Both the position numbers and the translations under genes were made by a program. The notes under the pieces were generated by a model, which was given only the letters and a program-made list of their open reading frames with translations, had not been told where the DNA came from and made no database searches. DNA of 64,000 nt, from NCBI RefSeq assembly GCF_041260155.1, contig NC_091932.1, positions 44,325,629 through 44,389,628 on the forward strand, in the 5' to 3' direction. Of the stretch, positions 1 through 64,000 are shown one piece after another (position 1 is the first letter of the stretch; each line of letters opens with the position of its first letter). The stretch comes from Ptychodera flava (taxonomy: Eukaryota; Hemichordata; Enteropneusta; Ptychoderidae).

Positions 1-2019
1 CGACACAAATGAACATGGGAAATATTCATTAGATGAGGAACATAATTCTTAAAATATCAATAAACAAGGAATCAGATATAGACTGGGAATGTTGTCAATT
101 TAGTCTTCTGTTTAACCCCAATGTATGTAAACATCATCGTTTAATTCATCTGTAAGAATGTATCCTGATTCTTGTTTGGTTGGCTGGTTTAAATTAAAAC
201 TTCATTCATTGTAATTCAGGATATACAGATTAGGTTTCCTTAAGCCTTAATCACATGTTTACTCAAAGCCGTTAAGGTCCAAACGATATAAGGTTCAGCA
301 AAGAAATCAAAAAAGCAGTTATGGAGAATGTCGAAGTTTGTCCTCTCTCAAAATTACATCACACAGCTTCAAACGCAAAGTCGATTGAACTTTAGCTTTC
401 AATAACACGAAGCACTTCTGCAGGGGCACTGAACTCTCGTCACCTCTGATTCACGAAAGCACAGGCCAGATAGGAAAATTGACAAAGGTGACTCGAGTTT
501 AAGCATTACATTGGCCGACTTCTGTCGCTGTTTAAGTGAAGTAGGCAACTAAGGACAAATTACCACGATTAAATTTGTTTCCGTTATTCATCTCATTTAC
601 TCTCATTTATGTATAGACCCGTCGAAACAAGAAGGTCACCCATGCAGGATTATCTATGTATGGATAGATTATTAAAGTTTGGGAGGAGCAATTCAGAACG
701 GTGACATTCAATTCCTTTTTTGCGTTTCTGAATTTGACAACTTCTTTGAATTTTGCACGACATGCACACTCCCTTCTTAAAATTCCTAACTTTTTACCGA
801 CCTTTATTTGAATACTTTTTGATGCAACATGGTGCAAAATTCTTTTTAACAGTGTTGCTCGGAGAATATTTCCACCTGTAAACATACTCCTGCACTGCAA
901 ATTCTTCTGGATTGAAATTTCAGAACATTGTCTGGTATTTATTCCAATTAGGTTTGCGGGCAAACTTATGTGTCTTTGAGCATGAAATACTGGTTAATAC
1001 CCTAACCAGAAAACTTATGGTTTGTGAAAGGCACTGATCAGAGGCGAAATTAATGGTTTGTATTCCACGCGACAAGATCAATGTGCAAAAATGGTCATCA
1101 TTGGTTTGTTGACAAACTAAACCTATTCTGTGATCTGGCGGGAATTTATTCCATTTTGAAATAGAGGTTATTATCCACTGCAGCCGTTGATTTTTTGACC
1201 GTTTTTCATGACATGCGGGATTACTCCCTGGTTTGAAAATATAACAAGTGGCGCCACACTCGCAAAGTGCGAATAAAACTCATTTGGCGATTTTTTAATT
1301 GATAGTCATTATATAGACATGCATGCGAATTTTCGACCCGAAAAACGGTTTGGTTGGATCGATCACTCGATTGCGACCGCCTTTCTGCACTGTTACTTCC
1401 GGGTTCTGGAAGCGACCCGAGTACTCCGTTCAGAATGGTATTAGAATGCAAGGGTGAGCAAATACCCTACCCAGAGCTCACTGGCTAGCAGGTTTTACCG
1501 CCGAGCAAGTAGTTTTTGGTGCCTACAAGCCAGACGGGCTAGCGTAGTTTAGGAGAGTAGCAAAGTCATTCGGCATCAAATGCCATGGAGTAGGCTACTA
1601 TGAGAACTGTGTTGCCTCACGAAAGCACAAAGCAAACACAGAGACGGTTTCCGAGCCCAACAAAACTGACAAAGTCTTCATCAAGGTTTGCATTCAAACA
1701 GCGTATCCAGTTCCAGGATGAAGACAACGTAGCTCTGCTGAGAAAATATAGTTTGAATTTAATCTCGGAAAAAAGACAAACCATCAATACGATTTAGCGT
1801 CAAGTGTTTACGTCAAAATTCAACTGATGTGGGTCTATAATGAAAGTTAAACAATGTATTCATTGCCTTGATGGGCGTGTGTGCGATCCATGATAAAAAG
1901 TACGTATGTGCGAGTGCTTCAAGAACTCAACATCTTATGAAGGCGTCGCAGTCAGAAAATTGTAACAAGTTCCGATATTGAACCACTCTTTTTCGGGTTG
2001 GGGATTTTAGGCGAGCATT

Positions 2020-2062
2020 ACTATAGGTTAGTGGGTGCCGTGCGTTAGGAGTTTGAATCCGA
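2020..2062 (+). repeat. tRNA-derived SINE remnant (A and B boxes)
   Basis: An A-box-like TATAGGTTAGTGGG (2022-2035) is followed about 13 bp later by a B-box-like GGAGTTTGAATCC (2048-2060), in the order of an RNA polymerase III internal promoter. Two other places in the window (10.65 kb and 35.43 kb, both minus strand) carry the same pair of boxes. No clover-leaf can be completed, so this is a SINE head or tRNA relic and not a functional tRNA gene. Confidence 0.4.
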
Positions 2063-3129
2063 TCGAGATTTTACTGGATTTAATGGCCGACTCCTTAAGG
2101 ACATTATTGTTCTGATCAGGTCGGATACATCGCCACTGCAAATTTTACACATAATGCATAATTATGTGATTTCTGATTTCAAATCATCTGATTAAAAAGT
2201 CTTCAAATAAACTGGTTTGCCGGTAAAGGTGGATGTGCGGAGTCAGCCTATGAATTTTAATTATCTAAGTTGGCGTCCGCTATGTAACCTTACATTTATT
2301 TTCTTTCTAATATAATTTATGTATTTAAGGTCAAATGATAAAACACCGTTGACATATATACGCACTGGATGTACAAGGGTCGTGATTTATGCCGAAGGTG
2401 GCAGAGTTTAACAGAGTGATTGGTGATAATGTAAGTCACATGATCTACATTGTAATACGTGTGCAAAGTCTCTCTGAGCACCTGATGCTGCTATTCAGGT
2501 CGCATTACCGAATACTTCCTTAGAAGGCAGAACTAAATATGTGGCAGTCTACTAGTGGACGACATACAAAAACCATCTCTCTCAAAGGTAGGAACTGAAG
2601 CAGTCTTAAACTCCTTCATTCTCTCACCTTCATTCCCCATGCTGCATTCAAATTGTTAACCGCGCCTCTCACTTTACTCGGGTTCATCAAGTGGTAGTAA
2701 TATGGGCTCACAGAAATACAAATATGTTTCTGATGCCATCTTCAAATGCCTCTTATCCTGGGAAACGAATTTTCTATTATGAACTTTCAAATACAAGAAA
2801 CATGATAGCTTTATGCTATACATGAATTTTATCTTTACGCACAAAATGTTACATGCATAAGTGTGCCTTTATCGTCAACTTTTCGTCCAAGATAATGGTT
2901 TTAGAAGGAAGTAGCCATTGTTCACTGAAGCGTTGACTACACAAAAAAAACAACGAACAATGGTCAGGGTAAAGTCCGTCGGTGCAATGTCATGTTATAC
3001 AGAAAGACATTAAGTGGCAGACGTTTGACAAATTGCTCTCTTTGATAACTGTTATTTTGCATAGACGAGGCGTTGCTAACAAAGAGTGGATTCATAGTTC
3101 TGTAAAGCTGGTACAGTTTTACCGTTTCT

Positions 3130-3171
3130 CGATTACCTTGCCTGTCGATTACCTTGCCTGTCGATTACCTT
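3130..3171 (+). repeat. 16-bp tandem repeat, about 2.6 copies
   Basis: The unit CGATTACCTTGCCTGT occurs twice exactly and then partially. It lies about 240 bp upstream of the predicted start codon of the PARP14-like gene. No function is apparent. Confidence 0.85.
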
Positions 3172-3348
3172 ATCCTATAAGCTTGTTACTATATTGTGAA
3201 CTTGACACACATTTGCCCGTAACGTTAGAACACCAAATTAAACAGCTAATATTAGCAATGCCCTCACAACACTATTTGGACTCTGCGACCTTATTCAGAT
3301 GATTGATATTTATAGTCTCACATCTTACACATTGCTCACTTACAATTC

Positions 3349-3358
3349 TTTCTTTTTC
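3349..3358 (-). promoter_or_regulatory. Possible IRF-type element upstream of the PARP14-like start
   Basis: TTTCTTTTTC on the + strand reads GAAAAAGAAA on the minus strand, an exact match to the IRF core GAAANNGAAA, 53 bp before the predicted ATG. Vertebrate PARP9/PARP14 genes are interferon-inducible, which is why the match is noted. It sits in a pyrimidine-rich stretch, so chance is a serious alternative, and the transcription start is not known. Confidence 0.2.
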
Positions 3359-3411
3359 GTCATCAAAGTTTGTTATATTGAGTGCAATTGTACCAGAACA
3401 TCAGAATACCA

Positions 3412-3430
3412 ATGGCGACATACGGGAAAG
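3412..3430 (+). CDS. PARP14-like exon 1 (start codon, 19 nt)
   Basis: ATGGCGACATACGGGAAAG is followed directly by GTAATATG, a good donor. It encodes MATYGK plus one base, and its phase 1 end matches the phase 1 acceptor at 6594, completing an Asp codon. The A/G-rich context with G at +4 is acceptable for initiation. The exon is inferred from phase and position only; a transcript would confirm it. Confidence 0.55.
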
Positions 3431-6268
3431 GTAATATGCTAATATCCTATTTTCAAACTATATTTAACTACTGTGAGTCTAAGCCATACGTTGTTGCTTC
3501 TTACACGCATCAATTGTAATTTACATTGAGAAATCATTGCAAAAGTATTTCTTTGCCGAAGTCATATTAAGTGCCATGATTCGTGAAGAATTTATTGAAA
3601 TAGAATTGTGTGTTTTATAAGGCCAGTGTGTGAAAATCATGGAATGGCATAGAAATTCTTCTTTTATACAGTGCCAGACACTCGATTTATCGTATTTTTT
3701 GTATATATGTAGCTATTCGTCCAGAATCATCGTGTTCTCTATGTAAAAAACTGTTAGATGTTTCTGACTTTTTGTTTTCAAGTTCCGGGTCAAATTTCAG
3801 TCAAAGCAAACAAAGACGTGTACATCAAAGTTTGAGTAAACAACACCTACGGCTATTTTGAATGCACATGCGCCCACAACCACAGGGCCTCGCACAAAAA
3901 TCCGTCTCCAGGGATAGGTTTGGGGGTAGGGGTGCCTAAGCATAAGGCTCTTATTGCTATGGTTTATTTAATTTCAATACGTTTTGAATATGATTTGTAT
4001 TGTTAATAAAGATTTATACTATCAACCTTTCTTTGCAACTTTCGTGTCTTTGTCCTATTTTAGCACTAGTTTTGAAACGATTTCATTTCCTCCTTCGCCG
4101 TGCATCGTATTTGTCCTTTGACACCAGCAAGGTATAACTGAACCTTGCTGGTGCGTTCGTTGTTGACCTTGTCAAAGTTAATCGGGTGATAATCTGGTGA
4201 CACCGTCCACAGATTAGTAATTTACCCTTGCTTACTTTGGCAAAATAGGCACTCAAACTCATCAGATAATAGACTAAATTACTATCTTGCTTGCTTGGCG
4301 AATTAGGCAATCAAACTGGTCAGATAATAGACGCAACACAGTGACAAAACTTCGCTAACATTGTCGAAGGACAAATACGTTGCATGGCGAAGGAGAAAAA
4401 GAAATCGTTACAAAACCAGTGCTAAAATAGGACAAAGACACGAAAGTTGCAAAGAAAGGTTGATAGTATAAATCTTTATTAACAATACATATCATATTCA
4501 AAACGTATTGAAATTAAATAAACCATAGCAATAAGAACCTTATGCTTAGGCACCCCTACCCCAAAGCTATCCCTGGAGACGGATTTTTGTGCGAGGCCCT
4601 ATGCGCCTATACAACATTGTCATTGTTAACCAAGTGTTTACACGCGACCTATTTGATAAAACTATGTCAATCTCTATTTTGTCACTCGCTGCAAGCTTCC
4701 TGACAGAAGTCTGTTCAATGAAATGATCTCATTGCATGCTTCAGAGAAGATTAAATTTGTTAATGTATTTGATAGCGTTAGCCACTTTGGGTTGTGAAAA
4801 ACAGTAAAAATCTGTCAATGTAAACACATTACAGCTGAGTACGTTAGTGAGTGCTAGCCGCATTACTTACCGGACATTTTGATTGTTTGAATAGAAAAAA
4901 TCCCACCCCTTACTAAACATGAAAACCGTTTACGACCGTGATGCCCCCGTGTCTAACACTGGCCTATGGTTTTATTAAAATGCATTAGTATTCATTTCCT
5001 TAATTACTTTCCCTTAAGGTAGTTCGCGCCTGGAAAATGAAAGACTTAAAATTTGCTCAAACTTTTTCAAGGAATCTCTCAACCATTCTATTTCAAAATC
5101 AAGAATAAAAATAGGGATCACCGTGCAAATTTTGGTATTAGGGAAACAAATAACTAAAGATTTACCGATATTTAAAATTCAAAATGGCCGCCATCCCGTA
5201 ATAACTCTATGGAGAAAAATGAAATTTTCTAATTTCGAAAAATTAAGCCGGTGAAAAGTTTTCTTACACAAGAGCTTTAAAAAGAACCCATACAAGTGGT
5301 ATATTAGAAGAGAATTGTAAAAGTTTGATAGTCCGAATTTTTCTCTCTAAGGCGCGTTCTACCTTACTCGCTTGCCTTCGAAAGTCACTGCTAATTAGGA
5401 CAAGCCACAAAAAACGTATCAGTTCTTTAGAATTACGGAGCGTTCAGCAGAACCACTTGAAATTTCGATTTGCATTGTTTGTTCTTACCTTTGACCCTTT
5501 AAGGTAGAATGGGCCGCGGGGACAAATATTCAGGCCCGTAGATTTTTACAATACTTCCTTATGGTCTGACACTTGTCGGAGATTCATCTTGGTCTAGCCT
5601 AGGTTTTTCTCGCAATTTTAAATCGAAAAAACATGTAATTTGTTTCCCTCGTACCATAATTTGCACGGTGACCCCTGATATTTAATCTTGATTTTGAACG
5701 AAAATACTTAAAATTTTCTCAAAGCAAGTTTGAGCAAAAATTTAAAATTGTACAGTTTGAAGACGCATACTACCTTGATGGTCGTACCTTATATGTACTT
5801 TTTAAACTGCCAAATGCTATATGTTCTAAGTGAGATAATTTTTGCCTCTGACCTCATGAGGTGTACACAACAATGTGTTGTCCGAAACTTCATTTTCCAC
5901 ATTTTATATTTGTTAACCATACCTGCCTAATTGACGCAGGACAGCAACTATTATACATCTACTACGAACAAAGAGTTATTCAATTTATATAGATTTTATT
6001 ACCGTGAAATTAGAATGAAGTATGATATTTTTCGCATGCACTATGATCATTATACAGCTGATTACCCCTCTTTCACAGACTGAAGATAAACACAGACTCT
6101 GAGAATCAGAACGATTACCCCGGGTTATTTAATGCACTGACATTTCGTATCCACTGTTACTGGTTAAAGTGAGGGACACAATTATGAATATTGTGTGCTC
6201 TGTACATGTTCAGGGATCAACTATCAAGGAGTTGAGCTTATATACCTTGGTTTAAGATAGTGAACTTT

Positions 6269-6330
<62 letters not shown>

Positions 6331-9300
6331 CCATGACATTTACATACTTCTGTAGATGCCAAAAGCATGTTCACCTCAAAATGAGTAGAATCTACACATA
6401 CCTTACTATTTTCACCATTTTTTGAAAAATAAGTAATGTTAGAAAAAGTTTTTTAAATTAATCAAAAGTGTAGTGTAGGATGTTAGAAAAAGTTTTTTAA
6501 ACAAACCTGATGTGTCCCATGCAATCCAAGAATTCTGTATGTCCAACACAATCTTTTTTTTGTTGATCTAAAGTCTTTCATGCTCGTTGACAGATGACTT
6601 TGTTGATGAGGCCGATCCAAGTACGAACTGTACAATTGAAGTGCAAGGTTTCACATCTCACCTGTCGCTCGATGTTTTGGAAATGTATTTTGAGAGTGAG
6701 AAGAGGTCAGGAGGTGGGAATATTGTTACCAAGGAAATAAAGGACGAGAAACTTGTGATCACGTTTGAAGACCCCAAAGGTAAGGCAGTGTAATCTACAT
6801 CGTATGTATCTTCACACTTGAATGAACCGTATTCAAGTTTGAAGCTTTCACACGCATCCCTTGACTTTTAAAGCGTTTAATTCGGACAGTAAAGGTTCTT
6901 AATGTTTTCTATTGTCCGATTAATGACGCATGTGGTTATTTGATGTCTCAATATTGGCATTATTTTACTCACCAAATCATGTTGAAACGCAAACTATTTA
7001 GTATGTCAAAACAGCGTCTATAAGTATAAAATGCATATTATTTACATTTCAATTCTTGTCCGGACCAGAATGTTCTTGTTAAACATAACATTGCTGTCTA
7101 CATATGTTCAGGCTGAATTGACAAGCTCAACACTGTATCTTAGCATACCTTGATATGGGTGACAAAAACTGTAGGTGAGAGTAAAAAACAGTACAAAATA
7201 TCAAGAGTTACATCAACTGGCCCTCTTCTGTTCCTGAGATATGTTTGTATTTACTCATATAGGGAAGCAAACTAATGTACTGTCCAAACATTTGAATGAC
7301 ACTGAGAGGACACTTTTCAAGAATGAGGATGGTAAAATTTCCAGGCAAAAAAAAAGGAATCAAAACAAATCATTGAAATTGATTCGTTTCTTGAAGAAAC
7401 ATACTGGTAGTTGAAGCAATATAGAATATTCCCCTGTCTTCTCCTTCAAGTACACACTAATGTTGAAATAAAAATCCTATCATCATATACTACATTGTTA
7501 CAAGTGTCCTTGCCACTACCAAGGAAGGTAAACACTGTTTCTCAGCTAGTTCATGGCAAAGACAATACAGGCACTAGGATTAAATCACGCGTACCCTAAG
7601 AAACAGTATGTGAAATGCGTTCAGTCATGTCAAATATTAATCAAGCTGTGTGGTTGAACGACTTATCACCGTCATTCTGTCGACCACTTTGTGGGTTGCT
7701 ATGTCTCGAGCAAAGTTCAAGTCATATCAACCGTACAATCGTTGACAATAAATAATAGACATGTGTATGCAGAAGCCCGACGACGTCATACGTCGTGAGG
7801 AATGAGACCTATTGAGCCACCTACAGCTCGGACAAGACAGTCCGGCGACTTATTCATGAAATGAAGAATTTCGACAATCAACGAAGCGCTCTTTAGCAGA
7901 CCTACTTTATCAGCAAAACTTCCAACTATTCATTTGAATAAAAAAATGCATTTTATATGTATAGACGCTGTTTTGACACACTAAATGGTTTGCATTTCAA
8001 CACGCTTCGGTGTGTAGAACAGGAACTGGCAACTTGGAAACTGATTCGAAAAACGTTTTGATAAATACAAGATTTTAATCTGAAAAAGACCCTATTTTCC
8101 TTATTTGCCTTGTAGTCCTTTCTCATTGCAAGTCCTCGATTGCTTTGTAAAGTTTGATTCAATTTTATTACATAAATTTACAGTAAGCTTATCAAATATT
8201 AACCCGCCCTCCTAAACTTTACCCTTGCCTTCGATCGCAACACCAAAGTGAGTATCCGACGAGCTGCTTTGTGTGATCTTGGTATTTCTACAATTCCATG
8301 GCTACATGTGTCTCATGTTACTTTGCCAGTCTGGAAAATCTTTTTTTTTTGTCTTGGGCAAATGTTAGATTCACTTCTTATCGAATCGCTGCTTGGCAAT
8401 CATAATGTTTTGCAAAGACTCTGAGAACCTCCCGTTAGATTGAAATGACGATCTACTAGTTAGACCTAAATAATTTTGTTGTGTAAAAGGTAGACTTGCG
8501 CCAGTCACTTAGCTTGTCTCGTCAGAGCTATTACTGTCCGGCCAAGCTAGACGTTCCTCCCACGATCTAAGCAACAGCATACCACCTAGCTTAACAATGT
8601 GCTTAAGAATATTCCTTCAATTTATTGTGTTTTGATATATTTATATGCCCACAGACTTGAACCCAGTCTAGTGTAAAGGTATCAGCAAGTTGTAAAATGG
8701 CAGTGTTGCACAAATCAGCCTTGACTTATCATATATAATGCCATTTTGATTAAAATTTCTTTTATTACGATCAATACGTATTGTCGAACACAATTATTGT
8801 TATTGTTAAAAATAGAGGTCGTCATGAGGGTCGGTAACTCTCACATCGAACAGAAATATTAACCTAGTGTTGCTCGCAAATCAACCCCATATGCTGTAAA
8901 AAAGAAAGATTGACTGTAGGAAATCTAACAAGCTAACCGTCAGCTAGGAAAAACAATTTAAAGCTGTTGTTAAAATTTTTTGTACCAAATGTCCTGTACA
9001 AGGCAGGTTCAATTAATCGTTTTTTAATAGTTGTTCACCTCGATTTGCTGTTTAATTGTCCACTTCGAAAGTGAATACATTTAAGGCAGTAGTTATCACA
9101 GTACTTGACATAAAATCTGGACCAAATTACTGTATCACACACGAACACTGACTATTACTATCATAGACTGCAAATATAAAAACAGCACCGCATTTTTTCA
9201 GAAGGGTGGAGATGTCATGAAGTAGGATAGTTGTGTGATCCCGGATACAAAGCAAATTCAATGTTTGATTTTAAAAATTCTATACTTTGACAACTCACGA

Positions 9301-12300
9301 TTGGCTTAAAACCAAAAGCTTCTTAACGTCAAAGTAGTTGTGAATGTGTAATAAACCAATCTCAAAATATCCTTTCGAAGAGTTTTCTTTGATTAAGACC
9401 CATTAAAGACTGAAAAGTGTATAACACTGTAATTATTGTTGAAAGTGGAATGTAAATTCAAACGTTTTAATATCATTTTAGATTTCCCGCCATTTTCAAA
9501 AACTAATCATGTGACAGAGAAAATAAAGGTAACAACAACAAAATGTTCAGTTAGCACGTTTACAAGAACCAACTTTGGTTTGAAAATTTAATTATGAAAA
9601 TAATGCATAAAATTCGCAGCTATTGGGGCTTTCAGGAAAGTGCATTGTGTCATTTTTTCTCAGAAGCAGATACGGTCAGCTTAGATAATTGCAAGCTGCT
9701 TAATGTCGCTATCACAATTTTTAAACTACATAATAAGAAAAAAAGAACAAAACAAAACCAACAAAACCCAAAACGATGTAAAATGTAAATAGTAAGATTT
9801 AGATATTTAATATCTATCAGTTGCTACATTTTTTCTCATGACTATGGATAGCCAAAAGAGCTATTTTATGAGCTTGTTTCTGACATTATACATTATAGAT
9901 TGAGTAGTTTTTATGGGGAGTGGTTAGATGTCTCTTTTAGACGAGAATACGACATTATAACCAAGTTTTCTTCTCAAGAAGATAGCGTCTCTACATGAGT
10001 CTGTGTCGGCTGATGTGTGTTATGTCAAGTCCAAAGTCAGCCTAGGCAACAAGTCCTCAAAATAGCCAATCACCAAAACCTCTGACGACCTAAGACTTTT
10101 GTTACAAATGTTTTTTATGGTAAGAGTTGTATAAAGTACTACTAGTAGTTCTTGTTTCATAATTTGACAGTGAAATCGACCAAGCGCGATTGACTTTTAT
10201 ATTAATTTTCACAAACAATATCGCAGAGAACAAAGCATGCTCGTTCATTACCAGTAGTCCATAAACTGTCGTTCATTCCAGTTGCCCAGAGAGTGCTTAA
10301 GCGTCCACAACATGTATTAGGCCATGCAACACTCACGGTACGACAGCCATCAATGGTCATCGGCGTCAAGCCGAAGACACCAAGAGATAAACGGCGCTTT
10401 CTACTCAAAGGTTTAGCAGAGGGAACTACATTGGACAACATCAAACTTTATCTGGAAAGTCGTACAGAAATAGACGAGGATCCTGAAATAGAGTTTGGAG
10501 ATCAAGGCACAATTATGGTCACATACAGTCAGGAAATACAAGGTAAAAGCCAGACACGATCATGGTAACATAGCGTCAGAACGAAAAAAGGTAACATGCA
10601 GGGACAATCCTAGTCAAATATAGTCAGGAAATACAATACGGCGTTTTAAATTGGGCTCGAACTCACAACGTACGGCATCCATTCACCTGGCGGAGAAGTC
10701 CTCATACAAAACCGCTCGGTTAAATTGTATCTTTTTATTACAAGGTAATAAAAAGTACAATCGTATGGTCAAATAAAGTCAGACAATACAAGGTAACACC
10801 CAGCCACAATCATAGCCACATACAGTCAGAATATACAAGATAACATCCAGGCACAATCATTATCACAGAGAATAAATAAATAAAAGGTAATAAAACGAAC
10901 ATCCGTTTAGCTTTCTCCAAATATGATTCTATTAGATACATATTCTTCCTCCTATATGCTTCACGAAATAAAAAGTGATGTCAAATTAATTGGCACAGCA
11001 GTGATACATAGACCCTAGTAAACAGAGAAAGCGTTTCGATTTTAGTCAAGAGTAACTAAGTCACGGTCCATTTTTGCTAGCTCAATATTTTTTAACACTA
11101 ATATTCTTATCTCCCTACACTAGTGTTGATGATCATATTTGATGAAGTTTTTCAAAAGTAACCTTTTCTAAGTTATAAAGAGATAGTTTACCAATAGACA
11201 TAAAAATAGTGTAATGTGGTAAATGACATGTTGAACCTCCCATAAATAACAATTTCCGAATTAGCAATGACAGTCATTTCTATAGGTCGTAAACGTATAA
11301 TTTATTTTCTTACAGATATTGAACATATAGCCAAAAGAGTAAACCAAAGACAGCTGAATGGAGCTACGGTTACACTGGAGAGGGTTTACAATACAAACTG
11401 TATCATGGTGAGAAATTTACCAAAGATGATGACTAGTGATCTGTTGGAGATGTATTTCGAAAACTCCACAAGAAGTGGTGGAAGTGATGTCGAAAGAGTG
11501 GAAATAGATGACGACAAAGGCATTGCCTTAGTGTACTTTGAAGACTATCAAGGTAATGTTTAATTTCAGATGTCTAATTTAATGGAAATGCTTTATCATT
11601 GGCTATTTCATGAACGTGTTTGATCATGCGGAGAGGAAGCAATGGCAATTGTTCGAGTTTAAAGTGAAAACACATGACTGAAGATTTGTACTATAATAAC
11701 AGCTCGGTTTTGTTCGCGTCATACTGTGACAGTAGCTTAGCTATATACTAAAAGTATTTCGTTTACGTCCTTTACAAAGAAAAACAGCTATATTGTCAAG
11801 CAAGTTCAAATCACCACACGAGTAATTAATATGCTGGTGAGGTGGGCCTAAACATGACCACTGTTCAAAGCTTTGCTTGTAATCAATATTTTGATACAAT
11901 GACAAAGAATAATTCACATAATTATGTGACATGTGCCTTATTTTCAGTGATTGACTCAGTAGCCGGGAGATCCCATAATCTTGGTGGACAGAAATTAGAA
12001 GTAATACCTCACCATCCTTGTCTTGGTGCGCCCTCTACTGACGGCGGAAGTTCTAAGCTCGAAAATAGGTCCGAATCTTTCAGGGTCACTGTAAATGTCA
12101 AAAAGATGAAATACGTGATGTCAAATCAAGACCTCCGTAGAGAATTTGAAAAGCAAATGACAAAGTCAAACACTGAATTCGAATGGACAAACCGGGAAAC
12201 AAATGACACTATTACATTGACATGGGTTGGGGAATGTAACAAGCTTAAAATAGGTACTTCGGAGAGTTGGCGTGAAAATGTAAACGCCTTGCTGGAAAGT

Positions 12301-14227
12301 TTTCTTGATGGAATTAAGGAAGCCGTGATCCCAATTCCTAAAGATATCTTTGACGATATGGAAGACAAATTGCACTACCTGGCCAAAGGATTTACCATCA
12401 ATATGACAATTAACAAGTTTCCCTCATCAGTACACGTCCTCGGAGACGAGAAGACGGTTTCCGAAATTGAAGAGAAGGTCAAGGTTATCGTAAAAGAAAT
12501 GACAGAAGCTAAAACGAAAAATAAGGAAATAGTCAAACTTGATATTTTCAAATTGAAACAACTTGAAGTCGCGCGATTTACCGATAAAGTGACAAATGCT
12601 ATCCCAGATATCATTGTTGAGTTGAATAACAATGCGAGCTCTGTGACTTTCGAAGGTGCAGATCTCGATATAAAACGAGCCAAAATTATGATGTATGAAT
12701 CACTTGAAGAGACACATATCCATCGACTGACGTCACTGACTCCGATTGCCATCAGTCTTCTTAGGTCAAAGGAAGCCGACACAAAAATCACTGGCAAGTT
12801 TACGCTGCAGAATCTCAATGTCGCATACCTCATTGAAGGTTCGGAGGTTTTGTGTCTGGCAACTGATAAGATTGAACTTGAGAAATGCTCGAAGATTCTT
12901 AAAGAAATCGTAATTGAGGAAAGCTTAGAGTTAGAAGAAAATGCCTCTCCAGTACTAGAAACAGAACTATGGAAGAGTCTCAAAGCTAAGGTACAAGACC
13001 AACACCTGGTAAAGATCCACGTCGAGAAGGGAAGCAGAGACTCAGTTTTAAAGATAACAGGCATTGAAGGGTGTCTTGATTCAGCTTTACGAGAAATCCA
13101 TGACTGCATTAGGCAAAACTCGATTGTAGAAAAATCAATGGCAATAGAACTAGGAATTCTTAAGTACCTCTTGGATTTTAATAAATCCATGGCAAGCATC
13201 GAGCAACGCTTTAAGAGTAATTTTTTTAAAATCACAAAGAAAGTAACTGGTCCCTCCATAGGCTTTGATATCAAGGGCACACCCAGCGACGTCGAAAACG
13301 CCATGCGCGAAATCAAGATTCTGCGTGACGAAGTTAAATGTCGGCAGTACAACTTAAACCAACCTGGTATTGCACAGCATTTTACTCAACAAAGTGGCCA
13401 ACGTCTGGTAAAGAAATTGGAAAGTGAGTTCAAATGTATGGTTGAACAATATTTGTCCGAAAATGGTTCAGAGTCAACAGGAAGCAGGCTGATCTTTTAT
13501 TCAAAGTCAAGTGAAGACATAGAGGGCGCCATTAAAACACTGGATAGACATATTGAAGAAGAGTTTGTACAAACGGTATGTTTCTATGCACTTTTGAAAA
13601 TAAAATTACAGATATCTCTGATAAAAGTCCAGTACTTATCGATGCAAACGCAGCTGTAAAATCTTGATAAAATCAATGTTTTCAGGATAGTAGTTCAACT
13701 AAGTATACGCTTAACATGGACCGATAGTTATGCAAGTAACTAACATTTCTTTATTAGATTACGTGCAGGAGTTGCGATAAGTAAATAAAGTTGTATAAAC
13801 GGTTACGATAATGTCTTTATCAACGAAAATACGATACTAAGCGTAAGTTAATGCGACAAGAACTTCTCATTTTTACAGACGTTGGATGGTGACAGGCTTA
13901 ACCATCTCTCATTCAGAGACGTGTCTCACATTATGTCATTGTCAAAACCTTTACAGGTAAGCCTAATTTAAACAAACGTCCAAATAAAAGGCTAAATAAA
14001 AATTGACTCGACAGAATATATCAAAAGAAAAATTTTCCTGTATAGTTCTCCATTTTGCATGTTTTATGTTATTGATGCCGATTACATATTTCTTATATGA
14101 ACTGTGATGTAAAATACCTCAACCTCAAAATGAAAATGTATATAAAAAGAGGTAGAATGTGATCAGTTGACACTCAGCTGAGATGGTCATTGTTTTGTCA
14201 TTCCTGCATTCTTATAATAATAGCGCT

Positions 14228-14262
<35 letters not shown>

Positions 14263-14398
14263 TTCATTTATTTATTTATTTATCGATACTTTATGTGTTA
14301 CTTAAGTTTGACAAATGGTCATGTGACCAATCTACAGACACTGCCATGTATGTGGTGATTATCATTATGAAAGTGATTGTTGTTGTTGTTGTTGTTTT

Positions 14399-14442
<44 letters not shown>

Positions 14443-16484
14443 GATGATGATGATGATGATGATTTTCACAGGTGCAAGTGAAATTTGAGCCCGAGGCAAC
14501 TGGTAATAAACTGAGACTCTATGGACATAAACTTCATGTCACAAAAGTTCAGTCCAAAATTGATGGATTAATCGATGAAAAGATAGCCGGAGACGCCCAA
14601 GTTTCAAAAGGTGACGGAACGAGGGTTAAGTGTGAAGAAGACAAAACAGATGAAATGGGCAAAGAAATTGAATCTCGCACTTTACACTCACATATGAGTG
14701 AGAAAAAGACCTTAAGAGCTCCAGACTTAATGTCAGATGTACTGACTCTGCCTGCGACTTTAGACAGCCGTACGAATACAAATACCAAAGTAAAGAAGTC
14801 AGGGTCTACAGAAACAGACACCAGGTCTCTTGTCGTTGAAACAAGGTCGCTAGAAATTCCATCAAGTCAAAAGAGGAGTCCAAGAGTCAGTCACAAAAGC
14901 AGACGACCTCGGCGACAAGAGAAGAAGCAATACAAATCTTTTAATGCAAGTTCCCCGCTAGTATCAAACACTGTTGATTCATCTGATAATAGCAGTGTAC
15001 CCATGGTACCTGCAACATTATCATTTCTGCAGTCGGAAAGCTCAGTTGAAAATAAAGCAAGTGACAAGCCAGAAACCATGCCACCTCATCCGGCAGAAAA
15101 TAGAAGATTACTCTCACCAAGTGCTTTACAGAAGGACACGACTGTCAGCAGTAAGACTACAGAAGACAACATCTCTAAATCTCTGATTGCCTTTCCAGGT
15201 ATCACTTATTCTGCAACAAAACATTTTGAATCGGAGAGATCAGGACCCATCAGAAAGCATGATCCGGTGAAAAATGCAGGAGCGTCATTGGAACGTCCAA
15301 AAACAAAAAGATCAAGTAATGACAAGCTGAAGGTCACAACAGCCGAAGGGATGAACATAGAAGTCTACACTAGTGACCTGACTCTAGAGGTTGTGGATGT
15401 TGTAGTAAACTCGACAAATGGACAACTTACTCTTGATGCTGGCCTAGCAGGGGCACTAGGAAAGGCAGCGGGCATCGACTTAGAGAAAGACCGTGATGCT
15501 ATCATAAACCAGCGGCAAAAACCTCTTTCTGAGTCAGACTGTGCACACACTGCTGGCCATAATCTTCCGTGCAAGTATGTCATTCATTCCGTTGGATCAG
15601 TGTGGAACGAGGGCAAAGAAAACAAGATTCGACTTCAAATAAAGGAAACTGTCAAAAATTGTCTAATTTATGCTGAACGTGAATTAAAGGCAACATCCAT
15701 AGCAATACCGGCCATCAGTACAGGGATCAATCGTGTACCTTACCAAGTATGTGCTGAAGCACTGGCGGATGGCATTAAAGAGTTCAGTGAAACGTTTACA
15801 CCATCAAACAGTTTAAAAGAAATCCGCCTGGTAGACATCAGCACCGAAAGAGTAAACGTAATGAAAACAGAAATCGAGAAAACGTTTGTTCCAAAGAGCA
15901 GTGACGCTAGTGCGAAATTGCGGATTACATGTGAGAAGACAACAATCGAAATTTACAAAGGAGACATGACACGTGAAAATGTTGATGTAATAGTAAATTC
16001 TGTCAATGGTGAACTGTCCCTCACTGGTGGCTTGGCACTGGCGTTAGCAAAAGTTGCAGGTCCCGGCTTACAGAAAGAGTGTACTGAATATCTTGGCAAT
16101 CGATCAGAGGCATTAAAGGAGCCAGATATTATGCACACCAAAGCCTACAATCTAGGTTGTAAGCACGTCATTCACGCAGTTGGATCCCAATGGAATGCTG
16201 CAACAAGCAACGAATGCCGGAAGAACTTACAGGAGAGTGTGAAAAACTGTCTTACCCATGCTGAGAGTAAACTGAACGCAACCTCAATTGCGTTTCCAGC
16301 ACTTAACTCAGGAATTTACTCGATGCCAAAAGATGTTTGTGCTAAGGCCACGTTTGATGCAATAACAGAATTCAGCCGTGCATCAAGGGTAGATGTTTCC
16401 CTACGGGAAGTCCATATCGTCGATATTAGTCTTGACAGCATACAGGCCATGAAGATGAAATTCAAAGAACTTCAGCAAACATAA
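3412..16484 (+). CDS. PARP14/PARP9-like RRM-KH-macro domain protein, seven exons
   Basis: A spliced gene assembled from exons 3412-3430, 6594-6779, 10282-10542, 11316-11552, 11948-13575, 13879-13956 and 14472-16484. All borders are AG/GT and all phases agree (1,1,1,1,0,0), giving 1473 codons and a TAA stop. Domains in order: three RRM-like modules (about residues 10-240), several KH-like modules (about 260-830), a Ser/Lys/Arg-rich linker (about 840-1085), macro 1 (about 1088-1261) and macro 2 (about 1283-1459). This is the order of vertebrate PARP14, including the MYFESEKRSGGG motif typical of its first RRM. Macro domains bind ADP-ribose, and family members act in antiviral and inflammatory ADP-ribose signalling in cytosol and nucleus. 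There is no WWE or transferase domain, so the product should read or remove ADP-ribose and not write it. Low-homology exons could be missing from the two long 5' introns. Confidence 0.85.
3884..4600. mobile_element. Foldback/hAT-like non-autonomous DNA element
   Basis: Arms of about 230 bp (3884-4115 and 4370-4600) are inverted copies of each other, starting AGGGCCTCGCAC and differing at scattered bases. An exact 7-bp ATGCGCC lies immediately after the right end (4601-4607) and at 3868-3874, nine bases outside the left arm, so it may be a target duplication of 7-8 bp as made by hAT elements. The centre holds an 11-bp-arm hairpin (about 4123-4153) and a roughly 70-bp direct duplication. No transposase frame is present. 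It lies in intron 1 of the PARP14-like gene. Confidence 0.75.
5016..5365. mobile_element. Short inverted-repeat element, AAGGTAG family, copy 1
   Basis: The left end AAGGTAGTTCGCGCCT is mirrored by AGGCGCGTTCTACCTT near 5339-5355. The interior is non-coding and contains blocks (CACCGTGCAAATTT, CAAAATGGCCGCC) also seen in the partial relatives at 34.6-34.9 kb and 37.9-38.1 kb. It lies in intron 1 of the PARP14-like gene. Confidence 0.65.
5502..5776. mobile_element. Short inverted-repeat element, AAGGTAG family, copy 2
   Basis: It starts AAGGTAGAATGGGCC and ends in the inverted form of AAGGTAGTATGCG at 5776. Its right half is an inverted, diverged copy of the left half of the neighbouring element at 5016. 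The two could be adjacent insertions or one composite element of about 760 bp. Confidence 0.55.
6271..6328. repeat. (GA)n microsatellite
   Basis: Twenty-nine uninterrupted GA dinucleotides in intron 1, about 265 bp before exon 2. Confidence 0.98.
6594..6779 (+). CDS. PARP14-like exon 2: first RRM-like module
   Basis: Preceded by the acceptor TTGACAG and followed by the donor GTAAGG, phase 1 at both ends. It encodes a beta-alpha-beta fold with LDVLEMYFESEKRSGGG, very close to the motif in the first RRM of vertebrate PARP14 and PARP10. The symmetrical phase 1-1 exon is the same unit used by exons 3 and 4, as expected for RRM modules multiplied by exon duplication. Confidence 0.85.
6970..8012. 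mobile_element. Non-autonomous DNA element with 67-bp terminal inverted repeats
   Basis: Arms 6970-7036 and 7946-8012 are inverted copies differing at about nine positions, sharing the block GTCAAAACAGCGTCTATA. The 0.9-kb interior has no credible coding frame. It sits in intron 2 of the PARP14-like gene. A short relative (ACTAAATGGTTTGCAT) occurs at 21831-21846. I saw no clear target duplication, so the superfamily is unassigned. Confidence 0.75.
8013..10281. other. Rest of intron 2, nothing recognised
   Basis: AT-rich sequence without an open frame that resembles a known domain. Apart from the element at 6970-8012, I see no repeat family shared with the rest of the window. An additional RRM exon is possible, but none was seen. 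Confidence 0.4.
10282..10542 (+). CDS. PARP14-like exon 3: second RRM-like module
   Basis: The acceptor CATTCCAG gives phase 1 and the donor GTAAAAG keeps phase 1. It encodes KRRFLLKGLAEGTTLDNIKL and then YLES, an RNP-like strand and helix like those of the PARP14 RRMs, after a basic Pro-containing lead. The acceptor is chosen because the nearer TTGCCCAG (10282-10289) would break the frame phase. Confidence 0.75.
10650..10696 (-). repeat. tRNA-derived SINE remnant
   Basis: On the minus strand an A-box-like CGCCAGGTGAATGG is followed by a B-box-like GAGTTCGAGCCC (10653-10664). It is the same arrangement as at 35.43-35.48 kb. It lies in intron 3 of the PARP14-like gene. Confidence 0.5.
11316..11552 (+). 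CDS. PARP14-like exon 4: third RRM-like module
   Basis: Acceptor TTTTCTTACAG and donor GTAATG, phase 1-1. It encodes NCIMVRNLPKMMTSDLLEMY and FENSTRSGG, matching the second canonical RRM of PARP14 (V-NLP, FFEN, GG). Its likeness to exon 2 (LLEMYFE, RSGG) supports descent from one duplicated exon. Confidence 0.85.
11948..13575 (+). CDS. PARP14-like exon 5: KH-like modules
   Basis: The acceptor TTATTTTCAG (phase 1) opens a 1628-nt exon and the donor GTATGT closes it at phase 0. It encodes about 540 residues rich in Lys, Glu and Ile, made of repeated beta-alpha units (for example GFTINMTINKFPSSVHVLGD and VKIHVEKGSRDSVLKITG). These match the series of KH-like domains between the RRMs and macro domains of PARP14. 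Codons upstream of 11948 in the same frame are intron. A 325-codon antisense frame over this exon is a shadow. Confidence 0.85.
13879..13956 (+). CDS. PARP14-like exon 6 (26 codons)
   Basis: Acceptor TTTTTACAG and donor GTAAGC, phase 0 at both ends. It encodes TLDGDRLNHLSFRDVSHIMS and then LSKPLQ, the start of the last KH-like unit that continues into exon 7. It is too short to be found except through its splice sites and phase agreement. Confidence 0.75.
14226..14462. repeat. Microsatellites (TTTA)n, (GTT)n and (GAT)n next to an acceptor
   Basis: TTTA repeats (14226-14283), GTT repeats (about 14377-14443) and GAT repeats (to 14462) occupy most of intron 6 of the PARP14-like gene. The GAT run ends nine bases before the exon 7 acceptor, so length changes could affect splicing of the macro-domain exon. 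Confidence 0.95.
14472..16484 (+). CDS. PARP14-like exon 7: linker and two macro domains, stop
   Basis: The acceptor TTTTCACAG at phase 0 opens the final exon, ending in TAA at 16482. After a short KH-like end comes a 240-residue Ser/Thr/Lys-rich linker with basic patches such as KSRRPRRQEKKQYK. Macro 1 (about 15325-15845) has VDVVVNSTNGQLTLDAGLAG and PAISTGINRVP. Macro 2 (about 15913-16440) has VDVIVNSVNGELSLTGGLAL and PALNSGIYSMP. These are the adenosine- and phosphate-binding loops of PARP14-class macro domains. Macro 1 has DAG where macro 2 and most relatives have a GG pair, which may change its ligand use. The two domains look like a tandem duplication. Confidence 0.9.
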   Translation: MQVKFEPEATGNKLRLYGHKLHVTKVQSKIDGLIDEKIAGDAQVSKGDGTRVKCEEDKTDEMGKEIESRTLHSHMSEKKTLRAPDLMSDVLTLPATLDSRTNTNTKVKKSGSTETDTRSLVVETRSLEIPSSQKRSPRVSHKSRRPRRQEKKQYKSFNASSPLVSNTVDSSDNSSVPMVPATLSFLQSESSVENKASDKPETMPPHPAENRRLLSPSALQKDTTVSSKTTEDNISKSLIAFPGITYSATKHFESERSGPIRKHDPVKNAGASLERPKTKRSSNDKLKVTTAEGMNIEVYTSDLTLEVVDVVVNSTNGQLTLDAGLAGALGKAAGIDLEKDRDAIINQRQKPLSESDCAHTAGHNLPCKYVIHSVGSVWNEGKENKIRLQIKETVKNCLIYAERELKATSIAIPAISTGINRVPYQVCAEALADGIKEFSETFTPSNSLKEIRLVDISTERVNVMKTEIEKTFVPKSSDASAKLRITCEKTTIEIYKGDMTRENVDVIVNSVNGELSLTGGLALALAKVAGPGLQKECTEYLGNRSEALKEPDIMHTKAYNLGCKHVIHAVGSQWNAATSNECRKNLQESVKNCLTHAESKLNATSIAFPALNSGIYSMPKDVCAKATFDAITEFSRASRVDVSLREVHIVDISLDSIQAMKMKFKELQQT

Positions 16485-16784
16485 TTGCCTTCAGTCATGA
16501 AAGAAGCGTAGACGCTGGCTAGTTGACGACACGCTACACACAGTGGACGATGGTCATACCAGTATAAGTTCAGCTGGCATGTTTCAATATTGAATTTAAA
16601 TCCCTACATCCCCAAACATGTTTAAAGTATATGAATGGCTCATCGGTATTCGAATCGTCTTATTTGCATTTTATTGCATTAATTTCATCCCATTTCTTGC
16701 TCTGTACAAGAGTGTGAAGGTGAAGTATTTCTTTATCTATCGGAACATCAGTTTATTGCAACATAGAGGGACTTGTATAAACAC

Positions 16785-16790
16785 ATTAAA
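16785..16790 (+). terminator. Possible ATTAAA poly(A) signal
   Basis: ATTAAA lies 301 bp after the stop of the PARP14-like gene. No AATAAA was seen nearer. Weak evidence on its own. Confidence 0.3.
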
Positions 16791-16952
16791 ACTAGGGAGA
16801 CACACATACAACACATAATATTATCTCCAAATGCAAGAAGACAACGTCTCGAAGAAATGTTAAACCCCCGATTCTGATGACTGATATTGTGTGGAAGATG
16901 AGAAATTTGGATTCGCTTGAGATCATCCTATATTACCTGATCTTACCTGTGC

Positions 16953-17412
16953 ACTGCATGAAAACCCAATAATATTTACTGTATTAACATGGATTATTGC
17001 CTGTATTTAGCTAAATAGTGCATATACAGATGAATAGTCAAGAATCCATTGCTTGTGTTCAGCAAGCCTGTATTCATGTGTATTCGTGTGAATTCAATTG
17101 TATTATTCTATAATACAGTCAACTCATTAGTATGAATTTATCTGTATTATTGCGTTTTCACTGCATGAAAACCCAATAATACTTACTGTACTAGCACCGC
17201 ATCAAAATACAATAATACAGATAAATTCACATTAATGAGTTGCCTGTATTAAAGAATAATACAAGTGAAATCCTATGAATTTACATGAATACAGGCTTGC
17301 TGAATACAAGCAATGGATTCTTGACTGTATTCATCTGTATATGCACTAGTCGGCTAAAATACAGGCAATAATCCATGCTAATACAGTAAGTATTATCGGG
17401 TTTTCATGCAGT
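16953..17412. mobile_element. Foldback element with arms of about 200 bp
   Basis: Left arm 16953-17158 and right arm about 17205-17412 are inverted copies, both ending in ACTGCATGAAAACCC. The same end also appears a third time in the centre (17160-17174), so the element looks like one copy inserted into or fused with another. It is nearly all palindrome, with no coding capacity, and lies 470 bp after the PARP14-like stop. Confidence 0.85.
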
Positions 17413-19070
17413 TAAAAAAGTTATTGTAGAGAGTCTAGATAGTAGTATGCATATGTCTTTATAACATTGAGTATATTGTGTAATACTGTGATCCAGACTT
17501 GGCAGTGAGATCAATACTAATGCAGAACAGTTGAAAAATTCCCTTTTAACTTGTACCGTAGTCCCGAATGAGCATGAAGAAACCATTTTATACATTCCTG
17601 AATTTAAAATATGACATGAAGGGAGTTTGGAAAGCACTGTAATGTTTTGAACTATGTATCGAAAGCTTGTTACAAATGCTAGAGAACATATCATGTTTTT
17701 GAATTTTATAGACCGTAAAAATCAATGGCTTGCAAGTAAAATATTTGCCAACAAAGGCATCTGGGTAAAACATGCCAGTAATATTATACAAAATATCAAA
17801 GAAAAATATATTGAGAACACTGATATTACTCCGTGCTTTCTTTATTTAGCTTTTCATTACAAAATCAATCAATGGACTGAGATTAATTAATATCAATTTT
17901 ACTACAGATTAAAAACAGTAAAACACGACAAATCAGAAAGTCTTGAACTTCTTTGCCTACATGTTCATAAATTATCTCATGACATTTGAACTTCATGGGA
18001 AAACTTTATATATTAATTATGTGGCGGAATTTTTGAGAACTGAAATTTAGCATGTAGCTATGAAATTATGATATCGTAACTGTGTACTAATGTCACAATG
18101 TTAAATTAAATTTGACGATTCAGCATTTATATGTCTAATAATATGATAACCAGAATCATATCTAAGTCTTCTGTGCTTTTCCATGGTTACCCAACAACAA
18201 AGTATAATTCAGATTCGAGGGACACTGTACATGTCTTAATATTATTCAACATTACCAAGTTTTCATAAAGCAGAATTTCAAGTTTTCATTTCCAAAATCT
18301 ACAATTTAATTTCATGATCAAGGTATTTGAAAAGAGTACATCCTGTACATATATAGTTTTCTTTTCACGTTTGTTCACTACACCATAGAGGTGCAATAAT
18401 GGACTCTTCAAAACCATTACCAGGCCCTCTTACAACAATATTCGTTCACACTGGATGAAGCTGGCTCACGATTTTAATAGTTTGAACAGTTAGACACATA
18501 ATGTTTGAAAGTAAATTTTTTGCGTAACAAATAGAAATGTTAAATTTTAACTCTTGTAATGTTTGGTGAAATAATCTATTGTGTTTGTTGTCGCAATTTG
18601 CAAGAAGGTGCCTTGTAATCTGAGGAGAGATGTTTTTCACCACAGAAATAAAGAAACGATCTTCAGTTATTAATCGTTGCACTCCTTTATTACCCTCTAC
18701 CCCTCTGTTTGCAAATATACTGTCCTGAACGTGTTTGTGTGATTTGTGATTGTGGAATGCCAGTACCTTATCTGCTTTCTTCAACTTTTTAACACAGATG
18801 TACATTCTTTCGAAGTTTAGTTTATTGGGCCTTTTGCAATGATAAAAATTCCGATGACCAAATAAGTTGCATCTTGATCAAGTCATTGAAAATGACATAG
18901 TCGCCGCTTGTAATTGGGAATTGTCACTGAAAGTGACTACATAGAAGTCAATACGATGCGCATGAAAAAGAGAAATGCCAGTACTAAAGCCCTTTCTGTG
19001 ACTTATGCCCATATTGAATTTTAGGAGGTAACATTTCGCTATAATTGTTATGCTTAGTCCTGTTTCAAGT
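17413..19070. other. Intergenic, nothing recognised
   Basis: AT-rich sequence between the two genes. A 119-codon minus-strand frame at 18446-18805 has no recognisable domain, no partner exons and a composition typical of random AT-rich DNA; I do not call it a gene. Confidence 0.4.
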
Positions 19071-19204
19071 ATACAGTAAAATATGTGCCGACCAGGGGGA
19101 GGTAAAATACTTGTTAAAAGGCAGAGGATAAAACTGCAACAAGTTAAAACAAATACAGTGAAATACCATTGAGTCCCGCTGGTCGGCCAATATTTTACTG
19201 TATT
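19071..19204. repeat. Small palindromic element, 25-bp arms
   Basis: ATACAGTAAAATATGTGCCG at 19071 is mirrored near 19184-19203, both arms continuing inward into ACCAG/CTGGT with one or two mismatches. The 80-bp interior is unremarkable. It resembles a minimal inverted-repeat transposon relic. Confidence 0.6.
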
Positions 19205-22200
19205 CATTTTCACTTGCCGCAGTTTTATACCTCTTTTGAGGTCTTTTGTACCTGTTTCAAGTGTAATCAGCCCACAACCATGCGACAAATTCTGCCTGGA
19301 CAAGTCACGTATCAGCCTGCCAATTCATGTTTGCACTTCCTACAAACTCATAAATTCTCTTAAATGGAACGACCAGTTGCCTAAACGTAAAACACACTCT
19401 ACCTCATATATCCTACCACAGCTATTTGTACGCGTAAAAGTGGTTCTGAGTTTTTACACTCCTTTACCATATGCTTTGCAATATATTGACAACATGAATA
19501 CTGTCATCTCTGGAAGCATCGAACAGCTATAGGATGTTCAAAACAATTAGGAACTGTAAGGCTTCTTTGTCCAATTGTATTTTTAAAATACTGCAACAGC
19601 ACCACGTCACATTCATTGTCATGGAGTGCAATTATAGGTGAGGGCGCGTATTGTGGACAAATCACTGACAGTTGGTATCGTATCATGTAACGTTCAAAAA
19701 CAGATAGGCACGAGATGAGAAAACATTCATACAGAAAACTGTCAAGGCACTTGAAATCTGTATACTGAGTGACTTTCTAAATTGTTTAATCGTTAAAGTG
19801 AATTTACGAATTTATGATCTTAGGCTGATCAGAGACAATGTACAGGCTGATAAATATGTATGCAGTAAATCCGCAATGTCTGTCCTTAGCAATGTTTACA
19901 TTACAATTGAAGCCACGTCCACTACATTATGGAGGTTCCCACCTCCACGGTGACATATACACTAAAGCGTCAATACATTGTGTCACACTCGCCAAACTCT
20001 GTTCTCATTGTGTCAAAACATAAGGCCGAAATACGCATGAGTGTTTTAAGCGATTAAATAAAATTCATTTCATTATTTTCAAATTCATGAAATGTCTGCC
20101 TCATCTGTTCGGTATTATCGTTAGGCAAAGTTATGTATCACTGATAATGTTTAAGGATTTCCTTTTTTTCTTATCGGCGTCTTTTTTAGCGTTTTGCCCG
20201 GTTTCAAAGTGTTAAAAGCAGCCTCGTCTTGGGAAAAGTGTGAATTGGCGTGCGCTCACATGAAGTCCTCGGAACTTTGCACCATTGATTAACATAATAA
20301 ACACGAAAAAAGTGTCTTGGGTTTCTTTTTTTCTTTTTCTTTGTTACAGTCTCATAAAGGTGTTATACCAGGGTTAATCACCGGCAAAAAATCGTCACAT
20401 TATGGGAAACGAAAGCTGCAGCCGTATGTAAATTTATATATCCAAATTCTAGCTCAACTAAGTTCTGCCCCCCCCCCCCCCCTGCAATTTGGTCATGCTT
20501 CGGCCCCGGCCTGTTCTCGATCTTCTGACAAAAATCGTAAACACACCTTGCAAGATTTAACTGCTTTTGATTGTGCAAGTTTCGACATGAAACACTTCAG
20601 TGTTTGTCAATGGAAAAGGAAAATGCGCTTTTCCTAGGTTATTTAAATTGACTGTCATGCGACCCTTCTGTAAATAATCAGAAAATAGATACTTTAATGG
20701 GTTTATAAATTCAGCTGTTCGCAGAGAATGTAATATTTACAGGGGCTCAACTAGTATCTTGGATCCTTGACAAACGACGCCAAACATCATTTGGTTTTCA
20801 CTGTTTTATTCATACCGTGCTTGCAGCAAACAGCTTGTAAGAAAACCTTTCCGCAAGTACACAAGCCTTTGACCTGTAAACATGTAAACAGCTCTGTACA
20901 AGAGCAAATTCGGGTTTTGCTACATAACTAGCCACCATGAAGACATCGAAATTATCAGAATCAAACTTGATAACAAATGATATAAACTCAGTACATTATC
21001 ATTTCCCCAAACATTAAACGTTGTTGCTGGTGTCATATTGACGCACGAGACAGTTTTTAAATTCGTGCAGAATATTGTTTACAATTGCTGTATCAATGCT
21101 GTAATGCCGTGACCTCTTCGGCAAAATTTTAAATCATGTCGATACCGATTTTCAAGTAATAGTGCTTTAAACGCTTGGCATCAAATTGAATGCAATATTC
21201 CGAATATTCCGAATTTGATATCTGTGCTTTCTTGGCCGTGTGACAGAACGACTAGGTGCATTAATCATGTTAACACAGAACTTTATGGTATTCGAGAAAC
21301 GATGGCATTATGGGTAAATAAACAATGTACTTCATTGTACATCCCAAGCATTTTTATAATGGCGTCATTAGTGGTCACCAGGGTGGCGAAAAACATCATC
21401 AGATCGATCCTTTTTTAAGTCTCCTGAACAAGCTTTCGGAACTTATAGGCAACGGTAAGCCAAGCACAATGTTCTAGGCAAGCTTTACCAGTTTTTCGTG
21501 CTGTGTTCATAGAAGGTGTACATTTTAAGTTGTTTAGTTCTGAGCTTCCGTGTTGGCAGCCTATTTGAAAACTCCGTTTGATTTTATAGGCTGACTTTTT
21601 CAGTAGCTTTAAAATGACATATTGAAAACTGAAAAGGCATCTTACACTCACACCAGCCCGATTCTTTGCGTGCTAGATCCCTTTGATGGTCTCTGACAGC
21701 AACTAAGCTTATACATGTATCGTAGTCAACGCAATTTATTATGACAAGACACAAATGTATGAATCGTCGTTTACATAAGTCAGAACATAGTCAGTGAAGT
21801 AAAATATTAACTTAAGATGACAAACTGGTGACTAAATGGTTTGCATATTAACATAACTCTATGTGAGAGAATTATCGTTGTACTCTGAACTTCCACTAAA
21901 CAATAGACAATATAAAAACCAAACAAAATGGCTGCTTCGCAGAATTTAGAAAATTTGGCATTTCATACATTTCAAATATTTGTTGGCATTAAATATCATA
22001 CCAAAAGATTTTCTTTTCAACAGAATTTTAAAAAAGTCAAAATTTACAGCAAATACCATTCAATGATGCTAGATTTATTTTTAGGATCAGGTCAATCCTG
22101 TTATTGTCAGATAACATTATTTGGCTTGTCCATTGGTCAACCCATTCACGACGTTGTTTCTTCTGACTATAGGTATGTTTATTCCAACATGACCATAATA

Positions 22201-22577
22201 GTTTGACAATTTAGTTGAAAACTTAGAATGAACTTGGCTTGAGTGAATTTAATCTGCATGTGGTACAGTTTGAGCTTCCTATGTACTTGCAGTATCGCTT
22301 TAGTCGCTCATTAACGCGCGCTTCGCCATGCTGTAAGGGCTACAAAGTATACTTCTATGAGTGCTATTTTGTTGTATGAAGTAAAGCATAGGGGCCTGTT
22401 TGACAATCAAAATATTCCTTTATCCATTTAATGATATATATGATATTACCGCAAACAAGAGTTGTTATAAACGGTCTCTCTTCTGTTTATTTGATACTTA
22501 AATTGAAACCCCGATCGCTTGACTTGATGGACTTCTACACGGAAGTTAACTCAAGTAGCTTTTTCCATTATTTCCAG
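19205..22577. other. Upstream region of the NLR gene, first exon not located
   Basis: The exon at 22578 begins in phase 1 inside a DED, so an exon with the start codon and the first DED helix should lie upstream. I examined several ATGs (19838, 20936, 21928) and none joins convincingly to a phase 1 donor. The stretch also holds a 15-base C run at 20468-20482 and a short relative of the 6.97-kb element at 21831. Confidence 0.4.
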
Positions 22578-22796
22578 ACGACTTCAAGATTATGAAGAAT
22601 TTGTGTTCTAACAAATTGCGGAAAAGAGAGTTAGAAGGTTTGGTTGCACCGTTTGACCTATTCATGGCTCTGAAGGAACGCGGTTTTCTTTCGGAGAGCA
22701 GTACTGAGATACTAATAGAGTTATTTGGAGAAGTAGGCAGATGTGATTTGAAGGAATGCGTTGGGAAGTTTAATGGAAACGATAAAATTTACACAG
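22578..22796 (+). CDS. NLR gene DED exon
   Basis: Acceptor TTATTTCCAG and donor GTATTT, phase 1-1. It encodes FKIMKNLCSNKLRKRELEGL, then FDLFMALKERGFLS, then a helix ending LFGEVGRCDLKECVGKF. This matches DED helices 2 to 6 of FADD and caspase-8 (LKFLC, LFxxLxExxxL, LRRxDLL). Helix 1 must come from an upstream exon. Confidence 0.8.
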
Positions 22797-25700
22797 GTAT
22801 TTTTTATTCTTATTTTAAAATGAAAGCCGAAAAAAGGACAATTTTAATCTCAGTTAGCCAAAGCAGTTCCTTTAATTAGTTTAAAACAAGTTTAATAATG
22901 CCAAATCTGACGATACCTTTGTACAGTATTGAATATATCCTATGATTCATTATGATTTGTACCACTGAAGATTCCTCAGGGATGTCTAACATTTCTCCTA
23001 TGTGCAAACAAATACATAGTCTACTGTTTAAAATTGTGAAACATGAGCTTCAAATTAAGTCCCAGCAAGCTTCTTGACTCTAATATAAAGCTTATACAAA
23101 CAAAATTAAAACATGAAACGCTTGTAAATCTAGCCAAACATAGGGGTGCCAGTGGTAACCCTTAACTTGTTGTAGCCATTGCATTACACCAACTAGCTCA
23201 GTGCATGCAAACTCCAGCAGGGTAATCAACAAAATCGTTAGTGTGAGCTGTGTCACAGATGAAGTGGTGAATTGCGTTAAAACAGGCAAGTGGCGCCTTA
23301 AAAGATGAGTAGTGGAAGAGGGCAAATGACAGTTACATGTGACGTCAGAATTAGACCAATAATAAATTCAGCAATAACCTCGTATTCATTTGTACCTTTA
23401 GGGGTCGGGTTTAACTCAGTGCTCCAATTTGTTATTCTCGACCTGATGTCACTCAATCGAACTGAAAAGTGTGCACATTGAATTTAACATAATATTCTTA
23501 AAGTTCAATCAAAAACAGTTCGATGGTAGTCAAAACCAAGACAATATACATGTACAATGCATGATCATCGTTTATCATCTTGTATAATATGATCCAAAAG
23601 GAAAAATAATTGCACTCTACATAATTTCCACTACCATTAATACTAGAGTTATCCTTACAAATCTGTATATGTGATACAGTAGGCAATTGACATACCCATT
23701 ATCACTAATCGATGATCAAACTGCTAGAATCATACACGAGGTTCCCCTTCCGACGAGTATCGTTGCAATTGGTGAGATTCCTTTGTAATCCAAGCAGTAA
23801 ACTAATCTGAAGTCTAGGTTCCTGTGTCGATTAGTTACCCTGAATGGTACTTGCACTTTCTTCAGGGGTTCCACCTTGCAGGACCGTCTCTGTGGTCTCC
23901 ATTCCAAGAGACTGTAGATAACAAGTAGGGGCATTAATCTGGCACGTTGGTGTTCGCTACACTTCACCAACAGTTCCTAGCTTCAAAACAAATATATGAA
24001 GTCAACCTGTAGATGGTAATTTAAACACCTTTTTGAATGCCAAGACAGTATCTGCAGCTGGAGAGGGAGGGTTCCCGGGACCAAAGCGCTCAACCCACCG
24101 CCGCCCGTCCCAAGTCGGGGGCAGCTGCAGTAGACTGAGAAGAGCTGATAACAGGATGTAGTGAAGCCTGGGCTTGATAAATGGAGGAACATCGCCCACA
24201 CTGTACACGTCATAATAAAAGTTGATGCAGATCAAGCCAGGCAACGGCCACCACCCGGCCATGGTTTCAATCCCAAGGGATGAAGTCACCCGCGAATATT
24301 GTTTTCAAATGCTTCCTTGAATTCTGCTCACATCAAACTTGGAAAACACAAAAGAACAACGCGAGAACAAACAGAAAGTTCACCTATGGCAGCCTCATCA
24401 TTAACGAATATGAATCGATGCTCCACAACTATTGCACTGCCAAACACGAGGCGAAAAAATCAAATTGAAGGTTCAGTATTTTTACAAAAACGCAAGTTCA
24501 CTTCTATACAAGATATGAATGATAACGGTCGTCAATTATGCTAAATGATTATCAGATACCCGTTCGAAGAGTACCAAATATGTCGCTATTGTTTATAAGA
24601 TCACGACAACAGCAATCGATCATCAAAATTGCATGTGAGTTTCTCAACAGAAATATCCTGTTTGAATAATCACCTTCACGTCTCACTCAGAGTTGATGCA
24701 AAAAAAAAAACAAACGACACAGACACAGGTTTTTGGATCAAATGAAAAAAGGGGGAAATGAACTTCATTGTCATACCATTGTTCTCCCTAATGGCTGTCC
24801 CATTGCCATTGGTTGCATGGAGTATGGGTGAAGCATAGCCATTATGGCATACCCCACCAAGCCTTCTGACACACAGTGGACTTAAGACATCCAGCACGCA
24901 GGACAAGGGCCCTAAGCCGCAATGGCAACCAAAAGCCATTGTGTTCAATTGCAAATGAAACTTAACGGCTGAAGTAGAAATACAAGCCCCCGGATTGGTT
25001 AGCGACTGCGTCTTGCCCATGCTACTTGAGGCATAAGGCGAGGGCATGACATGGCCTCTGTAATGGGGACATGGAGAGATATGAGGACATAGTAGTAATG
25101 TACTGTGAAAGTATAGGCTAGGTATTGTTCAATTGCGCAGCTGTAGGAATTATTAAAATCCCGTCTAGATAGAGCATGCCAGCACCGGGTTGCATAGGCA
25201 ATTGAAAGAGATAGCTGGTCGTTTTTATTGCTCCCAAGCTGCACATGGACCACAGTATTGAGAGGGCCATGATTTTTCCGAAAGAGACAATAAAAGATGT
25301 AATCTGCAGTGGCTGACGGAAAGTATTATCTGGTTGTGTGATTCTGTAAGTGTACACACACGCCAGTCGACCATGTATTGTGCAATCTAGTTTACAAGGA
25401 GGATGACAGCTTACGTCTTTCTCGCTATATCAACAAACATTTCAACCCAATACATTCCCCATAACATACCAGTAGCTAGATAGATTTGTCATCATTCCAA
25501 AACAAATGTAGAACGATTTCATTGGATTAAACCATTTATCTATTCAAGTGGAAAAGCAAAAGAATGGTTTAATCTTTTCATTTGCATAATGTAATTTCAT
25601 CGACTAATCGTAATTATTTACTACGTTTTCGTCTAAATTTTATGTTCTATTACAGATATCTCTTACGGCATTGCATGGCTTGAAGACCATCTCAAGGAAT

Positions 25701-28078
25701 TGTATGTAGAACACTTTAACAAGTTTAAACCACTACCATGGATTGACGCCTTTTCCCTTTACGTCAGTGATGTATACACAAGACTTGAAGTTGTAAAAGT
25801 TGACGAGAGAGGTAAAGAATTCAAAAGAAAAGGCTCGATAAAAATTCGACCTACGCGGTCAGAGGGTTGTGTAGTTTCTGTGAATGAAGTGTTTGGATTA
25901 TCTGGAAGTGGACGAAAAGCTAAAAGAATAAGGATTGAGGGACCACCGGCAATTGGCAAATCAATGTTTTGTCGGAAATTGGCGTACGACTGGGCCTGTG
26001 GAAAATTTGACCAATATAAATTGGCCATTTTATTGGAAGTGAGACATGTGCAAAAAATGTCCATAGTCGACAACATATTCGATCAGTTACTTCCAGACGA
26101 TGCAAATATTTCGAAAGAAGAGCTGACAAAGTTTCTCTCATACAACGAAGACTCTATTTTATTTATTTTTGATGGTTTAGATGAGATTGATAATAGTTTA
26201 AAAGCAGATAACAAATTAGATCTGAACAGAATCATTGAGAAGAAGATATTGTCAAAGTGTACAGTAGTTATTACTTCAAGACCTCATGAATGTAATAGTC
26301 AATTAAGTGGTTGTGATTTACATTTCAATATATATGGCTTTGCAGCAGAAGATCGTGAGAAATATATGTTGAAGTTCTTCCAACAGGATAAGAAAGCTGT
26401 CGAAAAACTAAAACAGTGTATAAGTAATTTATACATCGATGATCAAAATCAGGAAAGTTTTCTAAGAAACCCTTTAAATGTTTTATTTGTTTGTGTTCTT
26501 TGGGAGCATCAACCAGACGATGAGTCTTTTCCCACGAAGAGGACTGATCTGTATACAGAAATCCTTGAAAGTATCTTGCATAGGTATTGCTCTAAGAATG
26601 ATATAGATATCGGTCCTGACGATAGTATCGATCTCGTGAAAGGAGAAGTACCCAGTGATATAAGGACAGCAGTAGACACGTTGGCAGAAATTGCGTACAA
26701 CACTATGAGGGAAGGAAAAACTCTAATAAACGAGTCTGACATAAAACCTGAATGTCTTTTATCTTTTGGGTTGCTTGTTCGCAATTATGGTATTTCACGT
26801 TTAAAGCCAATAAAAGTTTGCTATTTCAGCCATAAAACATGGTTGGAATATTTTGCTGCACGATTCATTGCTACAAGTGATGATCCAATGAAATACATGG
26901 AGTACATGTTCATTGATATTGAGAGGTATTACACGGTTTTTACGTTCGTTGTCGGTATGTTGAAAGCAAACGCAGGTTCTCTTTTCGAATACTTTGGAAA
27001 GGTTATGAATAAATCCCTCGAAACAAGTGACATCGATGAGACCGTTGTTGATTTTTACTTCACTTTCTGGTTAACACTTCTCAATGAAAGCAATAACTGC
27101 GTTCAATATCTTCACTATATGGAGCCAGTCGTTAGTAGATTGTCCCATATCATGTTTACGGAAGTTGGGGAGATAGACAACGGCCATCCTTCATCTATGT
27201 ACCCTAAACCGTTTATGTGCAAGCGATACTCTCTATGTTTGCATAATTATTACGAGAATGCAACTTTCTTCTTTGAAACGGCCATAGAGATGCTTAAATA
27301 TCGACACCGAAAACAAGGTAAAAACGAGTCCGACATTTGTCTTTGGTTAACTGCTGATCAGATGGACGAACATTGGGCAGAACGTCTTGTCAGTGAACTT
27401 AAAGCCAATTCAGTGTCATTAAAGTGCCTTATTTTGGATGTAAAGGGCACGAATAATTGTGATAATATTCTGCAGCTATTGAAAACTGCTATTCGAGAAA
27501 CAAAGGTCATAAAACGATTTATGCTGATTGATGAAACAGATGTCGACGACGATGCTTCCATGATCGGGAAAATTGTGGAAAGTGCAGCAATAAATAAGCA
27601 TATTGACGAATTGTCGATGATTGTACAATCGCCCTGTGTAAAAAAGATTCCGATCAAATTGCTAGAAGTGAACAACTCAAAACGATTCCTAACTAATTTG
27701 GACAGCAGTACGGAAAGCGTAGAATTGGCTAATGCGCTTGTAAAATCTACAATGCACGTAAAATTACGTTGTTTTTTTATAGATTTCCAAGAGGACATTC
27801 AATCCAAACTCTACAATACGTTTTGTTATGCCGTTCGTCTACAAGAGTCAGGCTTGAAATCCCTGGCTATTTGCTCGCAATTGCTTGACTTTAGCATCAT
27901 TGATGCTGCTAGGGAAAGCATATCATTGGAGGATTTTCAGTTATCATTACACATTGACGATGTTCTTTCCATGTCTGAGCTGATCGTTACCAACAGACAC
28001 ATTAAGTCTCTTGTAATTTATGTATCGTCTTTAGAAGCAAGGTCTGTGGATTTTGTGGAAGGACATACAACGTCATAG
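22578..28078 (+). CDS. DED-NACHT NLR-like receptor, 5' incomplete
   Basis: Exons 22578-22796 and 25656-28078 join in phase 1 (ACACAG^GT, TACAG^AT). The first encodes most of a death effector domain. The second encodes a FISNA-like lead (HFNKFKPLPWIDAFSLYVSD), a NACHT ATPase with Walker A GPPAIGKS (25940-25963), Walker B ILFIFDGLDEID (26156-26191) and sensor ITSRP. Winged-helix/HD2-like segments follow, with the family's FSHKTWLEYFAARF motif near 26830. NACHT proteins of this kind are intracellular sensors that oligomerise on activation; a DED would recruit FADD/caspase-8-type partners. The C-terminal 330 residues are degenerate alpha/beta repeats, not clear LRRs. The frame stops at TAG 28076 although the same frame continues to 28474 (see separate entry). 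The start exon was not found. Confidence 0.85.
22797..25655. other. NLR gene intron, partly GC-richer decayed sequence
   Basis: The 2.9-kb intron between the DED and NACHT exons. From about 24.0 to 25.35 kb it is richer in GC, and both strands show short frames that shift repeatedly (for example a 95-codon minus-strand frame at 24002-24289). This looks like an old, broken insertion of unknown kind. No known domain could be assigned. Confidence 0.4.
25656..28078 (+). CDS. NLR gene NACHT exon
   Basis: Acceptor CTATTACAG opens at phase 1 with codons for ISYGIAWLEDHLKELY. The exon is continuous for 807 codons to TAG. In the Walker A box GPPAIGKS an Ala stands where many NACHT proteins have Gly, while the GKS that contacts phosphate is intact. 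The Walker B box has the extended acidic DGLDEID form. Confidence 0.9.
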
Positions 28079-28474
28079 TCCCCGATAGTACTTCTATCGG
28101 ACGAAGCGATATCTCAACGTCTTCAGTGCCTGTCTAATTCATTCAGATCAAATTTCACATTGGAACGTTTTGCATTTTGCATGGAATTTGAAAGTATGGA
28201 TACTACAAATTTGCATATGTCTGTTCTTACTGATTTACTATTACCTGTTCATTGCTTCATGTGTATGGGAATGACTGGTTTGGAAAGAATAATGTACCAA
28301 TTTGTGTCCCGGTCAATCTGTCATCATGAGAAAATACTGAATTATTTAGCGTCAGAGTTTAACCAAGAAGTGACATCATATGAGATCTATGAGAATTGTT
28401 TATCTTGGCCTGTTTCTGAATTCACGATGCACCAGATATCTGTAGAGAGACCCGTGACATGGGTATTCTCTTGA
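28079..28474 (+). other. In-frame continuation of the NLR frame beyond TAG
   Basis: Directly after TAG 28076 the same frame is open for 131 codons and ends in TGA at 28472. The text continues the style of the C-terminal repeats before the stop (SDEAISQRLQCLSNSFRSNF, then TLERFAFCMEF). This suggests the ancestral protein was longer and that TAG is a recent nonsense change, a polymorphism or a sequencing error. Programmed readthrough is less likely because the following bases TCC are not the CTAG type context. A shorter but functional protein is also possible. Confidence 0.65.
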
Positions 28475-28647
28475 AAAGAGTTCCGATCATACCCTTCAAT
28501 CTTTTGTCCGATCAAATTAAACAAAAGTGTAAAGGATGGTAAAAAATTCATCTCAGCCCATTCCATTATGACCATTTGACTTTTTAAAGTATATAATAAT
28601 AAGATCAAGCAATCAATCGATCTGTAACAAAAATCAAGTGAATAATT

Positions 28648-28653
28648 AATAAA
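28648..28653 (+). terminator. AATAAA poly(A) signal of the NLR gene
   Basis: AATAAA lies 174 bp beyond the second stop (28474) and 570 bp beyond TAG 28076, in AT-rich sequence. It fits a 3' UTR that begins after the longer frame. Confidence 0.5.
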
Positions 28654-30090
28654 GAAACAATATTTTGTGTTCAGAAATTTTATGTTTAGTTGAACTTAAT
28701 GCAATAGTAATTATTTTAGATAACCTAAATTTTACAATTTCCATTTCAACTGTCATTACCATGTTATTCACGCATATGGTCGCAATCTGTTTGTGCTGAT
28801 GCCCGTGTGATATACCTAATCAGAAATTTCACTCATCGTTTCATCCAATTATGATAATGATAACGATTCTCTCCTTTGTATTTGCCTTTTAGTCCTCACG
28901 TAATAGATTTATCCATTTCGATGATTTTATGTAAAAACAATCTAAATGGCATTATTCATATGCGAAGGTACTTCAGCCTACCTAATACATGTAATATCTA
29001 ATATTTGCATTAGTTTTTATGACAAGGAGTTCCTTCCAAAGCTGTCAGAACACAGAATAGACATTTATATTTTGATTGTCTACAATTTCCGTTTACGTAA
29101 CACAAGTGAAGAAATAGCTGTACTTTGTCCGGAGTTTTTTCTCCGACTTCAAGATATATGATTCACATTCCTCTACTTTTTGGTGTGCGTTTTCTTATAA
29201 CGTCTGTACTAACTTTATCCTTTTTATTGTTTTTCTTACTTAAAGCTAATACAATGTGGATAGTTAGGCTATGTCCTGTGCATCAAGGAGTGGATAACTG
29301 CTTACATCTGCGAATGTTTATTCTGAGTAAAATTGACATTTCACACACACCAGCTTACAAGTGTATATATTTGATGAAAGTTTGAAGAATCCTAATGATT
29401 TTATGATGACGTTTTGTCCTCTATACTCTTCGGCTGTGTCATCAAAACGTTTTATGCTAAAATAACAATATTGAGAGTAATGATTGTAACTTTCATTTTC
29501 AAATGGTTTTAGTTTCTAAGGTCGATTAATTTTTTATGGCTTTGTAATTGGATTGTTTAATATTTCTTTCCTTTTAGCGAGTGTACATGTTGGAATTAGC
29601 ATGACTGAAAGTAGAGTATGAGTTTGTCAATAATTTCTTATTTCAGAAGTACTACTGTAACAATTTTATGTTTAAAATCAAAATTAAGAAACCAATATCT
29701 AGGCCTTTGAGTTGATATCAATGTATTTGCGAAGACATCAAAACTGTACTTTCAATGTGTGAAAATGAATAAATGGTAAAAACAAATTATTCACTGTTTT
29801 CAAGATCGTTGTATTAGTGGAAAACGTGCGTGTTGAAAATGATAGTAGTAGAAATACCGTTTCTGGGTACTTTATCTAGAACTCCCCCAATTTCACACCT
29901 TTCTTAGTAAAAAACGAACGCGTCCGTTTCTACGACCACCAAAATTTCAAACCTTTCTGGACAAAAATATTATCGATAAAGCATTTTTCCATTACCCGTT
30001 GTCAACTACCACATCCCAGAAAACCACTAACTACAATTTGTTGTCATATCCAAAACTCACCCAATGGTTCCGCCACTTCAGTCTTCGTCC
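28654..30090. other. Intergenic, nothing recognised
   Basis: AT-rich, with short frames only. A pyrimidine-rich block begins near 29.88 kb and leads into the decayed region at 30.1 kb. Confidence 0.4.
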
Positions 30091-30099
30091 AGTTCACCA

Positions 30100-30770
30100 G
30101 TCTTATCTTATTCTCGCTCTTACTGGTTTTGTACGGCTCCATTCTCTACATACACCATCCCACCTTTCCACCCCATAAGGCCAATATCTTGTCATGCGCA
30201 TTGACTCCTGTATAACCTACTCTTTGCCTCCGGTTATCCAACAGAATATACCTGGGATATCCTCTGTGATGACGTAAGCTGTGTTCCACATTGGTAAATT
30301 CCGTACCTTCATCCGGACTGTCCACATGATCAGTCTTTCTCCATATTGAAATTGTTACAGTTCCTCCACCTCTTCCTACTTTGTTAGGGCATAGATATCC
30401 ACCTCATTAAATTCTACCTTACACTTCCTTGGTGAAAATTGAGTTTTTATCACACTCCCATCTGTGTGTTTATTATTAATTATTATCATTATTAATTCTT
30501 TATTTCGGACAATGAGCATGTCCAATTTGACCAGGTATGCATTCTTATCATTTTCGACTCTTATATTTCATCATGGGAAATATCACCTTCTCCTCATTAT
30601 CCCATACATAAATGACATTCTTGAGAGATTGTTCATCTTCCACGTAAAAGTATGTACGGTCACTGGTATGTGGCAGCGGAATATCCACCACTACATTCTG
30701 TGCTTTAATACATTAACTTGCCAGAATCGCCACCTGTGTGACGTAGAACAGGAGAGATAAAAAATCCAAA
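30100..30770 (-). pseudogene. Broken coding remnants of unknown family with a retroelement-like tail
   Basis: On the minus strand two separate stretches read as protein-like: one at about 30610-30740 (for example VEDEQSLKNVIYVWDNEEKV) and one at about 30120-30340 (for example HRGYPRYILLDNRRQRVGYT). Between them lies an AATAAAGAATT sequence followed by an AAT-rich run (about 30470-30510), as at the 3' end of non-LTR retroelements. I could not assign a family. The remnants are broken and old. Confidence 0.35.
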
Positions 30771-31149
30771 TTACCCCCATTCTATGTCATAAAGCGGAAC
30801 TTTTTTCCTGCGTACTACTACTACTGCCGTTGCTCGCCTCAGCTAGCTTGCGACAAATCATTCACCTGGATACTTGTATTCAAGCCTGTATTCTGTAAAC
30901 ACTCTTTAGTACAATGAAGCGATACTTGTTTGTGATTAGCTGTGTTATAATTGCCTGTAAATTTGACGCGCTCGATAAACATCAAGATGCTGAACGTAAG
31001 CGAAATAATGTGTCCTATTAACCCGCAGGCGGTAACTTTAACTTTTAGCGACGGACAACTGGGGGGATAGGGGAACATGAAGACAGAATGTTTGTCGTAT
31101 GTGCCTTTCTCAATATTTTGCCTGTCGGTGAGGCGTGTCAAATGTTCGC

Positions 31150-31830
31150 TGCTACGAAAAACTGAGCAGAAAACACGGCAAAATGACCCAGGTACGATCA
31201 GAACAACTTGATGAAGAAATTCTCGAGCTATTCATCCACAGGAGGAATTGACAGCCATGCACTGGAATAGATGACTTTTCTTAAATATAACAGAAATACG
31301 AGGCCTGTTTCCCCCAACATTCAGCCATCGCACTACGCCGAATTCTCAGAGATCGACAAGCAAGAGCTAGTCGCTTAACAGAGGAAGAAAAATACAGTGC
31401 AGTTCTCAAATTGCGCTGAACACCAGTTCAATTAGTGGATGCGCACTATGCGACCTGCAAAACACGGCTTATATTCATAAGTCCTCTAGATGTACTTGAC
31501 AGCTATTTCCGCAGTTTTTACTCCGGGGTCCGTCAAAAAGATGGTTCGGAGTAAGAACCAGACTAGCTGCTTGCTACCTACCAGTGCGGGATAGATCGCT
31601 TCCTTGGTGAGAATGTTTACAAAATCCCGATCAGCCTCTATCAAGATTTAGCAGATTCTCAGGCAACGTTAAGAGAAAAGCGTGCCCAAGTGAAGAGCCA
31701 GGGCAAAGGAAAAAAACAAATGCAGCAGAAGAATTGACGGAACGCGAGAAGGAGCTCCTTAAGGCGTGAACGGCACACACAACCGGTAATTTGGAAGCTG
31801 TGTACAGGGAATTCAGGGTGAACAGGTGAT
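31150..31830 (+). pseudogene. Broken coding remnants, possibly Crypton/DUF3504-like
   Basis: Several short + strand stretches look coding (for example ARASRLTEEEKYSAVLKLR and ELTEREKELLKA) but are interrupted many times. The ELTEREKELLKA segment weakly recalls the E-E-LW motif at the start of Crypton-derived recombinase domains. This is a guess; no catalytic residues can be shown. Confidence 0.2.
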
Positions 31831-32139
31831 ACCCAGCAACATTGTACTCTCCATTTCTCTGAAGTTGTTATTTGTCTCATATTGGTCCCGAAGGGTATTT
31901 GAGTAACATGTGTAAACAATGTTGTGATTTATTCTGTTTCTTGCTATTTTACCTGCTTGACAGGAATAGACCATATGTAACATTTGAACAAACTGCCAGA
32001 CCAAATTATTTGCAAAGTCTTAAGATTTTCAGTCAGGTCAACAGTGTTTTCAAGACAAGGAATAAATGACACTTGTTTCATCAACTGACATTTTATAGCA
32101 AATACTCTGAAAGCAGTGGTTCATGACGATATTATCTTA

Positions 32140-33694
32140 GGGAGCCGTCATTATTTAAGGCTTGGGGTTCGGGGGAATCGGAGGTGTCACTTAAAAAACT
32201 GAACGCTACAGGGGGTCGCTCATAACAAAACGTGGAGAGAAATAAGGGGGGTACTCAATTTTTGGTGCGAAAATTGAAACGCCTCTAAGATTGCACCATT
32301 ACACACATCAATTTATCAAAATTTTCGAAGCGAGAGCGGGGGGACACCCCGCCTCGTGCTTCCCCCTCGGGTGTTCTTACAGTTTTACTAGTAAAACAAC
32401 AAATTCAAGACACCCCTCAGATTGCACAAGACTGCACCATTGCACACATTAATTGCTAAAATTTTTCACAGGATCTAGGACAAACTGAACTATTGTGAAT
32501 TCATGATCCTTTATTATCACAGAAACATACATTTTAATTGACTCCAGTTTAAAAACCATTTTAACATTTAACCATAACGTATTCAGACTTTTTATAAAGG
32601 AGCCTTCAGTAATTACAGGGGGTGGGCCGGGGGAATTTCACGCACACCTATACCGTAAAATGTGACCCTCCCCATCCTGCTATCTAAATGTGACCCTCCC
32701 GCTTGTCCGACATTCTAAAACTTGAACCCCCCCCCAACCACTGCGGTATTCTCCCCAGAAATAACTCAAACAGTATCAGCTAATTTACATAACAATTGGT
32801 TCAATTGTTATGTTAGGGACAAATTACAGAGGGGAGGGCTGGTGTTGTTGGAGGGACAGTCGCAATTTATCACGCAAGAATTTTTGAAGAGATATGGTAT
32901 TTCATACATTTGAGGGAGGGTCACCATATTTTGTGCAACTATAAGAAGGCAAGATGTAGCTGATTTAGTGCTGTGTTTACGGTTATGTTCAAACAGTTTT
33001 ACCGAGTGCAAAATAAATTGAAACACCTCTCAGATTGCATCATTACACACATCAATTTCTCGAAATTTTTTATGCGAGAGTGGGGACACCCCGCCTCGTG
33101 CTATTCCCCTTAGGGTGTTCTAACGGATTTACTTAGTAAAGAAACAAATTAAAAATACCTCTCAGATTGCACAATACTGCACCATTACACACATCAATTT
33201 CTCAATATTTTCCATGCAAGATGGAGAACACCCCACGGCCCTCTGACACTTCCCCCGCAGCCTCTCGTGTGTTCTCCCCCCGTACTTTCAAATACAGCCC
33301 ATTCAGACATCCTAGTAAAAACCCTGTCATGATACCAATCCAAATTATACAATACTATATGGTTGGATACTGGTTATAGCGTGAACTTTATTATCTATAT
33401 TTTGTTGTGACTTTGAATTTCATTGGTTTGGTTTCAACTTTTTCATCTGTCATGAGATAACTGATGATAATCTAGCAGGATAGCCCTACAACAGGATTTG
33501 AAAGGTATTTACTATTGCTGTATTTTTGTAAATTTTACAAATTATTGTATTGATAGTTTACTTTTCTAAGTTGGGGGTTCAGTCAAAATTTCAGTGTTAG
33601 AGTGGTGTTTACTCAAATTCATCATGGGGGAGGAGTACTCGGAGTTTCCGATGAAATTTCTCCGCCCCCCAGGCCGTAAATAACGACGGCTCCC
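32140..33694. mobile_element. PIF/Harbinger-like non-autonomous element, copy 1, self-nested
   Basis: The ends GGGAGCCGTCATTATTTA (32140) and its inverted form (to 33694) are flanked by TTA on both sides (32137-32139, 33695-33697), a 3-bp TWA duplication as made by PIF/Harbinger transposases. There is no transposase. Compared with copy 2 at 55.7 kb it contains about 730 extra bp (32592-33325) that starts with a similar AAGGAGCCTTCAGTAATTAC end, so a relative seems to have inserted into it. Blocks at 32275-32460 and 33018-33250 are diverged duplicates of each other. Confidence 0.8.
32592..33325. mobile_element. Inner insertion in the Harbinger-like element
   Basis: Sequence matching copy 2 (56.15-56.30 kb) stops near 32590 and resumes near 33325. 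The intervening stretch begins with AAGGAGCCTTCAGTAATTAC, a variant of the family end. The right border is less clear. Polypyrimidine/G-rich tracts and repeated CTCAGATTGCA motifs fill it. Confidence 0.5.
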
Positions 33695-34089
33695 TTATCT
33701 GCACTCATTGCTGCCTAATATCTTTCAATAATGGTTTTCCGACAACTAGGTTTGTCAACAGATACATTAAATCGTCAGAGAGTAGAGTTATGACTCTATT
33801 ACTGACGACGATCGACAAGATTCGTTATTAATTTGACGACTGCCAATCGGTCACCATCCCCCACTGTAGTAATTTGCAGAGGGGGATGACAATCGATATT
33901 ACGAAATAATCATTCCGTAATGTCCACCAAAATGCTGCCTCTATGACCACTCTATTTGTCAACGGACAAATTATAAACTCAGAGTGCACGATGCGAGTTT
34001 AATGCCCGTAAACTGTGTTCCTTTACATATTTCAAGTTCTTGATTTGACAACTCGAAACTTGTTGTGATGACCACTAATGGTCGGTGTC

Positions 34090-34595
34090 ATCAACCAAAA
34101 ATATCGATTTTATGACAGTTATATTTGTAAGCGAATTCACCATAGACTCAGAGCGTACAAATTACCTAAAATTCGGTCATCACCCACTTGAGAAATATGC
34201 CGCCATCAATCCACGCGGGCCTGAATGGAGAACTTCATGTAATACCATCATTAGTAAAAAGACCGTTACAGTAAAATACGAATGAATAAGTAATTAGCAG
34301 CTGTCATAAACACAACAGTCGACGAATGTAATACCAAAATTTCAGTAAAATTTAGGCACCTTACACTCACAATTCTTTTCAATGTATACTAACCGCTCTA
34401 CGCGTTTCTTCGATTGTGACCGCTCCAAGTTGAGCGTTCTAAACTACACCGTAAAACTGTGCCTACTTTCGGACTGCTTCTGTGAAACCGTAGACTAAGA
34501 TATGAACAACAGAAATTTATATATTGGGGTAATCACGTGACATCGGACTCTACTCTAAATATTACCAAACTGCTAAGACACACGTAATATAAAAT
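34090..34595 (+). repeat. Dispersed repeat, copy 1 of a diverged direct pair
   Basis: Shares ordered blocks with 36030-36595: ACTTGAGAAATATG, ATCCACGCGGG, ACTAAGATATGAACA, ATCACGTGAC and AAACTGC. Divergence is high (roughly a third of positions by eye). The two copies lie in the same orientation about 1.4 kb apart. No genes lie between. Confidence 0.6.
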
Positions 34596-34609
34596 ATAAT
34601 TATAGGTTG

Positions 34610-34886
34610 AGGGGCTCATTTTAAAGCTTTTAGTGTAAGAACAATTGTCACCGTCTTAGTTTTTCGAAAATCGAAAATTTTATTTTCTCCATAGAGTTAA
34701 CACAGGGACGGCGGTCATTCTTAATTAATTTCAAATACCGGTACATTGTAAATCTTGGGTAATTTGTTTCTACAGTAAAAAGCCCGATTTTTACTCTTGA
34801 TTTTGAAAGAAAACGGTCAAAAGATTCCTTGAGGAAAGTTTGCGCAAAAGATATAGTCTTTGACTTTCGAGGCGCATTCTATCACA
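34610..34886 (-). mobile_element. AAGGTAG-family element, partial copy
   Basis: Reads, inverted, like 5016-5290: the same order of blocks (CTCCATAGAGTTA, GACGGCGGTCATT, TTGATTTTGAAAG) ending in GGCGCATTCTATC. The opposite end is not visible. Broken and diverged. Confidence 0.55.
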
Positions 34887-35431
34887 GGCAGACCAGACGT
34901 TATTAATATTATTGAGTTTTGTCACTGTTTTCTCAATCAGTTCCTCTCCTTTTCTTCATGCTCTGACTGATCGGAGTAAATAAAATAAATGACTATATAA
35001 CCTAACCTAGCCTCTTGACTCTATTTATGACTCCATTACAAGGACGTTTATCTCATGAGCTCACACATCTTGTAATAGATTAGTCGACACAACTAATTAT
35101 TCTAATCCGTGGATTTATCAGGGGATTTTATGGGTTGGTCAACATTGCGAAAGATAAATGAAATGAAAAAGGAAAGTAACTTTTCCTGGCGTTTTTACCG
35201 GTGATTGACCATTATCTACATCACTTCCTACAAAAAAGAGCGGTAAAGCTGAAAACGGTAGAAGGCACTAACTTACGATAGCGAGACGTTCCCCTAATAT
35301 TGTTTATGTCTATATAGTGTGCGAGCTTGTACCGAACACGAGACGCTCAGGGCTGAACTCAACACAGTGCCCGAGGAAATTCTCTCCAGAACTAAAAGAC
35401 TTTCATTTTATCTTTCTTCCGAATTTTCGAT

Positions 35432-35477
35432 GGGATTCGAACTCACAACACAACTATGGTACCCAATCACCTAGCCA
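35432..35477 (-). repeat. tRNA-derived SINE head
   Basis: On the minus strand an A-box-like TGGCTAGGTGATTGGG (35462-35477) is followed by a B-box GAGTTCGAATCCC (35432-35444) matching the GWTCRANNC consensus exactly. The clearest of three such sites in the window. Confidence 0.6.
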
Positions 35478-36029
35478 AGACATCACACAGTCGAGAAAGG
35501 TATGTCAGCCCATAGAGTTATTAGGGTCCTTTTTTAGCTCCGGGGTCAGCCAGACCACATTCCCTCGGCCAGTCCACAAACCCTGGTTATAAGCTGGGCG
35601 CAAATCGTGGGAACCCTGCACACCTCCGTAATATTAAGGCAAAGGTGATAATCTTCATCTCCTGGTGTAACAGATAGTTTCTTTCTCTGACTCGTTGTCT
35701 GGCTCATATCGCATGGCCTGGCAACGTCGGGAGGAGGGGGCGGAGGGGTTTCACATATAAGGTTTTCACACGGTTTGGTGGGATACGAATTAAATATATT
35801 TAGCCATTTCTTTTACCAACCATTGGAAATTTTTGGTCAAAATCATAATAGATATCTCACGAGTCAAAATAGTCCAAAAAGGTTGATGACCTTTGTTCAA
35901 CCCGGGTCATCAAGCTCACAACTTCGCCGAAATTTTACTTCTTTAGACAGAGAGAGGCCCACCCGACCTTATTTCAATGACTTTATTCCAACGATCCGTA
36001 TTACGTACCAAAACATATTGATTTTCTGA

Positions 36030-36595
36030 TCGTTTTATTTGTAAGCGATGCTTTTACGGCGTGCAAGAGGGCCTCTTGAAGTTATTCGTAGACCGTGTTA
36101 CATCATAGACGTATTAAAACGAGATTACTATATATTACTATGACGACCTCAAATATAGTCACGGTCTACTTGAGAAATGTGTAATCACAGGAATTCACCA
36201 GTTATATCCACGCGGGTGTAAACAGAAAACTTTTTACGAGACCATCCTTCATGAGAACAGTGCCGTTATAGTGAAATGCCAGCGAATATGTAATGAGCAA
36301 AAGTCGAAAACATAACTTTTTGACGGATTGCATTTCCCGAATTTGAAAATTTTGGCAACCGATTTTGTCATAATTCTTCTGTTAATATACCAACTGTTGT
36401 TTGTCTCTCATTGGTGGCTAACGCTGCTAGTTGAGCCTTATAGACGGATTCGTAAGGCTGCGGTGAAATCGTAAACTAAGTTATGAACAGCGGATATGTA
36501 ACCTGTTGGTCACGTGACTTCAGGCTTTTTATTCGCTCACTGTCAACAGTACTCTAGGTATCGCAAAACTGCCTAAACACACCTAATCTCTAAAC
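36030..36595 (+). repeat. Dispersed repeat, copy 2 of a diverged direct pair
   Basis: Partner of 34090-34595. A run of shared blocks ends in GTCACGTGACTTC and AAACTGCCTAAACACACC. The spacing and direct orientation could recall LTRs, but I see no primer-binding site, polypurine tract or coding sequence between the copies. Confidence 0.55.
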
Positions 36596-36658
36596 AAACT
36601 CAACAACAGAAACCCACCAACTTTACCCGACTTTCACCTGTTCTTTGGCTCAAGTTTC

Positions 36659-36701
36659 AACCACGGTCCCTCCACATACATTTTGTGGAGGGACCGTGGT
36701 T
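36659..36701. repeat. Perfect 18-bp-arm hairpin
   Basis: AACCACGGTCCCTCCACA (36659-36676), a 7-base loop and the exact inverted copy (36684-36701). GC-rich arms in AT-rich surroundings make it a stable cruciform or RNA hairpin. It is not the end of any element I recognise here. Confidence 0.9.
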
Positions 36702-37244
36702 CAACGCATATTCTGCCAATTTTCGTCCTTGCCACACCGGTTCACTTTCAACAAAGTGTCCGTCACATCTTGCGGTGCCAAATCAGTGCAACCTTTGATA
36801 ATTTCATATCCCGCGTCCATTTCAACAGACACGCCAGTGTCTAAGGATCAATCATGGAGCCCATTGCAATCATTTAAAATCTGATCGTACCCCCTTAGAA
36901 ATTCTTGCCTGGAACGTTTTACTCAGGACAGTCCAGTGAACTTGTAAGGTAAATGCCGCTAAGTGACCCATATCAAGCCCAAATGTGTAGATAATTATTT
37001 GTTTTTTGCTTGTTTTGTCTTGTTTTGTTTTTTCTTTGAATTCTTTGCAGCCGCTAAACTTGTTTTTTATGTCACTTGAAAGTTTGTGGAGATTTGTTCA
37101 CGGGCAGGTAAATTTCTTAAATTGGTTAGCCACGAAGATAGAGCGTATAAGAAAAAAGCAGTAACCGAGTTTGATTTTTCCTACAGGCAGCCTTGCTTGT
37201 GTAACTTATGTGAAAGATAGGTGATAAAAACAGCTTTTCACTCC

Positions 37245-38365
37245 TAGGGATGTGTAACGTGAGGTGAGGAGTTATAGCTTTAAAAACTGCTGTCCCATCG
37301 AATGAAGCAGAGTCGAGTATGTATTCGGCTGTGTAGGGCGGTTTTGCAATCCCCAATCAAAAAAGCTCCGCCGGGACCAAACGTTCCCCAGTTGGTCAAA
37401 TTTTCCCGTGTTTTTCTCTTAAAATTCAAATAAATCAACCTGCTTTGAAGTCCAAGCTTAACATCAAGCATATAATAAGTTCAAGTTTAAAGTCAAGCAT
37501 ATAATCGACCTTTTCTCAACATACAGCCATCTGGAAAGTCAATTTTTGGGTAAAAAGCATCCATAGGCTAGTAAACTTTAAAGGGACACAAGCTGTAACT
37601 TGTGGCAAGTTTTTCAGTATTCTGCTTTTGTATATCAACTACCGTGTCTGACCCTAATCCGTTTGTCATGCTGAAATTTCGAATATTCTTTTTGTCAACA
37701 CAGCTTGTATGTGTGTAGTGATCATTGTTTATTGTTTACGAATTCTAGTCCGGACTTGAATACAATTTTCAACTATAACAATGTATACTTTACTCATATA
37801 GGTTGTGTTGAGTTGCTAAATACTTGGGTTTAAATCGCAGTTTAGGGATTCAATGCAGAAAGTGTAGGAAAACCACAAAACAAAAGTTCTGAAAAAACAG
37901 CCTAAAGATGCAGCTAGCGGAGCTTTAATTAAACCTTTGCTCATGCTTTCCTCAAGGAATTTTCAACCATACTCTTTGAAAACCAAGTATAAACATTGGA
38001 GGTCACCGTGCAAATATTTGTACTGGAGAAATCTAAAATTTAGCCAAAGTTGAAGTCTTTCATTGAGGCTGCCTCCATTGGCTTTTCACCCAATAATGAA
38101 CCTGCCGGGCGGCCGTATTTGAAAATCGCTCAATTACATGTTTGAATTACAGTGTGACCTTCAAAGCAAGTTTATTTCTTTGAATTTTAAGAAAAAAGAT
38201 GGAAAAAATCTGACGATTTTAGCAGCTTTGACCGCTCCGGTGGACTTTTTTTTTGCCCCTTTTGCAGAAAGAAGCCATCACTCGGCCGAGTTCTCGATTC
38301 TGCTTCCTTCAGGACACAGCATTTTCTGAAGCCTGTCTTCTCACCTGAATTTAGACATCCCTTAG
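37245..38365. mobile_element. Large inverted-repeat (foldback-type) element
   Basis: Arms of about 215 bp (37245-37462, 38150-38365) are diverged inverted copies. Both contain TTAAAATTCAAA, GCTTTGAAG and CCTAGGGATGT/CTAAGGGATGT-like ends; because of this, small homologous frames run outward from each arm. The interior includes a TTTAAAGGGACACAAGCTGT motif near 37578 and a partial AAGGTAG-family copy (37935-38110). No transposase. Confidence 0.65.
37935..38110 (+). mobile_element. AAGGTAG-family element, partial copy
   Basis: Blocks CTCAAGGAATTTTCAACCAT and GGTCACCGTGCAAATATTTG match the left half of the element at 5016. Nested inside the inverted-repeat element 37245-38365. Confidence 0.5.
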
Positions 38366-38397
38366 ACTTAGACTAAAAAATACCGCAATTATACGGT

Positions 38398-40217
38398 GTC
38401 AATCACATTTTATCAGAATTGGTACATACCAGTATGGGTACCAAAGATCAACCAGAAAAACAAGAATGACAAAAGCAAGTAAGGTCTGCAACTTAGGACT
38501 GGAGGTAAACTTTAGAAACATGCATACCAACTTCTATAGCAATGGAACAAGCAGATCCTACATACACAAGCAAATGTCAACAAAAAATAGCTACAGAAGC
38601 TTGACAAAAAGGAAAGGTTGGAGAGGGGGAAAAAGAGTGGGAAAAATACAAAAGGGATCTTTTAAAAAGGAATGCTACCTCATCAATCTTCTATCCCCTA
38701 CCCCCTCCTGAATATCAATGTTCCACCCCTTGGTTGACCATGTTTACATAAGACCAGCTGGCAGTATATTTACAACTTTGGGATGTTTTAATTAATGCTA
38801 TGAGCGCTATCATTGAAATGTAAACAGCACTTAAATCAGCTACAGATAGTGAAATTCCTTCCACTGTGGGGGGGGGGGGGGATTATGACATCTGGAATTA
38901 TCCTGGATCCAAATTCTCATCAGTTCTTGTGTGTCTCACACGTAACAGTTGCAAAAATTGGTTTGCAATGAAAAATTTTACCCAGCTTTGTTTTCAGGAT
39001 CAAATTTTACTACAAATTGATATTAAACAAAACAAAATTATGTTCACAGCCTTCGAAACTGTCTCACAACAAATCCTTGGTTGGTGCAGGTCATTTAAGG
39101 TCACAAAAGAAAATTACCTAAAATATAGCTCTTTGGGGGTTTCCCAACACTTTGAGCAGAAAATTTATCTAATAACATCCCTCGGGACTTTTGTACCAAA
39201 TTACAAAGCTATCAGACAAGTAATTTTGAGAACATGTTTTCTTGACCAAATATGACAAGATTGTCTTAAAACACAAATTTGTATATTTCAGAACAATTTC
39301 AACATATATATGACTATTGTCATCCCTAGACATCTGTACACCAAATATAAAAGCTGTCTGTCCAGGGGCTTTAAAATGAAAATATTTTTTACGATTTTTT
39401 GACCAAAAATGACAAAAATTGCCTCAAAACAGTAATATTTCCAATTTTGTAGTAATTTCAACAATAAGAAGGGTAACACCCTTGCAAACGTCCAATCCAA
39501 ATTTGAGAACAATTGGGCTAGCGGTTTCAGAGAAGAAGAAATTTTACTTAAAATGAGAAAAATAACCAAAAAATTCAGCAAAAATATAAAATTCAAGATA
39601 TCTTCAAAATTCATCAAACTGATTTTGATCACCTTAGTAACCTGTATACCAAATATCAGAGCGATCAGATTAATAGTTTTTGATAAAAAAATGTTTGACC
39701 TAAAATTCGGAAAATTGCCCCAAAATTACAAATATGAAAATTTCAATTCAATTTGTATACACTTGACTGAGGTCATCCTGAGGAACATGTATACCAACTT
39801 CAAAGCAATCAGATGAGTGGTTTCAGAGTTAAACATTTTTTGACTAAAAACTGAAAAAATTACCTGAAAAATAGACACATGCAAATTTCATCTCAAATTT
39901 TAAACACCTACTTTAGAATACCTAAAAGAACCTGCACACTAAGTTTCAACCCTATCTGACCAACGGTTACAGAGTTTTAGCAATTTGCAGGGTTTTTCCT
40001 TTTTTCCCCCTCATTTGCATATTTTGACACTGACAAGTTCATTTGAACAAATTCACATCTCCACCCCTAGGTGCACCTGTACACCAAATACTAAGACAGT
40101 AGGTTCTGCCGTTTAGCTGTTTTTGACGTGGACGGACATACAGACATGCAAATGGATGCAAATGAACTGATTCAGCGTATACGATTACCTCACATTGGTA
40201 TACCAAAAGTGAGCTAA
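38398..40217 (+). mobile_element. Type B tandem-cored, Helitron/pearl-like element, copy B1
   Basis: Starts in a segment shared with 44814 (ATCAGAATTGGTACAT, AGAAAAACAAGAATGACAAA). The core is degenerate tandem units of about 130 bp, each containing a form of ACCAAATATCAAAGC, followed by GCGGTTT and a GACCAAAAATGACAAAAATT stretch. It ends in a GACGGACATACAGACATGCA run, a hairpin (40189-40213) and CTAA (40214-40217). Open frames across the core are by-products of the AT-rich repeat. Confidence 0.6.
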
Positions 40218-41119
40218 AAACTGTACGTGGTTTGCAGGTATAGCGTACATGGTTTTCTCTAGTGCAAACATTTGCAAGGTGACCCAAAATTTTTATTCTT
40301 GATTTCGACAGAGTATGAATATATGACAGAGTAAGAATATATTTTCGGTACCAGCCCCGACCCACCCCATTTTTTAGCATTTAGGACCTGATATGTTCAT
40401 GGAAATTTACAATAAATATAAATATGAAATACAATAATCATTGAATAGGCTTTCTGCTTCAGAATGAAACGGATTCTACTGTGGTGATAGCAAATTCCCG
40501 GCATGTTACTGTTCTGATAGCCTGTGACAATATGGAACATCTTTTGATAGACTGTCTACTGTAATTGAAATTCAGACTAGGGTTAGAGCGCACAGCAAAA
40601 ATCTGCACTAAGGGACTGGTCAGTTTCTTTCGTCATTGGGGGAGGGGGTAGTGGACTTATTGGGCCCACCCTGTTTTTTCTTTGGTGATGGAGATCACCA
40701 TCATACTCGCAACAATGTGCATGATGAGTTCCAGTTTTCATTACTTTGGTACAGACACTTATACCTAAATTATCACCGAAAGAAAGAATTATACTAACGT
40801 TGCATGAAAATTCTCCTTTGGGGGAGAGTACAGGTAGCTTTCACAATATGACTTCTTTGCTATTTTGTTCTGTATTATAAACTTTCAACCCTATTTTCCT
40901 CTGAATAGGTCAACCATGATGGTGAATGGGTTAGAGATATGTTGAAATGCTTAGGATTAAGTGACTGGTCAGTTTCTTCAGCCTGGTGGGGGGCCAGTGA
41001 TTATTTTGGCCGACATCAAAAAGTGGCTGACCCCCATTCCAATTTTCGAAAACAGGATGACGCCCCCTTGCGTTCAACAAAGGTAAAACAAAAGGTGGAA
41101 TATAAATTCAGTAATTCAG

Positions 41120-41121
<2 letters not shown>

Positions 41122-41211
<90 letters not shown>
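41122..41211. repeat. (AC)n(AT)n microsatellite
   Basis: About 23 AC units directly joined to about 21 AT units. The alternating purine-pyrimidine run of 90 bp could form left-handed or cruciform DNA. Confidence 0.98.
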
Positions 41212-41218
<7 letters not shown>

Positions 41219-41707
41219 TAATATAATTAGAATTTTGTGGGTATATTTTAAACATTTAGTCATTCTGTGTTTTATGAAATTGTTGTCACGTTAGTTGTAA
41301 GATAAGAACAATTCTGAAGTTTGAATACAGTATTTTGAATGAGCTGTGAATGTATTCCACACTTTGTATGAATCACCAGATGTCCAGAACTGTTGTAAGA
41401 AAAATGTGATTGTGATGTATTAAAGCTCATTGAAATAGCCTGCATATGTATAGGCAAACACAAACCAGAATTCACTTGCCAACAAGAACAATGCATGCTA
41501 AGTAGCTATGGTACATGTCCAGTGCAGTCTTATCATGCGTTCATCAGTTGAGAGAATCCCTGAAAATCTGTAGGTATGATCAATATGTCATGTGATTGCA
41601 TAAAAGTCACTTGTGACAAATTTATTGACTCTGTCTCATGATACAGTTTTCAAAATATAAAAGTATTTGAGTCCAGACCAAAATTCATGTACAGTGTATT
41701 GTCAATA
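41212..41707. other. Nothing recognised
   Basis: AT-rich, non-coding, between the microsatellite and the G-rich element. Confidence 0.4.
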
Positions 41708-42325
41708 TTCAGGTGCAGCCAACGGAGCTATTCATCGAAAAAGCTGTTCCAGGAGCAATTTTTGAGGGCAGGGGAAATTCTAATTTTGCTCGGGCAGGGG
41801 ACATGTTTTTAAGTGGCAGGGGAGCAAATTTTAGTTTTTTTGTAGGGCAGGGCAGATACTGGTTGGTTGTCCTGGGGACAGGGCTTGGCGAAAAACGAGG
41901 AGAGGGAAAGCTACTTCTAAAACAGGGACAGGGGAAGTTGAGCCATGGTGTTTCTGGGGATTGGGACACAGGACAAGTACTTATAACTTTTCATGTCTGC
42001 AGGGGAAATGGAATGACAAAATTTTGAGGGGAATTATTTCCAGGGCAGGGGAAATCGGCAAGTTTTTTCGCCACAGGGCAGGGGAGCTTCAAAAATTCAC
42101 AGTGGGGAGGGGAAACAGGCAAAAATAAGTGGGGAGTGGGTAAAAATGAAGTTTGAGTGCGGGAGGGTAGGTCGACAAATTTTTAGTGGGAGGGCAAATT
42201 ATGAACAGCTAATCAATTACCCTCTTGACTTAAAATTAGTCAGTTCACATTGCTTGTCATACACAATATATCTTATCATAGTAAGGACCCCTTTAAAAGG
42301 GCATTGTTCGTTGGCTGCACCTGAA
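41708..42325. mobile_element. G-rich inverted-repeat element (MITE-like, 618 bp)
   Basis: The ends TTCAGGTGCAGCCAACG (41708) and its inverted copy (to 42325) match over 17 bases with a 1-2 base difference inside. The interior holds about a dozen GGCAGGGGA-like motifs on the + strand in irregular spacing. No coding sequence and no clear target duplication. Confidence 0.75.
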
Positions 42326-42745
42326 TCCACCGTTGACTCAAAGCTCTGTCTATGTTATGCTGACAAACTGAAGTATGTGCATTTCTGTCAATAATGTTCA
42401 GGGGAAAAATCATGAAAAATAGTCAACTGATACAGGTATCCCTTGAACATTAAACTTATGTTTCAGCTTCCTGATAATGATACGTTGGAAAAAAAATCAG
42501 AGGAGAACTGTTCATGTTGTCAACAAATTACAGTTTCATGACACTTTCATACAAGACTGTCTTTCATAATTAATAAATGCATTGTCCTTCATTGCGTTAT
42601 ATTTATGATCGTTAAGTCGACACATTGATTGAATCTTCAGTCAGAAACAAATGGTGAGGCAGTTTGACTCAGGCTCACAAACTACAATAAACTCACTTCG
42701 CCATTGGAGACATTAAAATGATGAAGGTAACTAAAGTGTAGACGC

Positions 42746-44506
42746 AAACAAGTCATCGTTGATGACACAGTCCCCGCTTGTCCATTTTGTTATAATCTTT
42801 GGTGTCTAGGTAGCTGTGGTCTAGGTCGCTGTGGAATGACATTGATGCAACGGGTGCATCAGGCCTGTGACTTGCATAATGAAGTAATCTGAGGAACATT
42901 CAATAAATGACTCATCTCTGCCGGTAATGACCACTGAAGGAACTTTTGATTACATCACACATAATGATGCCCTCACTGCCTCTAGTGTCATGATGGCACA
43001 TACTATACACATGGTTTGGTGGAATTTTCGAAATGCTATGGGATCGGGTATGTTGTTGTAATCAGCCATCAGCCATTTCGGATCATATAATGAAACAATT
43101 CAATGTGCACAAGAATGCAGCCATAGTATTTTATCTTCGTATCACGTTTGAACAAAATCAGTCCATCGAGGGACAGTGACCTATGTTTATGTTTCAAAGA
43201 CATAAAAAAATCACACCAAAATTGAAATCAAATGGCTGTCTCTTGACCATATGGATCATAGCACAAAATTAGTAGACATGCATATGTATGCCATGGTACT
43301 TTATCTTTGTACCAAGTCTCAACAACATTGGTTAAGGAATATTTGCATATGATTAAGCCTCAAAGACATGAAAAAATCCAAAAATGACCATCGGGCAGAG
43401 ATATTGGAAAAAATTTACAATCTGGCAGCCATATTGGAACATGTCACGAAGTAAATTGACATGTATGCCATAGTGCTTGATCTTTGTGCCAAGTTTGGAC
43501 AAAATGGGTGTAATGACCTTTGAATTATGCTTCAAAGACATGCAAAATTCCAACAAAATGGCAGTTCTGCAGCCATATTGGATCCTATCGCAAGGTTAGT
43601 TGATACATGCATATGCATGCCATAGTACGTGCTTTGCCTTTGTGCCAAGTTTGAACAAAATCGGTTCAAGGATGTTTGAGTTACGGTTCAAAGACATGAA
43701 AAAATCACAAACAAAATGGCCACCTGTCAGCCATATTGGATCATTTCACAAAATAAATTGGTGTTCATATGAAGGGCATACTATTTTGCTTTTGTGCCAA
43801 ATTTGAACAGAATTGGTTCAAGAATGTCTGAGTTATGGTCCATAGACATGAAAAATCGCAACAAAATGGCCGCCTCACGCCCATATTGGATCGTATCGCA
43901 ATATAATTTGACATGCATGTGTAGGCCATAGTGTTAAGCCTTTGTGCCAAGTTTGAACAGAATCAGTTTGAGGATGTTTGAGTTATGGTTCAAAGACACG
44001 AAAAATCGCAAACAAAATGGCCGCCTCGCGGCCATATTGGATCGTGTCGCAAACTTATTTGACACGCACATGTAGGCCATAGTGTTATGCCTTTGTGCCA
44101 AGTTTGAACAGAATCTGTTCAAGGATGTCTGAGTTATGGTCCAAAGACACGAAAAATCGCAACAAAATGGCCGCCTCACGCCCATATTGGATTATATCGC
44201 AAAATTATTTGACATCCATAGTGTTATGCCTTGTGCCAAGTTTGAACATAATCTGCTCAAGGATGTCTGAGTTGTGGTCCAAAGACATGAAAAATCGCAA
44301 CAAAATGGCCGCCTCGCGGCCAAATTCGATCGTATCACAAAATAAATCGACGTGCATCTGCAGGTTATAGTGCTATGCGTTTGTGCCAAGTTTGAACGAA
44401 ATTGGTTCAGCAGTGTCTGAGAAACTGTTGATGACGGACGGACGGACGGACGCACAGACGGGACCCAATCTATAAGTCCCCGCCGGACTTCGTCCGCGGG
44501 GACTAA
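42746..44506 (+). mobile_element. Type A tandem-cored, Helitron/pearl-like element
   Basis: The 5' part shares ACAAGTCAT, ATGACA and AGTCCCCGCTTGT (42769) with type C at 51.77 kb. The core is about eight units of roughly 150 bp (43.2-44.4 kb), each with CCAAGTTTGAACA, GAGTTATGGT, AAAATGGCCGCC and GCCATATTGGATC. A GACGGACGGACGGACG run, CCCAATCTATAAG, a GC hairpin (44478-44501) and CTAA (44503-44506) close it. AGTCCCC near the 5' end is inverted in the 3' hairpin, a subterminal inverted repeat as in Helitron-derived non-autonomous elements. Confidence 0.7.
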
Positions 44507-44813
44507 CAAGCATAACAACTAAAAGAGTAACTCTTGTGGGTAAATAGACTGGAAGCACTTTTGAATTGGATTATTCTGTGAGAACCATGGCATATAATTT
44601 GATATCATGATTGCTGCCTTTCTCTACATTATACAATATGATCAAAGTATATCTGTCACATATACACTTTACGAAATAAATAGTTTTAGCGTTCCCAGTC
44701 CACTTACCCGAAACTAGCTAGCCAGTCCAATTAGTCTTTAATTTCTTTTCAGAGTATCTAAAATTTATTCTCTATAGAGAAAGTTAATTTCTGTACACTT
44801 ATAACATATCCAA

Positions 44814-45547
44814 CGGTGTCGCTCAAATTGATCAGAATAGGTACATGTACATACCAAAGATCAACAATAAGTGTTGTTTCTATCTGTTCAGTGCAGGAAA
44901 ATTCTACCGGTATGTTGATGTTATGACAATGATTTCTGCACAGTACAACCAGAAAAACAACAAGAAATATTTAAACCAGAAAAACAAGAATGACAAAAGT
45001 ACAAATAAGGTCTGAAACTTTAGGTACTGAAGGTCAATTTAAGCCGAACACGCATAGCAGAGAATGTTTCAACCATGGATGTACAAAAATAGACATCCAT
45101 GGTTAAGCAGGTCTGTTAATATGTCACAGTTCATAAACAATGACAGGAAATGACTAATAAGCTGTTTCAGTTACTGCCACCACTCCCAACATAATAGTTA
45201 CCCTGCATACAAGTAGGTTAAAGGTCAAAAACCTCTTACTCAGATGTGTGGGCTGTTTCAGTTACCGCCACCATCCTGCACATTTGCAGGATTTCCCCTT
45301 TTTCTTACCTCATTGGCATATTTTTGACACTGACATGTTCATTTGAACAACGTCACATCTCAACCCCTGCATCTACCTGTACATCAAACACTGAGATGGT
45401 AGCTTTGGCGGTATGGGAGCCTTTGCGTGTGACGGACATACATCCGCATATACATACCCTTATACATACATACAGACCTATACAGACGCCATCGACTCAC
45501 CATATAAGCTTTTGTGGTATTTATATACAATACCAAATATGAGCTAA
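44814..45547 (+). mobile_element. Type B element, copy B2 (short core)
   Basis: The same 5' segment as B1 (AGAAAAACAAGAATGACAAA, GGTCTGAAACTTTAGG), with almost no tandem core. It ends in ACGGACATACATCCGCATAT, a hairpin (45507-45545) and CTAA (45544-45547). Its closest relative is the B5 copy at 61.5 kb. Confidence 0.6.
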
Positions 45548-45551
45548 AAAC

Positions 45552-46880
45552 TATATATTTAGCATGTTCTTCTTGGCACGTTCCTTTGCAAATGATGCTC
45601 ATTGAGCGTCAGATGAAATTGCCATAGATTTGCTGGAAAATCATTCTCTGCTGTGACAGCTAGAGCAAAGTGAGGTGATGGAAGACTGTCCCAGATTGTC
45701 TGCGTTACTCAAGGGTGTTGACACAAAGATTCAGTTGTGTGCAGGCACTGTGAGACCTCTGACCTTGCTACACACTGCTGCCTGAGCACTCGAGCGACTG
45801 GAAATAGTTGAATGCTTCAGTCTTCTCCAGGGAGCTGCAGATACAATTACCATGAAAAATGTTGATCACAGCAACTTGAAACAACCATGGAATTTCTTTT
45901 AACGTTAAATGATATCAAGGTTGCATACACGGTAGCAAAGCACAGTGGAGTTATATTGGTAATAATGATAATGATTTGTTGAAATTTTACAGAGTGGATC
46001 CGTCACCAAGGACAGAAATTCTTCATAACATACATGTAGATCCACTACAAGATACAGTGGTATTCAGAGTCAGTGATTATAAACTCATTATTGGAGATGC
46101 TTACAATGGAAAATGGAGTGACTGATATCGACCAGAAAAAGTTACAAGTATGCGTTGGACAAAAGTGGGTGTGTTACTGCAGACTTTTGGCTGGTTGGGT
46201 TGTTATAGAAATGCAAATACCTTACAAAATTTCTACTCCAGGTTGTATACTTTGTTTAAAAATGTATTAAAGTTGTGACAAATAGTGCCAGTTGTAATAT
46301 GAGACACAAAAATTGACACGAAAATGACAAGTCACTTCAGCTTAATATTTGATTAGACAGGACAGCAAGAACAACAACTGTGAAGTAATAAGTTGTTCTA
46401 AGTTTTGAAGCATTTTGGTGCAGTTCCACTGTATAATTGTTATTTTGCTTACAGGCGGAGCCTCCCTTTAAAAGGACGTGAAGCTATTGTGGCGTTTATT
46501 GTGTAAAAGGATACCAAACAGTCAACACGTGGGCACACGCTCCAGAAAATGCCACTTTTTAGTTTTCCCCGGCCGCAAAAACGCAGTCAGACTATACTGC
46601 CAAGCGGTCAGAGAGAAGTTGCTGCTGATCGAACTCTGTTGTTATATTCAAAGTCTAACGCGACTGGAAGACAATTTTTTAGGAAATTCGAGCGTTTGTG
46701 ATGGGGAATCAATGACTGTTGGCGATTTGAGCCGACCGTCAATCAAACACTTGTATAAACTCTGTTTGCAGGATTAGCAAAATGTGACAAATGGTTGAGA
46801 TCAGTTTGTGTAATTAATGTTGTAGAAATCAAACATCGTACTGGCCAAGTGTTTGACTGGGAGGAGAACTCCACTAATGC
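45552..46880. other. Nothing recognised
   Basis: Slightly GC-richer at 45.6-45.9 kb and 46.47-46.78 kb, with open frames up to 99 codons, but no domain, splice partners or repeat identity could be assigned. Confidence 0.35.
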
Positions 46881-47058
46881 GAGAACCTGGGATTGAAAAG
46901 TGCGGCTTTAAAGCAACTTCAAAATATGTTCAGAAACAAAGTATGTAAAATAAATCGAGAACCTGGGATTGAAAGAAATAGAAAGAACCTGGGATTGAAA
47001 AGTGCGGCTTTAAAGCAACTTCAAAATATGTTCAGAAACAAAGTATGTAAAATAAATC
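46881..47058 (+). repeat. Recent tandem duplication, unit about 75 bp
   Basis: 46881-46956 and 46984-47058 are essentially identical. A third fragment, GAGAACCTGGGATTGAAA (46957-46974), lies between. The lack of divergence points to a very recent event, a polymorphism or an assembly artefact. Confidence 0.9.
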
Positions 47059-47967
47059 AGTAGTCGTTGATTAACCCTATGATTTGCTGCAAACCCAAGT
47101 GAATACTATTGCTTCCTTTATTCTTTAAAATCTAACTTCAGTCATTGAAATTTGACTTTGATAAATCTATCTCTTGCACTGTGTATGAATTGATTTACTT
47201 CCATATTTATGCCTTAGATTTTTGTAGTGCATACCGGTATTGTTAAATTTCAACATTGCATTTGCTATTTGTGCAGGGAGGAACATTATTACTGTATCAC
47301 ATGACCCCCTGGCTGCAGTGGTGCATTGTGGGAAGAAACCTGGTAATGCATCAACAAACTGTCAACCAAAACAGAAACCATGTCTGTATAATATTATACT
47401 TAATCTGTGTGAATATCATAACATTGCTGATCATTATCCTTGGTAAGATATTAATAATAATAATAATAATAATTTAATTCTTAGAAGAAATGCACTACAC
47501 ATACGTCTCAGTGCCTTTAACACAACAAACAAAACAAAAGACAAAAACAAAAATCCATTACAAGAGTCACAAGTGGAAAAAGTCCAAAAATCCAAAAGTA
47601 AATGAAAAAAGTAAAAATTCAATAAAATGCATTAAAAAGCAGGCAAGCGAGCAAAATGACCCGTACAAGACTCGTACGGCATTAAAAATTCACCATGTGG
47701 AAAAGGTCAGCACAAAATTTGTAAAAAATGCAAAAATGTTAAAAAAAAAAGTCGCAGAAACGAATAAAAAACAGTTCCAGATAAAAAATGACTGATCATC
47801 CCTAGCATGAATAATACTGGCTAAAAAGGTAAGCCTTTAAACTACGTTTAAAACAGTCAACAGATGTAGCATTGTGGATCTCGGCTGGCAGAGAATTCCA
47901 CAGAGACGTGCAGAAACAGAGAAAGCCTTCTGACCATATGACTTATTAAATTTCCCATAAGGTGGCA

Positions 47968-48474
47968 CTAATCGCAGAGAATCGGCAGATCTAAGATCTC
48001 TAGCAGGGTGTAGAGCTCAACCAGGTCAATCAAATATAGTGGTGCAACACGATGAATAACTTTGTAAACAGTCAGCATGATTTTAAACTTGATGCGTGCC
48101 TCAACAGGTAGCCAGTGTAGATCGATTAGTACAGGTGTGATATGGTCGAATTTACGGGTTCGAGAAATAAGGCGGGCAGCAGCATTTTGAATTGATTGAA
48201 GGCGTTGAAGTTGAATCTTGTTGATGCCGTATAAAAGACCATTGCAGTAATCTAGACAAGAGGTGATAAACGCGTGAACCATTTTTTCCGTTGTGGACTT
48301 GTCCAACAGCTGACGGATCTTGCCAATCCTAGACAGAGCATAAAAACCATTTCTACAGATATGATTAATTTGGTCGCACATAGAGCCAGACTGATCAAGG
48401 GTAACGCCAAGATTACGAACGGTAGCAGATGGAGCAATATCAAACTCGCCAATCCTTAGGCTTGGAAGTTTCAC
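47968..48474 (-). pseudogene. LINE RT C-terminal (thumb and tail) part
   Basis: Contains SCLDYCNGLLYGINKIQLQR, LQSIQNAAARLI and DLHWLPVEARIKFKI, the standard C-terminal region of CR1/L2 polyproteins. It is displaced by one base from the main RT frame. The usual ending (FSVxAPxLWNSLP) is further out of frame near 47.90 kb. Confidence 0.8.
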
Positions 48475-48485
48475 TACATCAGATC

Positions 48486-50009
48486 TCAGTCCGGACGAAA
48501 ATGAACAACCTCCGTCTTGTCATCATTAAGAATTAACATATTTGATTTCATCCAGGCGCGAATGTCATCAACACATACTTCAATAGACCCTTGGACTTCA
48601 TCTGGTTTATTGCAAACAACATAAATTTGTGTATCATCTGCGTATAACATGTGGTTGAGACCATGCTGTACAATGATATCTTCCAGTGGTGCCGTATAGA
48701 GGGTGAAAAGAATGGGACCCAAAACAGAGCCCTGGGGAACGCCACTTTTCATATGTGTACTGGATGATGTTGCAGATCCCACTTTGACACACTGAGTGCG
48801 ATTGTTGAGGTATGATCTGAACCACGATAGTGCTGTGCCGGTGATACCAAAACGAAATTGAAGTCTATGTAGAAGGACTTCATGGTCAACTGTGTCGAAC
48901 GCAGCCGATAAGTCCAGCATAACAAGGACGACGTCTTTCTTGTCGTTGAGGGCGAGCATGATGTCGTTGTGTACACGCATAAGGGCCGTCTCTGTACTGT
49001 GATGGGCGCGATACGCGCTTTGGAACTTGGTAAACAGACAGTACTTTCTGAGATGAGTATTCAGCTGGGCAGCAACAATCTGCTCAAGTACTTTCGATAA
49101 GAAAGACAAATTTGATACGGGTCGATAGTTCTTAAGAATATTTGGGTTGAGGTCTGTTTTTTTCAGCAATGGTTGGATGATAGCGGACTTGAAGTGACTA
49201 GGGACGGAACCCGATGACAGTGACAAATTGAAAAGATGTGTCATGAATGGCAATAGAGCATCTGCAAATTTCTTGATATATTTTACAGGCAGTACATCCA
49301 GATCACAGGATTTCAAAGATGCTTGTAATATGATGTTATTCACCTGGTCTGTAGTCACCTGGTTGAAACATGGTAGGGTGTGTGATGGTAAGACGTTGTC
49401 ATTATCAATGTGGGGACTTGGTAGGCCTTCTCGAAGTCGCAAAATCTTAGAGTTAAAGTAATCCAAGAATTCAGATGGAAGTGTTGCTGGTTTGAATTGG
49501 CTTGGTAGAACTTTTCTGATGATTGTCTTCACGTCGGATAACTCGGCAATGATGTTAAAGAGTCCCTTGTCGTCTGCTTCTTGGATACGAATGCGATGGT
49601 AGACGGCCTTGAGTTCATCACACCGACGAAAATATTCTCTTTGCTTTGTGAGAAAAATCTGACGATCGATCTCAAGATTGGTAGAACAATATTTTGTCTC
49701 CAGCCGTCGTACAATTTTCCTCATCATCAACAGCTCTTCACAGAACCATGGTGCCCTTACCTTGTCGGTAACGATTTTCGGCTTAATAGGCGCAATAGTG
49801 TCCAATACGTCTATTACTGCGGCATGGTAGAATGTTAACAGGTGTTCAGTGTTGCTATCTCGTGAATAGTTCGAAAGCTTGGCGGTGATTTTTTCTTGCA
49901 ATTCATCAAGGTTTATAGTCCGGAGATTGCGACACGAACTCGTAATCTTCTTGTTTGCTGGGTGTCGTACATCCAAACCAAACTTTATGAAACTGTGATG
50001 AGAGTTCAT
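48486..50009 (-). pseudogene. LINE reverse transcriptase ORF (507 codons)
   Basis: RT fingers and palm are intact: NYRPVSNLSFLSKVLEQIVA, DLSAAFDTVDHEVLLHRLQF, SGVPQGSVLGPILFTLYTAP and the catalytic LYADDTQIY. These are hallmarks of the CR1/L2 group (FDTVDH, RSYLNNR). The frame ends at HFRPD, where the family continues; a one-base shift carries the C-terminal part (47968-48474) into another frame. Confidence 0.85.
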
Positions 50010-50085
50010 CGAATTTGTGACATTAACGGAATGAAGAAATTGATCAGTCGTTCGGGTTATAAGCAGATCTAGATAGACCCTTTAT

Positions 50086-51239
50086 CAACTTGTTCAATCA
50101 TAAATGTTCTTTGTCATTTTCATACTTTGTTCATCCTTAATTCCAAACTGCCAACAACTAGTTCTCTGGCTCGAGGGACACTTTCAGTTTCTGTCCACTT
50201 AATGTCATTGTTATCCAGCAGAAATTTTATAAATTCAATTATAGTAATGATTGACTCTAATGTGCACCCTACTGCATCAGATATTCATGTCTATGTACAG
50301 ATTGTTATAGATCTTGATGGTACTGATAGCATCAGTAATTTTTTTTTTAAATTGTCAAAAGTGTTATTAAACCAGTGTTTGCTGGAAGTTCTCCAAACTT
50401 GCACTTCACAAAGTTTAAATACTAGTATGTCTAGATTTGTGTACAAAGAAGACTGGATGTTTTATATCATAATAGGAAGTATGGTCTCCATAATCCCTGA
50501 TGTGTCCGCAGGCAATACCGGTACATACTATCCAGGCTGATGAATGCAGTTGTACTAGAGATTTAAATTGGGTTTCTCTGCTATGTCAATTTTATACAAG
50601 TGACAACCCTCTGCTGTTGCATTTGAGATGAATATTTTGAAAGTGCATACCATTTTCATCCACATCTGGAGCAACTTACAAACTTAACCAATTACACAAG
50701 GATGATGACACAAGAGATAAAGTTAAGAAATTTAACTGTGGTGAACTTGACTATTCCTTTCAAATCCTTACCTAACTTGATTGATATCTTAAACTAAAAT
50801 ACACTGCATGGTTAATTGCACACAAAAATGCATCAGGGGTGTACCATTTGATAAAAGGGGGTTGTCTGGAAGATTGATGAGGAACATTATGTTTTTTATC
50901 CGATACATTGAACATTCTTTTTTTCCCACTATCCCACCTTTTCTTTTTGACAAACCTTCTGTGGCTGATTTTTTATTGACATTTGTTTGAATTTTTTCAA
51001 AATCTGCCAGGACCACCCCCCCCTCCATCACTCTTTATCATTGAAAAAACTTTGAATATATTTGTTGGAAACCAAACCTGCTGAAATCAGCTCAGCTATG
51101 TTTTCTCATTATTTTTTACCGCATTTCAACACCAAATACAGTTTACCATTTCAAATGCTGAATCACCACATTATCTTAAACATAGGGCCAAAGTCCCTGA
51201 AGCTACTATAGACATGGATACAAAATTAAGTATTTCCTG
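50086..51239. other. Nothing recognised
   Basis: AT-rich sequence between the LINE and the next type B segment. A 137-codon + strand frame at 50127-50540 has no recognisable domain. At 51001-51030 there is a short C-rich tract. Confidence 0.35.
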
Positions 51240-51765
51240 ACTGTATGAAATTATCTCACTAAGGTCATCCTAGGGACCTGTTAACCAAATATTAAAGCTC
51301 TCTGACCAGCGGTTTTGAAAAAAACAAGCGACCCAATAGTCGACAGAGCTATGCTGTGTTATGTAGAGAGCAACTTTTTGTGACATATGTATTGATGAAG
51401 AAGGTTGAGATCTTTGATACAATTGTAGCTCATTTCAGGATGGCCTGACCTAAAATGGCAAAATTAGCTGCAAAATACAAAATTGATGATTCATCATAAT
51501 TATGTATAAAAATGTATACCATATCAAAACTATCACATGAGTAAAAAATAGCGTCAATGACACTGTAGCTCCCATCCTGGACTATTTAGTGTTTGTTCTC
51601 TGGTCAGATATTTGAACATGTGTGAAAGGGATAAAGTGCATGAAGTGAAAATACTTAAATGTAATGTACTGGAGACAGTGAAATATGTTTAATGTATTTA
51701 TTCAGAATATAAAATGGAAAAAATACAGAATTAGATATATCGAATACTGTGATACAACCATTAAC
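51240..51765 (+). mobile_element. Type B element, 5' segment
   Basis: Carries type B core text (GGTCATCCTAGGGACCTG, CCAAATATTAAAGC, ACCAGCGGTTTTGA) and stops where the type C element begins at about 51766. Type B sequence resumes after the type C end at 54508, so type C appears inserted into a type B element. TAGCTCCCATCC at 51564 is the inverted counterpart of the B3 terminal hairpin. Confidence 0.45.
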
Positions 51766-54507
51766 TCAACAAGTCATTTACAATGACATAGTCCCCACTT
51801 GTAATAGGAGTATTAGTCTTGATGGGGCAGGAAAATGTTGTCATTAAGAAGTATCACTGGAGTGTATATGTTGAGATCTATGGGCACATAGGTCTATGTC
51901 GTTGTTCCCAATTTGAAACACATGAGGCATGTCTAAGTTATGGTTCTAAATCGGGAAAAAAGATCAGACCTCTAGCAGTATTGGCCAGCCAAGAAATACA
52001 TATGCGCATTATAAATGACGTACAAGATGTGACATCTTAAGGTCTAATATCCTATCAAAATTGGAGGGTATAGAACTTGTGGTTACTGAGATATGCATAT
52101 ATATGTATAATCAAGGTCAAAGGTCATCGAGGTCACATGACATTTTGAAAAAAAAAATTATATTGCTAATTTATCCCTATATGCCAAAAATCAGATCTCT
52201 AGCTCTATTCGCTTGCCCAGAATTAGATGTGTACATAATTAATGAGGTAAAGCGTGTGCTGTCATAAGGTCTCCCATCCTACTAAATACAAAGGACATAG
52301 CACTTGTGGTTACTTATTTATTGACATAAACATATATTTTAGGTAAAAGGTTATCGAGGTCACATGACATTTGGTCAAAAAATTTCTCTCCTATAGTTAT
52401 CCCTATATACCAAAAATCAGACATCCAGCTCTATTGGCTTGCTCAGAATGAGATATGTGCATAATTGTTGAGGTACAGTATGTGGTGTCATACGGTGTCC
52501 AATCATACCAAATATGAAGGGTGTAGCACTTGTGGTTACTGAGTTATGGACAAATATGTATATTTGAGGTCAATGGTCACCGAGGTCACGTGACATTTTG
52601 TCAAAAAAATTGTATTGCTAAGTTATCCCTATATACCAAAAATCCGACCTCTAGCTCTATTGGCTCGCTCAAAATTAGATATGCACATAATTAATGAAGT
52701 ACAATATGTGGCGTCATAAGGTGTCCCATCATACCAAATATGAAGGGTGTAGCACTTGTGGTTACTGAGTTATGGACAAATATGTATATTTGAGGTCAAA
52801 GGTCACCGAGGTCACGTGACATTTTGTCAAAAAAATTGTATTGCTAAGTTATCCCTATATACCAAAAATCAGACCTCTAGCTCTCTTGGCTCGCTCAAAA
52901 TTAGATATGTGCATAATAAATGAAGTACAATATGTGGCGTCATAAGGTGTCCCATCATACCATACATGAAGGCTGTAGCACTTGTGGTTACTGAGTTATG
53001 GACAAATATGTATATTTGAGGTCAAAGGTCACCGAGGTCACGTGACATTTTGTCAAAAAAATTGTATTGCTAAGTTATCCCCATATACCAAAAATCAGAC
53101 CTCTAGCTCTATTGGCTCGCTCAAAATTAGATATGCACATAATTAATGAAGTACAATATGTGGCGTCATAAGGTGTCCCATCATACCATACATGAAGGCT
53201 GTAGCACTTGTGGTTACTGAGTTATGGACAAATATGTATATTTGAGGTCAAAGGTCACCAAGGTCACATGACATTTTGTCAAAAAAATTGTATTGCTAAG
53301 TTATCCCTATATACCAAAAATCAGACCTCTAGCTCTCTTGGCTCGCTCAAAATTAGATATGCACATAATAAATGAAGTACAATATGTGGCGTCATAAGGT
53401 GTCCCATCATACCATACATGAAGGCTGTAGCACTTGTGGTTACTGAGTTATGGACAAATATGTATATCTGAGGTCAAAGGTCACCAAGGTCACGTGACAT
53501 TTTGTCAAAAAAATTGTATTGCTAAGTTATCCCTATATACAAATCAGACCTCTAGCTCTATTGGCTCGCTCAAAATTAGATATGCGCATAATTAATGAGG
53601 TACAATATGTGGCGTCATAAGGTGTCCCATCATACCATACATGAAGGCTGTAGCACTTGTGGTTACTGAGTTATGGACAAATATGTATATTTGAGGTCAA
53701 AGGTCACCGACGTCATGTGACATTTTGTCAAAAAATTGTTTTCTAAGTTATCCCTATATACCAAAAATCAGACCTCTAGCTCTCTTGGCTCGCTCAAAAT
53801 TAGATATGCGCATAATAAATGAAGTACAATATGTGGCGTCATAAGGTGTCCCATCATACCATACATGAAGGGTGTAGCACTTGTGGTTACTGAGTTATGG
53901 ACAAATATGTATATTTGAGGTCAAAGGTCACCGAGGTCATGTGACATTTTGTCAAAAAATTGTTTTGCTAAGTTATCCCTATATACCAAAATCAGACCTC
54001 TAGCTCTCTTGGCTCGCTCAAAATTAGATATGCACATAATTAATGAAGTACAATATGTTGCGTCATAAGGTGTCCCATCATACCATACATGAAGGCTGTA
54101 GCACTTGTGGTTACTGAGTTATGGACAAATATGTATATTGAGGTCAAAGGTCACCAAGGTCACGTGACATTTTGTCAAAAAAATTGTATTGCTAAGTTAT
54201 CCCTATATACCAAAAATCAGACCTCTAGCTCTATTGGCTCGCTCAAAATTAGATATGTGCATAATTAATGAGGTACAATATGTGGCGTCATAAAGGTGTC
54301 CCATCATACCATATATGAAGGGTGGTAGCACTCGTGGTTACTGAGTTATGGACAAATATGTATATTTGAGATCAAAGGTCATCAAGGTCACATGACATTT
54401 TGTCAAAATATCCGAGATATCTGCGTGAACGGATGGACTCACGGATGGACGAACAGACGAACATGACCCAATCTATAAGCCCACTGGACTTCTTCCATGG
54501 GGACTAA
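51766..54507 (+). mobile_element. Type C tandem-cored, Helitron/pearl-like element
   Basis: The 5' end shares ACAAGTCAT, AATGACATAGTCCCC and ACTTGTAA with type A. The core is about 11 units of 226 bp (from about 52.05 to 54.40 kb), the central ones nearly identical. Each has AAATTAGATATGCACATAA, GCGTCATAAGGTGTCCCATC, CACTTGTGGTTACTGAG and a DR1-like AGGTCAAAGGTCA. The 3' end has a degenerate ACGGATGGAC run, CCCAATCTATAAG, a hairpin (54481-54500) and CTAA (54504-54507). No protein is encoded. Confidence 0.7.
52114..54390 (+). promoter_or_regulatory. Array of nuclear-receptor DR1 motifs with E-box-like sites
   Basis: The exact DR1 sequence AGGTCAAAGGTCA occurs eight times (first at 52114-52126, then once per unit from about 52.79 to 54.15 kb), with one- or two-base variants in the three other units. 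Each is followed by a third half-site AGGTCA and then CACGTG, CACATG or CATGTG. DR1 is the preferred site of HNF4, RXR heterodimers and COUP-TF in animals. The sites are spaced by the 226-bp repeat unit. Whether any factor uses them is unknown. Confidence 0.5.
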
Positions 54508-55178
54508 AAATTGTGTCACTGCATCCTTTTTGCAATATGATTACGATGAGAAACTAAATTTTTATTTTTCGTGGCCTTATACATGCGAGTTTATGGAGAT
54601 CTGCCTAATACATGGGAGTCTATGGACGTGTAAAATAAAAAATATGCAAATTTCACCACAATTTGCCCAAATTTGGGAAAGGTCATTCCTATGCACTTCC
54701 ATACCAAGTTTCAAATCAATCGGACTTGTGGTTTCAGAGAAGAAGATTTTTTGACCAAAAATGGGAGAAAATTACAAAAAATTCATGAAAAATAGCAAGT
54801 CTAAGATACTGACCCAAGATGTGCACAATCTTTTCATGTCAGCCCAAAGTACTTACATGCCATTTTTCATGTAATCTGCTCAGTGGTTATAGAGTTTTTT
54901 CAATTTTGACTGTTTTTACATTTTTTCACTTAATTTGCATATTTTTGGCAATGACAACTTCATTTGAACAAAATCTCATCTACAGCCCATCATCCATGTA
55001 CACACCAAATATCAAGATGAAATGTACAGCGGTTTTGGAGTTTTGATGTTGACGGACAGACATACAGACATACAGACATACAGACACACAGACATACAGA
55101 CATACATACATACAGACATTTCCCTAGCCTATAAGAATAGCTTCCATTGCCATATATACATATGGCTATGGGAGCTAA
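54508..55178 (+). mobile_element. Type B element, copy B3 (3' part)
   Basis: Core text (TATGCAAATTTCACCACAAT, CCAAGTTTCAAATCAATCGG, GACCAAAAATGGGAGAAAAT), a (GACATACA)n-like run, and a terminal hairpin 55139-55176 whose 17-bp arms pair with two mismatches, then CTAA (55175-55178). The last 350 bp are about 90% or more identical to B4 at 60.9-61.2 kb. Confidence 0.65.
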
Positions 55179-55711
55179 AAAAAGTTAAAGCCCCAGTATT
55201 TGTAACTTTTAACCTTTTTTATATTCGAAATTACGTATTATTCTCTTACATCCATCGTGACATGTTGTTCAGTAAAGAAATAAGCCAAATTTGTGCTCCT
55301 GTAGTGACATACAAACGCTAAATATTGCCCGATCGAGTTGGATTGCCGCGCGGGTTTGTTGACAATTTGTAGGCTGTGCACGTGATCGAGAACGCCGATA
55401 CTGATGACATCATCGAGCCTGCAACATTCCTGGGGCCTTGCCATGCCACGCCACACCGCCTGGGTAATCGCCCATGGTCGCCGGCTGAATGACCTGCGAA
55501 TGGTTTTATTTTGTTCTTCTCCGTTCAAATACGTACTGCTACTGTGTTTCAGAGGATACAGAACTTTGGCAGAGGAGGCTAACATTCTATTCTGGTACCG
55601 TGTGCGTTATATACGGATTATTCAAACTGCAGTCGGCAGTGCACCGATGCGCACCCTGCAGTTGGTAGGCTGTCGAATGCAGTGAACGCGATGGCCTTTG
55701 GCAGCAAGTAA

Positions 55712-56484
55712 GGGAACCGTCAGTATTTACGACCTGGGGGTCATTCAAAATTGAAAGTTATAAGGGGTGCTCAAATGTTTTTTCTTTGTCTCACTCTGTC
55801 CTCAATGACATAATGATTAGTTGATTATATATATTTTACTCTGATACATATTAAATAAAAAGAAAATAAATACTCTAACAGTACAAATAAATATCAACTA
55901 GATGAAGCAAGGCAAAAAAAACTACAAGTAGGTGCTACTACTAGCAATACTTATTATGAAAGAGAAGATAGTGACGATGAAAATGATATCGTTGTTCATG
56001 TACGCAATGGCACCAACGACATTAGAGATGAGGATCAACAGTGGTGATGATGATGTCACACAGTAGTTTTCTGCAGTCGCTACCAGGGTTGGAAGGAGAG
56101 GCTGGGTCATGGAGAAATGTTCTCGACAGATATCACTATTAGTGCGCAAGATCTAGGACAACACTGAACTGTTGTGAATTCATCCTTTATATTATCATAG
56201 AAATGTATATTTTATTTGACTTGAGTTCAACAACCATTTGGACATTTAACCATACCATAATGACATGCTACCCATCCAAATTTAACAATACTATGTGGTC
56301 GGAGACTGCTTATTAGGTGAGCTTTTATATAGCTACATATTATTACATGGGCTCAGGTAAGCCAAACTTTCTGTTAGAGAGGGGGTTACTCAAAGTCATC
56401 ATGGTTGGCTGGGGTGCGACTCAAAATTTCGGAGTTTCTAATGTAATTCCTCCGACCCCCAGATTATAAATAATGACGGCTCCC
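55712..56484. mobile_element. PIF/Harbinger-like non-autonomous element, copy 2
   Basis: GGGAACCGTCAGTATTTACG at 55712 and the inverted GGGAGCCGTCATTATTTA to 56484, flanked by TAA on both sides (55709-55711, 56485-56487). The interior matches parts of copy 1 (GATCTAGGACAA, GTGAATTCAT, ACATTTAACCATA). It is nested in the TTAA-flanked element. Confidence 0.8.
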
Positions 56485-56487
56485 TAA

Positions 56488-58020
56488 ACAGCTGTGAACG
56501 CGAGTCAGAACGATCGGGACCAGTATACGCACTGCTGTATCTCAGCGAAAATTTAGAAAAAACAATGGAGCTACCGCTAAGAAATTTACAGACTCTTGGC
56601 TCTTGATGCATCAGTTACTGAGCTTTTATACTGGTAAAAAGGCATTCTGAATACAGCGGTAAATTTCCTCCCAAACGAGAAAGGATAACACGCGGGCATT
56701 CTGCAATGGACGCTGTCATTGCTGCAGGCCCCACACCAATCTCGGCCCGGCCCCGCTGCACTTGTACAGACTACTGCGTCCATGTAGTACTGGCTTACAG
56801 GTCTAGTAGCTGGTCAAACACACAAAAAACAACGTCGCAGTGTAAATTCCGTAGGTCATAACCGTTGATCATAAATTTTCAGAACCAGTGATTTTTAAAA
56901 GTTTTGTATTGATCACCTCATTTAGGTTTATGTGAATGACTTTCTCATCGAGCTGCGTCTATAATTGTCCTGGGTATTGTCCATGCAAATTTGGGGCCTG
57001 CCTAGCTCCCTCCGATCGTCTGTAGACTACAGCCTGAGCAAATTGTACAGTTGTGAAAGTCAGATATGTATCATGAATTTATACAAAAATACAAACAACA
57101 GAATAAAACCAAGAGGTTAGTTTGCTGTCGGGCCGGGTTCGCAGGGGACGACTTTGCATTGAGGCCGGGATCTCTCTTGTGTTCTAACTTCCATCACATC
57201 GCAGCTAGCCGATACTTGTTGTGTACTACTGTAGTCCTTTTGAGGATTAGATACCGGTACGTTCGATATTATTTTGAAATACATTTAAATTTAATAAGTA
57301 AGACCTTTGTACTGCATTCAAGATATAATTTTTCCTTTCTCAGCGTTTTCAATTTACGCCGTACGGCAACGATATGCGAAGTTGATAGGCTGTGTTGCCT
57401 GCAGCGTAGCCTGGCCGTACACAAAACTTCGTTTGAGTAGACGGAGCAGAATCAGTCCCGTCATTTATTTTCAACGAAATTTTCATTATACTCCATAATG
57501 GAAGAAACGACTAGTTCAATGATTACAATGGTGAAGTGTTGAATTTTTATTCATATATGTTTTTCTCTCTCAATTCATTCAGCAAACTTTATCTCCGTAC
57601 CGTCGGTCACAACGTGCAATGCCTTGCATGAAGCTTACAATCGACTGCCTCCGTCGTTAGTTTAGCTGTTCAAGACGTTTGTTTGCACGGCTCATTATAG
57701 TCGGAACAATCTGTAAACACTTACATATTTATATCTTTCCGGTATTTCACCCAACTTTCGCGCGTTTTTAGCTGAGTCTCTAGTTTCAATGGACCAGACC
57801 TTTTCGAAGAGCGTATGGTTTCTACGGACGCCACAGTAAAACTTGCGTAGATGTGGTTGAGCATGCGCGGTGGTGTGATTACGTTTCGTTTCGTGTGTCA
57901 ACAAAGCTGACTTCTGGTCCGACAAGAAGTCATTTTTCACTCCTTTTACTGTTATTCGTGAGGCGGGCTGGGCATGCAAACCATGCGATTCGGTATTAAT
58001 TATGGTCTACTTTCACATAC
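56488..58020. other. Interior of the TTAA-flanked element, nothing recognised
   Basis: Mixed-composition sequence with frames up to 124 codons (57066-57440, + strand) that show no domain. It could be captured host DNA or a decayed transposon interior. Confidence 0.35.
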
Positions 58021-58094
58021 TGAGGATGTCAGTTTATTCAAAAATATGAAAAAAATTGATAAAAGTTACAAATACTGGGGCTTTAACAATTTCA

Positions 58095-58655
58095 CGACGT
58101 GATTATCGGAATATTAACATTAAGCAATTACAGGACAATCTTTCTACTAGCTTAGCAAATTACCCAGCTGATATGAATGTTGAAAAATTATCCGAGTTCT
58201 ACCAAGACACTGTCACCAATATACTTGATGCTGTAGCGCCCTTGACTGACAAGATGATCACCGAGAAAGCGCGGGCACCGTGGTTCTGTGACGAATTATT
58301 AGTGCTTCGTAAAGCTGTGCGTAATTTAGAAGCGAAGTGGCGAAAATCTCATCTTGAAATTGATCACCAACTGTTTGTATCAAAGAGGCTAGAATATGTT
58401 CGTATTTGTGACAAAGTCAAATCAATCTACCATCGGACAAGAATAGAGGAGGCTGACACTAAAAAGTTGTTCAGCATTGTATCTGAGTTGTCTAGCACCA
58501 AGGCATTGAATACGAATACTCTACCAAGCAACATACCACCGGACGCAATTTCCAATAACTTTCTAAAGTTCTTCGAAGAGAAAGTTTCAAAGCTACGCGA
58601 TGGTCTTGGCGGTCACTTTAATGATAATAAGGGACTGATGCCTCCCCATATTTAG
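58095..58655 (+). pseudogene. LINE ORF2 linker region
   Basis: RRDYRNINIKQLQDNLSTSL, then TEKARAPWFCDELLVLRKAV and HRTRIEEADTKKLFSIVSEL, the endonuclease-RT linker. It matches copy 1 throughout (RAPWFCEELL there). The frame ends at PPHI and a shift near 58650 moves the continuation (IKEVRKRIKQSPPKSCELDI) to another frame. Confidence 0.8.
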
Positions 58656-58891
58656 CCGAATTCAGGAGTGTATCTATCAAAGAAGTACGGAAGCGCATCA
58701 AGCAGTCACCTCCAAAATCATGCGAACTTGACATTCTACCAACTATCCTTGTTAAACAATCTGTCGATTCCCTCGCGCCTTTCCTAACCAATCTGTTTAA
58801 TGTTTCACTGTCTACAGGCAACGTTCCGAGCCAGTTTAAATCTGCAATTATTCGACCACTTCTGAAAAAACCTGATCTTGATCACAACTCA

Positions 58892-60007
58892 ATGAAAAAT
58901 TACAGACCAGTATCCAATCTACCCTATTTATCGAAAATTCTGGAGAAAATAGTCGCACAGCAACTACATGATCATCTGACTAGGTATGAACTTTACACCA
59001 AGTGTCAGAGTGCATATCGTGCCAACCATAGCACAGAAACAGCTTTACTGCGTCTTCACAATGACATTATGGTAGCTCTAAATAACAAAAAGGATGTCGT
59101 TCTCATCATGCTGGACTTATCAGCAGCATTCGATACGATTGACCATGGCGTTTTACTAAAGAGACTCGAGTATCGATTTGGTGTCACTGGCGCAGCACTA
59201 GCATGGTTTACATCATACCTTAACAATCGCAGTCAGTATGTAAAAGTGAACTCTTTGAAATCATCTACGTCATTCTTGAAATGTGGTGTCCCCCAAGGAT
59301 CTGTTCTGGGGCCGATCTTATTCACATTATACACTGCTCCACTAGAAGACATCATCATGAAATATAACCTTGACTACACCATGTATGCAGATGACTCGGG
59401 AATTTACGCCATCTGTGATAAGCCAGCTGACATTTTATCGAACGTTGAACAGTGTGTCGATGATATTCGTTCCTGGATGAAAATGAATATGTTGGTCCTA
59501 AATGATGATAAGACAGAAGTCATACAGTTTTCGTCAAAGTTAAAAACTCATGCTGAACAACTGACTAGCTTGAAAATCGGTGGATCAGACATAGTTCCAT
59601 CCTCTTCCGTAAGAAATCTTGGTGTTAATTTGCAAAATGATGGCTCTATGTCTGATTATGTTAGTCATATTTGCAAAGTGGGTTCTTTTTCCCTATACAG
59701 GATTGGCTAGATTCGCAAACTGCTTGATAAAGCCTGCACAGAGAGACTGATACATGCATTTGTGACATCACGACTAGACTATTGTAACAGTCTATTGAAT
59801 GGAATACCTAAGTGTCAGTTAAGTGGTTTACAATCTCTTCAGAATGCCGCCGCTCCTCTTGTATGCTGTAAACGTAAATTGGACCACATCACTCCAGTAC
59901 TGAATGACTTACATTGGTTACCAGTTGATGCCAGAATTAAATTTAAAACTCTGCTGATAACTTTCAAGATAATTAATCACATGCACCACTGTACTTATCA
60001 GAAATAA
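58892..60007 (+). pseudogene. LINE reverse transcriptase core and C-terminal region
   Basis: NYRPVSNLPYLSKILEKIVA, DLSAAFDTIDHGVLLKRLEY, CGVPQGSVLGPILFTLYTAP and YADDSGIYAI. A TAG at 59708 stands where copy 1 has a Lys codon (RIGKIR); the same frame then continues through SRLDYCNSLLNGIPKCQLSG and DLHWLPVDARIKFKT. The YADD catalytic pair is intact. Confidence 0.85.
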
Positions 60008-60399
60008 TTAGTCCATATGTACCTACAAGAAATCTTCGTTCAGCGGAAAAGCTGCTTTTAGTCAGACCCACTGGTATTTTCAATAAGACTTACGGTCAGA
60101 GAGCATTTTCAGTCTGTGCACCCTCTCTCTGGAATTCACTTCCATTAGATATTAGAAATTCAAAGACCATTGTCAATTTTAAATCCGCACTCAAAACTTA
60201 CCTTTTTAAACAACATTTTTATTAAACTTTTCCGGGTTTGTGTGTGTGTGTGTTTTGCTTTGTTTTTACATCTACCTTTAACAACTGTACTTTTTAAATC
60301 AAATCTGTGTATTGTTATGGAAAGCGCACTGAGACGCAGTGTAGTGCGCTCTTTTATAAGAAATAAATTATTATTATTATTATTATTATGAGTAACTAT

Positions 60400-61216
60400 T
60401 GAGCGCAAACAAATATTTGACCAAAAACTGCAAAAATTGACCCAAAAATACAAAAATTGAAGATTTCATCAAATTTCAATATATCACACTAAGAGAACCC
60501 CTAGGAACCTGTATACCAAATATCAAAGGCATCAGACAAGTAGTTTTTGAGAAACACATTTTTTGACCAAAAATGGCAAAAATTGCACCAAAAATACAAA
60601 ATTGCAGATTTCATCATAGATTCAATATATCATACTTAGTTCATCTAAGCTGTCAGACGAGCGGTTATGATGAAATAAATTTTTGACCAAAAATGACAAA
60701 AAAATTCCTTAAAAATACAGATTTGCATATTTCATCACAATTTGAACAAATCCAAGTTGGGTTATCCCTAGGGACCTGTATACAAAATATCAAAGCTGTC
60801 TGACCAGCGGTTATGAAGAAGAAGATTTTTTACCAAAAACGCCTTTTTTGGCACTAATTTGCATATTTTCAACAATATCAAAAAATCAAAAAAGCACAAT
60901 CATTTCAGGTCAGCCCAAAGTACTTACAGGCTAATTTGTCATGTAATCTGCTCAGTGGTTATTGAGTTTTTCAATTTTGACTGTTTTTACATTTTTCCAC
61001 TTAATTTGCATATTTTTGGCAATGACAACTTCATTTGAACAAATCTCATCTACAGCCCATCATCCATGTACACAACAAATATCAATATGAAAGGTGCAGC
61101 GGTTTGGAGTTTTTGATGTTGACGGACAGACATACAGACATACATACATACAGACAGTTCCCTAGCCTATAAGAATAGCTTCCATTGCCATATATACATA
61201 TGGCTATGGGAGCTAA
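60400..61216 (+). mobile_element. Type B element, copy B4
   Basis: Three to four degenerate units of about 130 bp (60.42-60.85 kb) with CCAAATATCAAAG, GTTTTTGAGAAACA and GACCAAAAATGGCAAAAATT. Then come the conserved B 3' section (CAGCCCATCATCCATGTACA), a (GACATACA)n run, a hairpin (61177-61214) and CTAA. Near-identical 3' section to B3. Confidence 0.65.
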
Positions 61217-61497
61217 AAATTTAGCTGATATTTTTTACTGAACAATGTGTTCTTCTGAAAATTCAGCTGATTTTTTTACTGAACAACATGTTCATCCAAA
61301 TAATCAGCTGAATTTTTGAGTGAATATGAATATTAAAAAGGCATTTTTGGGATGTGAAATATCATATTTTAAAAGTTGTTGTACAGTTATTATCAGTATT
61401 ATAGTAACATTAATACCTGGTAACAAAATTTGAAATTAACAGGAAATTCCGAAATTTGATCGGATTTTCCGCAATTAGTTCGCGGATCGGAGAGCGT

Positions 61498-62048
61498 TAA
61501 AAGTAAATAAAGTCTGAAACTTTAGGTACTGGAGGTCAACTTTAGGAACAGGCTTAGCAGAGGAATGTTTCAACACAGTCCTTCATGGTTTCAGCAGGTC
61601 TGCCAATATGTATCAGTTCATGAACAATGACAGGAAATGACTCAAGGTCAGTGGAGTAGGCTGTTTCAGTCACTGCCACCACTCCTACACATAATACGTA
61701 CACTGCATACAAATAGGTCATAGGTTAGAACCTCTGACTCAGATGTGTAGGCTGTTTCAGTTAATACCACCACTCCCGCACATTTGCAGGATTTCCCCTT
61801 TTTCTTACCTCATTTGCATATTTTTGACACTGACATGTTCATTTGAACAAAGTCACATCTCAACCCCTGGGTCTACCTGTACACCAAATACTAAGATGGT
61901 AGGTGTGGCAGTTTGGGAGCTTTTGCGTCATATGGACAAACATCCGTATATACATACATAAATACAGAGGGACATATACCGGTACAGATGCTACTGACTC
62001 ACCATATAAGCTCTTTTTGGTATTTATACACATTCAAATATGAACTAA
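61498..62048 (+). mobile_element. Type B element, copy B5
   Basis: GGTACTGGAGGTCAACTTTA through GACAGGAAATGACTCAAGGT, then ATTTGCATATTTTTGACACT and a degenerate run before ACTAA at 62044-62048. Closest to B2 (both have GTGTAGGCTGTTTCAGT or similar). Confidence 0.6.
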
Positions 62049-63020
62049 CATAAAACGGATAAAAATAGTCGTAGAAGTTGCAGTTTAGAGCTTCATCATC
62101 ATTTATTTTGAATAACAGGAGAAAGGCATCTAGCGTGGTGAACAGTTGCCCTTTAAATGTCTAGATATTTGCCCACAATTTTGTGCAATTTGCTGGCTAA
62201 TTGAAACAAGAATCTTTTCCTTAGTACCAGTGTATGGCTGTGGTATTTATCTGGTATTGATACCTTACCTTGCCAACCATGTGTGTAGAGACTCCCAGTC
62301 TCTTAAAATACTGTGGAAATATTAGTTTCATTCAGTTGCAAACCAGATGGCATTGCTCCCATTACGACATCATGCTGTAAACCTGATTTCAACAAAAACA
62401 ATTCTGTTGGTTGTATATATACTCTGCTGGTAACATTCTATGAAAAGACTAAGGCTGTATAATTACCAAGACACATTACCCAACATCTCTACATGTATCT
62501 TTCATGATCTCATCAAAAAATTGTTGGCAATCACAGATAACTGTAGTATTATTGAGATCTCCAAAATAAACAAGATATTACAGGATCTTACTGAATGCTC
62601 TTATACGCATAAAGTTCATCATTACGTTTAAAGAAAAACAGGATTTACGGCTTTATCCATACCACTATGTATCATCATCCACAGATGTCTTCTTATGAAT
62701 GCAGGAATTTTTCTGTATATAAGGCACAGGGGGGCTGCTATTGTCTTGAGTCTTCTTCTCCTGGGTAACAGACAGCAAGATAAAAAAGAAATTTAACATA
62801 TTTCTGAGAATGCACATGTATACATATATTTATTAATCACAGAAAAGACAGCACCACTATCCGTTGACAGACTTGTATAATTTTGTGCTTCACTACAGAA
62901 CTCTATTGCTGATCTGGTGTTATTGACTACTGAATTGTTCAAACTTGAGTAAAAGCATAGACATGCAGTTGAGGGGGAATGCCCCTCTACTATCTATGGT
63001 AAAAGCCAGACTGAAGACAA
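62049..63020. other. Nothing recognised; possibly 5' part of the Penelope-like relic
   Basis: Short frames only (longest 63 codons at 62440-62631). It could be decayed sequence of the Penelope-like element whose end lies just downstream, but no RT motif was seen. Confidence 0.35.
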
Positions 63021-63500
63021 AGACTATACACTGATCAAGGAAACTGTACACCATGTAACAACTGTGAAATGTGCAAAATCATGATTCAGAACAATGAATA
63101 CAAAATAATCAACAAAGTCATTGACAAATCATATCCTGTCACTGGCCAATTAACATGCAAAACATGTAATATATTATCTATGCCAATTGTCTGTGCTAAA
63201 TGCAACAAAATGTATACTGGTGAAACAAAATGTGATCTTCGTATCAGAATCAATGAACACATTTATAGCATTTGAACACACAAAGATACCCTGGGTCGCC
63301 CATCACTTCCAATATTAACCACTTCTAATTCACTGGCCTCTGTGAAATCTATTCTAGACACGACAAAATAAGAAAGCAACTCAAACTTTACAAATTATTA
63401 ATTCCCTGGGCACTCTTTCACACACTGCTATCAACAGAAAAGTATTACTTCACAAGATCACAGTTTGTGAGAGAAATCTTACAACACATCCTAACAATCC
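63021..63500 (+). mobile_element. Penelope-like element fragment, GIY-YIG endonuclease end
   Basis: Codons for GNCTPCNNCEMCKIM (Cys cluster) followed by LTCKTCNILSMPIVCAKCNK and MYTGETKCDLRIRINEH match the Cys-rich linker and GIY-YIG core of Penelope-like elements (C..C....Y.GET...L..R...H). A further stretch INSLGTLSHTAINRK near 63.40-63.45 kb resembles their C-terminal end. YTG stands where YIG is usual. The frame is broken and the RT part is not visible, so it is a dead 3' fragment. Confidence 0.55.
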
Positions 63501-63744
63501 CAATAGTTTGGCTAAAAATAGACCATTGTCAGAAGTGTCAACTCGAATTGATAATTAACCGTATTTGCATAGAGCTTCTGTCTTGACTGGCTACAATCAA
63601 CTTTTTGGTATAGCCATGAAACACTGCACATACATGCATACATCAACACCACAGGTAATGACCCCTTGGACTCTGACCCCAGTGGTGACCTGCATTGAGG
63701 AGAGATTTCGATCAGAGCTGGATGAAGAGGGTTAGATTTGGATG

Positions 63745-64000
63745 TCATATTTGAATTTTTTTACCTAAAACAGCAAAAAATTGCCTGAAAAATATGCTTT
63801 TGCAGATTTTTTCACAGTTTGTTCAGAAACTGATTTGGATAACTACCACTAGGCATGCATATCAAACTTTTCAGCACTCAGATAGGTAGCTTTACACAAG
63901 ATTTATCTACAAAAATGCCCCCAAAATACAAATAGCAACTTGCAGCATGATTTAAACCAACCTTCATGAAATCAATCCTAGAAATCTTCACTCAAAGTTT
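63745..64000 (+). mobile_element. Type B element, copy B6 (runs off the window)
   Basis: Typical core text (TTGCCTGAAAAATATG, GCATGCATATCAAACTTTTC, GATTTATCTACAAAAATGCC). Only its beginning is inside the window. Confidence 0.45.

Follow-up and report, generated by a model that had tools for sequence, protein, structure and literature searches.

Cg_HINE of Crassostrea gigas, in the excerpts of PMC7492417 used here, consists of a 5' subterminal inverted repeat (subTIR) with a complementary inverted repeat, a GTCC/GTCY microsatellite, a satellite-like central array and a 3' subTIR followed by a palindrome. Its clusters are mostly made of 140-180 bp units, its subTIRs are 11-12 bp long, and its 3' module lies inside a 60-bp right flank. 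DINE-1 and HINE elements of Drosophila and mites, in the portions of PMC4067079 that cover them, have subTIRs, a 3' palindrome, central repeats and no coding capacity. HINEs, being non-autonomous Helentrons, are further expected to enter TT sites without target-site duplication and to have an autonomous Helentron with matching ends. Pearl elements and the BIV160/Cg170 satellites of bivalves are modular with a tandem core, and their diverged monomers share conserved motifs, according to the relevant part of PMC5139131. Alu repeats are a case of a mobile element that has spread receptor-like direct repeats: they carry DR2 receptor sites (PMC1785376), and binding of HNF4alpha to them was measured (PMC3252374).

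The window, i.e., the whole 64-kb stretch of DNA that was analysed, contained an element of HINE-like layout with a central tandem array (element C) and a sister element (element B). The following features were assigned.

51770..54510, minus strand: whole element C, HINE-like and non-autonomous, with the 5' end on the right, where the boundary may be off by a few bases
54498..54506, minus strand: 5' subterminal repeat TAGTCCCCA, overlapping the hairpin at 54480-54501
54430..54462, minus strand: microsatellite-like tract of degenerate GTCC/GTTC type that separates the hairpin from the array, read directly by eye
51959..54408, no strand assigned: central array of 226-bp units, 10.9 copies (Tandem Repeats Finder and unit alignment)
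52793..52805, plus strand: DR1-like site AGGTCAAAGGTCA, an example; one per unit
52721..52788, plus strand: cross-family core motif in a C unit, an example; overlaps the unit's longest unvaried stretch
51770..51801, minus strand: 3' module, palindrome GTCATTTACAATGAC and inverted subterminal repeat TAGTCCCCA (in plus-strand letters)
42749..44507, minus strand: sister element B, with the same end modules, an array of 150-bp units and no exact DR1
18879..18910, minus strand: third copy of the 3' module, for which neither an array nor a partner end was recognised

Three parts come before the array of element C on the minus strand: a hairpin region that has TAGTCCCCA close to its beginning, CTTATAGATTGG after it, and last the degenerate GTCC tract, which Tandem Repeats Finder did not report at 54430-54462. 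On the plus strand, 157 bp beyond the array, GTCATTTACAATGAC ATAGTCCCCA represents the palindrome and the inverted subterminal repeat. Element C showed the following parts of a HINE: subterminal inverted repeats at both ends, a 5' subTIR with a complementary inverted repeat (strong in element B, weak in element C), a 5'-side microsatellite, central tandem repeats, and a 3' subTIR followed by a palindrome. Its parts follow one another as in Cg_HINE (PMC7492417), and its GTCC tract agrees as well; the comparison was made by layout and not by sequence. The unit of 226 bp, the subTIR match of 9 bp and the distance of 157 bp between array and 3' module differ from the values given there, while the ability of related Cg_HINE flanks to bear divergent monomers is a trait shared with elements B and C (PMC7492417, in part). 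The resemblance to the pearl, BIV160 and Cg170 sequences, as far as PMC5139131 was excerpted, is likewise one of organisation only. No open reading frame of at least 120 amino acids (stop to stop) overlapped 51770-54510. Neither an empty site nor a second C array was available in the window, nor was an autonomous partner, in which element C differs from the DINE-1/HINE elements of the excerpted PMC4067079. An earlier assignment of the right end of element C as a Helitron 3' end was dropped, as the published HINE anatomy reverses the orientation of the element.

The 9-bp repeat TAGTCCCCA occurred exactly at 54506 (minus) and 51789 (plus) only, within the window. When the 659 bp on the left side of the array were shuffled by mononucleotide, 12 of 20,000 shuffles contained it and none contained it together with the palindrome. 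The hairpin of element C (54460-54512, minus strand) had an 8-bp bulged stem with -5.3 kcal/mol (z -1.12), which 23 of 200 shuffles equalled or bettered, and the fold of its 3' module did not stand out from shuffles (z -0.67), 47 of 200 being equal to it or better.

Tandem Repeats Finder reported one array at 51959-54408, with a period of 226, 10.9 copies and 91% matches. The original prediction of tandem units at 226-bp spacing was borne out, the left edge reaching slightly past the start that had been claimed. Eleven units (u1 to u11 from left to right) were cut from 51933-54413 and aligned. As had also been claimed, AGGTCAAAGGTCA was exact in eight of them (starts at 52114, 52793, 53019, 53245, 53471, 53694, 53918 and 54141) and varied in three, with one mismatch at 52567 and 54369 and two mismatches at 52341; both half-sites were altered in u2. 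No exact copy was found outside the array within the 64-kb window. With up to two mismatches allowed, the window contained 17 matches (mean of 100 shuffles, 1.83), 11 of which fell inside the array. AGGTCA occurred 28 times on the plus strand of the array and never on the minus strand. DR1 is a known site for HNF4, RXR partners and COUP-TF, and CACGTG is a bHLH site; bilaterian animals possess HNF4, RXR and COUP-TF. At the sequence level the array site agrees with the DR1 consensus. The E-box forms and the third AGGTCA were read by eye from the unit alignment: the expected CACGTG or CACATG after AGGTCA was present in five and four of the 11 units, respectively, but the other two carried CATGTG, a form that had gone unmentioned, and the third AGGTCA was broken (ACGTCA) in the unit at 53694. 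C-to-T or G-to-A changes (CpG transitions) at a single CpG account for the three E-box forms. The alignment also revealed the palindromes GTCACGTGAC and TGACATTTTGTCA adjoining DR1 in the unit. The eight exact sites are copies of one unit and not eight independent events.

Units u4 to u10 were 95-98% identical in pairwise comparison, and u11 was 93-94% identical to them. The identity dropped at the left edge, where u3 showed 74-90%, u2 71-82% and u1 71-78% to the other units. Recent homogenisation of the units, which had been offered from the start as the alternative to conservation of the sites, fits this pattern of 95-98% within u4-u10 and 71-82% between u1 or u2 and the others. Alignment columns 55 and 88 alternate across much of u4-u11, a hint that dimers may have been copied.

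Very probably, the array is the core of a minus-strand, non-autonomous, Helentron-like rolling-circle element of the HINE, DINE-1 or pearl type, in which the receptor-like motif is borne by the unit and is not specially kept. The end modules would be the parts recognised for transposition. Judging from the identity gradient, unequal exchange, slippage or rolling-circle copying within the element may have multiplied the 226-bp units and made them homogeneous. One unit would have acquired three AGGTCA half-sites and the GTCACGTGAC palindrome, later copies would have inherited them, and the sites would then have decayed like the remainder of the unit. Any receptor binding would be a by-product and not the cause of the block being kept. 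The simplest reading is that the motif was born once and multiplied with its unit; in this way, perfect receptor-like sites can come to form an array inside a mobile element with little sign of selection.

A different reading, which we consider improbable, holds that the DR1/E-box block would be a working regulatory cassette for HNF4, RXR partners, COUP-TF and bHLH factors, kept because it is bound and serving as an enhancer seed or a sink. The exact DR1 in eight of 11 units speaks for it, as do two precedents, i.e., the binding of HNF4alpha to Alu repeats (PMC3252374) and the helitron-derived ISX with its working MSL-complex sites (PMC4384637), both taken from excerpts. In the Alu case, however, binding of HNF4alpha was measured (PMC3252374, excerpted), while the sites of element C are known from sequence alone and lie in a tandem array. 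Conservation inside the array was assessed by ranking the block against all 226 circular windows of its length in the unit (counts include the block itself), using sets of units picked after the identities were seen. The number of windows conserved equally well or better than the DR1 13-mer was 23 of 226 for all 11 units, 89 for u3-u11, 70 for u4-u10 and 46 for u1-u3. For GAGGTCAAAGGTCACC the corresponding numbers were 68, 101, 52 and 80, and for the 31-bp block through the E-box they were 73 (11 units), 155 (u3-u11) and 169 (u4-u10). Among u1-u3 the 31-bp block ranked in the better-kept tail of the windows, 11 of 226 (the block included) being conserved as well or better, a ranking that favours the cassette reading and rests on three units.

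The half-site/E-box part also varied less than the sequence outside the block when all 11 units were compared (0.073 versus 0.116 differences per pair), but it varied more in u3-u11 (0.071 versus 0.058) and in u4-u10 (0.075 versus 0.032). The longest invariant runs were GTGGTTACT in the 11 units, GTGGTTACTGAGTTATGGACAAATATGTATA in u3-u11 and a run of 41 bases containing GTGGTTACTGAGTTATGGACAAATATGTATA in u4-u10, where the invariant run containing DR1, with 17 bases, ranked fifth. The longest unvaried stretch of the unit therefore lies elsewhere than DR1; it overlaps a motif common to other repeat families. CpG columns were considered separately. When defined as CpG in any unit, which favours variable columns, 11 of 18 were variable in u3-u11 as against 31 of 208 others (p 3e-5). 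When CpG in most units was required, the contrast was 5 of 8 versus 37 of 218 in u3-u11 (p 0.0065) and 3 of 8 versus 17 of 218 in u4-u10 (p 0.025), and it was not significant over all 11 units (4 of 6 versus 95 of 220, p 0.41). DR1 has no CpG column, and its columns varied like the other non-CpG columns, both in u3-u11 (2 of 13 versus 29 of 195, p 1.0) and in all 11 units (4 of 13 versus 79 of 188, p 0.56). Taken to the letter, it is correct that some of the flanking text is less well kept than the block, as had been claimed, but the block was not exceptional in the window ranking. Neither this ranking nor the comparison of substitutions inside and outside the block, made on the aligned units, supported a special conservation of the DR1/E-box block, and no constraint on DR1 above that on the surrounding unit was found within this one array of 11 units. 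DR1 was unexceptional over 11 units, u3-u11 and u4-u10 alike, which together with the changed half-sites of u2 argues against a cassette.

The motif is nevertheless improbable by composition, a point that counts for the cassette and against the single-birth explanation. Among 20,000 shuffled units, AGGTCAAAGGTCA occurred in none, RGGTCANRGGTCA in three, GTCACGTGAC in two, RGKTCANRGKTCA in eight and any DR0-DR5 in 49. As the copies depend on one another, the figure for DR1 applies to a single birth; it also takes no account of the many other known factor motifs that could equally have drawn notice. The explanation has to assume either a lucky single birth or a local duplication; the three AGGTCA inside 24 bp suggest a small local duplication.

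A core motif of about 45 bp (ACCAARTWTSAA...GGTT..TGAG) was common to several types of tandem-repeat elements in the window. The regular expression for it, written after the units of B, C and the type D element had been seen, found 15 places on the plus strand and none on the minus strand (0.28 per strand in 50 shuffles), among them 39646, 40081, 43642-44383, 52505, 52731, 54701, 55002, 60513 and 61881. A matrix was derived from the 12 non-C places; 45530, a chance-like match where an element ends, was left out, as were two C places. Scored on the columns outside the expression only, the C unit reached its best value at the aligned place, and none of 2,000 shuffled units reached this value. 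In such elements, the core motif may be what is truly kept. No DR1 was found in the 150 bp following each of the 12 non-array motif places, where the best matches had 4 to 6 mismatches (mean 4.83; shuffled 4.86). These motif neighbourhoods, too, speak against a cassette, and an exact DR1 in the sister arrays was not supported.

A second repeat family, aligned from 44995 and 61499, had 464 of 527 aligned bases identical. A DR1-like site was located at the same place in both copies, AGGTTAAAGGTCA at 45215-45227 and AGGTCATAGGTTA at 61715-61727, which favours the cassette and is a point against the preferred explanation. The two sites agreed in 9 of 13 aligned columns (10 of 13 by eye without a gap), less than the pair as a whole, though this was not unusually poor, as 146 of 564 windows agreed as poorly or worse. 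The site has decayed differently in the two copies and is not specially kept; its special conservation between them was thus not supported.

Both end modules of element C recurred in element B around a different array. The right end of element C consists of CCAATCTATAAG and hairpin text common to element B, and the two right ends were 78% identical over 81 bp; the right-end pattern CCAATCTATAAGYCC had two matches in the window and none in 100 shuffles. The left end is a 32-bp module common to 42749 and 18879. Its pattern CAAGTCATNNNNNATGACAYAGTCSCCRCTTG had three matches in the window, one of which closes element B, and none in 100 shuffles. As the end-module patterns were written from the matched copies, these counts are a measure of rarity and not a blind test. 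In the three 3' modules the stem was kept, with the innermost pair T-A twice and C-G once, while the loops (TAC, GTT and GAA) differed. The hairpin of element B folded strongly (-14.5 kcal/mol, none of 200 shuffles as good), and its GGAC tract, at the same place as the GTCC tract of element C, was clearer. Elements B and C are both HINE-like and share their ends but not their cores, and the array of element C looks transposon-borne, as had been predicted. Since the ends are shared and the cores differ, the DR1-free element B is a natural control; up to three mismatches it contained a single match to DR1, with two mismatches, at 43514 on the minus strand.

It is very unlikely that the AGGTCA/GTCACGTGAC block would serve transposition, either as a binding site for one of the autonomous partner's proteins (Rep/helicase or RPA) or through palindromes that shape single-stranded copying. 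The palindromes GTCACGTGAC and TGACATTTTGTCA do adjoin DR1, and TGACATTT was unchanged in 11 of 11 units. Element B, however, shares the ends and lacks an exact copy of the block, which is therefore not needed by the family, and the motif common to the families sits elsewhere in the unit. An ordinary satellite array outside any transposon, with coincidental end modules, would agree with there being one array of this kind in the window and no empty site, but it is hardly credible given the paired end modules shared with element B and the third 3' module. The core of a HINE-like element remains the preferred explanation of the array, with the well-kept 31-bp block of u1-u3 and the folds of element C, little better than shuffles, as points against it. 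If receptor binding were true, such elements would be portable clusters of receptor sites, as in the Alu and ISX precedents. Scattered copies could then be ready-made clusters of about 10 strong DR1 each, acting as a sink or platform for HNF4/RXR/COUP-TF-like receptors and altering the response of nearby genes, which we regard as doubtful in the same degree as the cassette itself.

Exact-pattern scans of viral contigs with a word of the C unit and a word of the end module gave no matches for either, and a blastn search of phages with 461 bases of the array gave no match. A 17-base end-module word had five matches in bacterial genome records, which were taken as chance; roughly 30 chance matches are expected in 257 Gb on both strands. 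A literature search yielded no paper joining Helentron, tandem repeat and nuclear receptor, though such work may still exist.

A type D element was considered as the host of a nested C insertion. It has a right end at 55179, a possible 3' end near 51566 and D-like unit pieces left of 51566; no intact copy was present in the window. Four further right ends in AGCTAA, preceded by GAC/ACAT-type tracts, were seen at 40218, 45548, 55179 and 61217; a partner end may lie at 51566. Folding covered three of these right ends, of which two beat all 200 shuffles and one did not.

Seven pieces of the 23 listed open reading frames were scanned against Pfam. KH_PARP14, Macro and NACHT domains were found, RVT_1 was found in two pieces, and two pieces gave nothing; nSTAND3 was also seen with NACHT, below its cut-off. 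Domains of these kinds would be in keeping with an invertebrate animal genome. Long open reading frames with PARP14-type KH and Macro domains lie at 11830-16484, and an NLR-like frame with a NACHT domain at 25637-28078. Two sets of reverse-transcriptase frames, alike by eye and on opposite strands, occupy 47968-50081 and 58050-59710, each divided between two reading frames. Adjoining runs of AC and AT dinucleotides are located at 41123-41225.
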